NCBI RefSeq assembly: GCF_000332315.1
Contig: NZ_KB235933.1
Span: 1,197,487-1,246,261, forward strand
Length of the DNA stretch: 48,775 bases
Reading direction: 5' to 3'
Source: Prochlorothrix hollandica PCC 9006 = CALU 1027
GTDB taxonomy: Bacteria; Cyanobacteriota; Cyanobacteriia; Prochlorotrichales; Prochlorotrichaceae
The stretch's first letter is position 1; every line of letters starts with the position of its first letter. The notes below the pieces were generated by a model, which was given only the letters and a program-made list of their open reading frames with translations, made no database searches and was not told the DNA's origin. Positions 1 to 48,775 of the stretch are shown here, one piece after another. The translations under genes were made by a program, and so were the position numbers.

Positions 1-120
1 CCCTTCGATGCTCTACTCTACCGAGACCCCGAACCTTGTTTTGCTTCTGCTAAGGCCAAGCAAAAACACCTCGAACAATTCTCGATTGAGCGAGTGCAGA
101 CCTTTTACTGTTCTGCTTGA
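1..120 (+). CDS. C-terminal fragment of an unidentified protein (cut by window edge)
   Basis: An open frame runs from the first base to a TGA at 118-120 and encodes 39 residues ending in FYCSA. It is rich in charged residues and looks like the end of a soluble protein, but I recognise no family. It could be a chance open frame. The rest lies outside the window. Confidence 0.3.
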   Translation, partial: PFDALLYRDPEPCFASAKAKQKHLEQFSIERVQTFYCSA

Positions 121-429
121 GAAGCCTCTAACCAAGGCTGTCACTATCTTTCACAGATGTGTCAGTCAGTCAGGCCTACAACTGATTTAGGATTGCTGTA
201 AGGGGGGGTGTTTGATTGGGTTAAACAACCTAAAAGTTCAATAAGATTTATCAGATTTTTAATGATTATTTATGATTTTTACAATATCTTGGGAGCAGAC
301 CTTTGGTATAGTCTGAGTCATGGAACTCAAGGAGATGTTCACTCAGCATTTGTCAGCACTCAGCATCTAACGTTCACCATCAAGTTCACCATCAAACCTA
401 GAGTACCCCACGATCGGAGGGAGACCATT
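121..429. other. Upstream region of the hox cluster
   Basis: No convincing gene. It contains one end of the 103-bp repeat family (about 177-200) and then an AT-rich stretch at 235-300 that contrasts with the GC-rich surroundings. TATAGT at about 308-313 is a possible -10 box, but no -35 at standard spacing is evident. A strong ribosome binding site (CGGAGGGAGA) sits just before hoxE. Hox operons are known targets of LexA and AbrB-type regulators; I could not identify their sites by eye. Confidence 0.4.
177..200. repeat. Solo end of the 103-bp repeat family
   Basis: The 24 bases ending in GATTGCTGTA match the terminal part of the six full-length 103-bp elements elsewhere in the window. The other ~80 bp are absent, so this is a truncated copy in front of the hox cluster. 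Confidence 0.6.
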
Positions 430-939
430 ATGCCAGGGACTGCTGCTTCCACCCCCACCCAATCCCCTAGCCACGCCAGCGGCGATAAACGCTTTAAGCG
501 TTTGGATGTGGCCATGAAACGGAGCCAATACAGTGCTGATTCATTAATTGAAATCCTCCACGGTGCCCAGGAAGCCTTTGGGTTTCTTGAATTGGATGTG
601 TTGCAATATGTTGCGCAGGGTTTAAAGTTGCCCCTGAGTCAGGTCTATGGCGTGGCCACGTTTTACCACCTGTTTTCCCTGAAGCCCAATGGCAAACACA
701 CCTGCATTATTTGCCTGGGAACCGCCTGTTATGTGAAGGGGGCAGACAAAATCATTGCGGCCCTAGAAGCAGAATTGGGGGTTAAGCTGGGGGAAACGAC
801 GGCAGATGGAGAAGTATCGCTGATGTCGGCCCGGTGTTTGGGAGCCTGTGGCATTGCCCCCGCCAATGTTTATGACGGTCAGGTGCAGGGGAACCAGGAC
901 ACAGCCAGTACCCTCGCGGTGGTTCAAACCTGGCAATAA
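430..939 (+). CDS. hoxE: Bidirectional [NiFe] hydrogenase diaphorase subunit HoxE
   Basis: HoxE is the NuoE-like subunit of the HoxEFUYH enzyme. It carries a [2Fe-2S] cluster and links the diaphorase to electron partners such as NAD(P)H, ferredoxin or flavodoxin in the cytoplasm or at the membrane. The 169-residue product has the thioredoxin-like [2Fe-2S] ligand pattern C95-x4-C100 and C136-x3-C140. An in-frame extension to 208 is open, but the ATG at 430 has a good Shine-Dalgarno sequence (GGAGGGAGA) and gives the usual family length, so I chose it. hoxF follows after about 220 bp with its own ribosome binding site. All key cysteines are present and the gene looks intact. Confidence 0.93.
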   Translation: MPGTAASTPTQSPSHASGDKRFKRLDVAMKRSQYSADSLIEILHGAQEAFGFLELDVLQYVAQGLKLPLSQVYGVATFYHLFSLKPNGKHTCIICLGTACYVKGADKIIAALEAELGVKLGETTADGEVSLMSARCLGACGIAPANVYDGQVQGNQDTASTLAVVQTWQ

Positions 940-1159
940 TACGGGCAGATTGCTCAGAAAATTCTGGACGATCGGGTTCATCAAAACATCCTGGATGGGC
1001 GGGGTTGCAACCCCCCTCCACCCTTCAGGATCACCCTAGACAGACAGGCTGGAAACCCGCCTCTTAGGCATCCCCACCCCTATTCATACTTGTTAATGCT
1101 TAGCCCTGGGGACACACAACCAGGGCAGATCCCATTCCCATTACCCCAGAGGAGATTCT

Positions 1160-2797
1160 ATGGATTTAGCTGAACTGCGGGCCATTGCCCAAGCCAGCCG
1201 CGATCGCCGCAAACCCACCCGAATCCGTTGTTGCACCGCCGCCGGTTGTGCCTCCTCTGGGTCCACGGCCATCAAAACCGCCTTGGATGCTGCGGTGCAA
1301 GACCAGGGGTTAACGGACACCGTGGAGGTGTGCAGCGTCGGCTGTATGCGCTTCTGTGGTCGGGGTCCCTTGGTGGCGGTGGATCAGGGCGATCGCGAAC
1401 CGGGTCAGGTTTTGGAGAGCGATCGCCTCTATGAATTTGTCACCCCAGACCATGCCCCCTCCTTGGTGGCCAGCCTCCAGGGGGGAACGCCCGAAGCCAC
1501 GCCAGGGGACTGGAACCACCCCTTCTTTGCCCATCAGCAGCCCATAGTCCTGGAAAACAGCGGCAATATTGATCCCGAAAGCATTGATGATTACATCGCC
1601 ACCGGGGGCTATGAGCAGCTTTACCATACCCTCATGACCCTCACCCCCACAGCGGTGATTGCGGAGGTGACCCGCAGCGGCCTGCGGGGACGGGGAGGCG
1701 GCGGTTACCCCACGGGTCTGAAGTGGGCCACGGTGGCCAAAATGCCGGGGGATCAAAAGTATGTGATCTGTAATGCCGATGAAGGGGATCCCGGTGCTTT
1801 CATGGATCGCAGTGTCCTGGAGAGCGACCCCCATCGGGTGCTGGAGGGGATGGCGATCGCCGCCTATGCCATTGGAGCCAACCATGGCTATATCTACATC
1901 CGCGCAGAATATCCCCTGGCGATCGCCCACCTCAAAAAAGCAATCCAACAGGCCAAGCGCCATGGTTTCATGGGCAGCCAAATTTTTGATGCCCAGTTTG
2001 ACTTCAAGATTGATATTCGGGTGGGGGCCGGTGCCTTTGTCTGTGGAGAAGAAACGGCCCTAATCGCCTCCGTGGAAGGGAAACGGGGCAATCCCCGACC
2101 TCGGCCCCCCTATCCTGCCCAGTCTGGAGCTTGGGGTTGTCCCACCCTCATTAATAATGTGGAAACCTACGCCAACATTGTCCCCATTATTCGCAACGGT
2201 GGAGACTGGTATGCCAATATCGGCACCGCCAACAGTAAGGGCACCAAGGTTTTCGCCCTGACGGGCCAGGTGACCAATGCGGGGCTGGTGGAGGTGCCCA
2301 TGGGTACCACGGTGCGGAAAATCGTGGAGGAGATGGGGGGCGGTGTGCCGGGGGGCGGCAGCGTTAAGGCAGTGCAAACGGGGGGTCCATCGGGGGGCTG
2401 TATCCCGGAACATCTGCTGGATACCCCGGTGGACTATGACTCCCTGCGGGAACTGGGCACCATGATGGGATCGGGGGGGATGATCGTCATGGATCAAACC
2501 ACCAATATGGTGGAGATTTCCCGTTTTTACATGGATTTCTGCCGCGAAGAAAGCTGTGGCAAGTGTGTGCCCTGCCGTGCGGGAACGGTCCAACTCCATG
2601 AATTGCTGACGAAGCTGGTGAAACACCAGGCGACCCCAGCGGACTTGATCAAGTTGGAGCAACTGTGTGAGGTGGTGCGGGATACCAGTCTCTGTGGTCT
2701 GGGAATGTCGGCCCCAAACCCGATTCTCAGCACGTTGCGCTATTTCCGCCATGAATACGAGGCTTTGCTGCAAACACCGGCCTATCTCAAGGCATAG
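1160..2797 (+). CDS. hoxF: Bidirectional hydrogenase diaphorase subunit HoxF
   Basis: HoxF is the NuoF-like flavoprotein that binds NAD(P)(H) and FMN and exchanges electrons between the nucleotide and the Fe-S chain. The 545-residue product has an N-terminal thioredoxin-like [2Fe-2S] domain (CC-x5-C, then CSVGCMRFCG), the NADH-binding glycine motif GRGGGGYPTGLKW, the FMN-site motif NADEGDPGAFMDRS, and the C-terminal [4Fe-4S] ligands ESCGKCVPC with a later CGLG cysteine. The start has the ribosome binding site GAGGAG seven bases upstream. Length and motifs are those of an intact HoxF. The next gene, hcp, is 636 bp downstream beyond a repeat-rich spacer, so co-transcription is plausible but not shown. 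Confidence 0.95.
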   Translation: MDLAELRAIAQASRDRRKPTRIRCCTAAGCASSGSTAIKTALDAAVQDQGLTDTVEVCSVGCMRFCGRGPLVAVDQGDREPGQVLESDRLYEFVTPDHAPSLVASLQGGTPEATPGDWNHPFFAHQQPIVLENSGNIDPESIDDYIATGGYEQLYHTLMTLTPTAVIAEVTRSGLRGRGGGGYPTGLKWATVAKMPGDQKYVICNADEGDPGAFMDRSVLESDPHRVLEGMAIAAYAIGANHGYIYIRAEYPLAIAHLKKAIQQAKRHGFMGSQIFDAQFDFKIDIRVGAGAFVCGEETALIASVEGKRGNPRPRPPYPAQSGAWGCPTLINNVETYANIVPIIRNGGDWYANIGTANSKGTKVFALTGQVTNAGLVEVPMGTTVRKIVEEMGGGVPGGGSVKAVQTGGPSGGCIPEHLLDTPVDYDSLRELGTMMGSGGMIVMDQTTNMVEISRFYMDFCREESCGKCVPCRAGTVQLHELLTKLVKHQATPADLIKLEQLCEVVRDTSLCGLGMSAPNPILSTLRYFRHEYEALLQTPAYLKA

Positions 2798-3433
2798 TAG
2801 CCACCCAGCCCCTCTTTCCCCTGCGGTGACCCCATTCACCGCAACCCACGGTTCGACGATCCCTAAGACCCCTCAACCAGTAAGGAGGTCAGGATAATGA
2901 ATCCAAGGTAGACATAAAAACAGAGCTTGACTGACAACTGCTTGACTGACAACTGCTTGACTGACAAACAATTCTGCCTTGGGCGGGGAAACCCCACCCC
3001 TACAAGGTTGTAGTCAGGGTAGGGGTCAGATTTCCTGACCCTCCTGCTGGGTTTGAGTTCTGCTCAAGAGTAGTGAAGTCGTAACGGTACGACAAGGCTT
3101 GTAGCCCGTCTTTTCACTACCTCAACAGCACGACTCGATCGCGTCACCCAGGGGGGCGTTGGGTTTCGTCCTTCCAGCCAACCTGATCGGAGCTTACGGA
3201 GTCTTCAGGAATCCGGACCCTCAACCCAACCAATTTTTCCTACCCAATTTTCACTATCGGGCACCTCGAAAAATCCAAATTCTCGCCCCTGTACCAACGC
3301 AAGAATAGAGGGTGTGGCGGGCGGCGAAGCCGCTCAACCCCATTAATCGAGGTGCCCTATCCAATTCCCCCTATCCAATTCCCCCTATCCAATTCCCATG
3401 ATTTAACTCCCCATTCATCCCCCTTTAAAACCT
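2798..3433. other. Repeat-rich spacer between hoxF and hcp
   Basis: No gene seen. From 2926 a unit containing CTTGACTGACAACTG is repeated three times and leads into a segment (about 2965-3060) similar to 40125-40205. At 3259-3357 is a ~99-bp inverted-repeat element, and at 3358-3398 a 13-bp unit (CCAATTCCCCCTAT) occurs three times. The spacer looks built by accumulation of small repeats and could separate hoxEF expression from hcp-hoxUY. Confidence 0.6.
3259..3357. repeat. ~99-bp repeat with GGGCACCTCGA inverted ends, copy 1
   Basis: It begins GGGCACCTCGA and ends with the inverted match TCGAGGTGCCC. The interior carries GGCGGGCGGCGAAGCCGC. Related copies lie at 7614-7712 and 10857-10954, with a solo end near 38371-38394. 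It has no coding capacity and behaves like a miniature palindromic element. Confidence 0.75.
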
Positions 3434-5086
3434 ATGTTTTGCGAACAATGTGAACAAACCGCCAGCGGCCAAGGCTGTCACCAATGGGGAGCCTGTGGCA
3501 AAGGCCCAGAGGTCAATGCACTCCAGGATCTCCTGGTCTATGTGTTGCGGGGACTCGCGCCCGTGGTCTTGAAAGCAGAAGCCCTGGGGCTGCCCGTGCG
3601 GGAGATCAACGCCTTCACCTGTGAGGCGCTGTTTGCCACCATGACCAATGTCAACTTTGATGGCGATCGCTTTAAAACCTATATTCGCCAAGCCCTCGAT
3701 CGCCGTAACAGCCTCCAAGCCGCGATCGCCAGCGCCGGGGACACCGAACCTTGGCCCGCCATCGCCACCTATGAACCCCAGTGGGACGAAAGCCTCAGCA
3801 GCCAAGGCCAAGATGCCAGCCTCCTCCTGCTCCAAGAAGCTGAAGGCAATATCGATATTTTCTCCCTCAAGCTCACCACCCTCTACGGTCTCAAGGGCAT
3901 GGTGGCCTATGCCTCCCACGCCTGGGAACTGGGACAATGGGACGATAACCTGTTCCACTTCACCCAAGAGATCCTCAGCAAACTGGGGGACACCCACCTA
4001 GAAGTGGGGGATTGGGTGGCTCTGGCCCTGGCCGTGGGGCAATGGAACTTCCGGGCCATGGAATTGCTGGACAGCGGCCACACCGGCACCTATGGCCATC
4101 CCGTGCCCACCCCCGTCCCCCTCACGGCCCAGGCGGGCAAAGCCATTCTGGTGTCCGGCCATGACATCAAGCACCTGGCCACCCTGCTGGAGCAGACCCG
4201 CGATCGCGGCATCACCGTCTATACCCACGGGGAACTGTTGCCCGCCCATGGTTACCCCAAACTCAAGGCCGATAATCCCCACCTCTACGGCCACTATGGC
4301 ACCGCATGGCAGAACCAAGTCCATGATTTTGCCAAGTTTCCGGGGGCGATCGTCGTCACCACCAACTGCCTGATGCCCCCCCATGGAGAGTACAGTCCCA
4401 AGCTGTTCACCGTGGGAGCCGTGGGTTACCAGGGTTTGCAGTACCTGGAGGGGGAAACCCCCGATTTTGAGCCAGCGATCGCCAAGGCGCTGGAGTTACC
4501 CGGCTTTGCAGCCTCAGACGTGGAGACCGATCAACCGCCGCGATCGGTGTTAACCGGCTTTGCCCACCAGGCGGTACTGGGGGTGGCGGATCAGGTCATT
4601 GAAGCGGTGAAATCCGGTAAAATTCGCCACTTTTTCCTAGTGGGGGGCTGTGATGGAGCCAAACCGGGACGCACCTACTACACCGAGTTTGTGGAAAAAG
4701 TGCCCGAAGACTGCATTGTTTTGACCCTAGCCTGTGGTAAGTTCCGCTTTTTTGATAAAAACTTGGGTCACATTGGCGAGTTACCCCGTTTGATGGATGT
4801 GGGGCAATGTAACGATGCCTACTCCGCCATTCAAATCGCCCTCGGGTTGGCGACAGCCTTTGACATCGGGGTTAATGAATTACCCCTATCCATGGTTCTA
4901 TCCTGGTATGAACAAAAGGCCGTAGCGGTGTTGCTAACCCTGCTCCATTTGGGGATTAAAGATATCCGCTTGGGACCCACCCTCCCAGCCTTCCTTTCCC
5001 CCAATGTTTTGGCTATTTTGTCCCAAACCTATCAACTCAAAGCCATCACAACCCCGGATGCGGATTTGGCCGCTTGCCTCGCCTAG
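3434..5086 (+). CDS. hcp: Hybrid-cluster protein (hydroxylamine reductase)
   Basis: Hcp enzymes carry a cubane cluster and a hybrid 4Fe-2O-2S cluster; reported activities include hydroxylamine and nitric oxide reduction and protein S-nitrosylation. The 550-residue product starts with the cluster ligands C3-x2-C6-x8-C15-x5-C21, the spacing of the [4Fe-4S] type rather than the E. coli [2Fe-2S] type. Later cysteines in GGCDGAKPGR and LTLACGKFRF match the hybrid-cluster region. It lies inside the hox cluster between hoxF and hoxU, an arrangement known from some cyanobacteria, which suggests a shared redox or fermentative condition. No clear Shine-Dalgarno precedes the ATG. hoxU starts 70 bp downstream. 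Confidence 0.93.
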   Translation: MFCEQCEQTASGQGCHQWGACGKGPEVNALQDLLVYVLRGLAPVVLKAEALGLPVREINAFTCEALFATMTNVNFDGDRFKTYIRQALDRRNSLQAAIASAGDTEPWPAIATYEPQWDESLSSQGQDASLLLLQEAEGNIDIFSLKLTTLYGLKGMVAYASHAWELGQWDDNLFHFTQEILSKLGDTHLEVGDWVALALAVGQWNFRAMELLDSGHTGTYGHPVPTPVPLTAQAGKAILVSGHDIKHLATLLEQTRDRGITVYTHGELLPAHGYPKLKADNPHLYGHYGTAWQNQVHDFAKFPGAIVVTTNCLMPPHGEYSPKLFTVGAVGYQGLQYLEGETPDFEPAIAKALELPGFAASDVETDQPPRSVLTGFAHQAVLGVADQVIEAVKSGKIRHFFLVGGCDGAKPGRTYYTEFVEKVPEDCIVLTLACGKFRFFDKNLGHIGELPRLMDVGQCNDAYSAIQIALGLATAFDIGVNELPLSMVLSWYEQKAVAVLLTLLHLGIKDIRLGPTLPAFLSPNVLAILSQTYQLKAITTPDADLAACLA

Positions 5087-5156
5087 GGTTGTTGCCCCTA
5101 AACCCTAATTTTCCTGCTTGTTTCCCATCCCTTGTTTACTGTGAGGAGTAACCCCC

Positions 5157-5873
5157 ATGTCCGTAGTCACCCTGGTTATTGATGGCATTGATGTGGCGAT
5201 CGAGGCAGGAGCCACCCTGCTCAAAGCTGTGGAAGAAGCAGGCATTGCGGTCCCCAAACTCTGCCATTTAGACGGCTTAACCCCCGTGGGAGCCTGTCGT
5301 CTCTGTATGGTGGAACTGAAGGGCACGAACCGCATGACCCCCGCCTGCGTAACCCAGGTGGCTGAAGGCATGGTGGTGGACACCAATAGCGAAAAACTGC
5401 AAAATTACCGCCGCATGATTGTGGAGTTAATCTTTGCCGAAGGGAACCATGTTTGCTCCATTTGTGTGGCGAATGGCAACTGTGAATTGCAGGACACCGC
5501 CATCCAAGTGGGGATGGATCATAGCCGCTTTGACTATCGGTTTCCCGATCGGTCTATGGATCTCTCCCATGACCAATTTGGCATTGATCATAACCGCTGC
5601 ATTCTCTGTACCCGCTGTGTTCGGGTCTGCGATGAAATCGAAGGTGCCCATGTTTGGGATGTGGCCCAGCGGGGGGAACATTGCTACATCGTCTCCGGCA
5701 TGGATCAACCCTGGGGTACGGTCGATGCCTGCACCTCCTGCGGCAAATGTGTGGATGCTTGCCCCACGGGAGCCATTTTCAACAAGAGTTCCACCACCGG
5801 CGAAAAAGTGCGCGATCGCGAGAAACTAGAATTCCTAGTCAATGCCCGCGAGAACAAACAGTGGAGCCGTTAA
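5157..5873 (+). CDS. hoxU: Bidirectional hydrogenase diaphorase subunit HoxU
   Basis: HoxU corresponds to the N-terminal Fe-S domains of NuoG and carries electrons between HoxF and HoxY. The 238-residue product shows a plant-ferredoxin-like [2Fe-2S] site (C36, C47, C50, C64), the His-containing [4Fe-4S] site (H98, C100, C103, C109), and two further [4Fe-4S] sites (C148/C151/C154/C158 and C192/C195/C198/C202). All ligands are present. The ribosome binding site GAGGAG is well placed. It follows hcp closely and is followed by a 103-bp repeat before hoxY. Confidence 0.95.
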
Positions 5874-5895
5874 AATTTACTCTTTCTCTGGCTAT

Positions 5896-5998
5896 TACAG
5901 CAACCCTAAATCAGTTGTAGGCATCTCGATGGCTGAAACCCTTGGTGTGGTGTGCCCCCTCCGGGGGCACACCACACGACCCATTTAGGACTTCTGTA
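5896..5998. repeat. 103-bp inverted-repeat element, copy 1 (hoxU-hoxY)
   Basis: It begins TACAGCAACCCTAAAT and ends with the near-inverse CATTTAGGACTTCTGTA. A strong central hairpin GTGTGCCCC/GGGGCACAC lies inside. Six full copies of exactly 103 bp occur in this window (5896, 6795, 36279, 36679, 37737, 48105). Its hairpin could affect transcript stability between hoxU and hoxY. Confidence 0.9.
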
Positions 5999-6146
5999 GC
6001 CCTAAAAATTCTTGATTTCAACCTTGTTTTACCCTACATCTCCCCCCCAGGGAGAGACAGGAACTGGGTTCTCCAGTCCGTTTTTCGGTCCCCCGTCTAC
6101 CCTTTATCTACCCTTTATCTACCCTTTACCCTAGGAAACTATCCCC

Positions 6147-6704
6147 ATGGCAAAACTTAAATTTGCAACCGTTTGGTTAGCGGGTTGTTCTGGTTGCCAC
6201 ATGTCGTTCCTTGACCTAGACGAGTGGTTAATTGATCTAGCCCGCGAGGTGGAAGTGGTCTATAGCCCGGTGGGGTGCGACCTCAAAGACTATCCCGAAG
6301 GGGTGGATGTCTGCCTGGTGGAAGGGGCCGTCGCCAACGAAGAAAACCTAGAATTAGCCTATCGGGTACGCCAACGCACCAAAATGGTAATTTCCTTTGG
6401 GGATTGCGCCGTCACTGCCAATGTCCCTGCCATGCGCAATATGTTAGGGGATGGGGATGCGGGCAATGCTGTCTTGAAGCGGGCCTATTTGGAACTGGGG
6501 GATGTGACTCCCCAATTACCCGATGAACCGGGCATCGTTCCCCCCCTGTTGGATCAGGTGTTGCCCCTACATCAAGTGATCCCCGTGGATTTATATCTCC
6601 CCGGTTGTCCTCCCCCCGCCGATCGCATCCGGGCCGCGATCGAACCCCTACTGCACGGGAATATGCCCCAGATGGAAGGTCGGGCCATGCTCAAGTTTGG
6701 TTAA
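6147..6704 (+). CDS. hoxY: Bidirectional hydrogenase small subunit HoxY
   Basis: HoxY is the small hydrogenase subunit that holds the proximal [4Fe-4S] cluster and passes electrons from the HoxH NiFe site to HoxU. The 185-residue protein has the conserved ligands C14-x2-C17 (AGCSGC), C87 (GDC) and C154 (LPGCPP), as expected for the single-cluster small subunit of this group. It looks intact. A short AGGAAA lies before the ATG. Its partner HoxH is disrupted downstream, so HoxY probably cannot form an active hydrogenase module unless another hoxH exists. Confidence 0.95.
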
Positions 6705-6794
6705 TCCTGAGTCACTAGCCTGGTAGGGGCGGGGTTTCCTCGCCGTATTTCTTCCAGCGTTTCGATACTGTCCGCATCGCCGACCCAAGCCTGG

Positions 6795-6897
6795 TACAGC
6801 AGTCCGAAATGGGTCGTGTGATGTGCGCCCGGAGGGCACACACCACAGCAAGGGTTTCAGCCATCGAGAGCCTTACAACTGATTTAGGGTTGCTGTA
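6795..6897. repeat. 103-bp inverted-repeat element, copy 2 (hoxY to CBS-CP12 gene)
   Basis: Same family as 5896-5998 but in the opposite orientation. It starts TACAGCAGTCCGAAAT, ends GATTTAGGGTTGCTGTA, and has a central GTGCGCCC/GGGCACAC hairpin. Confidence 0.9.
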
Positions 6898-6929
6898 TCC
6901 AATCTAATTACCAGACCCCGGAGGTCACC

Positions 6930-7541
6930 ATGAAAGCCATCGAGATTATGACCACCCCTGTCGTCACCATTCGCGGCTCCGCCACCATTGCCGATGCCGT
7001 CCGGTTGATGCGCAACAAGGGAGTCCACGCGCTGATGGTGGAGCGGCGCAATGAAGCTGATGCCTATGGCATCGTGACGGAAACCGACATTGTTTATCAA
7101 GTCACAGCCCATGGCAAAGATCCCAAAACAGTGCGAGTTTTTGAAGTCATGACCAAGCCCTGCATTACCGTTAATCCCGACCTGGAAGTGGAATATGTGG
7201 CACGGCTCTTTGCCATGACTGGAATTCGCCGTGCCCCCGTGATCCAAGGCCAACTGCTGGGCATGATTTCCACCACCGATATTTTAGTTAAAAGTAACTT
7301 TGTTGAAGAACCCAAAGCCCAACGCCTAGAACAACTCATCCAGGAAGCCATTGCCGCCGCTCGCCAGATTTGTGCTGACGAGGGAACCACCTCTCCAGGC
7401 TGTGCTGCCGCTTGGGATGTGGTGGAAGAACTCCAGGCAGAAGCCGCCCACCAGGAAGCCAAAGGATTGATCAAAACCGCCTTTGAAGAATATTTAGAAG
7501 AGAATCCCGAAGCCCTAGAAGCTAGGGTTTATGATGTGTGA
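6930..7541 (+). CDS. CBS-domain protein with C-terminal CP12 domain
   Basis: The first ~125 residues form a CBS pair (IMTTPVVTI start, GIVTETDIV, second repeat VMTKPCITV to GMISTTDIL), a module that usually binds adenine nucleotides. Residues ~135-203 match CP12: a cysteine pair C148/C158, the AWDVVEEL core at 161-168, and ENPEALEARVYDV at the end. CP12 is the small regulator that binds phosphoribulokinase and GAPDH in the Calvin cycle; CBS-CP12 fusions are a known cyanobacterial family. The C-terminal cysteine pair of classical CP12 is absent (Tyr/Leu and Ala at those places). It sits between hoxY and hoxH with a strong ribosome binding site (GGAGGT), so it is probably co-expressed with the hydrogenase. 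Confidence 0.88.
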   Translation: MKAIEIMTTPVVTIRGSATIADAVRLMRNKGVHALMVERRNEADAYGIVTETDIVYQVTAHGKDPKTVRVFEVMTKPCITVNPDLEVEYVARLFAMTGIRRAPVIQGQLLGMISTTDILVKSNFVEEPKAQRLEQLIQEAIAAARQICADEGTTSPGCAAAWDVVEELQAEAAHQEAKGLIKTAFEEYLEENPEALEARVYDV

Positions 7542-7613
7542 TGGCTTGCCCCGTCTGTCCTGAAGCCCATACATTCCCCCGGTTCATTCCAGCATCTCAA
7601 CAATCATTCAACA

Positions 7614-7712
7614 GGGCACCTCGATTAATTACGGCGGGCGGCGAAACCGCCCGCCACAACCCCTATTTTTACGGGGGACACTGGGCGAAAATTTAGATTT
7701 TCCGAGGTGCCC
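7614..7712. repeat. ~99-bp repeat with GGGCACCTCGA inverted ends, copy 2
   Basis: It starts GGGCACCTCGATTAAT and ends TTTTCCGAGGTGCCC. The interior palindrome GGCGGGCGGCG/CGCCCGCC can form a strong hairpin. It lies between the CBS-CP12 gene and hoxH. Confidence 0.8.
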
Positions 7713-7749
7713 AACAGTATCAGCAGACCTGAGTCAGGAGCGACTAACG

Positions 7750-7899
7750 ATGGCTAAGACAATTGTTATTGATCCCGTTACCCGCATTGAAGGCCATGCC
7801 AAAATCTCCATCTTTTTAGATGATGCCGGTAAAGTGGATGATGCCCGCTTCCATGGTAACTATTCAGGGGTCTACGAAATAATGGGGGTTTCAGGCTAG
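7750..7899 (+). pseudogene. hoxH: hoxH 5' fragment, interrupted by an IS element
   Basis: The hydrogenase large subunit starts normally (ribosome binding site CAGGAG, then [18 protein letters not shown]) and keeps the conserved RIEGH motif. After codon 35 (DDARFH) the frame enters the IS and stops at the TAG at 7897-7899, giving a 49-residue product. The matching remainder resumes at 9487. The junction carries the 9-bp target duplication GCTTCCATG at 7847-7855. Confidence 0.95.
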
Positions 7900-9486
7900 G
7901 GTCTTAGGACTCAGCGGGAGGGAGAAGAGAAGGAGGAGCGAGGTGGTAGCGATGGGCACGACAAGCGTCCGTGAGGAAGTCCAGAATGGGACGTTGTTGA
8001 ACCTTGAGAGAAGAGGTGACCGTCAACAGACGGGCCACAAACTGGCTACCCTGTCGAGACCGAGAGCCAAAGCTGAGTTTGCGAGCAATCACCGCTGGTC
8101 GGAGGGAGCGCTCCGCTGCATTATTGGTGGGTTCAACACCCTCATGGTGGACAAACGTCCAGAGGGAAACCTCCTGCTTGAGGAGTTGGCGACAGGTGCG
8201 CACCGTCTTGGCCAGGGGAGTCTGCTCCCGATAGCCCACGCTGAAACTAGCCCCCTCCTCCAAACACGCCTGAAGTTGCTGACGCAGCGGCTGGATGCGG
8301 TCTTGGAGTTCAAGACGGGAGAGGGTTTGCTGTCGGAACTGATGCCACAGCTCAAAGACCTCCCGTTCCAAGGCCAGCAGTCGTTGCCCTAGCTCACCCG
8401 CGACCCCAGAGCGCTGAGCGATGGCCGTAAAGTCTCGCTTGAGATGTGCCCAGCACAGTTGACGTTGGTGGGGTTCTAGCCAGTTGTAACCGCTATAACG
8501 GTCTGAGACCACAATGCCCTGAGACTCTAACCCCAGCAGAGATTGAGCCACCTGCTGGGTTCGAGCTAACGCGATCTCAAACCAACACAGGAGGGGAGTG
8601 ACCACGACCCACAGATACCCCCGCTTCTGTTGGGGGTTGTGTCCATCAAAATTGTGTTGCGGGAAGCCAGTCTCATCGCAGTGACGCACAGGCGCTTGCT
8701 GCACATAGCTCTGGGCTTCGGACACGACGCTCTCTAGGCTCTCACTCAAGTCTTGGCGCAGGCTGTTCACTGTTCCCACCGACAGTTGCACATCCAGCAC
8801 TTCATCCAACAGCTTCACCACTTGCTGGTGACTCTGGTGACCCACGCTACTTAAATACCCCACGAAGGCGGTCAGCCTCTCCCCGTACCCTTTCTCGCAG
8901 ACTCCTTCCGGCAACTTCGCCCTCGTCTTTTCCCCACAGTGGGGGCACTCCAACTGATGCAGGCGATGTTCTTCAATTCTCACCAACACGGGCGGCAACT
9001 CTACCACTTGGTGCCGCTGGGGGGTCGCGTCTTCCCCTGTCAACTCACTCCCACAACACCGGCATTGATTCGGGTAATGCTCCTGCACGACTTCACAGCG
9101 CTCTACTGGATAAAACCCTCTCCCTTTACCCTCATGACCTTTCTGGCCCCCACGCTGACGCTCACTCTTGGCACGGCTCTCTTTCTTTTTCCCCCGAAAT
9201 CCATCTTGGGACGGGGGCTTGGACGAATTCTCTGAGGTCTGAGACGACTGCTCTTCGAGACGGGCTAGACGCTCCTCTAGTCCCTTCAGGTGCTTTTTGG
9301 CTTGCTCCAACTCTGCCAACAGCAGACTGACCGATGCTTTGACACAGGCCGGGGTCTGCTCCCAGGCTTCGATGGGCACAGGTATGGGGGGACAGATGGC
9401 TGGCTCGGATTGACTCATGCTTATGACTCTACACCCTACGGACTCCCCTTAAACCCCCTTTCTTCCGTCAACCCCTGAATAGTTAC
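7856..9486 (-). mobile_element. IS66-like insertion sequence inside hoxH
   Basis: A complete 1,631-bp element with perfect 15-bp terminal inverted repeats GTAACTATTCAGGGG and CCCCTGAATAGTTAC. It is flanked by a 9-bp direct duplication GCTTCCATG (7847-7855 and 9487-9495). One transposase gene fills it, opposite in orientation to hoxH. The perfect termini and target duplication point to recent insertion. Small derivatives with the same ends occur at 19464-19865, 37846-38140 and 42119. Confidence 0.95.
7904..9418 (-). CDS. IS66-family transposase
   Basis: A 504-residue DDE transposase. N-terminal leucine-rich coiled coil (about 25-65), then SSKPPSQDG typical of IS66 TnpC, a zinc-binding segment (CRCCGSEL and CPHCGEK), and a catalytic core with HCDETGF (first Asp), VSDRYSGYNW (second Asp) and NNAAERSLRP (Glu). 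No TnpA or TnpB accessory gene is present, as in single-gene members of the family. The frame is intact, so the element could be active. The stop lies 48 bp inside the left terminus. Confidence 0.95.
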   Translation of the reverse strand: MSQSEPAICPPIPVPIEAWEQTPACVKASVSLLLAELEQAKKHLKGLEERLARLEEQSSQTSENSSKPPSQDGFRGKKKESRAKSERQRGGQKGHEGKGRGFYPVERCEVVQEHYPNQCRCCGSELTGEDATPQRHQVVELPPVLVRIEEHRLHQLECPHCGEKTRAKLPEGVCEKGYGERLTAFVGYLSSVGHQSHQQVVKLLDEVLDVQLSVGTVNSLRQDLSESLESVVSEAQSYVQQAPVRHCDETGFPQHNFDGHNPQQKRGYLWVVVTPLLCWFEIALARTQQVAQSLLGLESQGIVVSDRYSGYNWLEPHQRQLCWAHLKRDFTAIAQRSGVAGELGQRLLALEREVFELWHQFRQQTLSRLELQDRIQPLRQQLQACLEEGASFSVGYREQTPLAKTVRTCRQLLKQEVSLWTFVHHEGVEPTNNAAERSLRPAVIARKLSFGSRSRQGSQFVARLLTVTSSLKVQQRPILDFLTDACRAHRYHLAPPSLLPPAES

Positions 9487-10817
9487 GCTTCCATGTGGTG
9501 GAATATCGGGGGTTTGAAAAGTTTTGTGAGGGGCGAGCCTACACAGAAATGGCGGGAATTACTGCCCGTATCTGTGGCATTTGTCCCGTCAGTCACCTGT
9601 TGGCAGCGGCTAAAACCGGGGATAAGATTCTAGCCGTGAAGGTGCCGATCGCCGCCGAAAAACTCCGGCGCTTAATGAACCTAGCCCAACTGACCCAATC
9701 CCACGCCCTCTCCTTTTTCCACCTCAGCAGCCCCGACTTTCTCCTGGGCTGGGACAGTGATCCCGCCCGACGCAACGTCTTTGGGTTAATTGATGCCAAC
9801 CCCGACTTAGCCCGCGCCGGTATTCGACTGCGCCAGTTTGGCCAAACCATCATTGAACTGTTGGGGGCACGGAAAATCCATGCAGCCTGGACAGTGCCCG
9901 GTGGCGTGCGATCGCCCCTCACCGAAGAAAGCCGCCAGTGGATCCTCGATCGTCTCCCGGAATCCTTCGCCACCCTCCAAACCGCCCTCGACCTTTTTAA
10001 GGGACTGCTGGACAAAGCCCTCAAGGACGAAGTGGGCATTTTCGGGGAATTTCCCTCCCTCTTCATGAGCCTAGTAGCTGCCGATGGGGCGTGGGAACAC
10101 TATGGGGGACACCTGCGCTTTGTGGATGGCCAGGGCACGATCGTCGCCGACAACCTCAGCGAAGATAACTACCTCGACTTCCTGGGGGAAGGGGTAGAAA
10201 AATGGTCGTACCTCAAATTTCCCTACTATCGGCCCCTGGGATACCCCGCAGGCATTTACCGCGTGGGTCCCCTAGCCCGCCTCAACACCTGTAGCCACAT
10301 TGGCACCCCCCGCGCCGATGCAGAACTGGGGGAAATGCGCCAGCGCTTTCATGCCCCCGTCACCTCCTCCTTCCTCTACCACTACGCCCGCCTGATCGAA
10401 ATTCTGGCCTGCCTGGAAAAAATCCAGGACTTAATGGCAGACCCCGATCTCCTATCCAACCGCTGCCGCGCCACGGGAGGCGTTAACGAACTAGAAGCCG
10501 TGGGGGTCAGTGAAGCGCCACGGGGCACCCTTTTCCACCATTACAAAGTGGATGAAAATGGACTCATTGAAAAAGTCAACCTCATTATCGCCACTGGCCA
10601 AAACAACCTGGCCATGAACAAAACCGTGACCCAGATCGCCAAACACTATATCCAAGGTCCCGATATTCCCGAAGGCTTCCTCAACCGCGTGGAAGCGGGG
10701 ATCCGCTGTTACGATCCCTGTCTCTCCTGTTCCACCCATGCCGCCGGCCAAATGCCCCTCCATGTGGAACTGGTGGGTCCCGACGGCACCGTTCTCCAGG
10801 AAGCGCTGCGGGACTAG
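9487..10817 (+). pseudogene. hoxH: hoxH 3' fragment (large subunit, 440 residues)
   Basis: This is the remainder of hoxH from residue 36. It keeps the N-terminal NiFe ligands (RICGIC, C62 and C65 of the restored protein), the C-terminal ligands DPCLSC and the maturation-protease region [10 protein letters not shown]. Apart from the IS, the restored protein of ~475 residues would be complete. The first in-frame start is a GTG at 9495, inside the duplicated target, with no Shine-Dalgarno. Any product would lack the RIEGH segment and is unlikely to be active. Precise excision of the IS would restore the gene. Confidence 0.95.
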
Positions 10818-10856
10818 GCCAGCGGCTCCCCAGGTTCTGATCCCAAATTTGATCCA

Positions 10857-10954
10857 GGCACCTCGACTAATTGTGGCAGGCGGCTTCGCCGCCTGCCACA
10901 ACCGCTATTCTTGCGTTGGTACAGGAGCGAGAATTTGGATTTTTTGCAGTGCCC
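10857..10954. repeat. ~99-bp repeat, copy 3, flanked by a 16-bp duplication
   Basis: It starts GGCACCTCGACTAAT and ends TTTTTGCAGTGCCC, with the interior palindrome GGCAGGCGGC/GCCGCCTGCC. ATCCCAAATTTGATCC occurs just before and just after it, suggesting a long target duplication or a recombination product. Confidence 0.75.
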
Positions 10955-11032
10955 ATCCCAAATTTGATCCCAAAAAACAGGGTGACCTCCCAAGCCATGG
11001 AAGGCCACCCGTTATACCCTCAGGATTCGGGA

Positions 11033-11719
11033 TTAATCAGCATCCTGGTAAGAACGCGGCGGCTGAGACCCTTGGCCTGATTGCATATAGCCATGCTCAA
11101 AGGCTAGGCGCACCAACTGGGCACGGTTGCCCACATCCAACTTGTTCAACATATTAGTGATGTGGGTTTGAACCGTGCGGGGACTAATGCCCAGATGATC
11201 GCCAATTTGTCGGTTCGTAAAGCCTTGGGCCACCTCCCAGAACACCTTATTCTCCGATCGGGTCAAAGGGAGAGGTTCACGCACCTGGGTTGGTGGAGCT
11301 TTGGGCCGTTTTTTGGTCACCTGTAGGGACACTAGAAAATTACGAACCCGTTCATTGCGACCCATGTGGGCAGCGATTTTTGCCCTTAACTCCGCTAAAT
11401 GAACAGGCTTTTGGAGGTAATCATCAGCCCCCACCCCATAGCTTTGGATTCGGGTCTCTAAATCTCCCTCAGTGGATAGAAACAAAAACGGAATCAGATG
11501 AGTTTGGGTTTCGCTGTGAATGCGCCGACAGAGATCAAGGCCGTTGCCGTCGGGCAACTCCACCTCTGAGAGGATGAGATCGGGGTGGGAATGGCTTAGG
11601 TATTGGAGCGCTTCCTGGCCAGAGGAACTCACTGAAACAGTGTAGTTATGGGTGATGAGATCATCAGCCAAAGCCTTGAGATCAGGATTTTCCGTATCTA
11701 TCAGAAGAATGGTGGACAT
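11033..11719 (-). CDS. LuxR/NarL-type response regulator with atypical receiver
   Basis: A 228-residue transcription factor. Residues 1-120 form a receiver domain and ~150-215 a LuxR-type helix-turn-helix (LTRSENKVFWEVAQG, FTNRQIGDHLGISPRTVQTHITNML). The conserved lysine is present (LQKP). The phospho-acceptor position (DLILSEVELP) is Glu52 instead of Asp, and the acidic pair near residue 8 is reduced (IDTE). Glu often mimics phosphorylation, so the protein may act independently of a kinase. It lies downstream of and convergent with the hox cluster; a link to hox is not shown. No histidine kinase gene is adjacent. Confidence 0.85.
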   Translation of the reverse strand: MSTILLIDTENPDLKALADDLITHNYTVSVSSSGQEALQYLSHSHPDLILSEVELPDGNGLDLCRRIHSETQTHLIPFLFLSTEGDLETRIQSYGVGADDYLQKPVHLAELRAKIAAHMGRNERVRNFLVSLQVTKKRPKAPPTQVREPLPLTRSENKVFWEVAQGFTNRQIGDHLGISPRTVQTHITNMLNKLDVGNRAQLVRLAFEHGYMQSGQGSQPPRSYQDAD

Positions 11720-12358
11720 AATAACGCGAAAGTGGATAATTTTTCAGAAGAACCCCCCCCATGGGTTTGAAGTTATGGCGAAACCTATGATCATGAGGGG
11801 TCTACCGTACTGCTGCCCAAGACAAGAGCAGCGTCTGGAGCGCCTCCCATGGGTAGGTGTCACCAGGGTGGGAACGCCGGGATGGGGTTCAGTAGGCTAG
11901 AGATACCAGGCCAGAGATACCAGGCTAGAGATACCAGGCTAGTCAGACCGGCAACAGACGGCTAGGGACAGAACCCCATGGAACAGAACCCCATGGAACC
12001 GATCCAGAGCCAGGGGACTACAACCCCCAGCCCATACCCCCCTGGAGCCTCGGCTATAGCCAACGCTGGCAGACGACAACGGGAGGGCTTAGACTCCGCC
12101 TTAATGGTGGATCTAAACCGTAGTTGTTGCTCCTGGGCAGTTCTATCGATCTGTACGCCAGCTTGAACACACCCCTTTGAACACACCCCCTTAAACACAC
12201 CACCGTTAACGGAATTCGTAGTTGCCGTAGCATTTCCCATCCAAACCCAGGAATTTCTACTAATAAGGGTGGTATCACATCGAGTTGCACCGGTTACTCA
12301 GGCATTAGGTTTATGATTAGTCCTACCTTGCCCAGGGATGATGATATAAAACCTGTAG

Positions 12359-12392
12359 GTTTCATGTCACTGGGGAAGTGAACCCATGAAAC
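12359..12392. other. Two-part hairpin GTTTCATG/CATGAAAC
   Basis: Outer arms GTTTCATG and CATGAAAC pair perfectly; inner arms TCACT and AGTGA pair around a short loop. It lies in the noncoding region, followed at 12449-12457 by a T-run. It could be an operator or RNA structure; function unknown. Confidence 0.5.
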
Positions 12393-12479
12393 GAACTAGT
12401 TTATATAGCTTAACCCATAATGCCTCAAAAACCCATCATAGGATCATATTTTTTTTTGAGAGTGGCCCTAAATCTGGGT

Positions 12480-12595
12480 ATCAACTTAGGCCAGGACAGT
12501 GGGGCACTCCGCGCCCCACTGTTCCGTTAATCTTGTCCCGCTGTCAGCGGTAAGCCGGCTGGAGAAGGGGCGTTGCTGGAGTCTTCCCCTTTTTA
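12480..12595 (+). ncRNA. Candidate small noncoding RNA
   Basis: A 9-bp perfect hairpin (ACAGTGGGG/CCCCACTGT, 12496-12522) is followed by GC-rich sequence and a terminator-like stem AAGGGG/CCCCTT ending in a T-run at 12590-12594. No reading frame is supported. I recognise no known RNA family, and the 5' end is a guess. Confidence 0.25.
12563..12595 (+). terminator. Possible rho-independent terminator
   Basis: Stem AAGGGG (12565-12570) with CCCCTT (12586-12591), 15-base loop, then TTTTT. The loop is long, so strength is uncertain. Confidence 0.35.
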
Positions 12596-12951
12596 GCATG
12601 TCTACTTAACTTTTAGCTGTATGCCCGCCGTCTTGCTTCAGTAGATTTACGGATTTTTCGATCATGACTATCCCTCGCTGAGTCTGCCCTTTCCTAGGCT
12701 AGCAATACTCCCCAGATCAGGATAGAACCGGGTAGGATAAGCGATTCTTCGGATCAACTGCTGGAGAACTCCTCTCCGGGGTACGATCGACCCGGGCTAA
12801 ACCCGACGCTCTGAGACCCGGTGCCCCTCGAACGTTCAGCGTCAGCGGTATCATGAACAGTAACCCGAACGCCCGATCGAGTCGGGTTTCGTCTGCAGAT
12901 ATCATGGCAGAGAACTGCAGATTCCGTTGATTTTCGTTGATAAACCTAACT

Positions 12952-13773
12952 ATGACCCTCTCTTACGTTGAACCTCAACCGTTAATCCTGGGTGATACCC
13001 AATCCGTTAAGGCCCATGCCCTATTCCTCAGCGAGCGCATTGATCTCCGCGCCATTACCACCAGCGAACCCCTGAGCACCAGTCCCTTTACCCTCCATGC
13101 GGGCCAATCGGGGTGTGCGGTGTTATTCCGCTATGGGGCCGTGGTGCTCTTTAACTTGGAGCCGATCGAAGAAGCCGCATTTTTATCCAGCCTCGAAGCC
13201 TTTGTGTCCAATCCCTTTAGCAACCCCAAGACCGAAACGGTGTCCTTAGTGGTCCAGCCCCATGATCCGGAGCGCATTGACAGTACGGAAATTCGGCTCC
13301 AGTCCATGAGCTTGGAACGGTTGCAAATTGTGGCCAATATTCTGGCTAAAAGTGTGGTTTTGGATCATTATGAGACGGAATTGGCCAGTGTGTTTACTCG
13401 CATTGAACCCCTAGCGACCTCGATCCAAGGCCAAGGCCAAAAGCGGCCCCGCAACCGGGATCTGCTGCACCACATTGGGGGAACCCTGTTGATTCAGCAC
13501 CGCATGGTGGGTCTGGTGGAAATTGGGGAAAAACCGGAAACCCTGTGGGAACTGCCCGAACTGGACCGCCTCTATGCCCGCCTAGAGGAGGAGTATGAGT
13601 TACGCGATCGCCTCCGTGCCCTCGATCGTAAGTTAGCCCTCGTTTCCCGCACCGCCGAAACAGCCCTAGATCTGATGCAACATGACAGCAGCCAGCGGGT
13701 GGAGTGGTATATTGTCAGCCTGATTATTATTGAAATTCTTTTAACCCTTTATCAACTATTTTGGGTTACTTAA
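12952..13773 (+). CDS. RMD1/DUF155-family membrane-anchored protein
   Basis: A 273-residue protein from the ATG at 12952 (an upstream in-frame TTG at 12937 is less likely). It matches the RMD1/SIF2 (DUF155) family: the N-terminal part has GCAVLFRYGAVVLFNL, the middle has LAKSVVLDHYE, then a coiled-coil-like charged stretch (LYARLEEEYELRDRLRALDRKL), and a C-terminal membrane helix (about 245-270, VEWYIVSLIIIEILLTLY). Family members are membrane-anchored by the C-terminus; their biochemical role in bacteria is not established. No operon partner is evident. The gene looks intact. Confidence 0.8.
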   Translation: MTLSYVEPQPLILGDTQSVKAHALFLSERIDLRAITTSEPLSTSPFTLHAGQSGCAVLFRYGAVVLFNLEPIEEAAFLSSLEAFVSNPFSNPKTETVSLVVQPHDPERIDSTEIRLQSMSLERLQIVANILAKSVVLDHYETELASVFTRIEPLATSIQGQGQKRPRNRDLLHHIGGTLLIQHRMVGLVEIGEKPETLWELPELDRLYARLEEEYELRDRLRALDRKLALVSRTAETALDLMQHDSSQRVEWYIVSLIIIEILLTLYQLFWVT

Positions 13774-13894
13774 GGCCAAAAACGGCTGGAATTAGCCCTG
13801 GTTTGTACATTAATCTAAGTTCAGGGGGTTGCCGCTTTAAGCAGGACAAGATTACCGGGACAGTGGGCTGCTCCGGTTCCGCTGTCCCGGCTTC

Positions 13895-14209
13895 AAAGGT
13901 GACACCGTTCTTCAGAGTTATCCCATCGCCGTGGGGAAAGAGGGCTGGGAAACGCCAACAGGAGAATTTTCTATTTTCCAGATGTTGAAGGATCCAGAAG
14001 GGGAACATCCCTGGAATGGCACGGTGATTCCTGCGGGTCCCGATAACCCCCTGGGCGATCGCTGGATTGGCTTCTGGAGCGATGGCACCAACGTCATTGG
14101 CTTCCACGGCACCCCTGCCGAAGAACTGGCGAGGCAAGCAGTTTACCATGGCTGTATTCGCATGAAAAATAATGATGTGCGGGCACTCTTTGGCCAAGTC
14201 GCCCTATGA
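13895..14209 (+). pseudogene. Decayed L,D-transpeptidase (YkuD) gene
   Basis: The frame reads GDTVLQSYPIAVGKEGWETP, then NVIGFHGTP and AVYHGCIRMKNNDV, the conserved core of L,D-transpeptidases that form 3-3 peptidoglycan cross-links. The sequence upstream of GDTVLQ does not match the family and no signal peptide or good start exists. The C-terminus stops right after FGQVAL, where family members continue. The catalytic Cys is retained, but the Ser of the SHGC motif is Tyr. I read this as a fragment truncated at both ends. A GTG at 13931 could start a 92-residue peptide. Confidence 0.75.
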
Positions 14210-14230
14210 ACACCGGCCTGGGTGCAACCT

Positions 14231-14330
14231 TAAGCTACGGTAACTGAAGCTAGGGTAAGTGAAGCTACGGTAACTGAAGCTAAGATAAGTGAAACTAGGG
14301 TAAGTGAAGCTAAGATAAGTGAAGCTACTG
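14231..14330. repeat. 15-bp tandem repeat at the NRPS 3' end
   Basis: About six units of GAAGCTAGGGTAAGT with variants (ACGGTAACT, AAGATAAGT) lie between the transpeptidase remnant and the NRPS stop, overlapping its last codons. Confidence 0.85.
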
Positions 14331-17300
14331 CAATCGATCGAGACAAGCCTGAAACCCTTGGGCAAAGGGTTGGAGGTGGGGCATGGTAAACATATTGTGG
14401 TGATAACTGGTGAGGGGAATCGTGGTCAATTCCCCTTGGATAAATTGTCCAAGACCGTTGTATTTCAACTGATATTCCTTAGACAGAAAGAGGGTGACCG
14501 AACCACCATAGGGCTGGGGTTGATAGGCTAAGGTAGCCGCTAAAAATTGCTCGTAAAGGTGACGATCGCGGGCCAAACTATTCCCCTGCACCTGAGCCAC
14601 CAATTCCGCTTGTTCCACCTCCAGGACCAAAGCTGTCTGCTGGGGGGAACCGGTTCGGCTGAATTTCTGAGTCAACCATTGCCGAATCCCCTGGCCTTTT
14701 TCCAGCTTTTGTTGTTGGAATTTATAGACCACATAATCCCAGCCATAGCGCCTGATCATCCGCCCATTGGCCCGCAACCCAAAGTCCTTGGGATTCGGTT
14801 GCCACAGGGTATCGATAAACCCCAGAAAAACCACCTGTTCCCCCTGCTGTCGCAACTGTTGGGCCATCTCATAAATGACATAGGTGTCGCCACAATAGGC
14901 CGCCAAAGCATAGGGACCCTGGGGCTGAACCCCGCGCACCTGTTCCAGCAATAACCGGGCAAAGGTGGTGAGGGGAATCGCTGTATTTTCCGGCAATTGA
15001 GCCAGGGGCAAACTGAAAATACTGAGACCATAGACCGTTTGTTGGGGATCCAGATGGGAGACCAAACCTCTGAAGTGGGCCAGGGCATTGACCACAAACA
15101 GGGGTAACGGGCGAGTGCCTTGGTGGAGGGGAGTCAGGGGGACAGGGACGGCGATCGCCGCCGAGTCCTGATCGAGAATTTGGGCTAATTGGCCCAGGGT
15201 GGGGGACTGGAAAAAATCCCCCAGGCGTAAGGGATGGTACTGGGGTGGGGGAAAGGCAGCAGCGATCGCCACGGTCAGTTCCATGGCCAGCAGGGAATGC
15301 CCCCCCAACTCCAGAAAGTTAGATCCTGACTCCAGATCCTCCACCGTTAGAAATCGTCGCCATAGATCCCCTAAACGCTGTTCTGTGGGGGTGAGAGCAG
15401 CGGGGGGGTTCGGCTGGGATCCTGAAGCTTGACCGACAGCGGGTAGACCGACAGCGGGTAGACCGACAGCGGAGGGATCGGGGAGGGATCGCCGATCGAC
15501 CTTGCCATTGGCGGTGCGGGGAAAGGCCGACAGCAGCACAAACTGGGAGGGCACCATGTAGGGGGGCAGGGAATTCTGCAAAAACAGCCGTAAATCCGAA
15601 GAACTAGGGCCATGGGCGGGATCCTGAGGTACCCCATAGGCCACTAAGGTGGGGGATCCTCCCGCCGGTTGCCACAGACGAACCACTGCCCCCTGGAGTT
15701 GGGGATGGCGCTCCAGGGTTCGCTCCACCTCCCCCAGTTCTAGGCGGTGACCCCGGAGTTTCACCTGCTGATCCCTGCGCCCCAAAAATTCCACTGTGCC
15801 GTCCCGATGCCAACGCCCTCGATCGCCCGTGTCATAGAGTCTTACAGAATTTTGCTGATAAATAGACTTTAATTCTGGTGATTCTGGTAATTCTGGTGAT
15901 TCTGATGATTCAGGCCAGCTTTTCTCAATAAATCGCTCCGCCGTTAACTCAGGCCGCTGCCAGTAGCCCCGCGCCAACCCATGGCCCCCAATGTAAATGC
16001 CCCCCGGCACCCCCACGGGACAGGGCTGACCCTGATCGTCCAGGATATAAACCTGATTATTGGCGAGGGGTTTGCCAAGGCGCACTGATGCACCAGGGGG
16101 ATGGAGAGCCAGGATCTCTGGGGTTACGGGCTGAATGAGAGACCAAATGGTTGTTTCTGTGGGTCCATAAACATTCCAGACCTTACCCCCCGCCCCTTCT
16201 GCATCCACCGCCGCCAGTAAATAGGCTGCTAAGGGTTGGGACAGGGCTTCCCCCCCGGATAACCCTTGCAGGCCCGGTTGACCAGCCCATCCGGCTAGGC
16301 GCAACAGTTGCCAGGTGGTGGGGGTGGCTTGCAGCACCGTGGCCCCACACTGCTGGATCAGATCCGCCAACAGAAACCCGTCCCGCTGAGCGGCCTGGGG
16401 CGCAATCACCACCTGGGCACCAAGGCTGAGGGGTAGCAACAGTTCCAGGGCTGCAATGTCAAAGGAGAGGGTGGTGAGGGCCAGCCAGCGATCGGCGGCG
16501 GTCAGTTGCAAGTGGTGTTGCATGGCCCACAGCAGGTTCACTAAGCTGCCGTGTTCGATCGAGACTCCCTTGGGTTGCCCCGTGGAGCCGGAGGTATAAA
16601 TCACATAGGCCAGATCCCCAGGGGATACCGCAGGCAGGGGGGGTAGGCGTAAGTCTAAGGGTGGATTTGTAGGATTTGGGGAGTCTTGATCGGTCAGTAG
16701 TCCGTTTTCAGTCCATAACCCATCCCTAAGGTGATCAACACCCTGGGGAGTCAGACTAGGCTCAACACTAGGCTCAATACTTAACTCAACACTAGGCTCA
16801 ATACTTAACTCAATACTAGGCTCAATACTTAACTCAATACTAGGCTCAACAGCACTACTCACACCCAAACTAGCATCAGTCACACCCGAACTAGCGCCAG
16901 TCACACCCGAACTAGCGCCAGTCACACCCGAACTAGCGCCATCACTAGTAGCAGTCTGGTTTAAGGTGTCCAGATTTAAAGTATCAAGATTTAAAGTATC
17001 AAGATTTAAGGTGTCGAGATTTAAAGTATCAAGATTTAAAATATCAAGATTGAGATAGGCTAAATCCCACCCCCGGAAGGGAGACAACTCCCCATCCATC
17101 AAAGTTGTTTCTGTGACTAACAGCTTGATTTGGCTATCTTGGGCCATATAATAGAGACGATCCGGGGGATAACTGGGATCCAGGGGCACATAGGCAGATC
17201 CCGTCAACAAAACCCCCAACACCGCCACCCCCAACCGCTGCGATCGCCCCAACCCCAGACCCACCCGATCGCCGGGAACCACCCCTCGCTGCCGGAGTTG

Positions 17301-18881
17301 GTGGGCTAACACCGTTGCTTGTTGCACCAGTGCCCCATAGGTCAGGGTTATATCGCCATAGATCACAGCGATGGCCTGGGGCGATCGTTGGCTTTGGGCC
17401 ACAATCAAGTCAGAAACACAACAGGGGGGATACTCTCTAGCCGTTTGGTTCCAGTGGACGAATTGTTGCTGCTGCTGGGGCGGCAACAGGGGCAGTTGGC
17501 TGAGGTTCTGATCTGGATCCCGGAGAATACCCCCAATCCACACCTGAAAGGAGTCAATAAAAGCCGCGATCGTGGCCCCATCATAAAGGTCGGTATTGTA
17601 CTCTAGGGTGCCCTGGAGTCCCTGGCTGTCCGCCTCCATCAGCAGGGTTAAATCAAACAGCGCTGATCCTTTTTCCAAGGGCCAGGGATCCACCGTGACA
17701 TCGGGCAGAATCAAATCTCCTTGGGGTACATTTAGAAACGTAAAAAAGACCTGGTACCAAGGGTTATAGCTGCTGTTGCGGGGGACAGAGAGATGGGAAA
17801 GGAGCGCTTCTAGGGGTAAATCACCCTGTTGGAAAACCTGGAGGCATTCATGGCGCATCTGGGCCAGAAAATCCCGAAACGTTTGGGGTCGATCGCAGCG
17901 GGAACGCAACACCACAACACCCATCACACAGCCGACGAGGGATTCCGTTGCGGTGGTTTGCCGGTTAGCCATGGGGGACCCCACCACCAAGTCCGGTTGG
18001 TGACTGTAGCGGTGTAACAGGCCCATAAATGCCGCCAACAACACCATGTAGAGGGTGCAGCCCGACTCTTGGGCTAGGGTCTGGAGGCGGTGATGGGTGG
18101 GGCGATCGAGGTGGAAGGACTGAATACGCCCCTGGAACTGTTGCACCGGGGTCCGGGGGCGATCGCTGGGCAGTTCCAACAAGGGTGGAGCATCCTCTAA
18201 CTGCTGTAGCCAAAAGGCTAGTTGCTGTGGATTTAAGGGTTGCTGACGTTGCCAGCGGGAAAAATTAGCATAATCTAGGGTCAAGGGTTCTGGATCCCAC
18301 TTTTCCCCCCGTATTTGGCAGCTATAGGCTGCTGACAGTTCCCGCCGCACAATCCCCAGGGACCAGCCATCCGCCACAATATGATGCAGGGTCAGCAGAA
18401 AAATTCCCCTCGGTTCCCCCCCTGGCTGTTCCCGCCCTGGCTGTTCCCGCCCCGCCTCTAGGGGTTGCGATAGCTCTAGAAAAAAGGCCCGAATCGGAGG
18501 AGTTTGCTCCAGATCAAAGGGACGGCGGGCTTCCGCTTCCACCAACCCTTGAGCTTGGCTGATGGGATCTGTGGAGGGTAGGGTTTGGCGGCTGAAGGGA
18601 ATCGTAAACTGGGGCAGAATACGCTGCACCGGCAACCCCACCACCAGGGGAAAGAAGGTGCGGAGGCTACTGTGGCGATCGCTGATCTGCTGTAAAGCCG
18701 TGGCCAATGCCTCCAGATCCCAGGCTCCCCGCAACTGAACCGCAACGGTGAGGTGATAGACGGGACTCAATAAGGCTCGCTGATGTAGTAACCAAATTCG
18801 CTCTTGGGAGACCGAGAGGGGATAGTCTACGGGCAAGGCGGGGGTTACAGGGACAGGGGAGGGAATGGGATCCGTGGCCAT
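14325..18881 (-). CDS. Single-module nonribosomal peptide synthetase (C-A-PCP-TE)
   Basis: A 1518-residue NRPS. Condensation domain (~20-450) with HHIVADG at 166-172; adenylation domain (~470-1120) with YTSGSTGQPKG, NVYGPTETT, YDTGDRGRW and NGKVDRRSLP; carrier domain with LGGHSLLAMEL near 1190; C-terminal thioesterase-like domain (~1240-1518). The adenylation pocket read by alignment to GrsA is D-I-L-Q-L-G-V-I-W, close to a code I recall for glycine. The thioesterase nucleophile elbow reads AAYCGDTY, with Cys where most have Ser. Residues ~607-715 are a low-complexity insertion of short repeats (LNLDT, ASSGVTG, EPSIELSI) just before the ATP-binding motif. A leading condensation domain implies an upstream acyl or peptidyl donor; only a carrier-domain remnant is found nearby. 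Product unknown. Confidence 0.9.
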   Translation of the reverse strand: MATDPIPSPVPVTPALPVDYPLSVSQERIWLLHQRALLSPVYHLTVAVQLRGAWDLEALATALQQISDRHSSLRTFFPLVVGLPVQRILPQFTIPFSRQTLPSTDPISQAQGLVEAEARRPFDLEQTPPIRAFFLELSQPLEAGREQPGREQPGGEPRGIFLLTLHHIVADGWSLGIVRRELSAAYSCQIRGEKWDPEPLTLDYANFSRWQRQQPLNPQQLAFWLQQLEDAPPLLELPSDRPRTPVQQFQGRIQSFHLDRPTHHRLQTLAQESGCTLYMVLLAAFMGLLHRYSHQPDLVVGSPMANRQTTATESLVGCVMGVVVLRSRCDRPQTFRDFLAQMRHECLQVFQQGDLPLEALLSHLSVPRNSSYNPWYQVFFTFLNVPQGDLILPDVTVDPWPLEKGSALFDLTLLMEADSQGLQGTLEYNTDLYDGATIAAFIDSFQVWIGGILRDPDQNLSQLPLLPPQQQQQFVHWNQTAREYPPCCVSDLIVAQSQRSPQAIAVIYGDITLTYGALVQQATVLAHQLRQRGVVPGDRVGLGLGRSQRLGVAVLGVLLTGSAYVPLDPSYPPDRLYYMAQDSQIKLLVTETTLMDGELSPFRGWDLAYLNLDILNLDTLNLDTLNLDTLNLDTLNLDTLNQTATSDGASSGVTGASSGVTGASSGVTDASLGVSSAVEPSIELSIEPSIELSIEPSVELSIEPSVEPSLTPQGVDHLRDGLWTENGLLTDQDSPNPTNPPLDLRLPPLPAVSPGDLAYVIYTSGSTGQPKGVSIEHGSLVNLLWAMQHHLQLTAADRWLALTTLSFDIAALELLLPLSLGAQVVIAPQAAQRDGFLLADLIQQCGATVLQATPTTWQLLRLAGWAGQPGLQGLSGGEALSQPLAAYLLAAVDAEGAGGKVWNVYGPTETTIWSLIQPVTPEILALHPPGASVRLGKPLANNQVYILDDQGQPCPVGVPGGIYIGGHGLARGYWQRPELTAERFIEKSWPESSESPELPESPELKSIYQQNSVRLYDTGDRGRWHRDGTVEFLGRRDQQVKLRGHRLELGEVERTLERHPQLQGAVVRLWQPAGGSPTLVAYGVPQDPAHGPSSSDLRLFLQNSLPPYMVPSQFVLLSAFPRTANGKVDRRSLPDPSAVGLPAVGLPAVGQASGSQPNPPAALTPTEQRLGDLWRRFLTVEDLESGSNFLELGGHSLLAMELTVAIAAAFPPPQYHPLRLGDFFQSPTLGQLAQILDQDSAAIAVPVPLTPLHQGTRPLPLFVVNALAHFRGLVSHLDPQQTVYGLSIFSLPLAQLPENTAIPLTTFARLLLEQVRGVQPQGPYALAAYCGDTYVIYEMAQQLRQQGEQVVFLGFIDTLWQPNPKDFGLRANGRMIRRYGWDYVVYKFQQQKLEKGQGIRQWLTQKFSRTGSPQQTALVLEVEQAELVAQVQGNSLARDRHLYEQFLAATLAYQPQPYGGSVTLFLSKEYQLKYNGLGQFIQGELTTIPLTSYHHNMFTMPHLQPFAQGFQACLDRLQ
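16745..17055. repeat. Expanded tandem repeats inside the NRPS adenylation domain
   Basis: Three in-frame arrays: a 15-bp unit (ATTTAAAGTATCAAG) around 16970-17050, a 21-bp unit (ACACCCGAACTAGCGCCAGTC) around 16870-16945, and ~24-bp units containing CTAGGCTCAATACTTAACTC around 16755-16850. All lengths keep the reading frame. Confidence 0.85.
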
Positions 18882-19102
18882 AGTAAGGGGGTGAAGGGCG
18901 GCAGACGGTTGATCAAACTGCGGGGAGGACGGTTGACCAAACTGCTACCGTGTACCCACCTATTGATCTAAACCTCGAAGTCCTGATCTTGATCCCCCGA
19001 TGCCCCCAATTCCGGGGAAAATGCAATCTTGTTCCCCACCGGATCGGGGTTAGGGGTGGGTTTAATCTGGGGATCGCAGCAGAGGATTAGCAATACTTCG
19101 AG

Positions 19103-19398
19103 TTATGGGTACACGGTAGGATCAGACCGGGGAGCGAACTGGGGAGCGAACTGGGGAGCGAACTGGGGAGCGAACTGGAGACCAGAGGGTAAGGCGTTCA
19201 GGAACGGGACGATCGTAGCCGCCACTGCTTCAAGGCTTTGTCTTTCCCAAAAAATTCGATGCCCCCATCCAGGTTGAGGCGATCGCGAAGCCGTGACACC
19301 CATTGTAGAGCCTGAAGTTGTAGAGCCTGAAGTTGTAGAGCCTGAAGTTGTAGAGCCTGAAGAGAGTCCCCCCCAAGTTCCCAAAAAGGAGGCTCCAC
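19103..19398 (-). pseudogene. NRPS/PKS carrier-domain remnant
   Basis: On the minus strand the sequence reads FWELGGDSLQALQ, the phosphopantetheine-attachment motif of a peptidyl carrier domain, then RLRDRLNLDGGIEFFGKD. A 15-bp repeat encoding LQALQ is expanded fourfold right after the active serine (19305-19364). The frame is broken, and a second 12-13-bp repeat (GGGAGCGAACTG, four copies, 19130-19182) follows. It lies upstream of the NRPS in the same orientation, so it is probably what remains of the preceding module. Confidence 0.7.
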
Positions 19399-19463
19399 AT
19401 TAAGGCCGAAGCCTAAAATGTCTTAACTCAAGCCCCCTAAGGTTTACCCTAGGAATGTGCGGG

Positions 19464-19865
19464 GTAATTATTCAGGGGGTCACGGGAGAATGAGGGTTTC
19501 AGGCTTCAGAAAACAGACCTGAGGCGATTGGAGAGGGTCTATTTAACCTTGGCAGATTCCCCAATTTTGGTAGGGGCAATCCCCCGTGGTTGCCCTGGCT
19601 GTGGGTCGCCAAGAGGGTCGGCACGGGGGCACGACCCCTACCCGAGGTCGAGGTTTCCCGATTTTAGTAGGGGCAATCCCCCCGTGGTTGCCCTGGCTGT
19701 GGGTCGCCAAGAGGGTCGGCACGGGGGCACGACCCCTACCCGAGGTCGAGGTTTCCCGATTTTAGTAGGGGCAATCCCCCCGTGGTTGCCCCGGCTTTGA
19801 GACGGTCCTGACCCTCGAACTGAGGGCTGAAAGCCTACTAACTTCGTCCCCCCCTGAATAGTTAC
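19464..19865. mobile_element. 402-bp miniature derivative of the IS66-like element
   Basis: Ends GTAATTATTCAGGGGG and CCCCTGAATAGTTAC match the termini of the IS in hoxH, and the first ~50 bp are also related (GGGTTTCAGGCT). It is flanked by the 9-bp duplication ATGTGCGGG (19455-19463 and 19866-19874). There is no transposase. The interior has a palindromic repeat (GTAGGGGCAATCCCCC ... CGACCCCTACC) amplified as a ~97-bp unit about 2.3 times. Confidence 0.88.
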
Positions 19866-20228
19866 ATGTGCGGGGGAGGTTGTGCCCTGGGTTAGGCATC
19901 CCCCCGTACCGGGCCAGCACCGCTGTTGCTCATCGTGATCTAACATGAAACGAGGGTCAACTCAGGCGGCCCTCCTGAGTTTAAGCGAGAGGCTATGGAC
20001 ATGGGAATACTAGGGTTCAGAGCACCCTGGGGTGGGGGACAACTTCCCGGAACTCCACCGCCATCCGTGGTTAATGTAAGCATCCGTTGACGCTGTTGAT
20101 CTGTTGCTGTTGATCTGTTGCTATTGATCTGTTGTGGTTCCCTAGGCTACTGCAACCTGTGACATTGTTACCCTAATGTCACTGTCCCGGCTTAAGTTGA
20201 TACCCCTCTTATTCTCAATAAAATTTCA
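19866..20228. other. Spacer upstream of the adenylate cyclase gene
   Basis: No gene seen. It holds a perfect 8-bp-stem hairpin AACTCAGG/CCTGAGTT (19959-19981) and a repeated GTTGATCTGTTGCT unit (about 20094-20137). The promoter of the cyclase presumably lies here, but no clear boxes stand out. Confidence 0.4.
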
Positions 20229-22238
20229 ATGGCTTTCACCCTACGCCGTTTCTTACCTAGGCTACCCCTCCAAACCGTTCTCGTGATTCCCTTTGCCATT
20301 CAGGTCATAGCGGTGTCGGGGGTGGTGGGGTTCTTTTCATTTAAAAATGGGGAAAGGGCCATTGAAAACCTAGCGACCCAGTTATTGGATGAAGTGGGAG
20401 ATCACATCACCGATCGCATTGCAGGATTTCTCCTCGATGCCACGGAGCTAGTCGATCAAAACCAGGATATTTTAGCGTCTAACCTCCTAGCCGTTGATAA
20501 TTTACAGGCTTGGTCTTCTTACCTGTGGTACAAGGGGCAGGGCTATGATTTCGTGAGCAATTTAGTGGTGGCCAATCCCCAAGGCCAATTAATTGGATCC
20601 GGTACCTTGGTCAATCGGGAGGGCACCCTAACCCAAGTCATCGGTTTTAGCAGCGTTGAAAGCAATTACAACATTGAAGCTCACACCAGCCTCGATCGTG
20701 CCCTAGCTAGAACCAAGCCGGATTTAGTGGCCCCATCCACCGATCCCCGTCTCCGGCCCTTTTATCAAGTGGGCATCAACAGCACCAGTCCTCGCTGGAC
20801 CGCCATTCACCCAGGATTTGATGCGGCCCAAAGTCCCAACTGGGTTTTAGCCTTAACCCAACCCCTCTTTGGCAACAACTCCCCTGACCCGATCGCCGTC
20901 AGTGCCATTTTCCTGCGGCTGTCCCACATCAGTACCTTTCTCCAGTCTTTGGAGATTGGTAAGTCTGGCCAAGTCTTGATTGTGGAGCAGTCTGGAGAGC
21001 TGGTGGCCAGTTCCCTGGACGAAGATCTGTTTACCCGAACCGGTGGCTCGACGGACGGATCCCCAAACGGATCCCCAAACGGATCTATGGAACGCATCAC
21101 CGCCCAACAAAGCCAAGATGCCATTACCCAGGCGATCGCCCCCATCCTCGCCAGTCAACCCCATAACCAAGTCCAAAATTTGCAGGTGGACTTGAACCAG
21201 CAGCCCTATTACCTGCGGTTGATCCCCTTCCAAGATCCCAAGGGGTTGGATTGGTTAATTGTGATTGCGGTGCCAGAATCTGACTTTATGGCGGAAATTC
21301 ACCGCAATACCCGCATAACCTGGGCCGTCTCCCTAGTGGCCTTGGGGGGGACGATCGCCCTGGGCATGGTCAGCGCCCGCTGGATCACCCGGCCCATCCA
21401 GCGGGTTAGCAACGCCGCCCAGGAGATTGCCCTGGGCCACCTCGATCGCCGTGTTAACAGCAGCGGCATTGAGGAACTGAAGGTATTAGGGGGAGCCTTT
21501 AACCAAATGGCTCAGCAGTTACAACAGTCCTTCCATGCCTTAGAAGAAGCCAATTTGAATCTGGAAGTCACCGTTAAGCAGCGCACAGCCCAATTGGAAC
21601 TTGAAAAGGAAAAGTCTGAGAGACTACTGCTCAATATCCTGCCGGATGTGATTGCCCAACAACTCAAACAAGGGTCTGTCTTAATTGCTAATTATTCTGA
21701 AGAGGTCAGTATTTTATTTGCCGATATTGTTGGCTTCACCCTGCTAGCCTCTCAGATTTCCCCCATAGACTTAGTGAAACTTCTAAACCATATTTTTTCT
21801 ACCTTTGACGAGCTGGCTGAAACCTTTAAGCTGGAAAAAATAAAAACCATTGGCGATGCCTATATGGTGGTGGCAGGATTGCCTGTATCTCGATCGGATC
21901 ATGCAGAGGCTGTCGCTAATATGGCCTTGGCTATGCAAGATTGCATGGATGATTTGACCGTGAAGCTGGGTTATAAATTACAGTTGCGCATTGGTATCAA
22001 CACCGGTGTCGTGGTGGCGGGGGTGATTGGCATTAAAAAATTTAACTACGATCTGTGGGGCGATGCCGTTAATGTGGCTTCGCGTATGGAATCCTCTGGG
22101 GAACCGGCACGGATTCAAGTCACCCAAGACACCTACGATCGCATCCACCCCCTCTATCACTTGGAATCACGGGGTCCGATTATGATCAAAGGAAAAGGAA
22201 CCATGGAAACCTATTGGTTGCTGGGCAAAAAAGGGTAG
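20229..22238 (+). CDS. Membrane-bound class III adenylate cyclase (CyaG-like)
   Basis: A 669-residue receptor-type cyclase that should make cAMP. Order: membrane helix (~17-37), extracytoplasmic sensor (~38-355, Cache-like by position), second helix (~363-383), HAMP (~383-440), coiled-coil linker (440-475) and catalytic domain (~490-665). Metal-binding Asp499 (FADIVGFT) and Asp543 (IGDAYMVV) are present, as are Lys539 and Asp608 (YDLWGDAVNVASR), the pair that selects adenine, plus Asn615 and Arg619. All catalytic residues come from one chain, so a homodimer is expected. The layout resembles cyanobacterial CyaG. A short Gly-Ser-Pro-Asn repeat at ~273-286 lies in the sensor. It stands alone. 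Confidence 0.9.
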   Translation: MAFTLRRFLPRLPLQTVLVIPFAIQVIAVSGVVGFFSFKNGERAIENLATQLLDEVGDHITDRIAGFLLDATELVDQNQDILASNLLAVDNLQAWSSYLWYKGQGYDFVSNLVVANPQGQLIGSGTLVNREGTLTQVIGFSSVESNYNIEAHTSLDRALARTKPDLVAPSTDPRLRPFYQVGINSTSPRWTAIHPGFDAAQSPNWVLALTQPLFGNNSPDPIAVSAIFLRLSHISTFLQSLEIGKSGQVLIVEQSGELVASSLDEDLFTRTGGSTDGSPNGSPNGSMERITAQQSQDAITQAIAPILASQPHNQVQNLQVDLNQQPYYLRLIPFQDPKGLDWLIVIAVPESDFMAEIHRNTRITWAVSLVALGGTIALGMVSARWITRPIQRVSNAAQEIALGHLDRRVNSSGIEELKVLGGAFNQMAQQLQQSFHALEEANLNLEVTVKQRTAQLELEKEKSERLLLNILPDVIAQQLKQGSVLIANYSEEVSILFADIVGFTLLASQISPIDLVKLLNHIFSTFDELAETFKLEKIKTIGDAYMVVAGLPVSRSDHAEAVANMALAMQDCMDDLTVKLGYKLQLRIGINTGVVVAGVIGIKKFNYDLWGDAVNVASRMESSGEPARIQVTQDTYDRIHPLYHLESRGPIMIKGKGTMETYWLLGKKG

Positions 22239-22247
22239 CATCGTAGG

Positions 22248-22310
22248 GCCGAAGCATGGGCGGCAAAACTTGGGGCGATCACCCAGAGAATCCCTGCGCC
22301 CATGCTTCGC
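22248..22310. terminator. Long inverted repeat after the cyclase gene
   Basis: Arms GAAGCATGGGCG and CGCCCATGCTTC pair perfectly over 12 bp around a ~35-base loop, ten bases after the cyclase stop. No T-run follows, so terminator function is uncertain. Confidence 0.4.
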
Positions 22311-22762
22311 TCGTACCCAAAATGGGGGCATTGACCTCCCCTGATTTCAATCCGATCCTGCCCCCCCAATGACGAGATGCGCCCAAGCTGCCCAGGGTTC
22401 CAGGGTCCTATGTTGCGAGATTGCCACAAAGTCAGAACTCCATCAGAATAATAAGAACTTGATCAAAAACTTCCTTAAATCCGAGACTTTTCTTAAGAAG
22501 CCATCAATTTCTGAGTAACTTAGTAGACAATCTCAAAGCTGAGTCTTTGGAGACCGGCTCCCCCTCCTCACCACCCTTAGCCTCATCTGGGATCCCCACG
22601 GGTCAATTGTTCGCCGCCAGGGAACATCCTCACCGTTGCCGATCGATCGCCATCACTATACCCCGAAGCTCCTGGGGCAGCAGGACTCAGCTCTGCTATC
22701 CTTTCCTCTTCGGTCTAGTCTATGGCTCTATCCGTCAACCCAGGTAAAACCCAGGATTTGAT

Positions 22763-22779
22763 GAATTACGGCGTAATTC
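22763..22779. promoter_or_regulatory. Palindrome GAATTACG-G-CGTAATTC upstream of gltB
   Basis: A perfect 8-bp inverted repeat around a single central base, about 80 bp before the gltB ATG. Size and position fit a dimeric-regulator operator. I cannot name the regulator. Confidence 0.4.
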
Positions 22780-22859
22780 TCAGATGAGTCTATGGAATTT
22801 CCCTGAAGGGGTGAGGATGGACTGACCAGCGTTTGGGTTGTCACACCATTGCCATCCGT

Positions 22860-25800
22860 ATGAAACAGCATGATTTCTTGCCCCCCAAACAGGGCTTATA
22901 TGATCCGCAATTTGAGCATGATGCCTGTGGCGTTGGGTTCGTTGTCCACATGAAGGGCGCGAAATCCCATAGCATCGTGGAAGACGCACTGACGATTCTC
23001 GTCAACTTGGATCATCGGGGGGCTGTGGGCGCTGATCCCGACTCAGGTGATGGAGCCGGACTGCTCATTCAGATTCCCCACCTCTTTTTACAAAAGGTGA
23101 CGGCAGACTTAGGATTTACCTTGCCAGGGGCAGGGGACTATGGGGTGGGCATTGCCTACATGTCCCCCGATGGGGCAGTACGGCAGCAAACCCGCCAAGG
23201 CTTTGAGGCAGTGGCCGCAGAGGTGGGCTTGACGGTGCTAGGCTGGCGGGATGTGCCCGTGGACAACAGCAGCCTAGGACCCACGGCCCAAAACAGTGAA
23301 CCCTTTATGCAGCAGGTGTTCCTCCAGCGCCCTGAAGGATCGGACACCTTGGCCTTCGAGCGCAAGCTCTATGTGGTGCGCAAAATGGCCTTTGCCGCCC
23401 TCAAGAAATCTCAAAATGATCCCTACTGGTACCTCACCAGCCTCTCTAGCCGCACCCTGGTCTACAAGGGAATGCTCACCCCCCATCAGGTGGGAGCCTA
23501 TTTCTTGGACTTACAGGATCCGGATCTGGATAGTGCCCTCGGCTTAGTCCATTCCCGCTTCAGCACCAATACCTTCCCCAGTTGGCAGCGATCGCACCCC
23601 TACCGCTACATTGCCCACAACGGCGAAATCAACACCCTCCGGGGCAACATCAACTGGATGCACGCCCGCCAGTCCCTGTTTGCCTCGGATTTATTTGGCC
23701 AGGATCTGGCCAAGATTCCCCGCATTATCAACACCGATGGCAGTGACTCCCTGATTTTTGACAATGCCCTAGAACTGCTGGTGTTGTCGGGCCGATCTTT
23801 GCCCCATGCCATGATGATGATGGTGCCCGAACCCTGGGCCGCCCATGAGTCCATGAGTCCAGAGCGAAAGGCCTTCTATCGCTACCATGCCTGTTTGATG
23901 GAGCCGTGGGATGGTCCGGCCTCCATCGCCTTCACCGATGGCACCATGATGGGGGCACTGTTGGATCGCAACGGTTTGCGGCCCTCCCGCTACTATGTGA
24001 CCCAGGACGATCGGGTGATTATGGCCTCAGAAGCCGGGGTCTTACCCGTTGCCCCAGAGGATGTGGTGCATAAGGGTCGCCTGGAGCCGGGGCGGATGTT
24101 CCTGGTGAACATGGACGAAGGGCGCATTGTGGCCGACGAAGAAATTAAGCAACGCATTGCCACGGAGCAGCCCTACCAAGACTGGTTAGATCAATATCTA
24201 GTGTCCCTGGATCAGCTTCCCGATGCCGTCAGCGCTGACCTGGGGGCATCCCCCTCGGTTCCAGAGCTACCCCTGGTGCAACGGCAAAGTGCCTTTGGCT
24301 ACACCTTCGAGGAAGTGCGGCTACTGCTGACTCCCATGGCCCAAACCGGGGTGGAGGCGGTGGGATCCATGGGTACGGATACGCCTTTGGCGGTGTTGTC
24401 CGATCGCCCCAAACTGCTCTATGACTATTTCCAGCAGCTCTTCGCCCAGGTCACCAACCCCCCCATCGACTCGATCCGGGAAGCCATCATTACGTCCCCC
24501 ATCACCACCATCGGCTCGGAGCGCAATCTCCTCCAGCCCGAACCGGAAAGCTGTCACCTCATTGAATTATCCAGCCCGATCCTCAGCAATGGGGAATTGG
24601 CTAAGCTCAAAACCTTAGATGCCCAAGGCTTCAAGGCCGAGACCTTGGAAATTTTGTTTGAGGCTAAAGCCGGGGTGACGGGGTTGGAAGCGACCCTGGA
24701 AACCCTGTTTGCCCAAGCGGATGCCGCCATTGAAGCGGGGGTTAATTTGCTGATTTTGAGCGATCGCGGGGTGACCGCCGATCGGGCCGCGATCCCGGCA
24801 CTGCTGGCGGTGTCTGGCCTGCACCACCACCTGATCCGCAACGGTAAGCGCACCCGGGTTGGCCTGGTGCTGGAGTCGGGGGAACCCCGGGAAGTGCATC
24901 ACTGTGCGGTGCTTCTGGGCTATGGCTGTAGCGCCATTAACCCCTACCTGGCCTTTGAAACCCTGGCAAGCCTGGTGGCTGAGGGTTCCGTCACCGGGGT
25001 GGATGTTCAAACCGCCTGCAAAAACTACATTAAGGCCGTCACCAAAGGGGTCATTAAAATTGGCTCCAAAATTGGTATTTCCACCCTCCAAAGTTACCGG
25101 GGCGCGCAAATTTTTGAGGCCATTGGTCTCAATCAAACGGTGATCGATCGCTACTTCACCTGGACCGCCAGCCGCATCCAAGGGGTAGATTTGGCGGTGA
25201 TTGTCCAAGAGTGTCTGCTGCGCCATCACCAGGGTTTCCCCGATCGGGAACTGCCCATGCACAACCTGGAGGTGGGGGGAGAATACCAATGGCGTAAGGA
25301 TGGGGAACGGCACCTGTTTAGCCCTGAGTCCATCCATGCCCTACAACAAGCCGTGCGCTTGGGCGATTACCAGCTTTACCAAGCCTATGCCCGCTTAATT
25401 AACGAACAGGATCAATCCCTGTTTACCCTGCGGGGCATGTTGCACTTCAAACCCCAGCAGCCCGTCCCCCTGGAGGAGGTGGAATCCGTTGAAGCCATCC
25501 TCCGGCGCTTCAAAACCGGAGCCATGAGCTATGGATCCATTTCCCAGGAAGCCCACGAAAGTCTGGCCATTGCCATGAATCGCATTGGCGGCAAGTCCAA
25601 CACCGGGGAAGGGGGCGAAGATCCCGATCGCTACACCTGGACCAATGACCAGGGTGATTCCAAAAATAGCGCCATTAAGCAGGTGGCTTCCGGGCGCTTC
25701 GGGGTCACCAGCCTCTACCTGTCCCAGGCCAAGGAACTGCAAATTAAAATGGCCCAGGGGGCAAAGCCAGGGGAAGGGGGCCAATTACCGGGCACCAAGG

Positions 25801-27464
25801 TCTATCCCTGGGTTGCCAAGGTGCGCCACTCCACCCCCGGCGTGGGCCTGATTTCCCCCCCACCCCACCACGACATCTATTCCATTGAGGACTTGGCGGA
25901 ACTGATCCACGACCTCAAGAACGCCAACTGCAAGGCCCGCATCAGTGTCAAGTTGGTGTCGGAAGTGGGAGTGGGGACGATCGCCGCCGGCGTAGCCAAG
26001 GCCCATGCCGATGTGGTGCTGATTTCTGGCTTTGATGGCGGCACCGGGGCATCCCCCCAAACCTCCATTAAACACGCCGGGTTGCCCTGGGAATTGGGCC
26101 TCGCCGAAACCCACCAAACCTTGGTCTTGAATAACCTGCGATCGCGCATTGCCGTGGAAACCGACGGCCAAATGAAAACCGGTCGCGATGTGGTAGTGGC
26201 GGCTCTATTGGGGGCGGAGGAGTTCGGCTTTGCCACTGCGCCCCTGGTGTCCCTGGGCTGCATCATGATGCGGGTTTGCCAGAAAAACACCTGTCCCGCT
26301 GGCATCGCCACCCAAAACCCCGAACTGCGCAAGCGGTTCCAAGGGGATCCCCAGCACGCCGTCAATTTCATGACCTTCATCGCCCAGGAAGTGCGGGAAC
26401 TAATGGCCCAACTGGGCTTCCGCACCATCAATGAGATGGTGGGCCGCACCGATATCCTGGAGGCCAAGGCGGCGGTGGATCACTGGAAGGCCAAGGGCAT
26501 TGACCTGTCCAGCATTCTCTATCAACCCACGGTGGATCCCAGTGTGGGGCGCTACTGCCAGATTCCCCAGGATCACGGCCTGGAGAAGTCCCTGGACATG
26601 ACCACCCTCTTGGATCTCTGTCGAGGGGCGATCGACTCCGGCACCCCCGTTAAGGCCACCCTGCCCATTAATAACGTTAACCGGGTGGTGGGGACGATTC
26701 TCGGTAACGAAATCACCCAGCGCCACTGGGACGGTCTGCCGGAGGATACGGTGCAGTTGCACTTCCAAGGCAGCGCCGGTCAGAGTTTCGGTGCCTTTAT
26801 ACCCAAGGGGGTCACCCTGGAACTGGAGGGGGATGCCAATGACTATGTGGGCAAGGGTCTCAGTGGCGGCAAAATTCTGGTGTATCCCGACAAAAAATCC
26901 AGTCTCGTGCCCCATGAAAACATCATCATCGGTAATGTGGCTTTTTACGGAGCGACAGGGGGCGAAGCCTATATTTCCGGCATGGCTGGGGAACGCTTCG
27001 GGGTGCGTAACTCTGGGGTCAGTGCGGTGGTGGAGTCGGTGGGCGACCATGGCTGTGAGTACATGACGGGCGGCAAGGTGGTGGTGCTGGGTAAAACCGG
27101 GCGCAACTTTGCGGCAGGCATGAGCGGCGGCGTGGCCTATGTGCTGGATCAGTCGGGGGATTTTGCCAACCACTGCAATACGGAGATGTCGGATCTGGAG
27201 TCCCTGACGGATCCGGAGGAAATCGCCGATCTGCGTCAGTTGGTGCAGAACCACGCCGATTACACCGGCAGTCCCCGCGCCCAGGAGGTGCTGGCCCAGT
27301 GGGATACGCTGCTGCCCCAGTTTGTGAAGGTGATGCCCCGGGACTATAAGCGGGTGCTGGAGGCCATTAAGCAGGCGCTGTCGGCGGGTCTGACGGGGGA
27401 TGATGCCCTCAGTGCGGCCTTTGAAGCCAATGCCCACGATGTGGCCCGCATTGGGGGGGGCTAA
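22860..27464 (+). CDS. gltB: Glutamate synthase large subunit (NAD(P)H-GOGAT type)
   Basis: GOGAT converts glutamine and 2-oxoglutarate to two glutamates. The chosen ATG gives 1534 residues; an upstream TTG at 22833 is in frame but weaker. A 22-residue propeptide precedes the N-terminal nucleophile Cys23 (HDACGVGF). The amidotransferase domain, FMN/2-oxoglutarate synthase domain, 3Fe-4S ligands ([12 protein letters not shown]) and C-terminal glucosynthase-like beta-helix domain (GGVAYVLD region) are all present. The ending [15 protein letters not shown] resembles NAD(P)H-type rather than ferredoxin-type enzymes, and gltD occurs in the same orientation 11 kb on. A ferredoxin-dependent GlsF cannot be fully excluded. 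The gene is intact. Confidence 0.92.
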
Positions 27465-27711
27465 GGAGGTTGGTCCCTGGGCTGTCTAGGGACGTGCCGC
27501 CTCGGTCACTCAAATCCTCGGTTTTTGTCCGATCGCGTGGGCCACTGTCCCATGACCCGGATCAGAAGCCGGGGATTTCTAGTGTTGTTTTCTGGATCGC
27601 CCCCCATCCAACCCCCTTTAGCGCCCAATAGCCAACTTGTTTGAATCAGGGCTACGTTTCTGAGGGTTGCTATAATTTGGGACAGTCCACCGCTCTCCCC
27701 CCCCTTGCCCC

Positions 27712-28200
27712 ATGGACCCACACCCCCCCTACGGACCTCACAACCCCCAGCCGCTGTCGCAGATGGGGAAGTCGTTGGTGTGGGAAGGCCAGGTTGACTG
27801 GGAAGGCCGGGTTGACGAGGATGACGATCGCCGCGAGATGGATATTGCGGGCTGTGGGATGCCAATGCAGCACATTTATCGACGACTCAACGTGATGCCC
27901 CATCAGATTTCTGATTTCTGTAAGCAATGGAACCTCGCCGAATTTGCCTTGTTTGGTTCCATTTTGCGGGGGGACTTTCGGGTTGATGGAGAACAACCTA
28001 GTGATATTGATGTACTCTTTACTGATGGGGAAAATGCTCGAAAAAATCTAATTTTGCAAGTAAGAATGAAGTTTGAGCTGGAGGATCTAGTCCAGAGATC
28101 TGTAGATATGGTTAGCAAGACTGCTCTGTTAACGGAACCTAATGTTATTCGTCGTCAAAATATTCTAACATCTGCCAGAATTATTTATGTCCAGGGATAA
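27712..28200 (+). CDS. MntA-like nucleotidyltransferase antitoxin with Mod-derived leader, copy 1
   Basis: Residues ~50-162 are a minimal nucleotidyltransferase of the MNT/HEPN toxin-antitoxin type. The catalytic pattern is FGSILRGDF followed by PSDIDVLF (GS-x-DxD). In known pairs the MNT enzyme AMPylates and silences the HEPN RNase. Residues 1-50 (YGPHNPQPLSQM ... DIAGCGMPMQHI) are not part of the MNT fold; they match the N-terminus of the DNA methyltransferase encoded at 29127. The leader contains a small internal expansion (WEGQVDWEGRVDEDD). The stop overlaps the start of a deleted hepT gene. Confidence 0.8.
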   Translation: MDPHPPYGPHNPQPLSQMGKSLVWEGQVDWEGRVDEDDDRREMDIAGCGMPMQHIYRRLNVMPHQISDFCKQWNLAEFALFGSILRGDFRVDGEQPSDIDVLFTDGENARKNLILQVRMKFELEDLVQRSVDMVSKTALLTEPNVIRRQNILTSARIIYVQG

Positions 28201-28329
28201 GGAAGCTATTTTTGATATTATCGACTCTGTAACGAAAATCATGTCTTATACGGCATCGATCGCATTTGGGACGTTGTACAACATGATTTACCTGACCTCA
28301 TAACGTTTCTCAATTCCCTGGAAAAATGA
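28187..28329 (+). pseudogene. HepT-like HEPN toxin remnant, internally deleted
   Basis: The frame starts inside the end of the MNT gene (MSRDKEAIFDIIDSVTKIM) like the intact HEPN gene at 28792. It then jumps to the family's C-terminal part in another frame: YGIDRIWDVVQHDLPDLI to NSLEK, ending in the TGA at 28327. The middle, including the RX4H active site, is missing. A 38-residue peptide is all that can be made, so the toxin is dead. Confidence 0.8.
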
Positions 28330-28334
28330 CTCCC

Positions 28335-28805
28335 ATGGCTCAAGAACCCAGCTACGAACCCCACAATCCCCATCCGTTGTCACAACTTCGGACAGAGTTG
28401 GTGTGGGAGGGCAAGTATGACGAGTATGGCGATCGCCGAGAAGCAGATCCAGTCAGTGGTGAAATACCTGTTCAAAAAATTTACGATCGTTTAGGGATGA
28501 CCCCGCCACAACTCATTGAATTTTGTCGAAAATGGCAAATTGCTGAATTGGCAGTTTTTGGATCAATTTTGCGGGATGATTTTCGGGCTGATGGCGACGA
28601 TCCTAGTGATATTGATTTGTTATTTAGATATTTACCAAATACCAATATGAGTTTACTTCGTAGGGCAAGAATGAAGATAGAAATGGAAAAATTATGTCAA
28701 CGTCCTGTGGATTTAGTCTTGTTTTCTGAAACGATCGCTAGCCATAACCTGAATCGTAAAAAATATATTTTAGAATCTGCAAGGTTAATTTATGTCAAAA
28801 GATAA
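28335..28805 (+). CDS. MntA-like nucleotidyltransferase antitoxin with Mod-derived leader, copy 2
   Basis: About 156 residues from the ATG at 28335 (another in-frame ATG lies at 28326). Residues ~50-156 are an MNT domain with FGSILRDDF and PSDIDLLF; the metal-binding Ser/Asp/Asp set is intact. The N-terminus (YEPHNPHPLSQLRTELVWEG, then KYDEYGDRRE) closely matches the methyltransferase leader. The fusion joint (IPVQKIYDRLGM) is at the same place as in copy 1 (MPMQHIYRRLNV), pointing to one fusion followed by duplication. The stop overlaps the HEPN toxin start by 14 bp, typical of coupled toxin-antitoxin genes. Confidence 0.85.
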   Translation: MAQEPSYEPHNPHPLSQLRTELVWEGKYDEYGDRREADPVSGEIPVQKIYDRLGMTPPQLIEFCRKWQIAELAVFGSILRDDFRADGDDPSDIDLLFRYLPNTNMSLLRRARMKIEMEKLCQRPVDLVLFSETIASHNLNRKKYILESARLIYVKR

Positions 28806-29073
28806 AGATTCAGTTACGGATATTCTTGAGGCGATCGAAGAAATCCTTGTTTCGATGGGGGGTGTTAGTTTTGCTCAGTTATCTGCTAATCGAGAGAAAC
28901 AAGCCGCTATACTCTATTTTGTAATTATCATGGGTGAAGCAACGAAACGATTATCAAAAAATTTCAGAGCATCACATCCAGAAATTGACTGGCAGGGAAT
29001 AGCTGGAATGCGGGATATTTTAGCTCATCAATACGATCGTGTTGATATTCAAGTGATTTGGGATGTGGTATAA
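28792..29073 (+). CDS. HepT-like HEPN-domain toxin
   Basis: A 93-residue HEPN protein, expected to be an RNase toxin controlled by the upstream MNT partner. The active-site motif RX4H with following tyrosine is present (RDILAHQY). It ends at QVIWDVV, about 20 residues earlier than family members and than the C-terminal piece left at 28250-28329 (which continues WDVVQHDLPDL). The methyltransferase start lies 53 bp downstream, so the shortened tail may mark the recombination joint. Activity is uncertain because of this truncation. Confidence 0.82.
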   Translation: MSKDKDSVTDILEAIEEILVSMGGVSFAQLSANREKQAAILYFVIIMGEATKRLSKNFRASHPEIDWQGIAGMRDILAHQYDRVDIQVIWDVV

Positions 29074-29126
29074 ACAGATTTATCACCGTTGTCTGTGTCT
29101 CTACAAAAGTTACTGGAGGAAATGTC

Positions 29127-31196
29127 ATGACCCAGCAACCCACCTACGGTCCCCACAACCCCCACCCGCTGTCGCAGATGCGGACGGAACTGGTGTGGGA
29201 AGGCAAGTATGACGAGTATGGGCAACGCCGTGAGGTGGATATTGCCGGATGTGCGATGCCGATGCAGCGGATTGAGGGCATTGATGAACCCAGGCGAGAG
29301 GCGGCGGCAAAGCAGCAGTTGACGCTGTTTGAGCAGCAAAACCCACGGGTGGATGATTTCCGCAATCGGCTGATTTGGGGCGACAACAAGCTGGTGATGG
29401 CTTCGCTGTTGCAGGAGTTTAAGGGCAAGGTGGATTTGATTTATATTGATCCGCCATTTGATGTCGGTGCGGATTTTACGATGAGTGTGGCGATCGGGGA
29501 TGGAAAGGAAGAAATCGACAAAGATCAGTCAACCTTAGAGATGGTTGCCTATCGAGATATTTGGGGCAGAGGCACAGATTCGTATTTGCATATGCTTCAC
29601 GAAAGACTTAATTTAGCAAGAGAACTACTAACTGAAAAAGGAAGTATCTGGGTTCATGTGGGACCTCAAGTTACTCATACAGTCAAGTCATTGCTAGACG
29701 ATATCTATGGTAGTAATAACTTTCGTGGGACTGTTGCATGGAAACGTTCCGCAGGTGCTGGAAGTAGCAAAGCAATATCTAAAAAGTTAGCAGCAAATTA
29801 TGACAGCATTCACTTGTACTCAAAATGTAGTGAATGTATATGGAATCAACCCAAAGTTCCCTATAAGCCTGAATATCTAGAACGTTTCAAGCACCAAGAT
29901 GATAGAGGATATTATCGAATAGATAATTTGAATACCTATTCTCAGCAAACTTTTGAAAGGCTGAAAGAAGAAGGTCGGCTGGTAGAGCCTAAATCATCAG
30001 GGGCAAATTATGGGTACAAAAGATACATCCACGAATTGCCAGGAGCTATTATTGACGATCTCTGGATTGATCTGCCATATGTTAATCCTATGGCAGATGA
30101 AAGAGTTGATTATGTCACACAAAAACCTGAAGCACTTTTAGAACGCATCATCCAAGCCTCTTCTAATGAAGGTGATCTCGTCCTTGATGCATTTTGTGGC
30201 AGCGGCACCACCGGAGCCGTCGCCGAACGCCTTGGTCGCAAGTGGCTCATGGCAGACCTAGGCCGCTTCGCCATCCACACCTCCCGCAAACGCCTGATCG
30301 AACTTCAGCGCAAGCTCCACAAAGACGGCAAACCCTACCGCGCCTTCGATGTCTACAACCTGGGGCGCTACGAACGGCAATGGTGGCAACAAGAGCGCCT
30401 GCAAGGAGCCGACACCGAACACCGCCGCATCGTCCTAGAATTTTTCCGCGCCGAAGTCCTCACCAACACCCCCTCACCCCTGCTCCACGGTCGCAAAGCC
30501 GGAGCCTTCTGCCATGTGGATGGCATCGACTCCATGTTCACCCGCGACGAAGCCCGTGCCGTTGCCCTAGCCACATCAGCAGCAGGCGGACGGGAATGTT
30601 ATTGCCTCGCCTGGGAATTTGAAATGGACTTGCATTTACTGGTGAACGCGCTCACAACAGAACTCGGCGTAAAACTCAAGCTGATCCAGATTCCCCGCGA
30701 AATCATGGAAAAAAACCGCAAAGCACCGCCGCCATTTTTGGAAGTGGCCGTGCTGGCAGCAGAAGCGGTGTATCGGAAAGACCCTCATCCCCTAACCCCT
30801 TCTCCCAAGTTGGGAGAAGGGGGGCAAGAAACTCCGGCTCCCCTCTCCCGTCCTGGGAGAGGGGCTGGGGGTGAGGGCAAAACCGTCGATATCAAACTCA
30901 CCCAATTCCTGCCCTCCCTCGCCGAAGTTCCCACCAAAGAACTCGAAGCCATTCGAGAACGCGCCATCCGTAGCGGCTTTGACTTTATTGACTTTTGGGC
31001 GATCGATTTCAACTGGCAACCCGACAAACCCTTCACCCACGACTGGCAAGACTACCGCACCCGCAAAGATCGTTCGCTCAAAACCATCAGCGATGCCGCC
31101 TACACCTATCCCGCCCCCGGCAAATACATCGCCTGCGTCAAAGTCGTCGATACCTTTGGCTGCGATACCTCCATCACCGTAGAAGTGGAGGTCTAA
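29127..31196 (+). CDS. Type III restriction-modification DNA methyltransferase (Mod)
   Basis: A 689-residue adenine-type methyltransferase, expected to set target specificity and protect host DNA. The ATG at 29127 has ribosome binding site TGGAGGA. The N-terminal ~45 residues (YGPHNPHPLSQM ... MPMQRI) recur on the two upstream MNT proteins. The catalytic motif DPPF (~108-111) precedes the S-adenosylmethionine motif DAFCGSGTTG (~353), the beta-class order of Type III Mod. A 97-bp palindromic repeat is inserted in frame at 30782-30878, encoding PHPLTPSPKLGEGG and GRGAGGEG. The C-terminus ends CDTSITVEVEV. xisH starts four bases after the stop. Confidence 0.9.
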   Translation: MTQQPTYGPHNPHPLSQMRTELVWEGKYDEYGQRREVDIAGCAMPMQRIEGIDEPRREAAAKQQLTLFEQQNPRVDDFRNRLIWGDNKLVMASLLQEFKGKVDLIYIDPPFDVGADFTMSVAIGDGKEEIDKDQSTLEMVAYRDIWGRGTDSYLHMLHERLNLARELLTEKGSIWVHVGPQVTHTVKSLLDDIYGSNNFRGTVAWKRSAGAGSSKAISKKLAANYDSIHLYSKCSECIWNQPKVPYKPEYLERFKHQDDRGYYRIDNLNTYSQQTFERLKEEGRLVEPKSSGANYGYKRYIHELPGAIIDDLWIDLPYVNPMADERVDYVTQKPEALLERIIQASSNEGDLVLDAFCGSGTTGAVAERLGRKWLMADLGRFAIHTSRKRLIELQRKLHKDGKPYRAFDVYNLGRYERQWWQQERLQGADTEHRRIVLEFFRAEVLTNTPSPLLHGRKAGAFCHVDGIDSMFTRDEARAVALATSAAGGRECYCLAWEFEMDLHLLVNALTTELGVKLKLIQIPREIMEKNRKAPPPFLEVAVLAAEAVYRKDPHPLTPSPKLGEGGQETPAPLSRPGRGAGGEGKTVDIKLTQFLPSLAEVPTKELEAIRERAIRSGFDFIDFWAIDFNWQPDKPFTHDWQDYRTRKDRSLKTISDAAYTYPAPGKYIACVKVVDTFGCDTSITVEVEV
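30782..30878. repeat. 97-bp palindromic repeat inserted in frame in mod
   Basis: Ends CCCTCATCCCCTAACCCC and GGGGCTGGGGGTGAGGG are imperfect inverted repeats, and internal hairpin arms (CTCCCAAGTTGGGAG) are present. The same element, same length and same orientation, lies in res at 34918-35014. Confidence 0.88.
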
Positions 31197-31200
31197 GCCA

Positions 31201-31617
31201 ATGCCTGCTAAGGATATGTATCACGACTGGGTAAAAGAATCACTCATTCAAGCAGGTTGGGTTGTTTCCCATGACCCGCTCTCCTTCCGGATTGGCAAAA
31301 TTGGCATCCATGTTGACTTGGGTCTAGAAAATTTAATTGGAGCTGAAAAAGAGCAGCAAAAAATAGCGGTTGAAATCAAAGGATTCCTTAATGTTTCTAA
31401 AATCACAGACTTTTACGCCGCTTTTGGACAGTACCTTTGCTATAAAGTTGCCCTCGTCCGAGAAGACCCCGATCGCACACTTTATCTGGCAATTCCGACT
31501 CCTATCTACAACACCTTTTTTAAAGAAGTTCTGATTCAAGATGTTTTGAAAGAACATCCCGCAAAATTGCTCATCTACAATCTATCAAATCAGGAGATTC
31601 AATCATGGATAGGCTAA
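31201..31617 (+). CDS. xisH: XisH-family protein (PD-(D/E)XK-like)
   Basis: A 138-residue member of the XisH family, named for a factor needed to excise the fdxN element in Anabaena heterocysts. The family has a PD-(D/E)XK nuclease-like fold; here the likely core is the Asp in GIHVDLG with VEIKGF about 30 residues later. Whether XisH cuts DNA is unproven. It starts four bases after the mod stop, and its end overlaps xisI by 13 bp, so it is translationally coupled inside the restriction-modification operon. No excision element border is apparent. Confidence 0.88.
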   Translation: MPAKDMYHDWVKESLIQAGWVVSHDPLSFRIGKIGIHVDLGLENLIGAEKEQQKIAVEIKGFLNVSKITDFYAAFGQYLCYKVALVREDPDRTLYLAIPTPIYNTFFKEVLIQDVLKEHPAKLLIYNLSNQEIQSWIG

Positions 31618-31937
31618 ATCACTATCGTCAATGTATTCGTGATTTTCTCAATCACTACTCTCAGCTTTGGAGAGAAAATGGTGTTGAAAATCAAATCATT
31701 TTTGATTCAGAACACGATCATTACCTACTTCTCAAAGCAGGTTGGGCTGGCGATCAAAGAATCTACTACCCAGTTTTCCATTTCGACATCAAGGACAATA
31801 AAATCTGGGTTCAAGAAAATACAACAGACATTGAACTGGACAAAGACTTGGAAGAAATGGGCATCTCCAAGAAAGAAATCGTGGTTGGTTTCCATCATCC
31901 TTTGATGCGTGAACATTCTGACTATGCCACGGTCTAA
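31605..31937 (+). CDS. xisI: XisI-family protein, copy 1
   Basis: A 110-residue XisI-family protein, the usual partner of XisH. Typical features are MDRLNHYRQCIRDFL at the start, the central FDSEHDHYLLLKAGW, and the ending VVGFHHPLMREHSDYA. It overlaps xisH and ends one base before the second xisI. The XisH/XisI pair is widespread and multicopy in cyanobacteria, far beyond heterocyst formers, so its general role is probably not fdxN excision. Confidence 0.9.
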   Translation: MDRLNHYRQCIRDFLNHYSQLWRENGVENQIIFDSEHDHYLLLKAGWAGDQRIYYPVFHFDIKDNKIWVQENTTDIELDKDLEEMGISKKEIVVGFHHPLMREHSDYATV

Positions 31938-31938
31938 C

Positions 31939-32280
31939 ATGGATAAACTAACACAGTATCGTCAAATCATCCAAAAAATTCTGACCGAATATCGAGATTG
32001 GGCAGCAGGCTCAAATCAAATTGGCGTGCAAGAATGTGTTGCCTTTGATGTAGAACGCGATCATTACTTCTGGTTTAGTGTCGGATGGAATGATAAGCAA
32101 CGAGATTTTGGCGTGACGGTCTATCTGCGCATAGAGAATGGCAAAATTTGGATTGAAGAAGACTGGACTAAGCAGGGCATCGCTAACGACCTGCTGGAAG
32201 CTGGCGTTCCTCCTGAAGATATTGTTCTAGGCTTTCAACATCCCAGCAAACGCCCGCTCACCGAATTTGCCATTGCGTAA
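31939..32280 (+). CDS. XisI-family protein, copy 2
   Basis: A 113-residue XisI paralogue (MDKLTQYRQIIQKILTEY start, FDVERDHYFWFSVGW centre, VLGFQHPSKRPLTEFA end). It is clearly diverged from copy 1, so the duplication is not recent or the copies were acquired separately. The ATG at 31939 follows the copy 1 stop directly, and res starts four bases after its own stop. Confidence 0.9.
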   Translation: MDKLTQYRQIIQKILTEYRDWAAGSNQIGVQECVAFDVERDHYFWFSVGWNDKQRDFGVTVYLRIENGKIWIEEDWTKQGIANDLLEAGVPPEDIVLGFQHPSKRPLTEFAIA

Positions 32281-32284
32281 CCCT

Positions 32285-35200
32285 ATGACCTCCGACACTC
32301 TCAACCCCTCCATTCTCGAACCCCTGTTTGCACCCTGGGCAGAACCCAACGCCCATCGCGTCCGAGCCGAAAAAGCAGGTGATCCAGCCGTGATTGTGCA
32401 GGGACGCAGAGCCTCCCCCATCGATCTGGTCGGCAACCTCCGCTCCGCCGTGGGAGACTGGCGTGAAGCTTTCTATATCGGCGCTAGCGACACCACAATT
32501 CAACTACTCAATCATTGGTTTGGTCGCGCCCATCGGCAAACCACCGCCAGCGGGGAAGAGTTTGAATTTCGCTATTATTTTTGCCAAAGAGAAGCGATCG
32601 AAACCCTGATTTACCTCAAAGAAGTCCGCCGCCTGGAATCCCTCTCCCAAATCATCGCCGAATTTGGCGGCACAAACGCCGAACTGCAAGCCTTGGGCAC
32701 CGCCGAAAGCGAAGATAGCTGGAGCCGCTACGCCTTCAAACTGGCCACCGGGGCAGGCAAAACCAAAGTCATGAGTCTGGCGATCGTCTGGAGCTACTTC
32801 CATGCCCTGCGCGAATCTGAATCTGAACTGGCACGGCATTTTGTCGTCATCGCCCCCAACCTCACCGTCTACGAACGCCTCAAAGACGACTTTGGCAACG
32901 GGCGCATCTTCGACACCGATCCGCTCATTCCCCCCGAATGGCGCGGCGACTGGAATCTTTCGGTCGTGCTACAAGACGAAGCCAGCGGCGCAGCCACCGG
33001 CGGCACCCTCTACCTCACCAACATTCACCGCCTCTACGAAAAACGCAAACAAAAAGCCACCGACAACGGCTACGCCTGGATGGGACCACCTGTCTCCAAA
33101 TCTAAAGCCCTCGACACCGGAGCAGCCCTACGCGACAGAATTACCAATCACCACCGCGTCCTGATCCTCAATGATGAGGCACACCACGTTTGGGACTCCG
33201 GTTCCGCCTGGAACGAAGCCATCCGCTCTTTACATGAAACTCTCCTAGCCCGCAGCGGTAGCAAACTGGTCGCCCAACTCGACTTTTCCGCCACCCCCAA
33301 AGATAACAAAGGACTCCTGTTCAAACACATCGTTTGTGATACGCCCTTGGGTGAAGCCGTCGATGCGGGTATCGTCAAAACCCCCCTCATTGGGCAAGCC
33401 AGTCGTAAACTCATTGAACAAGCCACCGACAACGCCGCCCACCGTTGGGAACAGCATTTATTGTTAGGGTACGATCGCTGGAAAGCCAGCCGCACCGAAT
33501 GGGAAGCCAGTGGCAAGAAACCCCTGCTGTTCATCATGTGCGATGACACCCATGCTGCCGACCAAATTACCCAACACTTGAACAGTGATCCGCTATTTGA
33601 ACAACTCAACGGCAAAACCATCAACCTGCACACCAATCTCAAAGGCAAACTTAAAAAAGTCGGCAAAGGCAATAGCGCCCGCTACGAATTTGTCGAAGAT
33701 GAAAAAGCGATCAGCGACGATGACCTCAAAGCATTGCGTCAACTCAGCCGGGAACTGGATAGCAACGCCAGTCCCTATTGCTGCATTGTCTCCGTCTTAA
33801 TGCTGCGGGAAGGCTGGGACGTGCGCAATGTGACGACGATCGTGCCCCTGCGTGCCTACAGTTCCAAAGCCAATATCTTGCCCGAACAAACCCTCGGTCG
33901 AGGCTTGCGCCGCATGACTCCCCCCGGTCAAGCCAACGAACTGGTCACCGTGATCGAACATCCCGCCTTTGCCAGTTTGTACGCTCAGGAATTGGCCCAA
34001 GAAGGACTGCCGATCGAAATTGTCGATCTCGATCGCGTCCCCCCCACTACCATTTCCATCTTCCCCGATGAAGCCCACAAAGACGTAAACCACCTAGACA
34101 TCCAGATTCCCACCCTCACCGCAGGCTATCGCATTGTCCCCAAACTCGAAGGACTCACCCTGCAAGATGTTAAAAAAGCCTTCAAACCTTACAAACCCCT
34201 ACCACTCAGCAAACAGGTCAACAGCGAAATTGAGTACGAAGGACGACACCTGTTTACGGGCGAAGTCATCCAAAAGCTGCAACTCAACTTGTCCTTGCTA
34301 GAATCAGGTATCGGAGCCGTTTCCTATTACGTCAAACAACTCGAAACGATCTGCAAATTGCGGGGACTTCATTCAATTTTGGCTCCCCTCGTTCAGACTT
34401 TTTTAGAAAGCATTCTGTTTGAGCAAAAAAGTACCCTATTCGATCCATCTCTAGTGGCCCGATTAGCCGACTCTGATGTGGGTGAACACCTCCGGGCTGT
34501 GTTCGTCCCTTTAATCCGCAGCCGCACCACTCTCACCGAAACCCGTTTAGCCGGATCAGATCCCCAATCTCTCAACACCTGGAAACCTTTTCAAGTCACC
34601 CTCAGCGAACGCCGTCCCGCCCTAGAAGCGCAAAAGACCCTATTCAATCTTGTCACCTGCAATCGTGAATTAGAAGTCGCTGTGGCCAAGTTTTGCGATC
34701 GTGCCCCCGATGTCGCCGCTTTTGCTAAAAATGCTGGCTCACAATGCCTCCGCGTCGATTATTTGGCCAACGGCGATCGCCTCGCTTTCTATACCCCCGA
34801 CTTCTTCATCCGCACGATCGATCATCACTACTACCTGGTAGAAACCAAAGGACGGGAAGATCGAGATGTGCCACTGAAAGCTAAAGCAGCGATCGCTTGG
34901 TGTGAGGCGGCAAGTCGCCCTCATCCCCTAACCCCTTCTCCCAAAGCGGGAGAAGGGGAACAAGAAGCTGTTTCTCCCCTTTCCCAACCTGGGAGAGGGG
35001 CTGGGGGTGAGGGTCAGTGGCAGTATCTCTACATTCCCCAAGGGGTCTTTGAACGCATGGCAGGCGATACCGTCGCTGAACTGGCCCGCGCCTGTGCCCC
35101 CGCCCTACAAAACCTGATCCAAGCCGAAGAATTTCAGGACTTGCCCCTGTTTGTTAACCTTGGCCAAGCCGATGATGACGCAACGGCGATCGATAGTCTG

Positions 35201-35767
35201 ATTGATCCAGACATTCTCAATGCCCTTCCCTCTCGCTATCGCCGCGCCGCCGATCAAGCCGTCATGCTCTACCACTTTTTTGAAAACAAAGAGGGGATGA
35301 ATTACGCTTCAGTCTTTACGCCTCTACTGGGTTCGATCGATGAAGTGGCTAAAGGGTTTATTGTGCGCCGCCTTCAGCCACTGTTGCCAATTTCCGTGGA
35401 TGAGCAAAAAGCTTGGTTTGCGCCCTATCTGGGCAGTGTAGACCGCAAAACCGAGGACTATTATCGCAAGCTTGCCCAAAATCTAAAACGCACTTTAGTC
35501 TTTAACAATGGACTATCGCTAATTGGGCTACTGCGATCGTGTTTAGACTATGCCCTCAACGACACCACCAAAATCGATGGCGTATTTGCAGCCTTGCATA
35601 CCCAGTTGCGGTTTCAAGGCGGACGAACATTCTTGGAAACCGTCACCCGCATTAATGACTTTCGCAATACCTACGTTGCCCATCAGGAACAAGAATTAAC
35701 CGACAGAAACTTAGCTCAGCAGGAGCTAAAAGTTTGGATTGAAGCATTGCATATGATTGGAAAGTAA
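32285..35767 (+). CDS. Type III restriction enzyme subunit (Res), helicase-nuclease
   Basis: A 1160-residue protein with an SF2 helicase and a C-terminal nuclease. Walker A is ATGAGKTK (~152), DEAH-like box NDEAHH (~295), and motif VI QTLGRGLRR (~537). The nuclease is PD-(D/E)XK: YTPDFF then LVETKG (~837-853). Type III Res acts with Mod, translocating or sliding before cutting between two inverted sites. A 97-bp palindromic repeat is inserted in frame at 34918-35014, about 20 residues after the nuclease lysine. The last ~240 residues (from ~920) may be an added C-terminal region. The start lies four bases after xisI copy 2. Confidence 0.9.
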   Translation: MTSDTLNPSILEPLFAPWAEPNAHRVRAEKAGDPAVIVQGRRASPIDLVGNLRSAVGDWREAFYIGASDTTIQLLNHWFGRAHRQTTASGEEFEFRYYFCQREAIETLIYLKEVRRLESLSQIIAEFGGTNAELQALGTAESEDSWSRYAFKLATGAGKTKVMSLAIVWSYFHALRESESELARHFVVIAPNLTVYERLKDDFGNGRIFDTDPLIPPEWRGDWNLSVVLQDEASGAATGGTLYLTNIHRLYEKRKQKATDNGYAWMGPPVSKSKALDTGAALRDRITNHHRVLILNDEAHHVWDSGSAWNEAIRSLHETLLARSGSKLVAQLDFSATPKDNKGLLFKHIVCDTPLGEAVDAGIVKTPLIGQASRKLIEQATDNAAHRWEQHLLLGYDRWKASRTEWEASGKKPLLFIMCDDTHAADQITQHLNSDPLFEQLNGKTINLHTNLKGKLKKVGKGNSARYEFVEDEKAISDDDLKALRQLSRELDSNASPYCCIVSVLMLREGWDVRNVTTIVPLRAYSSKANILPEQTLGRGLRRMTPPGQANELVTVIEHPAFASLYAQELAQEGLPIEIVDLDRVPPTTISIFPDEAHKDVNHLDIQIPTLTAGYRIVPKLEGLTLQDVKKAFKPYKPLPLSKQVNSEIEYEGRHLFTGEVIQKLQLNLSLLESGIGAVSYYVKQLETICKLRGLHSILAPLVQTFLESILFEQKSTLFDPSLVARLADSDVGEHLRAVFVPLIRSRTTLTETRLAGSDPQSLNTWKPFQVTLSERRPALEAQKTLFNLVTCNRELEVAVAKFCDRAPDVAAFAKNAGSQCLRVDYLANGDRLAFYTPDFFIRTIDHHYYLVETKGREDRDVPLKAKAAIAWCEAASRPHPLTPSPKAGEGEQEAVSPLSQPGRGAGGEGQWQYLYIPQGVFERMAGDTVAELARACAPALQNLIQAEEFQDLPLFVNLGQADDDATAIDSLIDPDILNALPSRYRRAADQAVMLYHFFENKEGMNYASVFTPLLGSIDEVAKGFIVRRLQPLLPISVDEQKAWFAPYLGSVDRKTEDYYRKLAQNLKRTLVFNNGLSLIGLLRSCLDYALNDTTKIDGVFAALHTQLRFQGGRTFLETVTRINDFRNTYVAHQEQELTDRNLAQQELKVWIEALHMIGK
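34918..35014. repeat. 97-bp palindromic repeat inserted in frame in res
   Basis: Starts CCCTCATCCCCTAACCCC and ends GGGGCTGGGGGTGAGGG, like the copy in mod. It encodes PHPLTPSPKAGEGEQ and GRGAGGEG, so the same reading frame is used in both genes. Confidence 0.88.
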
Positions 35768-35815
35768 ACAGAAGTCGTTACTACAAACCAAAAAGCTCCT
35801 AGCGAGGACTTTAAC
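35767..35815. repeat. Short repeat GAAGTCGTTACTACAAACC, copy 1
   Basis: GAAGTCGTTACTACAAACC followed by AAAAAGCTC-TAG-GAGG-CTTTA recurs at about 36846-36893 with few differences. This copy lies right after res and next to the truncated PIN gene. Confidence 0.7.
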
Positions 35816-35831
35816 TCACTGCTGCTTGTCT

Positions 35832-36026
35832 TCAACTCACAGCACGAACTTGAATCCAGTCAAATGTTTGGACTTCGATCGCGCCTGCCACAGGAAAACT
35901 GGGATCAGTCAGTTCTCGATAAACAGCTTCAGGGATCAGAACTGTTCCGTAGAGTTGATGAAGAAGAGGGAGATGGTTAATGGCAGCAAGGTTGTTAAGG
36001 GGTGATGTGTCACTGACAATAATCAC
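35832..36026 (-). pseudogene. PIN-domain (DUF3368) toxin, C-terminally truncated
   Basis: A 64-residue product starting at a GTG, with the PIN-type opening IIVSDTSPL (first acidic residue) and IPEAVYREL. Family members are about 150 residues and carry further acidic residues in the second half, which is missing here. The frame stops at AVS, and the following sequence runs into a repeat next to res. The GTG overlaps the UPF0175 stop. It is probably inactive. Confidence 0.75.
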
Positions 36027-36268
36027 AATCGGCCCATCTCCCGTAGGTTTTGAATATCCTGTTCAAAATCTTCTATTCCGTAATGCATTGAGATGCGACG
36101 ACTCGCGAGGAGATGCTGAAATGCAACACGGTGTATCCCGGCAAATCGACCAGCTTGAGCAAGAGTCAGCTTCTCGCGCTGAAAAAGCATAACCGCAATT
36201 TCTTGACGCATTTCAGCCTCAGTCATGCGGGTTACTGTTAAAATTTCATCAGGGACAATAACACTCAT
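36023..36268 (-). CDS. UPF0175-family antitoxin
   Basis: An 81-residue protein of the UPF0175 family, usually the DNA-binding antitoxin paired with DUF3368 PIN toxins. It has a helix-turn-helix-like centre (LTLAQAGRFAGIHRVAFQHLL). It overlaps the PIN fragment (GTGA junction). Its start lies next to a 103-bp repeat. It may now be an orphan antitoxin because its toxin is truncated. Confidence 0.82.
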   Translation of the reverse strand: MSVIVPDEILTVTRMTEAEMRQEIAVMLFQREKLTLAQAGRFAGIHRVAFQHLLASRRISMHYGIEDFEQDIQNLREMGRL

Positions 36269-36278
36269 GGCAAATTCC

Positions 36279-36381
36279 TACAGCAACCCTAAATCAGTTG
36301 TAGGCATCTCGATGGCTGAAACCCTTGGTGTGGTGTGCCCCCTCCGGGGGCACACCACACGACCCATTTAGCACTGCTGTA
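36279..36381. repeat. 103-bp inverted-repeat element, copy 3
   Basis: Nearly identical to the copy at 5896-5998 and in the same orientation. It lies just upstream of the UPF0175 gene start. Confidence 0.9.
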
Positions 36382-36424
36382 GAAACCCTTACTATTTTAC
36401 GCTTCTGACCCGGAAAATGTATGG

Positions 36425-36525
36425 GTTCTGTCGGCGGTCATTACTGGCAAACTCAGCTTTGGCTCCCCCTCCCATCACGGTAGTCAGTTTGTGACCCGAC
36501 TCCTCACCGTGACCACTGCTCTGCT
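36425..36525 (+). pseudogene. IS66-type transposase fragment
   Basis: The plus strand reads LSAVITGKLSFGSPSHHGSQFVTRLLTVTTAL, matching the C-terminal ARKLSFGSRSRQGSQF segment of the transposase in hoxH but clearly diverged. It is cut by the element at 36526-36656; TALKAY after that element continues the match briefly. Confidence 0.75.
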
Positions 36526-36656
36526 TGACTGACACAACTTCTGAAAAGCTTATGTTTCCGTAGGTTGGGTAGAGCCTTGCGAAACCCAACACAACCATTG
36601 TGGCTGTTGGGTTTCGTACCTCAACCCAACCTACAGCGACCATCTTGTGTCAGTCA
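36526..36656. repeat. 131-bp element with TGACTGACACAA inverted ends
   Basis: It is bounded by TGACTGACACAA and TTGTGTCAGTCA. The interior has a large palindrome, GTAGGTTGGG ... CCCAACCTAC with GTTGGGTTTCG. CCACTGCTCT flanks it on both sides, suggesting a target duplication in the transposase fragment. Confidence 0.75.
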
Positions 36657-36678
36657 ACCAGCCACTGCTCTCAAGGCA

Positions 36679-36781
36679 TACAGCAGTCCTAAATGGGTCG
36701 TGTGGTGTGCGCCCTCCGGGCGCACACCACACCAAGGGTTTCAGCCGTCGAGATCCTTACAACTGATTTAGGGTTGCTGTA
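36679..36781. repeat. 103-bp inverted-repeat element, copy 4
   Basis: Starts TACAGCAGTCCTAAAT and ends GATTTAGGGTTGCTGTA; opposite orientation to copy 3, 300 bp away. Confidence 0.9.
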
Positions 36782-36811
36782 ATAGCGATCGAGTCTGCAA
36801 TTCTTAGCCCA

Positions 36812-37060
36812 CGAAATTATGGAGAAAAACCTTAAAGCAATGACTGAAGTCGTTACTACAAACCAAAAAGCTCGTAGTGAGGGCTTTAGTCTTCATTCCC
36901 CCACCGTCAACATCAAGCTCACCCAGTTTCTCCCCTCCCTCGCACCCGCAAAGCAGCCTCGAAACCATCAGCAATGCCGCCTACCCATACGCGCAACTGG
37001 GCCAATACATCGCCTGCATCAAAGTCGTTGATACCTTTGGCTGCGATACCTCCCTTCACT
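36812..37060 (+). pseudogene. 3' remnant of a second Type III mod gene
   Basis: Pieces match the end of the intact mod in order: EIMEKNLKA (EIMEKNRKA in mod), then VNIKLTQFLPSLA (VDIKLTQFLPSLA), then the codons for LKTIS-AA, YIACIKVVDTFGCDTS. About 130 bp between the last two are deleted, and the GAAGTCGTTACTAC repeat (36846-36893) sits where the intact gene carries its 97-bp repeat. The frame is broken. Confidence 0.85.
36846..36893. repeat. Short repeat GAAGTCGTTACTACAAACC, copy 2
   Basis: Same unit as at 35767-35815. Here it interrupts the second mod remnant. Confidence 0.7.
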
Positions 37061-37072
37061 CAAGAGAACCTC

Positions 37073-37687
37073 ATGTCTACTCTGATTCAGCAAACTACAA
37101 AAACTTTAGAAGCGCCAGAAATAGTCACTCTTGAAAAAAAAGTCTGGACTGATGAAGCGTTCATGGCACTACCCGATGACGGGCATCACTATGAGATTGT
37201 CAATGGAGAATTGATTGACATGGGAAATTCTGGGGCATTACATGGTTATGTATGCAGCACTTTAATGATTTTGCTCGGCGGTTATATCCGCATTCAGAAC
37301 CTTGGAGCCATGTTTGACTCCAGTACCGCTTTCAAAATGAAAAACGGTAATAAACGCTCTCCTGATATTTCCTTCTTTGGCAAAGACCGCTTGCAAGGAA
37401 TAACAGAACTCCCGTCTGGTTTTTTAGAGGGCGCACCCGATCTCGCCGTTGAAGTGCTCTCTCCTGGCAACACCATTGCAGAAATTGACGAGAAAATCGC
37501 AGAATATTTTCAGAATGGCGCTCGACTGGTTTGGGTGATTAGCCCAACGCAGCATTATGTTTTGGTCTACCGCTCTGCCCCAGAACCCGATCGCCTGCTC
37601 AAATCAGGGGATTGTCTAGATGGCGAAGACGTGGTTGCCGGATTTACCCTTCCCGTTGCCAATTTATTTCAAAAGCTCTCCTTCTAA
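37073..37687 (+). CDS. Uma2/DUF820-family putative endonuclease
   Basis: A 204-residue protein of the Uma2 family, a PD-(D/E)XK-fold group very abundant in cyanobacteria and of unknown role. Key features are ALPDDGHHYEIVNGEL near the start, RSPDISFF (catalytic Asp) and DLAVEVLSPGNT (E-x-x segment where Lys is often replaced), and ending VANLFQKLSF. It starts just after the decayed mod fragment and has an intact frame. The ATG follows TCAAGAGAACC, a weak ribosome binding site. Confidence 0.85.
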   Translation: MSTLIQQTTKTLEAPEIVTLEKKVWTDEAFMALPDDGHHYEIVNGELIDMGNSGALHGYVCSTLMILLGGYIRIQNLGAMFDSSTAFKMKNGNKRSPDISFFGKDRLQGITELPSGFLEGAPDLAVEVLSPGNTIAEIDEKIAEYFQNGARLVWVISPTQHYVLVYRSAPEPDRLLKSGDCLDGEDVVAGFTLPVANLFQKLSF

Positions 37688-37736
37688 ATAGCGAACGGGT
37701 CACCGTGATCCCTTGTAGTATCCACTTCAGTGGATA

Positions 37737-37839
37737 TACAGCAGTCCGAAATGGGTCGTGTGGTGTGCGCCCGGAGGGCGCACACCACACAAAGGGTTTC
37801 AGCCGTCGAGATCCTTACAACTGATTTAGGAGTGCTGTA
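37737..37839. repeat. 103-bp inverted-repeat element, copy 5
   Basis: Full-length copy with central GTGTGCGCCC/GGGCGCACAC hairpin. The IS66-type miniature element is inserted seven bases after its end. Confidence 0.9.
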
Positions 37840-37845
37840 GACACT

Positions 37846-38140
37846 GTAATTATTCAGGGGGTCACGGGAGAATGAGGGTTTCAGGCTTCAGAAAACAGAC
37901 CTGAGGCGATTGGAGAGGATCTATTTCACCTTGGCAGATTCCCCGATTTTGGTAGGGGCAATCCCCCCGTGGTTGCCCCGGTTGTGGGTCGCCAAGAGGG
38001 TCGCCAAGAGGGTCGGCACGGGGGCGAGAACCCTACCCGAGGTCAATTATTCCAAGGTGAAATGCACCCCGTTGATCCGGCTCTGACCGGCGATCGTCGG
38101 GCTGAAACCCTACTAACTTCGTCCCCCCCTGAATAGTTAC
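37846..38140. mobile_element. 295-bp miniature derivative of the IS66-like element
   Basis: Ends GTAATTATTCAGGGGG and CCCCTGAATAGTTAC; 8-bp flanking duplication TAGACACT (37838-37845, 38141-38148). It is nearly the same as 19464-19865 but with only one interior ~97-bp unit, plus a 14-bp duplication of GTCGCCAAGAGG. Confidence 0.88.
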
Positions 38141-38176
38141 TAGACACTGGGGATGGATTCACTAAAGGGCACCGCG

Positions 38177-38361
38177 ATTCACTCCATTATTCATTTCGAT
38201 ATTAAAGACAAAAAATCTGGCTGCAAGAAAATCACACCGACATGGAAGTTGATAAAGACCTTGAAGCAATGGGAATGTCTAAACCGGAAATTGTTGTGGG
38301 TTTTCATTACCTGTCTATGGGCGAATCTATGCGGGAATATTCCGATTACGCCACTTCCTAA
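38177..38361 (+). pseudogene. XisI-family remnant (frameshifted)
   Basis: Two frames together give HSIIHFDIKDKK, then WLQENHTDMEVDKDLEAMGM, EIVVGFHYLSMGESMREYSDYATS. This matches the C-terminal half of XisI copy 1 (FDIKDNKIWVQENTTD). One base is lost after the lysine run near 38212. The 5' half is gone. With the mod remnant it marks a second, decayed mod/xisI locus. Confidence 0.85.
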
Positions 38362-38370
38362 ATTATGATC

Positions 38371-38394
38371 TGACTTGAATTTTTCGAGGTGCCC
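38371..38394. repeat. Solo end of the GGGCACCTCGA repeat family
   Basis: GACTTGAATTTTTCGAGGTGCCC matches the terminal part of the ~99-bp elements. The remainder is absent. Confidence 0.55.
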
Positions 38395-38569
38395 TGTCAT
38401 GTCTGTTGTCATGGGCATTGGATACAGCCCACGGCCACCTTGATTGTTTTTGAATTCTAAAGGAATCCTGAAAATACTAATTTTTTCAAACAAATAGAAC
38501 AGATGCGGGAAAGATGCCCTACCCTAGCTGTTACCTGAATCATGCGAGCAACAGCGAAGGATAGAACCC

Positions 38570-40054
38570 ATGGGAAAACCGACCGGCTTTATGGAATTTG
38601 TGCGCGAAGTGCCTGCGGATCACCTTCCGGGCGATCGCGTGGGCAACTGGGACGAATTTCACCTGCCCATGGCAGAAGACAAACTGCGCACCCAGGGATC
38701 CCGGTGCATGGACTGCGGCACCCCCTTTTGCCACACCGGCACCCTGATCAGCAACATGGCCAGCGGTTGCCCCATCAACAACCTGATTCCGGAGTGGAAT
38801 GATTTGGTCTATCGGGGTCACTGGCAAGAAGCCCTCGATCGCCTCCACAAAACCAATAACTTCCCCGAATTCACCGGTCGGGTTTGCCCTGCCCCCTGCG
38901 AAGGCTCCTGCGTCCTCGGCATCAACGCCCCCCCCGTCACCATCAAAACCCTAGAACACGCCATTATTGACAAGGGCTGGGAAGAGGGCTGGATCACCCC
39001 CCAGCCCCCCAGCCAACGCACCGGCAAAACCGTGGCCATCGTCGGCTCCGGTCCGGCAGGTCTCAGTGCAGCGGCCCAACTGAACCAAGCTGGCCACCTC
39101 GTCACTGTGTTTGAGCGGGCCGATCGCCCCGGTGGCCTGTTGATGTATGGCATTCCCAACATGAAGTTGGAGAAAGAAAGCGTCGTCTTACGGCGGTTGG
39201 AGCTACTGGAAAAAGAAGGGGTTCGCTTTGTCTGCAACACCGAAATCGGCAAAGACATGGCCGCCGAGGACTTAGTCAATAACTTTGATGCGGTAGTGCT
39301 CTGCACCGGCTCCACCACCCCCCGGGATTTACCAATTCCAGGGCGAGAGCTGGCGGGCATTCATTTTGCCATGGAGTTCCTGACGGAAAACACCCGATCG
39401 CTCCTGGACAAAACCCCCACTCCGGGCTATGTCTCCGCAGAGGGTCTGGATGTGGTCATCATCGGCGGCGGCGATACCGGCACCGACTGCGTGGGAACCT
39501 CCATTCGCCATGGCTGCACCAGTGTCACCCAACTGGAAATCATGGGTCGTCCGCCCCTGGAGCGAGCCGCCAATAATCCTTGGCCGGAATATCCCAAGGT
39601 CTATCGCCTCGACTATGGCCAGGAAGAAGCGGTGGCCAAGTTCGGCAATGACCCCCGCACCTACACCACCACCGCCACCCATTTTGAAGGGGATGATGGG
39701 GACCGGGTGAAGGCCATTCACACCGTTGAGGTCCGTTGGGAAAAAGATGCCAACGGTCGCTTTGGTCCCCAGCCAGTGGCCGGGACGGAAAAGGTGGTAC
39801 CGGCCCAACTGGTGTTGTTAGCCATGGGCTTTTTGGGTCCAGAACAGCCCTTGCTAGATGCCATGGGCCTGGAACGGGATGGTCGCAGCAATATCAAAGC
39901 GGAGTATCACCAATACACCACCAGCTTGCCCGGTGTCTTTGCGGCGGGGGACTGTCGCCGAGGCCAAAGTTTAGTGGTCTGGGCCATTAACGAAGGTCGG
40001 GAAGCGGCGCGGGAGTGCGATCGCTACCTCATGGGCCACTCTGACCTACCCTAA
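38570..40054 (+). CDS. gltD: Glutamate synthase small subunit (NAD(P)H-GOGAT)
   Basis: A 494-residue GltD that passes electrons from NAD(P)H via FAD and two [4Fe-4S] clusters to GltB. N-terminal cysteines are in [13 protein letters not shown] and [12 protein letters not shown]; the FAD Rossmann motif is [17 protein letters not shown]; a second nucleotide-binding motif is [12 protein letters not shown]; and the C-terminal FAD contact is [12 protein letters not shown]. The gene is intact with ribosome binding site GAAGGA. Its partner gltB ends 11.1 kb upstream, with defence and mobile DNA between. Confidence 0.95.
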
Positions 40055-40102
40055 GGGCACCTGGAAGCATTCCAATTTTGGGGAGAACGCCCCCACCCTG
40101 GT

Positions 40103-40221
40103 TGACTGACAAAAGATGCTGCATTGGGCGCGGAAACCACGCCTCTACCGGATGTTGCTCAGGGTAGGGGTCAGGTTTCCTGACCCTCCTGGGGTTGAGT
40201 TCTGGCACGTTTTGTCAGTCA
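40103..40221. repeat. 119-bp element with TGACTGACAAAA inverted ends
   Basis: It starts TGACTGACAAAA and ends TTTTGTCAGTCA. The interior (GGTAGGGGTCAGGTTTCCTGACCC) is shared with the hoxF-hcp spacer near 3020. Same end type as the element at 36526-36656. Confidence 0.75.
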
Positions 40222-40244
40222 CTCAGGCCCACGCCAGCATCGTA

Positions 40245-42117
40245 ACCCACATTCAGCAGGTTTCTAAGATAAACAGAAAATTAAGGGAACCCAGAGCCAG
40301 AGGGGGATAGAGCAAGATCAAGGGGATAGAGCTGTTCCTCCCTTGAGAGAGCAGGATGCTCAACTCAAGCAATAGTATTTTTGACAGTGGCTTCCCAAAA
40401 ATCTCAAGACTAGACGTTGAAATTCAGTCAATTTAATCAAAGACTTGACCCCATCTATCAAGACTACATGAATCGATTGAAAACCCTGAAAAATCCAATC
40501 GTAAAGTCGGTCGAGCAGTCGGCTTCCCTTTTTGATTGGGCACAGAAGCTTCAGCTTGTTGTAGTGCCATGCGAAGCTTTCGTTGTCCCAACGAATATAC
40601 CAGTAAAGACAGAGCCATAATAAAAGCCAGAGCCATTATTCGACTCGTACTTTTGAGAAAAACACTAGAAGCAAAAAACAAAGGGTCTTTGATAAACCGA
40701 AACCCTCTTTCTGTTCCTTGTTGCTCTTTATAAAAGGATAAAGCTTGAAACGGAGACAACATTTCCGGGTCAAGATGATTCGTCGCTAAAATAAACCGAC
40801 CTGTTTGATTCTTGTAAGGTAAAATCAATGCCTCTGATTGCTCTAATGTGATTTGAGGATAATAGTAATATCCTTGAGGTTCTTCACCTGCTTTCGGTCT
40901 ACCTGGATGACTATAAAAGGGTTTTTCTATGGTTTCTAATGCCTTGACTTCATGAAATTTCAGTTTCTTTTTGAACTGATTCACTGCTGCTGATGCATCC
41001 TCTTCACAAGCAAATCCCTTCTTAGTAGCTTGGGCAAACTCTTTCAGCTTTCTCTCTTTCTCTTTTGCAATATCCCGCTCTAATTTCTTCAAGTCCTCTT
41101 TTCGTCTTGGCTCGCTTTGGACGATAAACCACCTCTGCGTGATTCCTAAGTAGTCGCTGGTCACGCTCAGCAGTTTATATCGTTTGTCATTCTGGTCTTC
41201 AACAAACTCTTGCTCTTTTGAGCCTTGCAGCCATTTCTTTGCTTCTTTGATTGTAGCGGGAACTCTGACAATCCAATTCATCATCCCCCAATCTGTCTTC
41301 ACGTTGTCTGGGGTATATCCTGCACTGTCCATGACAAAAAGTTCATCTGGTTCCCATCCCATAACTTGATGAACTGTTTCATGATCCAATGTAAATGTTT
41401 GCCATCAGCTCCGTTCCCATCTCTGACGGCCATCATCAAGGGGATCCCTTCTGCCCCATTGGTCACTAATCCCATCATGATTTGCTTTAAGTCGGGTCGA
41501 TGGTCTCGTGAATAGCCCTGCTTGACTTTAATGGGTTTTAGATCATCGTCTTCTTCCGCTTTGTCCCCTTTCTCTCCTTTTTCCCCCTCTTCCTCTTCTG
41601 CTTCTTGCAAAACTCCGTCCTTGTATTCCCCTTCTACGGATAAGCTGGTGGTGTCGGCATGGCCGCTTGTGATTTCAACCCCAAACACTTTTACGGCTAC
41701 CATCACGATTTGGACAAATAATTGGCTCACTCCATACTTAAAGATTTCATCTAAGGTTCTCCCTAAACGACTCTCATTGAGGTGTTCTGCTTTAATTCCT
41801 TCTCCGAGTAAGTGTTCAACGGCTTTCCCCTCGAAAAATTGAGAGAATAGATAAAATGGGCTGGTCAGAAAGCCCATGCAATTTAAGACCATTGCTTTGA
41901 CGGCAATGCCAACACTAATCTTTTCGAGGGAATGGGGAGGAATTAGCTGGTCGATTAAGCCAACCAAATCCATTTCGTCCATGATTCCTGCTATTATTCC
42001 TAAATGGTCAATGTCTTTGACATCGATCTCTTGTTCTTTTAAGTTCATCTCTTAACCCCTTTTGTTTGTGAAATTCTTAAACATTTTATCCCTTTGAACA
42101 ACCTGCTGAATGTGGGT
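40245..42117 (-). mobile_element. IS1634-like insertion sequence
   Basis: About 1,873 bp, bounded by perfect 18-bp inverted repeats ACCCACATTCAGCAGGTT and AACCTGCTGAATGTGGGT. CGTA flanks both sides (40241-40244 and 42118-42121), suggesting a short target duplication. It contains one transposase gene broken into two frames. AT content is higher than in neighbouring genes. It sits exactly at the end of an IS66-type miniature element. Confidence 0.85.
40433..42048 (-). pseudogene. IS1634-family transposase, frameshifted
   Basis: The first part (42048 to ~41400) begins MNLKEQEIDVKDIDHLGI and has the DUF4277-type N-terminus, an acidic low-complexity insert (EEEEGEKGEKGDKAEEDDD) and GYSRDHRPDLKQI. 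The second part (from ~41389 down to 40433) continues in another frame with VMDSAGYTPDN (catalytic Asp) and ERGFRFIKDPLF (catalytic Glu). The shift lies near GKHLHW at about 41395. Joined, they give ~550 residues, the family length. Programmed frameshifting is not expected for this family, so I read it as inactivating. Confidence 0.85.
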
Positions 42118-42118
42118 C

Positions 42119-42190
42119 GTAACTATTCAGGGGGGGACGAAGTGAGTAGGGTTTCAGCCCGACGATCGCCGGTCAGGACCGTCTCAGTAG
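42119..42190. repeat. Truncated end of an IS66-type miniature element
   Basis: GTAACTATTCAGGGGGGG followed by GACGAAGT, AGTAGGGTTTCAGCCC and GGTCAGGACCGTCTC is the reverse complement of the right ends at 19800-19865 and 38090-38140. The other end is missing. A 14-bp tandem unit (CCAAGTAGCCCC) follows at 42187-42228. Confidence 0.75.
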
Positions 42191-42228
42191 CCCCTAATCC
42201 AAGTAGCCCCTGATCCAAGTAGCCCCGA

Positions 42229-43479
42229 CTACCCCAGCAATTGGCGAATTTGGCCCTGTTGATCATAGTCAGCTACGATCGCCCTGGCATACTCCGGTAT
42301 CTGGGCCAAGCCCTCCGAACCCCGATGGCGAGCCACATAGAGGTAATTGCGCAAGGTATGGTAATCGATGGAATAGCGGGCAAACTCCAGTCCCTGGGGA
42401 CCCAGTTTGGTCAATAGCCACGCCAACAGGTGTCCCAGGGGTTTGGGCAAGGTCTGGGAACTGCCCCGCTCTTCCTGCAACACCGTTTGCATCACAAAAT
42501 TGCGACGATCGCCCCCGCTCTCCGGGGCTTGCAAGGCCAGCAAGGGCTGCACCAAATCCAACATCTCCTGGCCGCGATCGTTGCGCACCAACACCTGCTG
42601 GCAATGCTGGGTCATCGGTTTATGTTGATAGGGCACCCCCATGTACCCCACCACTAAATCCGCCAGACCATTCATATAGTCAAAACAGCTATAGCAGGAG
42701 GGGGCAATCACATCCCCCAATTCCCCCGCCGGTAAACAGAAATAGGGCACCCGTTCATAGGATCCATCCTGATGCTTAAAATGCACCCGATAATCCTGCA
42801 TAAATTCATAATGCTGTACGGTTTCGGGGTGTTCACTGGCCACCCTTAAGAATTTTTCCAACCCCGATCGCGGGCCATTATCCACACAGTGGGTTCCCAA
42901 CACATAGAGCTTTTCCAAGTTTAATTGGGGTTCAATGGAGCGTAACGCTTGCACCTGACAGCCCACCCCACAAAAGAGAATGCGTTTGAGACCACTGCTT
43001 TCCAAGGTTTCTAAAATATTCAAGTTGGGGGACAGGGTGGGCTTAACGCCCCGTGCCGCCATAATGTCTTCGATGGTGGTGGCTAGCACCGGTTGGGGTG
43101 CCCTGGCATCAGCCGCCGCCGACTGCACACACACCACCCCCTCCACCAGACCCCGGCGCAGCATTTCCACGGCGATGGTGGTCACCAACCCCGTCCACTG
43201 GGCACCGGCCACCGGCTGACGCACCTGGCCATAGGTTAACTGGTGGGTGACCCCAAAATGGCGTTCTTCGGGATGGCGATCGCGGCCATGAACCACAGAT
43301 TCCAACCGTTCCACCTTGGCCATGCCCTCCCCTAAAAAAGCACAGGCCGTTTTCACCTGGGCCACATAATAGGTGTCACACAGACCGCAGTGGCTACAGT
43401 GATCCCCGGCGGGGTAGGCACTACCGGGAGCAATGGGGCGGCTGCGATCGCGCCAATCCCCTGGCAACGGATCCCCCAT
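42229..43479 (-). CDS. bciB: Ferredoxin-dependent divinyl (proto)chlorophyllide 8-vinyl reductase
   Basis: A 416-residue FrhB-like flavo-iron-sulfur protein of the BciB family, which reduces the 8-vinyl group of divinyl chlorophyll precursors using reduced ferredoxin. N-terminal cluster ligands are in CSHCGLCDTYY; others are in GVGCQVQALR, HCVDNG and PSCYSCFDYMNGLADLVVGYMG. Its ATG lies two bases beyond the dnaA stop on the same strand, with a strong ribosome binding site (GGAGGAGGGG) inside the end of dnaA, so the genes are probably co-transcribed. The assignment over other FrhB-like proteins rests on length and overall similarity. Confidence 0.85.
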   Translation of the reverse strand: MGDPLPGDWRDRSRPIAPGSAYPAGDHCSHCGLCDTYYVAQVKTACAFLGEGMAKVERLESVVHGRDRHPEERHFGVTHQLTYGQVRQPVAGAQWTGLVTTIAVEMLRRGLVEGVVCVQSAAADARAPQPVLATTIEDIMAARGVKPTLSPNLNILETLESSGLKRILFCGVGCQVQALRSIEPQLNLEKLYVLGTHCVDNGPRSGLEKFLRVASEHPETVQHYEFMQDYRVHFKHQDGSYERVPYFCLPAGELGDVIAPSCYSCFDYMNGLADLVVGYMGVPYQHKPMTQHCQQVLVRNDRGQEMLDLVQPLLALQAPESGGDRRNFVMQTVLQEERGSSQTLPKPLGHLLAWLLTKLGPQGLEFARYSIDYHTLRNYLYVARHRGSEGLAQIPEYARAIVADYDQQGQIRQLLG

Positions 43480-43481
43480 GG

Positions 43482-45026
43482 CTACCCCTCCTCCCCTTTA
43501 CTGGACAGCACCAGGCGATCGCACAGATCCTGGAGGGTGCGACCCAGTTGGGAATCCCGACTCTTTTGCTGCAAAATTTTGTCACAGCTATACAACACCG
43601 TTGTGTGGTCTTTGCCCCCAAAGGCTTCCCCGATTTTGGGCAAACTTAAGTCCGTATAGTGACGCATCAAATACATCCCCACCTGTCGGGCTAAACTAAT
43701 TTCCCGCCGCCGCGAATTGCCTTTGATCTCCTCAATGGCAATGCCAAAGGTTTCCGCCACTACGGCCAAAATGGTTTCAGGGGACACTTCCACCTTATTG
43801 GTGCTGGGATTGAGCACCGGGGAAATATTTTCCACCGTCATCGATAACCCAGAAATGGACGTATAGGCCACGGCACGGGTTAAAGCCCCCTCTAACTCTC
43901 GAATATTGGAGGTGTAACGGGAGGCCACATATTCAATAACATCCCGAGGGAGCCGAATATTTTCATACTCCGCCTTCTTTTGCAAAATAGCCATGCGGGT
44001 TTCCAAATCGGGAAGCTGAATATCAGCAATCAAACCCATGGAAAAGCGGGAACAAAGACGTTCTTGGAGGCGGGGAATTTGGTTGGGGGGGCGATCGGCA
44101 GCTAAGACCACCTGCTTGCCCGCTTCATGGAGGGTATTAAAGGTATAGAAAAATTCCTCTTGGGTATATTCTTTCCCTTCAATAAACTGAATATCATCCA
44201 CTAACAAAACATCTGCCGCCCGATAATGGTCCCGGAAATCCTGCATTCCATCATGGCGAATAGCGGTGATTAAATCATTGGTAAACTTTTCTGTAGACAC
44301 ATAAAAGATCTTGGCATCGGGGTTCACTTCCAGGCGGTAATGACCAATGGCCTGCATTAAATGGGTTTTCCCCAACCCCACCCCACCACAGAGAAAGAGG
44401 GGGTTAAATTCTCGACCCGGAGACTCCGCCACCGCCAAGGAAGCCGCATGGCCCATGCGATTGTTGGATCCCACCACAAACCGGGAAAATAAATATTTAG
44501 GATTGAGTTCGTTGGGGCGTTTGCTGAACACCCCCGATCGCAACACTGGCTTTCCTAGGGGAGTCATTGAATTTGCCTCCGCCCCACTGCCCTGGGTCTC
44601 TCCCTGATCCGTCGGCACAGCCCCCGGCTCTCGACCACGGGTCTGGGGATCCGGAGCCAGCCCCCCCCCGTTCTCCTCCTCCCCGCTGGATCCCGGCACC
44701 GGAGTCCACAGGGATTCCCCCTGCACCACCGCATCGGCTTCCGCTGTATGGGCAATGGTGAATTCCAAGGCGATCGGCTCCCCCACCAATTCCTCTAGGG
44801 CTGTGGCGATCGCCGGAGCGTAATATTTTTCCAGCCATTTGCGGGCAAAGGGGTTCGGGGTTCGGATGTGCAAACAGTTCCCCTGCATCTCTTCCACCGT
44901 CGCCGTTTTGATCCAAGTTTCAAAGGTGGGGCGACTCAGTTGTGTTTGCAGGCGATCTAAAACCTGATCCCAAAGTTGTTGAGGGGAAATGTCCACGATC
45001 AACACCTGATTAAAGACAAAAGACAT
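43482..45026 (-). CDS. dnaA: Chromosomal replication initiator DnaA
   Basis: A 514-residue initiator. Domain I (~10-90), a variable Gly/Glu-rich linker (~100-165), AAA+ ATPase with Walker [13 protein letters not shown] and Walker [13 protein letters not shown], and a C-terminal DNA-binding domain with [16 protein letters not shown] chose the ATG at 45026 (MSFVFNQVL) over an in-frame upstream start at 45110, whose extension is proline-rich and unlike DnaA. Only one exact TTATCCACA box is visible nearby (inside bciB near 42877), so oriC is not evident here, in line with cyanobacteria where dnaA and the origin are often apart. Confidence 0.95.
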
Positions 45027-45514
45027 CCTGCCCCAAGGGAGGCTATGACAAAATGGGACGGGAACAGGGTAAGGGTTCAGGGAGAGGACGGGGAGCGCCA
45101 AGGGCAACATTCCAGCTTAACCGTCCCCTATCCCCCGATCTGGACCAGACACCCCCCGCGCCCCTGGGCTAGGTTAATGGTTCACACCGGAGTAAACCCC
45201 AGCCCCAGGTCTCTCTGGAGGGGTTACCCTGGCCATCAAGTCTACGCAGCGTAAGAATTCGTAACCCCAGCCAGGGGGCCAAGCCAACAGGTGTCCAAAG
45301 TCTAATCACAGGGGTAGGGCGATGCACAAAAGAACGGGTTAAAAAAAGCGACAGGATGCTCATCCTACCATTGGAATTCTGAGACGGCTTAGATTTCTCG
45401 GAAAAACTTAGATTCTCCAGAATCCGGCGGGGAGGCAAGGGCCGGGGGGCAAAAAAGCCGGGTTCAGAAAACCGGGGTAAAAAAGCCGGAACCAGAAAGC
45501 CGGAACCAGAGACC
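45027..45514. other. Spacer between dnaA and lptF
   Basis: No gene seen. An inverted pair GGGGTTAC/GTAACCCC lies near 45219-45268, and the last 60 bp before the lptF stop hold repeats of GCCGGAACCAGA. The dnaA promoter should lie just upstream of 45026. I see no DnaA-box cluster. Confidence 0.4.
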
Positions 45515-46705
45515 TTAGCGGGCAGACCGCAGCATTAACCCCACCCCCGTCCCCAAACTCAGGAAGATGGGCATCCAGGCCGCCAGAAACGGGTTAACCG
45601 AGCCACGAACCCCCAGGGCACTAAAGGTAAAAGCCAACAGGTAATAGCTAAAAATAATTAAGATGCTGAAGCCAAAGGCCGTCGCCCGGTTCGTCCGTTG
45701 GTTCGGCAACACCCCCAGCACCGATCCCACCAGACCAAACACCACACAGACAAAGGGAAAGGCCCATTTTTGTTGAATGCGCACCTTCAGCTTACGGACA
45801 CCCTGTTCATCCCCCGTAGTCTGCAAGAGCTGGAGTTGGGCATAGGACTCTAGAATATTCATCTCCCCGTAGTCTTTGCTGCGGGAGGCTAAATCCAAGG
45901 GGGTTTTGGGGATTTGGAGACGATGCTCCCCAAAGTTCAAAATACTGCGATAGGAACCATCCGCCGCCACCAGGTATAGGGTGCCCTGGTGAAAATCCCA
46001 GGCGCTGGCTTGGGCATTCCACTCCGCCGACTCTGCCGCCAGAATTTGATTCAAATTACCTCGGCTAAAGTCCAGAATGGTCACCCCCTGCATACTGTCC
46101 CCGTCAAAGCGACGGGCATAGAAAATCCGCGCCAAGGCATTGGTTTGGCTACCATCGGGCAAGGTCACCTCAGCATATTGCTGGTAGAGAATATTACGAT
46201 CCTGAAAATCTAGCTTTTCATCATTTAAGGCCGCATCCAGGGTGAGGGTGGCTTGGTAGTTGGCGAGGGGTACCAAGGACTCATTGAACAGGAAGGTTAA
46301 CCCCGTCACCAAGACACTTAAGACCACCGCTGGCACAATCAGCCGATAAATGCTGATGCCACAACTGCGCAGGGCCACCAGTTCGCTGTCCGTGGAGAGG
46401 CGGCTGTAGGTCATCAGCGCCGCCAATAACATGGACATGGGAAAGGCGAGAACAATGAATTCCGGCATTTTCAAACCGAAAATCTGGAAGGCCACCACCA
46501 TGGGTAACCCGGCCTCACTGACCCGGCGAATCAAGTCAAACAGGATGCCGATGGAAATGCCCACAGAGGTAAACGCCGCTACCCCAAACAGAAACGGTCC
46601 CAGCATCTCCCGCAATAGGTAGCGATCGAGAATGGGCAAAGGGCTACGGGATTGGGGGTATAGCGGAGGTAGGGGCGTTGGGGGGATGGAAACAGGGGGA
46701 TTCAT
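45515..46705 (-). CDS. LptF/LptG-family permease
   Basis: A 396-residue inner-membrane protein of the YjgP/YjgQ family, the transmembrane part of the LPS-export ABC transporter. Three helices lie near the N-terminus (FLFGVAAFTSVGISIGILF, PEFIVLAFPMSMLLAALM, LIVPAVVLSVLVTGLTFLF), then a periplasmic beta-jellyroll-like segment (~140-290), then three C-terminal helices. It follows lptB by 46 bp on the same strand. As usual in cyanobacteria, one LptF/G-type gene sits here; whether it acts as a homodimer or with another permease is unknown. Confidence 0.9.
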   Translation of the reverse strand: MNPPVSIPPTPLPPLYPQSRSPLPILDRYLLREMLGPFLFGVAAFTSVGISIGILFDLIRRVSEAGLPMVVAFQIFGLKMPEFIVLAFPMSMLLAALMTYSRLSTDSELVALRSCGISIYRLIVPAVVLSVLVTGLTFLFNESLVPLANYQATLTLDAALNDEKLDFQDRNILYQQYAEVTLPDGSQTNALARIFYARRFDGDSMQGVTILDFSRGNLNQILAAESAEWNAQASAWDFHQGTLYLVAADGSYRSILNFGEHRLQIPKTPLDLASRSKDYGEMNILESYAQLQLLQTTGDEQGVRKLKVRIQQKWAFPFVCVVFGLVGSVLGVLPNQRTNRATAFGFSILIIFSYYLLAFTFSALGVRGSVNPFLAAWMPIFLSLGTGVGLMLRSAR

Positions 46706-46751
46706 GGCAGAAATAAGGAATTCAGTGGGAAACCAGGGCCGGGGGTGGGGC

Positions 46752-47483
46752 TTACAGCCGGAAATTTTCCCCTAAATAATAGGCCCGCACTAAGGGGTTG
46801 TTATACAGCTCTGTGGGGGTGCCAGAGGCCAGGATTTCTCCATCCCGTAAAATATAGGCGCGATCGGTAATGGTCAAGGTTTCCCGCACATTATGGTCTG
46901 TAATCAACAGCCCCATCTGCTTGTCCCGCAACTGGGAAATGATGATCTGGAGATCGGCCACGGCAATGGGATCAATGCCAGCGAAGGGTTCATCCAACAA
47001 CAAAAACTGGGGTCCACGGGGTCCAGAAGCTAAGGCACGGGCGATTTCGGTGCGTCGCCGCTCTCCCCCAGACACCTGGATACCCAAGGTCTGGGCCACT
47101 GCCCCCAGGTTAAACTCCCCGATCAGTTCCTGGAGGCGATCGTGCTGTTCATCGGGACTAAGCTGGCTCTGTTGCAAGACCAAGCGCAAATTATCCAGCA
47201 CCGTCAGGTTTCGGAAAATACTGGGTTCCTGGGCTAGGTAACCAATGCCCAGCCGCGCCCGCTGGGTCATGGGCATGTGGGTAATGTCCACTTCATTGAG
47301 CAAAATCCTACCCACATCGGGACGCTCTAGGCCGGTGGCAATGTAAAAGGTGGTGGTTTTGCCTGCCCCATTAGGTCCCAGGAGGCCCACCACTTCCCCC
47401 TGCTCCACCCACAGGTTCACATGTTTGACCACGGTGCGGCGACCGTAGGATTTTTGAATATTTTCTAGGACAATTTTTAACAA
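46752..47483 (-). CDS. lptB: LPS export ABC transporter ATP-binding protein LptB
   Basis: A 243-residue ATPase that powers lipopolysaccharide extraction from the inner membrane. Walker A is [12 protein letters not shown], the Q-loop region is [11 protein letters not shown], the signature [15 protein letters not shown], Walker [13 protein letters not shown], and the switch His lies in ITDHNVRET. The start is a TTG with ribosome binding site AGGGAG upstream; no better ATG exists. It starts 23 bp after the lptA stop, so lptA-lptB-lptF form one operon. Confidence 0.93.
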
Positions 47484-47506
47484 AATAACGCTCCCTGGTG
47501 CACCGC

Positions 47507-47983
47507 TCAGGGCAGATCTGGAATGGTCTCAACAACGGCGGGGGGTGATTCTTCGGTGTCTTCCTCCCCGTCCCCGGCATCCTCGATCACGTATACAGAT
47601 TCCACCTGCTGGGTGCTGTAGGGGAAGGCTTCCATGCGTTCCTCATCCACAAAATACGTCACCACTTCTCCCCGCAAGCTATTGCCCCCTTCCTGGTAAA
47701 CAAATACATTGCCCGTCAGCACAATGCGCCGCTCTTGGCTAAAGTACTGGGCCTGGGCAGAGGTGGCCGTAATGCCCCTGGCAGGGTAAAAGATCTGCAC
47801 ATTGCCGGTGGCGGTGACAATGCCAGTCTTAGCATCTGCCTGCTGGACATCTGAGAGCAGGGTAATGGGTTGGCCTGGACCCGCAGGCTTGCCAGGGCTT
47901 TGGGCCAGTAAACGCCCCAGGGGGGTGGTCAGGGCCAGGGCAGTACTGAGGACTAGGGCCGTGGTGGTAAGGGCAACTCTCAC
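47507..47983 (-). CDS. lptA: LptA/OstA-like periplasmic LPS transport protein
   Basis: A 158-residue protein with an N-terminal signal peptide ([22 protein letters not shown]) and an OstA-like beta-jellyroll ([36 protein letters not shown]). LptA bridges the inner and outer membranes during LPS transport. The start is a GTG preceded by GGGAGAAAATC. The last ~30 residues are acidic ([13 protein letters not shown]). It heads the lptA-lptB-lptF operon. Confidence 0.9.
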
Positions 47984-48449
47984 GATTTTCTCCCGGTCGA
48001 TCGAGGTCTAATGGTCAAGATCCCAGCATCAGGATCCCAGCATCAGGATCCCAGCATTGAGATTTAGTCGGTGCAATCTAGACGCAATCTAGACGCAATC
48101 TAGCTACAGCAGTCCGAAATGGGTCGTGTGGTGTGCGCCCTCTGGGCGCACACCACCCAAAGGGTTTCAGCCATCGAGATCCTTACAACTGATTTAGGAT
48201 TGCTGTAAAGCGATCTACACAACTATACAGAGATCTACTCCAGGATAGAGGGAAAAACGGGATCGGTTCAGGGCACAGGGCCGCGATCGCCAGACTCCAT
48301 AACCCAGACTCCATAACCCAGACTCCATAACAGGGCTAGGGTGACAGGGCTGGGGTGACAGGGCTAGGGGTGACAGGGCTAGGGGTGACATAACTAGATT
48401 GACGGGAATGGGATCCCTCCGTTCCGCTGTAGCTATCCAGTCTTTCCCA
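47984..48449. other. Tandem-repeat spacer upstream of lptA
   Basis: No gene. Short direct repeats dominate: AGCATCAGGATCCC (48015-48057), CAATCTAGACG (48074-48100), CCAGACTCCATAAC (48290-48332) and GACAGGGCTAGGGGT (48335-48390), with a 103-bp element in the middle. Confidence 0.7.
48105..48207. repeat. 103-bp inverted-repeat element, copy 6
   Basis: Starts TACAGCAGTCCGAAAT and ends GATTTAGGATTGCTGTA. It lies about 120 bp upstream of the lptA start. Confidence 0.9.
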
Positions 48450-48695
48450 TCATAGGGTCTTCTCAGTCTCCAGGGAGTTGCAGTGTTGGTTATAGCGATC
48501 GATCGCCACCCCCAACGCCGCCAAGGTAATGGGCTTTTTCAAATAATCATTCATCCCCCCGTTTAAACAGCGATCGCGATCGCCGGACAGGGCATGGGCC
48601 GTCACCCCAATAATCCAAGGCTGAACGATCGACCCAGAGGCTTGGCGCAATCGCTGGGTGGCCTGTAGTCCATCCAGATGGGGCATCTTTGACAT
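48450..48695 (-). pseudogene. Response-regulator receiver fragment (end of a hybrid kinase or regulator)
   Basis: The frame encodes the second half of a receiver domain: KMPHLDGLQATQRLR, then WIIGVTAHALSGDRDRC, and YLKKPI with the conserved lysine. The first half, including the phospho-acceptor Asp, is missing. The sequence switches abruptly at about 48690 to a hairpin-bearing segment. The style resembles C-terminal receivers of hybrid histidine kinases. Confidence 0.75.
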
Positions 48696-48775
48696 GCTCC
48701 CCGACCTAAAGGTGCGGGGATTCTCCGGCTAGGCGAATAGTCCAAGCTGTTCGCTGTACGGCTGGCTAGACAAAG
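48690..48775 (-). mobile_element. Possible end of an IS200/IS605-type element
   Basis: Read on the minus strand, a subterminal hairpin (CCCCGCACCT/AGGTCGGGG) is followed by AGCATGTCAA and then receiver-domain coding sequence. Hairpin ends without inverted repeats or target duplication, and a TCAA-like cleavage tetranucleotide, fit IS200/IS605 right ends. No transposase or TnpB is within the window, so this is tentative. Confidence 0.4.

Follow-up and report, generated by a model that had tools for sequence, protein, structure and literature searches.

In this study, we find that an intact gene for a CBS-CP12 fusion protein lies between hoxY and hoxH in a 48,775-nt stretch of the Prochlorothrix hollandica genome (the window), and that genes with a CP12 domain occupy the same place in hox clusters of many other lineages of the phylum. 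Relatives of the protein also persist in genomes that have no match to the hydrogenase. We propose, with moderate confidence, that the protein is a generic brake on phosphoribulokinase (PRK), belonging to the already known CP12-N-CBS class, which is made together with the bidirectional hydrogenase through its placement in the hox operon.

The ORF at 6930-7541 (+) encodes 203 aa in an intact frame. Two CBS stretches (Pfam PF00571, E 1.7e-24) are followed by the CP12 domain in a single chain, as in the CBS-CP12 fusion family, and among solved structures PDB 5nmu, 'CBS-CP12', comes closest (E 3.5e-79, residues 2-202), with 65% identity over 202 residues and one gap. The Pfam domains and the 5nmu match rule out a chance ORF or a sequencing artefact. 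Gxx[ST]xxD-type motifs are conserved in both CBS domains, as seen from the alignment and from motif counts. In the CP12 part, the N-terminal cysteine pair (C148/C158) and AWDVVEEL, which corresponds to the AWD_VEEL core, are kept, and the positions of the C-terminal pair are aligned with L189 and A198. The N-terminal pair and core motif together with the missing C-terminal pair place the protein in the CP12-N-CBS class; the CBS fusion and the absent C-terminal pair set it apart from canonical CP12, one of which is also encoded in the genome, as is PRK. The domains, the 5nmu match, L189/A198 and the GGAGGT sequence thus bear out the description in the first-pass annotation of a CBS-CP12 fusion inside the hydrogenase operon, without the C-terminal cysteine pair and with a ribosome binding site of its own.

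Table 1. Features of the hox cluster and of the CBS-CP12 gene, with positions in the window.
Feature	Position	Strand	Evidence or remark
hoxE	430..939	+	PF01257; conserved order; start codon chosen by us inside longer ORF 208-939
hoxF	1160..2797	+	Complex1_51K, NADH_4Fe-4S, SLBB
hcp	3434..5086	+	Prismane PF03063, E 4.9e-152; arrangement as published for Lyngbya (PMC2674450)
hoxU	5157..5873	+	Fer2_4, NADH-G_4Fe-4S_3
hoxY, hydrogenase small subunit	6147..6704	+	PF01058; conserved position
103-bp palindromic repeat, hoxY/CBS-CP12 gap	6795..6897	+	About 40 genome copies at 85-95% identity; hairpin fold z -4.0
Shine-Dalgarno-like GGAGGT, four bases 5' of CBS-CP12 ATG	6920..6925	+	Sequence read directly
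CBS motif 1 GIVTETD, residues 47-53	7068..7088	+	G47 and D53 invariant in 11-sequence alignment
CBS motif 2 GMISTTD, residues 111-117	7260..7280	+	G111 and D117 invariant in 11-sequence alignment
CP12 domain, residues 133-202	7326..7535	+	Pfam PF02672, E 3.3e-28, full model; alignment with T. elongatus-type CP12 and 5nmu
hoxH 5' piece, target duplication included	7750..7855	+	HoxH N-terminal sequence; insertion site
IS66-family insertion in hoxH, transposase 7904-9418	7856..9486	-	DDE_Tnp_IS66; terminal repeats; GCTTCCATG duplication
hoxH 3' piece	9487..10817	+	NiFeSe_Hases; sole match to that family in genome

The genes of the cluster follow one another in the order hoxE, hoxF, hcp, hoxU, hoxY, CBS-CP12, hoxH (Table 1), and the CBS-CP12 gene qualifies as a hox operon member by its strand and by its conserved position in other genomes. 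It is separated from hoxY by 225 bp, or about 120 bp when the 103-bp repeat is subtracted, which is inside the range of other clusters (6-176 bp, the smallest gaps being 6 and 23 bp). A search for promoters and terminators in this gap gave matches at chance level only, and no known RNA element was found in an Rfam search of bases 1-12000. An inverted copy of the 103-bp repeat at 5896-5998 occupies the hoxU-hoxY gap, so that two inverted copies flank hoxY, and a 21-bp core of the repeat is present at five further places in the window. In Lyngbya, hoxEF-hcp-hoxUYH was established as one operon by RT-PCR (PMC2674450, PMC3858816); the order is the same, including hcp between hoxF and hoxU, but in Lyngbya hoxH is intact and follows hoxY without a CBS-CP12 in between.

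The set hoxEFUYH is not intact in the window, since an IS66 element interrupts hoxH. This element is complete, with matching 16-bp terminal repeats GTAACTATTCAGGGGT and a clean target duplication GCTTCCATG, and the first piece of hoxH reads into a stop inside it. Besides the split hoxH, there is no second match to a NiFe large subunit in the genome. The operon therefore no longer makes a complete hydrogenase here, and CBS-CP12, whatever its present function, has no active Hox enzyme left to coordinate with in this strain. Many stretches identical to the IS66 element are found elsewhere in the assembly, often paired about 100 bases apart, as if copies of the element remained as assembly gaps. 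Damaged clusters were also seen in other genomes: that at L268 (G005) is degenerate, with hoxE, hoxF and hoxY each in two frames and only a fragment match to hoxH, and hoxH of G239 is likewise in two frames.

CBS-CP12 and HoxH were both searched for in a sample of 291 genomes from the phylum, and the positions were intersected; a CBS-CP12 gene counted as linked when it shared the strand of hoxH and lay no more than 2 kb from it. A hoxH match was present in 69/291 genomes and a full-length CBS-CP12 also in 69/291. Of the 69 hoxH genomes, 26 showed linkage. In 25 of these, which represent six family groups, CBS-CP12 immediately precedes hoxH in the slot after hoxY, and in the remaining one, from a seventh group, it lies downstream of hoxH; 19 of the 26 linked cases come from a single family group (f7), so these genomes are not independent. 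Wherever the retrieved stretch spans the cluster, the DNA reads hoxE-F-U-Y-CBS-CP12-H. The adjacent CBS-CP12 genes that the first-pass annotation had suggested looking for in hox clusters are therefore present in many lineages and at the same position, and the association is not peculiar to the window. Finding CP12 in one spot in many lineages indicates that the carbon fixation and hydrogenase pathways are probably wired together. No CP12 gene adjoins hoxH in 40 of the 69 genomes with a hoxH match.

Reading the DNA around hoxH in genomes without linked CBS-CP12 revealed three in which hoxH has a stand-alone CP12 (72-90 aa) as its neighbour, located between hoxY and hoxH in G290 and G164 and downstream of hoxH in G027; in the family of G164, the same stand-alone CP12 is beside hoxH in ten genomes. 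None of these proteins has an intact C-terminal pair, all keep AWD.VEE, and the N-terminal pair is also absent from those of G290, G027 and members of genus g127, with some (G290 and g127 types) containing no cysteine at all. The element common to the slot is hence the CP12 hairpin core, and neither the CBS pair nor the cysteines. In other members of genus g127 (L316-L336), the cysteine-free hox-slot CP12 adjoins genes for an RNase D-like protein and an RRM RNA-binding protein, and most of the members with this arrangement have no hoxH match.

In every one of the 26 hox-linked CBS-CP12s the N-terminal cysteine pair is present and the C-terminal pair is not intact; AWD.VEE is kept with few changes. 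Among 67 other CBS-CP12 rows, both pairs are intact in 12 and the N-terminal pair is absent in about a third. A C-terminal pair that is not intact is the usual state of CBS-CP12, hox-linked or not. At the thresholds used, no alignment column separates hox-linked from other CBS-CP12s. The earlier argument, by which the missing cysteine pair moves control away from the thiol state and towards nucleotide binding, finds no support in these counts: with the N-terminal pair still in place, thiol control is not removed, and lack of an intact C-terminal pair is the norm in this class. The wider idea in the first-pass annotation, that a single regulator coordinates fermentative or excess-reductant metabolism with carbon fixation, holds up in part; the recurrent hox association and the conserved CBS motifs speak for it, and the cysteine argument has to be given up. 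In canonical CP12, the N-terminal half mainly contacts PRK and the C-terminal tail contacts GAPDH, and the part lost is therefore likely the GAPDH arm. A conserved -WCSG tail with a single cysteine replaces the normal CP12 end in several CBS-CP12s, hox-linked (L068, L085, L086, L087) as well as unlinked (L096, L099, L105, L110, L130), and it also ends the CBS-only neighbour at the unlinked locus L100. A further variant is a CP12 split over two tandem CBS genes with half a CP12 each (L107:3028-4275, L112:3026-4252, L113:2977-4203, L117:3004-4230), the upstream gene encoding a CBS pair and the C-terminal tail (..YCEEFPDAPEARIYED) and the downstream gene a CBS pair and the N-terminal hairpin (..CAAAWDIVEELL..) without the tail. 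A mixed oligomer of the two products could rebuild a whole CP12.

As read from the trees, hox linkage has changed several times. At least nine changes are required to explain where a CP12-domain neighbour is present on a tree of HoxH, HoxY and HoxU, and supported branches force six of these; for the linked label on the CBS-CP12 tree, six changes are required and four are forced. A single clade of the 26 linked CBS-CP12 rows was rejected (AU p 0.0045), whereas a clade of the linked rows with five unlinked relatives, which were picked after seeing the tree, was not (AU p 0.71). Since gains and losses cannot be told apart on the trees and the clade result differs when the five relatives are added, we claim neither a single origin nor any number of independent gains.

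According to the PRK brake model that we favour, the hox operon position would cause CBS-CP12 to be made whenever the bidirectional hydrogenase is made, presumably by co-transcription in this organism. The CP12 part would act through the PRK-binding hairpin that is kept (C148/C158, AWD_VEEL), the C-terminal GAPDH cysteine loop having been lost. Under the dark, micro-oxic or over-reduced conditions of Hox use, the CBS pair may, by analogy, read the adenylate state, and CBS-CP12 would then hold PRK inactive without building the GAPDH/CP12/PRK complex. ATP and NADPH would in this way be spared from CO2 fixation while reductant passes to protons, which may be the purpose of the arrangement. AMP binding and PRK inhibition are proposed for the P. 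hollandica protein from the CBS-CP12 of Microcystis which, as relayed by reviews, binds AMP, forms a hexamer and inhibits the thioredoxin activation of PRK, and which forms no ternary complex (Hackenberg 2018 via PMC9406205, PMC9514657). The Microcystis aeruginosa protein (PDB 5nmu/5npl/5nvd) has the same full-length architecture at 65% identity, with both CBS motifs, the N-terminal pair and AWD_VEEL; it differs, however, in having an intact C-terminal cysteine pair, and its near-identical copies among the 291 genomes are not hox-linked. Canonical CP12 (e.g. PDB 6gfo) shares the PRK-binding hairpin, the cysteine pair and AWD_VEEL, whereas the Prochlorothrix protein carries a CBS pair in front and has lost the C-terminal GAPDH-binding cysteine loop. 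It counts against the model that CBS-CP12 of Synechococcus 7002 failed to replace canonical CP12 in Synechocystis (PMC9514657). The redox part of the model is weakened by the slot CP12s that lack all cysteines.

The CP12 gene might instead simply ride along, neutral or of slight use, in a suitably regulated hox operon, with no functional coupling. The patchy linkage with its repeated changes on the tree, the intact CBS-CP12 here next to a broken hoxH and the occurrence of the same CP12 beside unrelated genes in genus g127 would all fit such hitchhiking. We nevertheless regard it as rather unlikely, since two different CP12 architectures share one position and a rough calculation gives a chance expectation of 0.12 genomes with a CP12-domain gene beside hoxH against 29 seen, a figure that is only indicative because related genomes share ancestry. 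It is also unlikely, in our view, that the target of the slot's CP12-domain protein is the hydrogenase; the protein might, for instance, bind the NAD(P)-dependent HoxFU diaphorase, or protect or assemble HoxYH, with the CBS pair, where there is one, making it responsive to nucleotides. Its position exactly between both subunit genes, in many lineages and in two architectures, is what such a role would predict, and in family f7 the hox-type gene is found in 20/23 genomes with a hoxH match and in 0/8 without, although joint loss of neighbours explains this too. Unlinked hox-type copies lay in hoxH-bearing genomes in 5/5 cases versus 48/67, numbers that are too small to count, and the G164-type CP12 and hoxH showed no significant association in family f24 (17/36 vs 9/29, p 0.21). 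On the other hand, the conserved features are those that contact PRK, the hox-linked copies have no private residue signature, and related proteins persist without hoxH, with CBS-CP12 in 18 sampled genomes and a slot-type stand-alone CP12 in 19 family-f24 genomes that lack a hoxH match. Such persistence without hydrogenase is expected if the target is not the hydrogenase, and together with the missing signature it leads us to favour a PRK brake over a hydrogenase subunit or regulator. That the CBS pair acts mainly on thioredoxin or another partner with CP12 as a redox tag, in line with the CBS-thioredoxin-CP12 network proposed in PMC3906501, is improbable given the CBS-less stand-alone CP12s in the same slot, which show that what the slot proteins share is not the CBS pair.

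A gene between hoxY and hoxH has been described before in Anabaena sp. PCC 7120, where alr0765 belongs to the hox expression cluster and is annotated as hypothetical (PMC4915528). The alr0764-alr0766 arrangement likewise has one gene between hoxY and hoxH and, judged by synteny alone, alr0765 may encode a CBS-CP12. The CP12-N-CBS class of cyanobacterial CP12-like proteins (Stanley et al. 2013 via PMC3906501) shares with the Prochlorothrix protein the CBS fusion, the N-terminal pair, the core motif and the lack of the C-terminal pair, and the available summaries of that work contain no mention of a hox operon position. In the full texts searched on CP12 or CBS domains together with hox, we found no report of a recurrent linkage, the two key CP12 papers (Stanley 2013, Hackenberg 2018) being covered through reviews. 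Extra ORFs in the hox cluster are reportedly present in older work on Anabaena variabilis. For both these reasons, the absence of a report on the linkage is no proof of novelty.

Some other features of the window are recorded here. Genes resembling those for the large (22833-27464) and the small (38570-40054) subunit of glutamate synthase lie about 11 kb apart. The interval between them contains genes for a DNA methylase at 29058-31196 and, at 32267-35767, a type III Res-like helicase; both of the latter contain an in-frame PHPLTPSPK.GEG..RPGRGAGGEG-like stretch, which resembles a repeat element inserted in coding sequence. Between its recognisable parts, a large NRPS-like ORF at 14325-18881 (-) carries short peptides repeated in tandem (NLDTLNLDTL.., EPSIELSIEPS..).

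Tentatively, a broader joint reading may be considered in which CP12 is a recurrent part of the hox operon, lineages place CBS-fused or CBS-free and sometimes cysteine-less forms between hoxY and hoxH, and the slot form is a switch that depends only in part on redox cysteines and links hydrogen metabolism to the Calvin cycle, or else a hydrogenase binder. A comparison of CBS-CP12 with the cysteine-less stand-alone CP12 of the same slot would reveal the working part of CP12, and for hydrogen-producing strains the CBS-CP12 gene is an obvious target for deletion. The CP12 gene of the hox cluster offers a concrete and testable genetic connection between hydrogen metabolism and the Calvin cycle in cyanobacteria, two processes in competition for one reductant.
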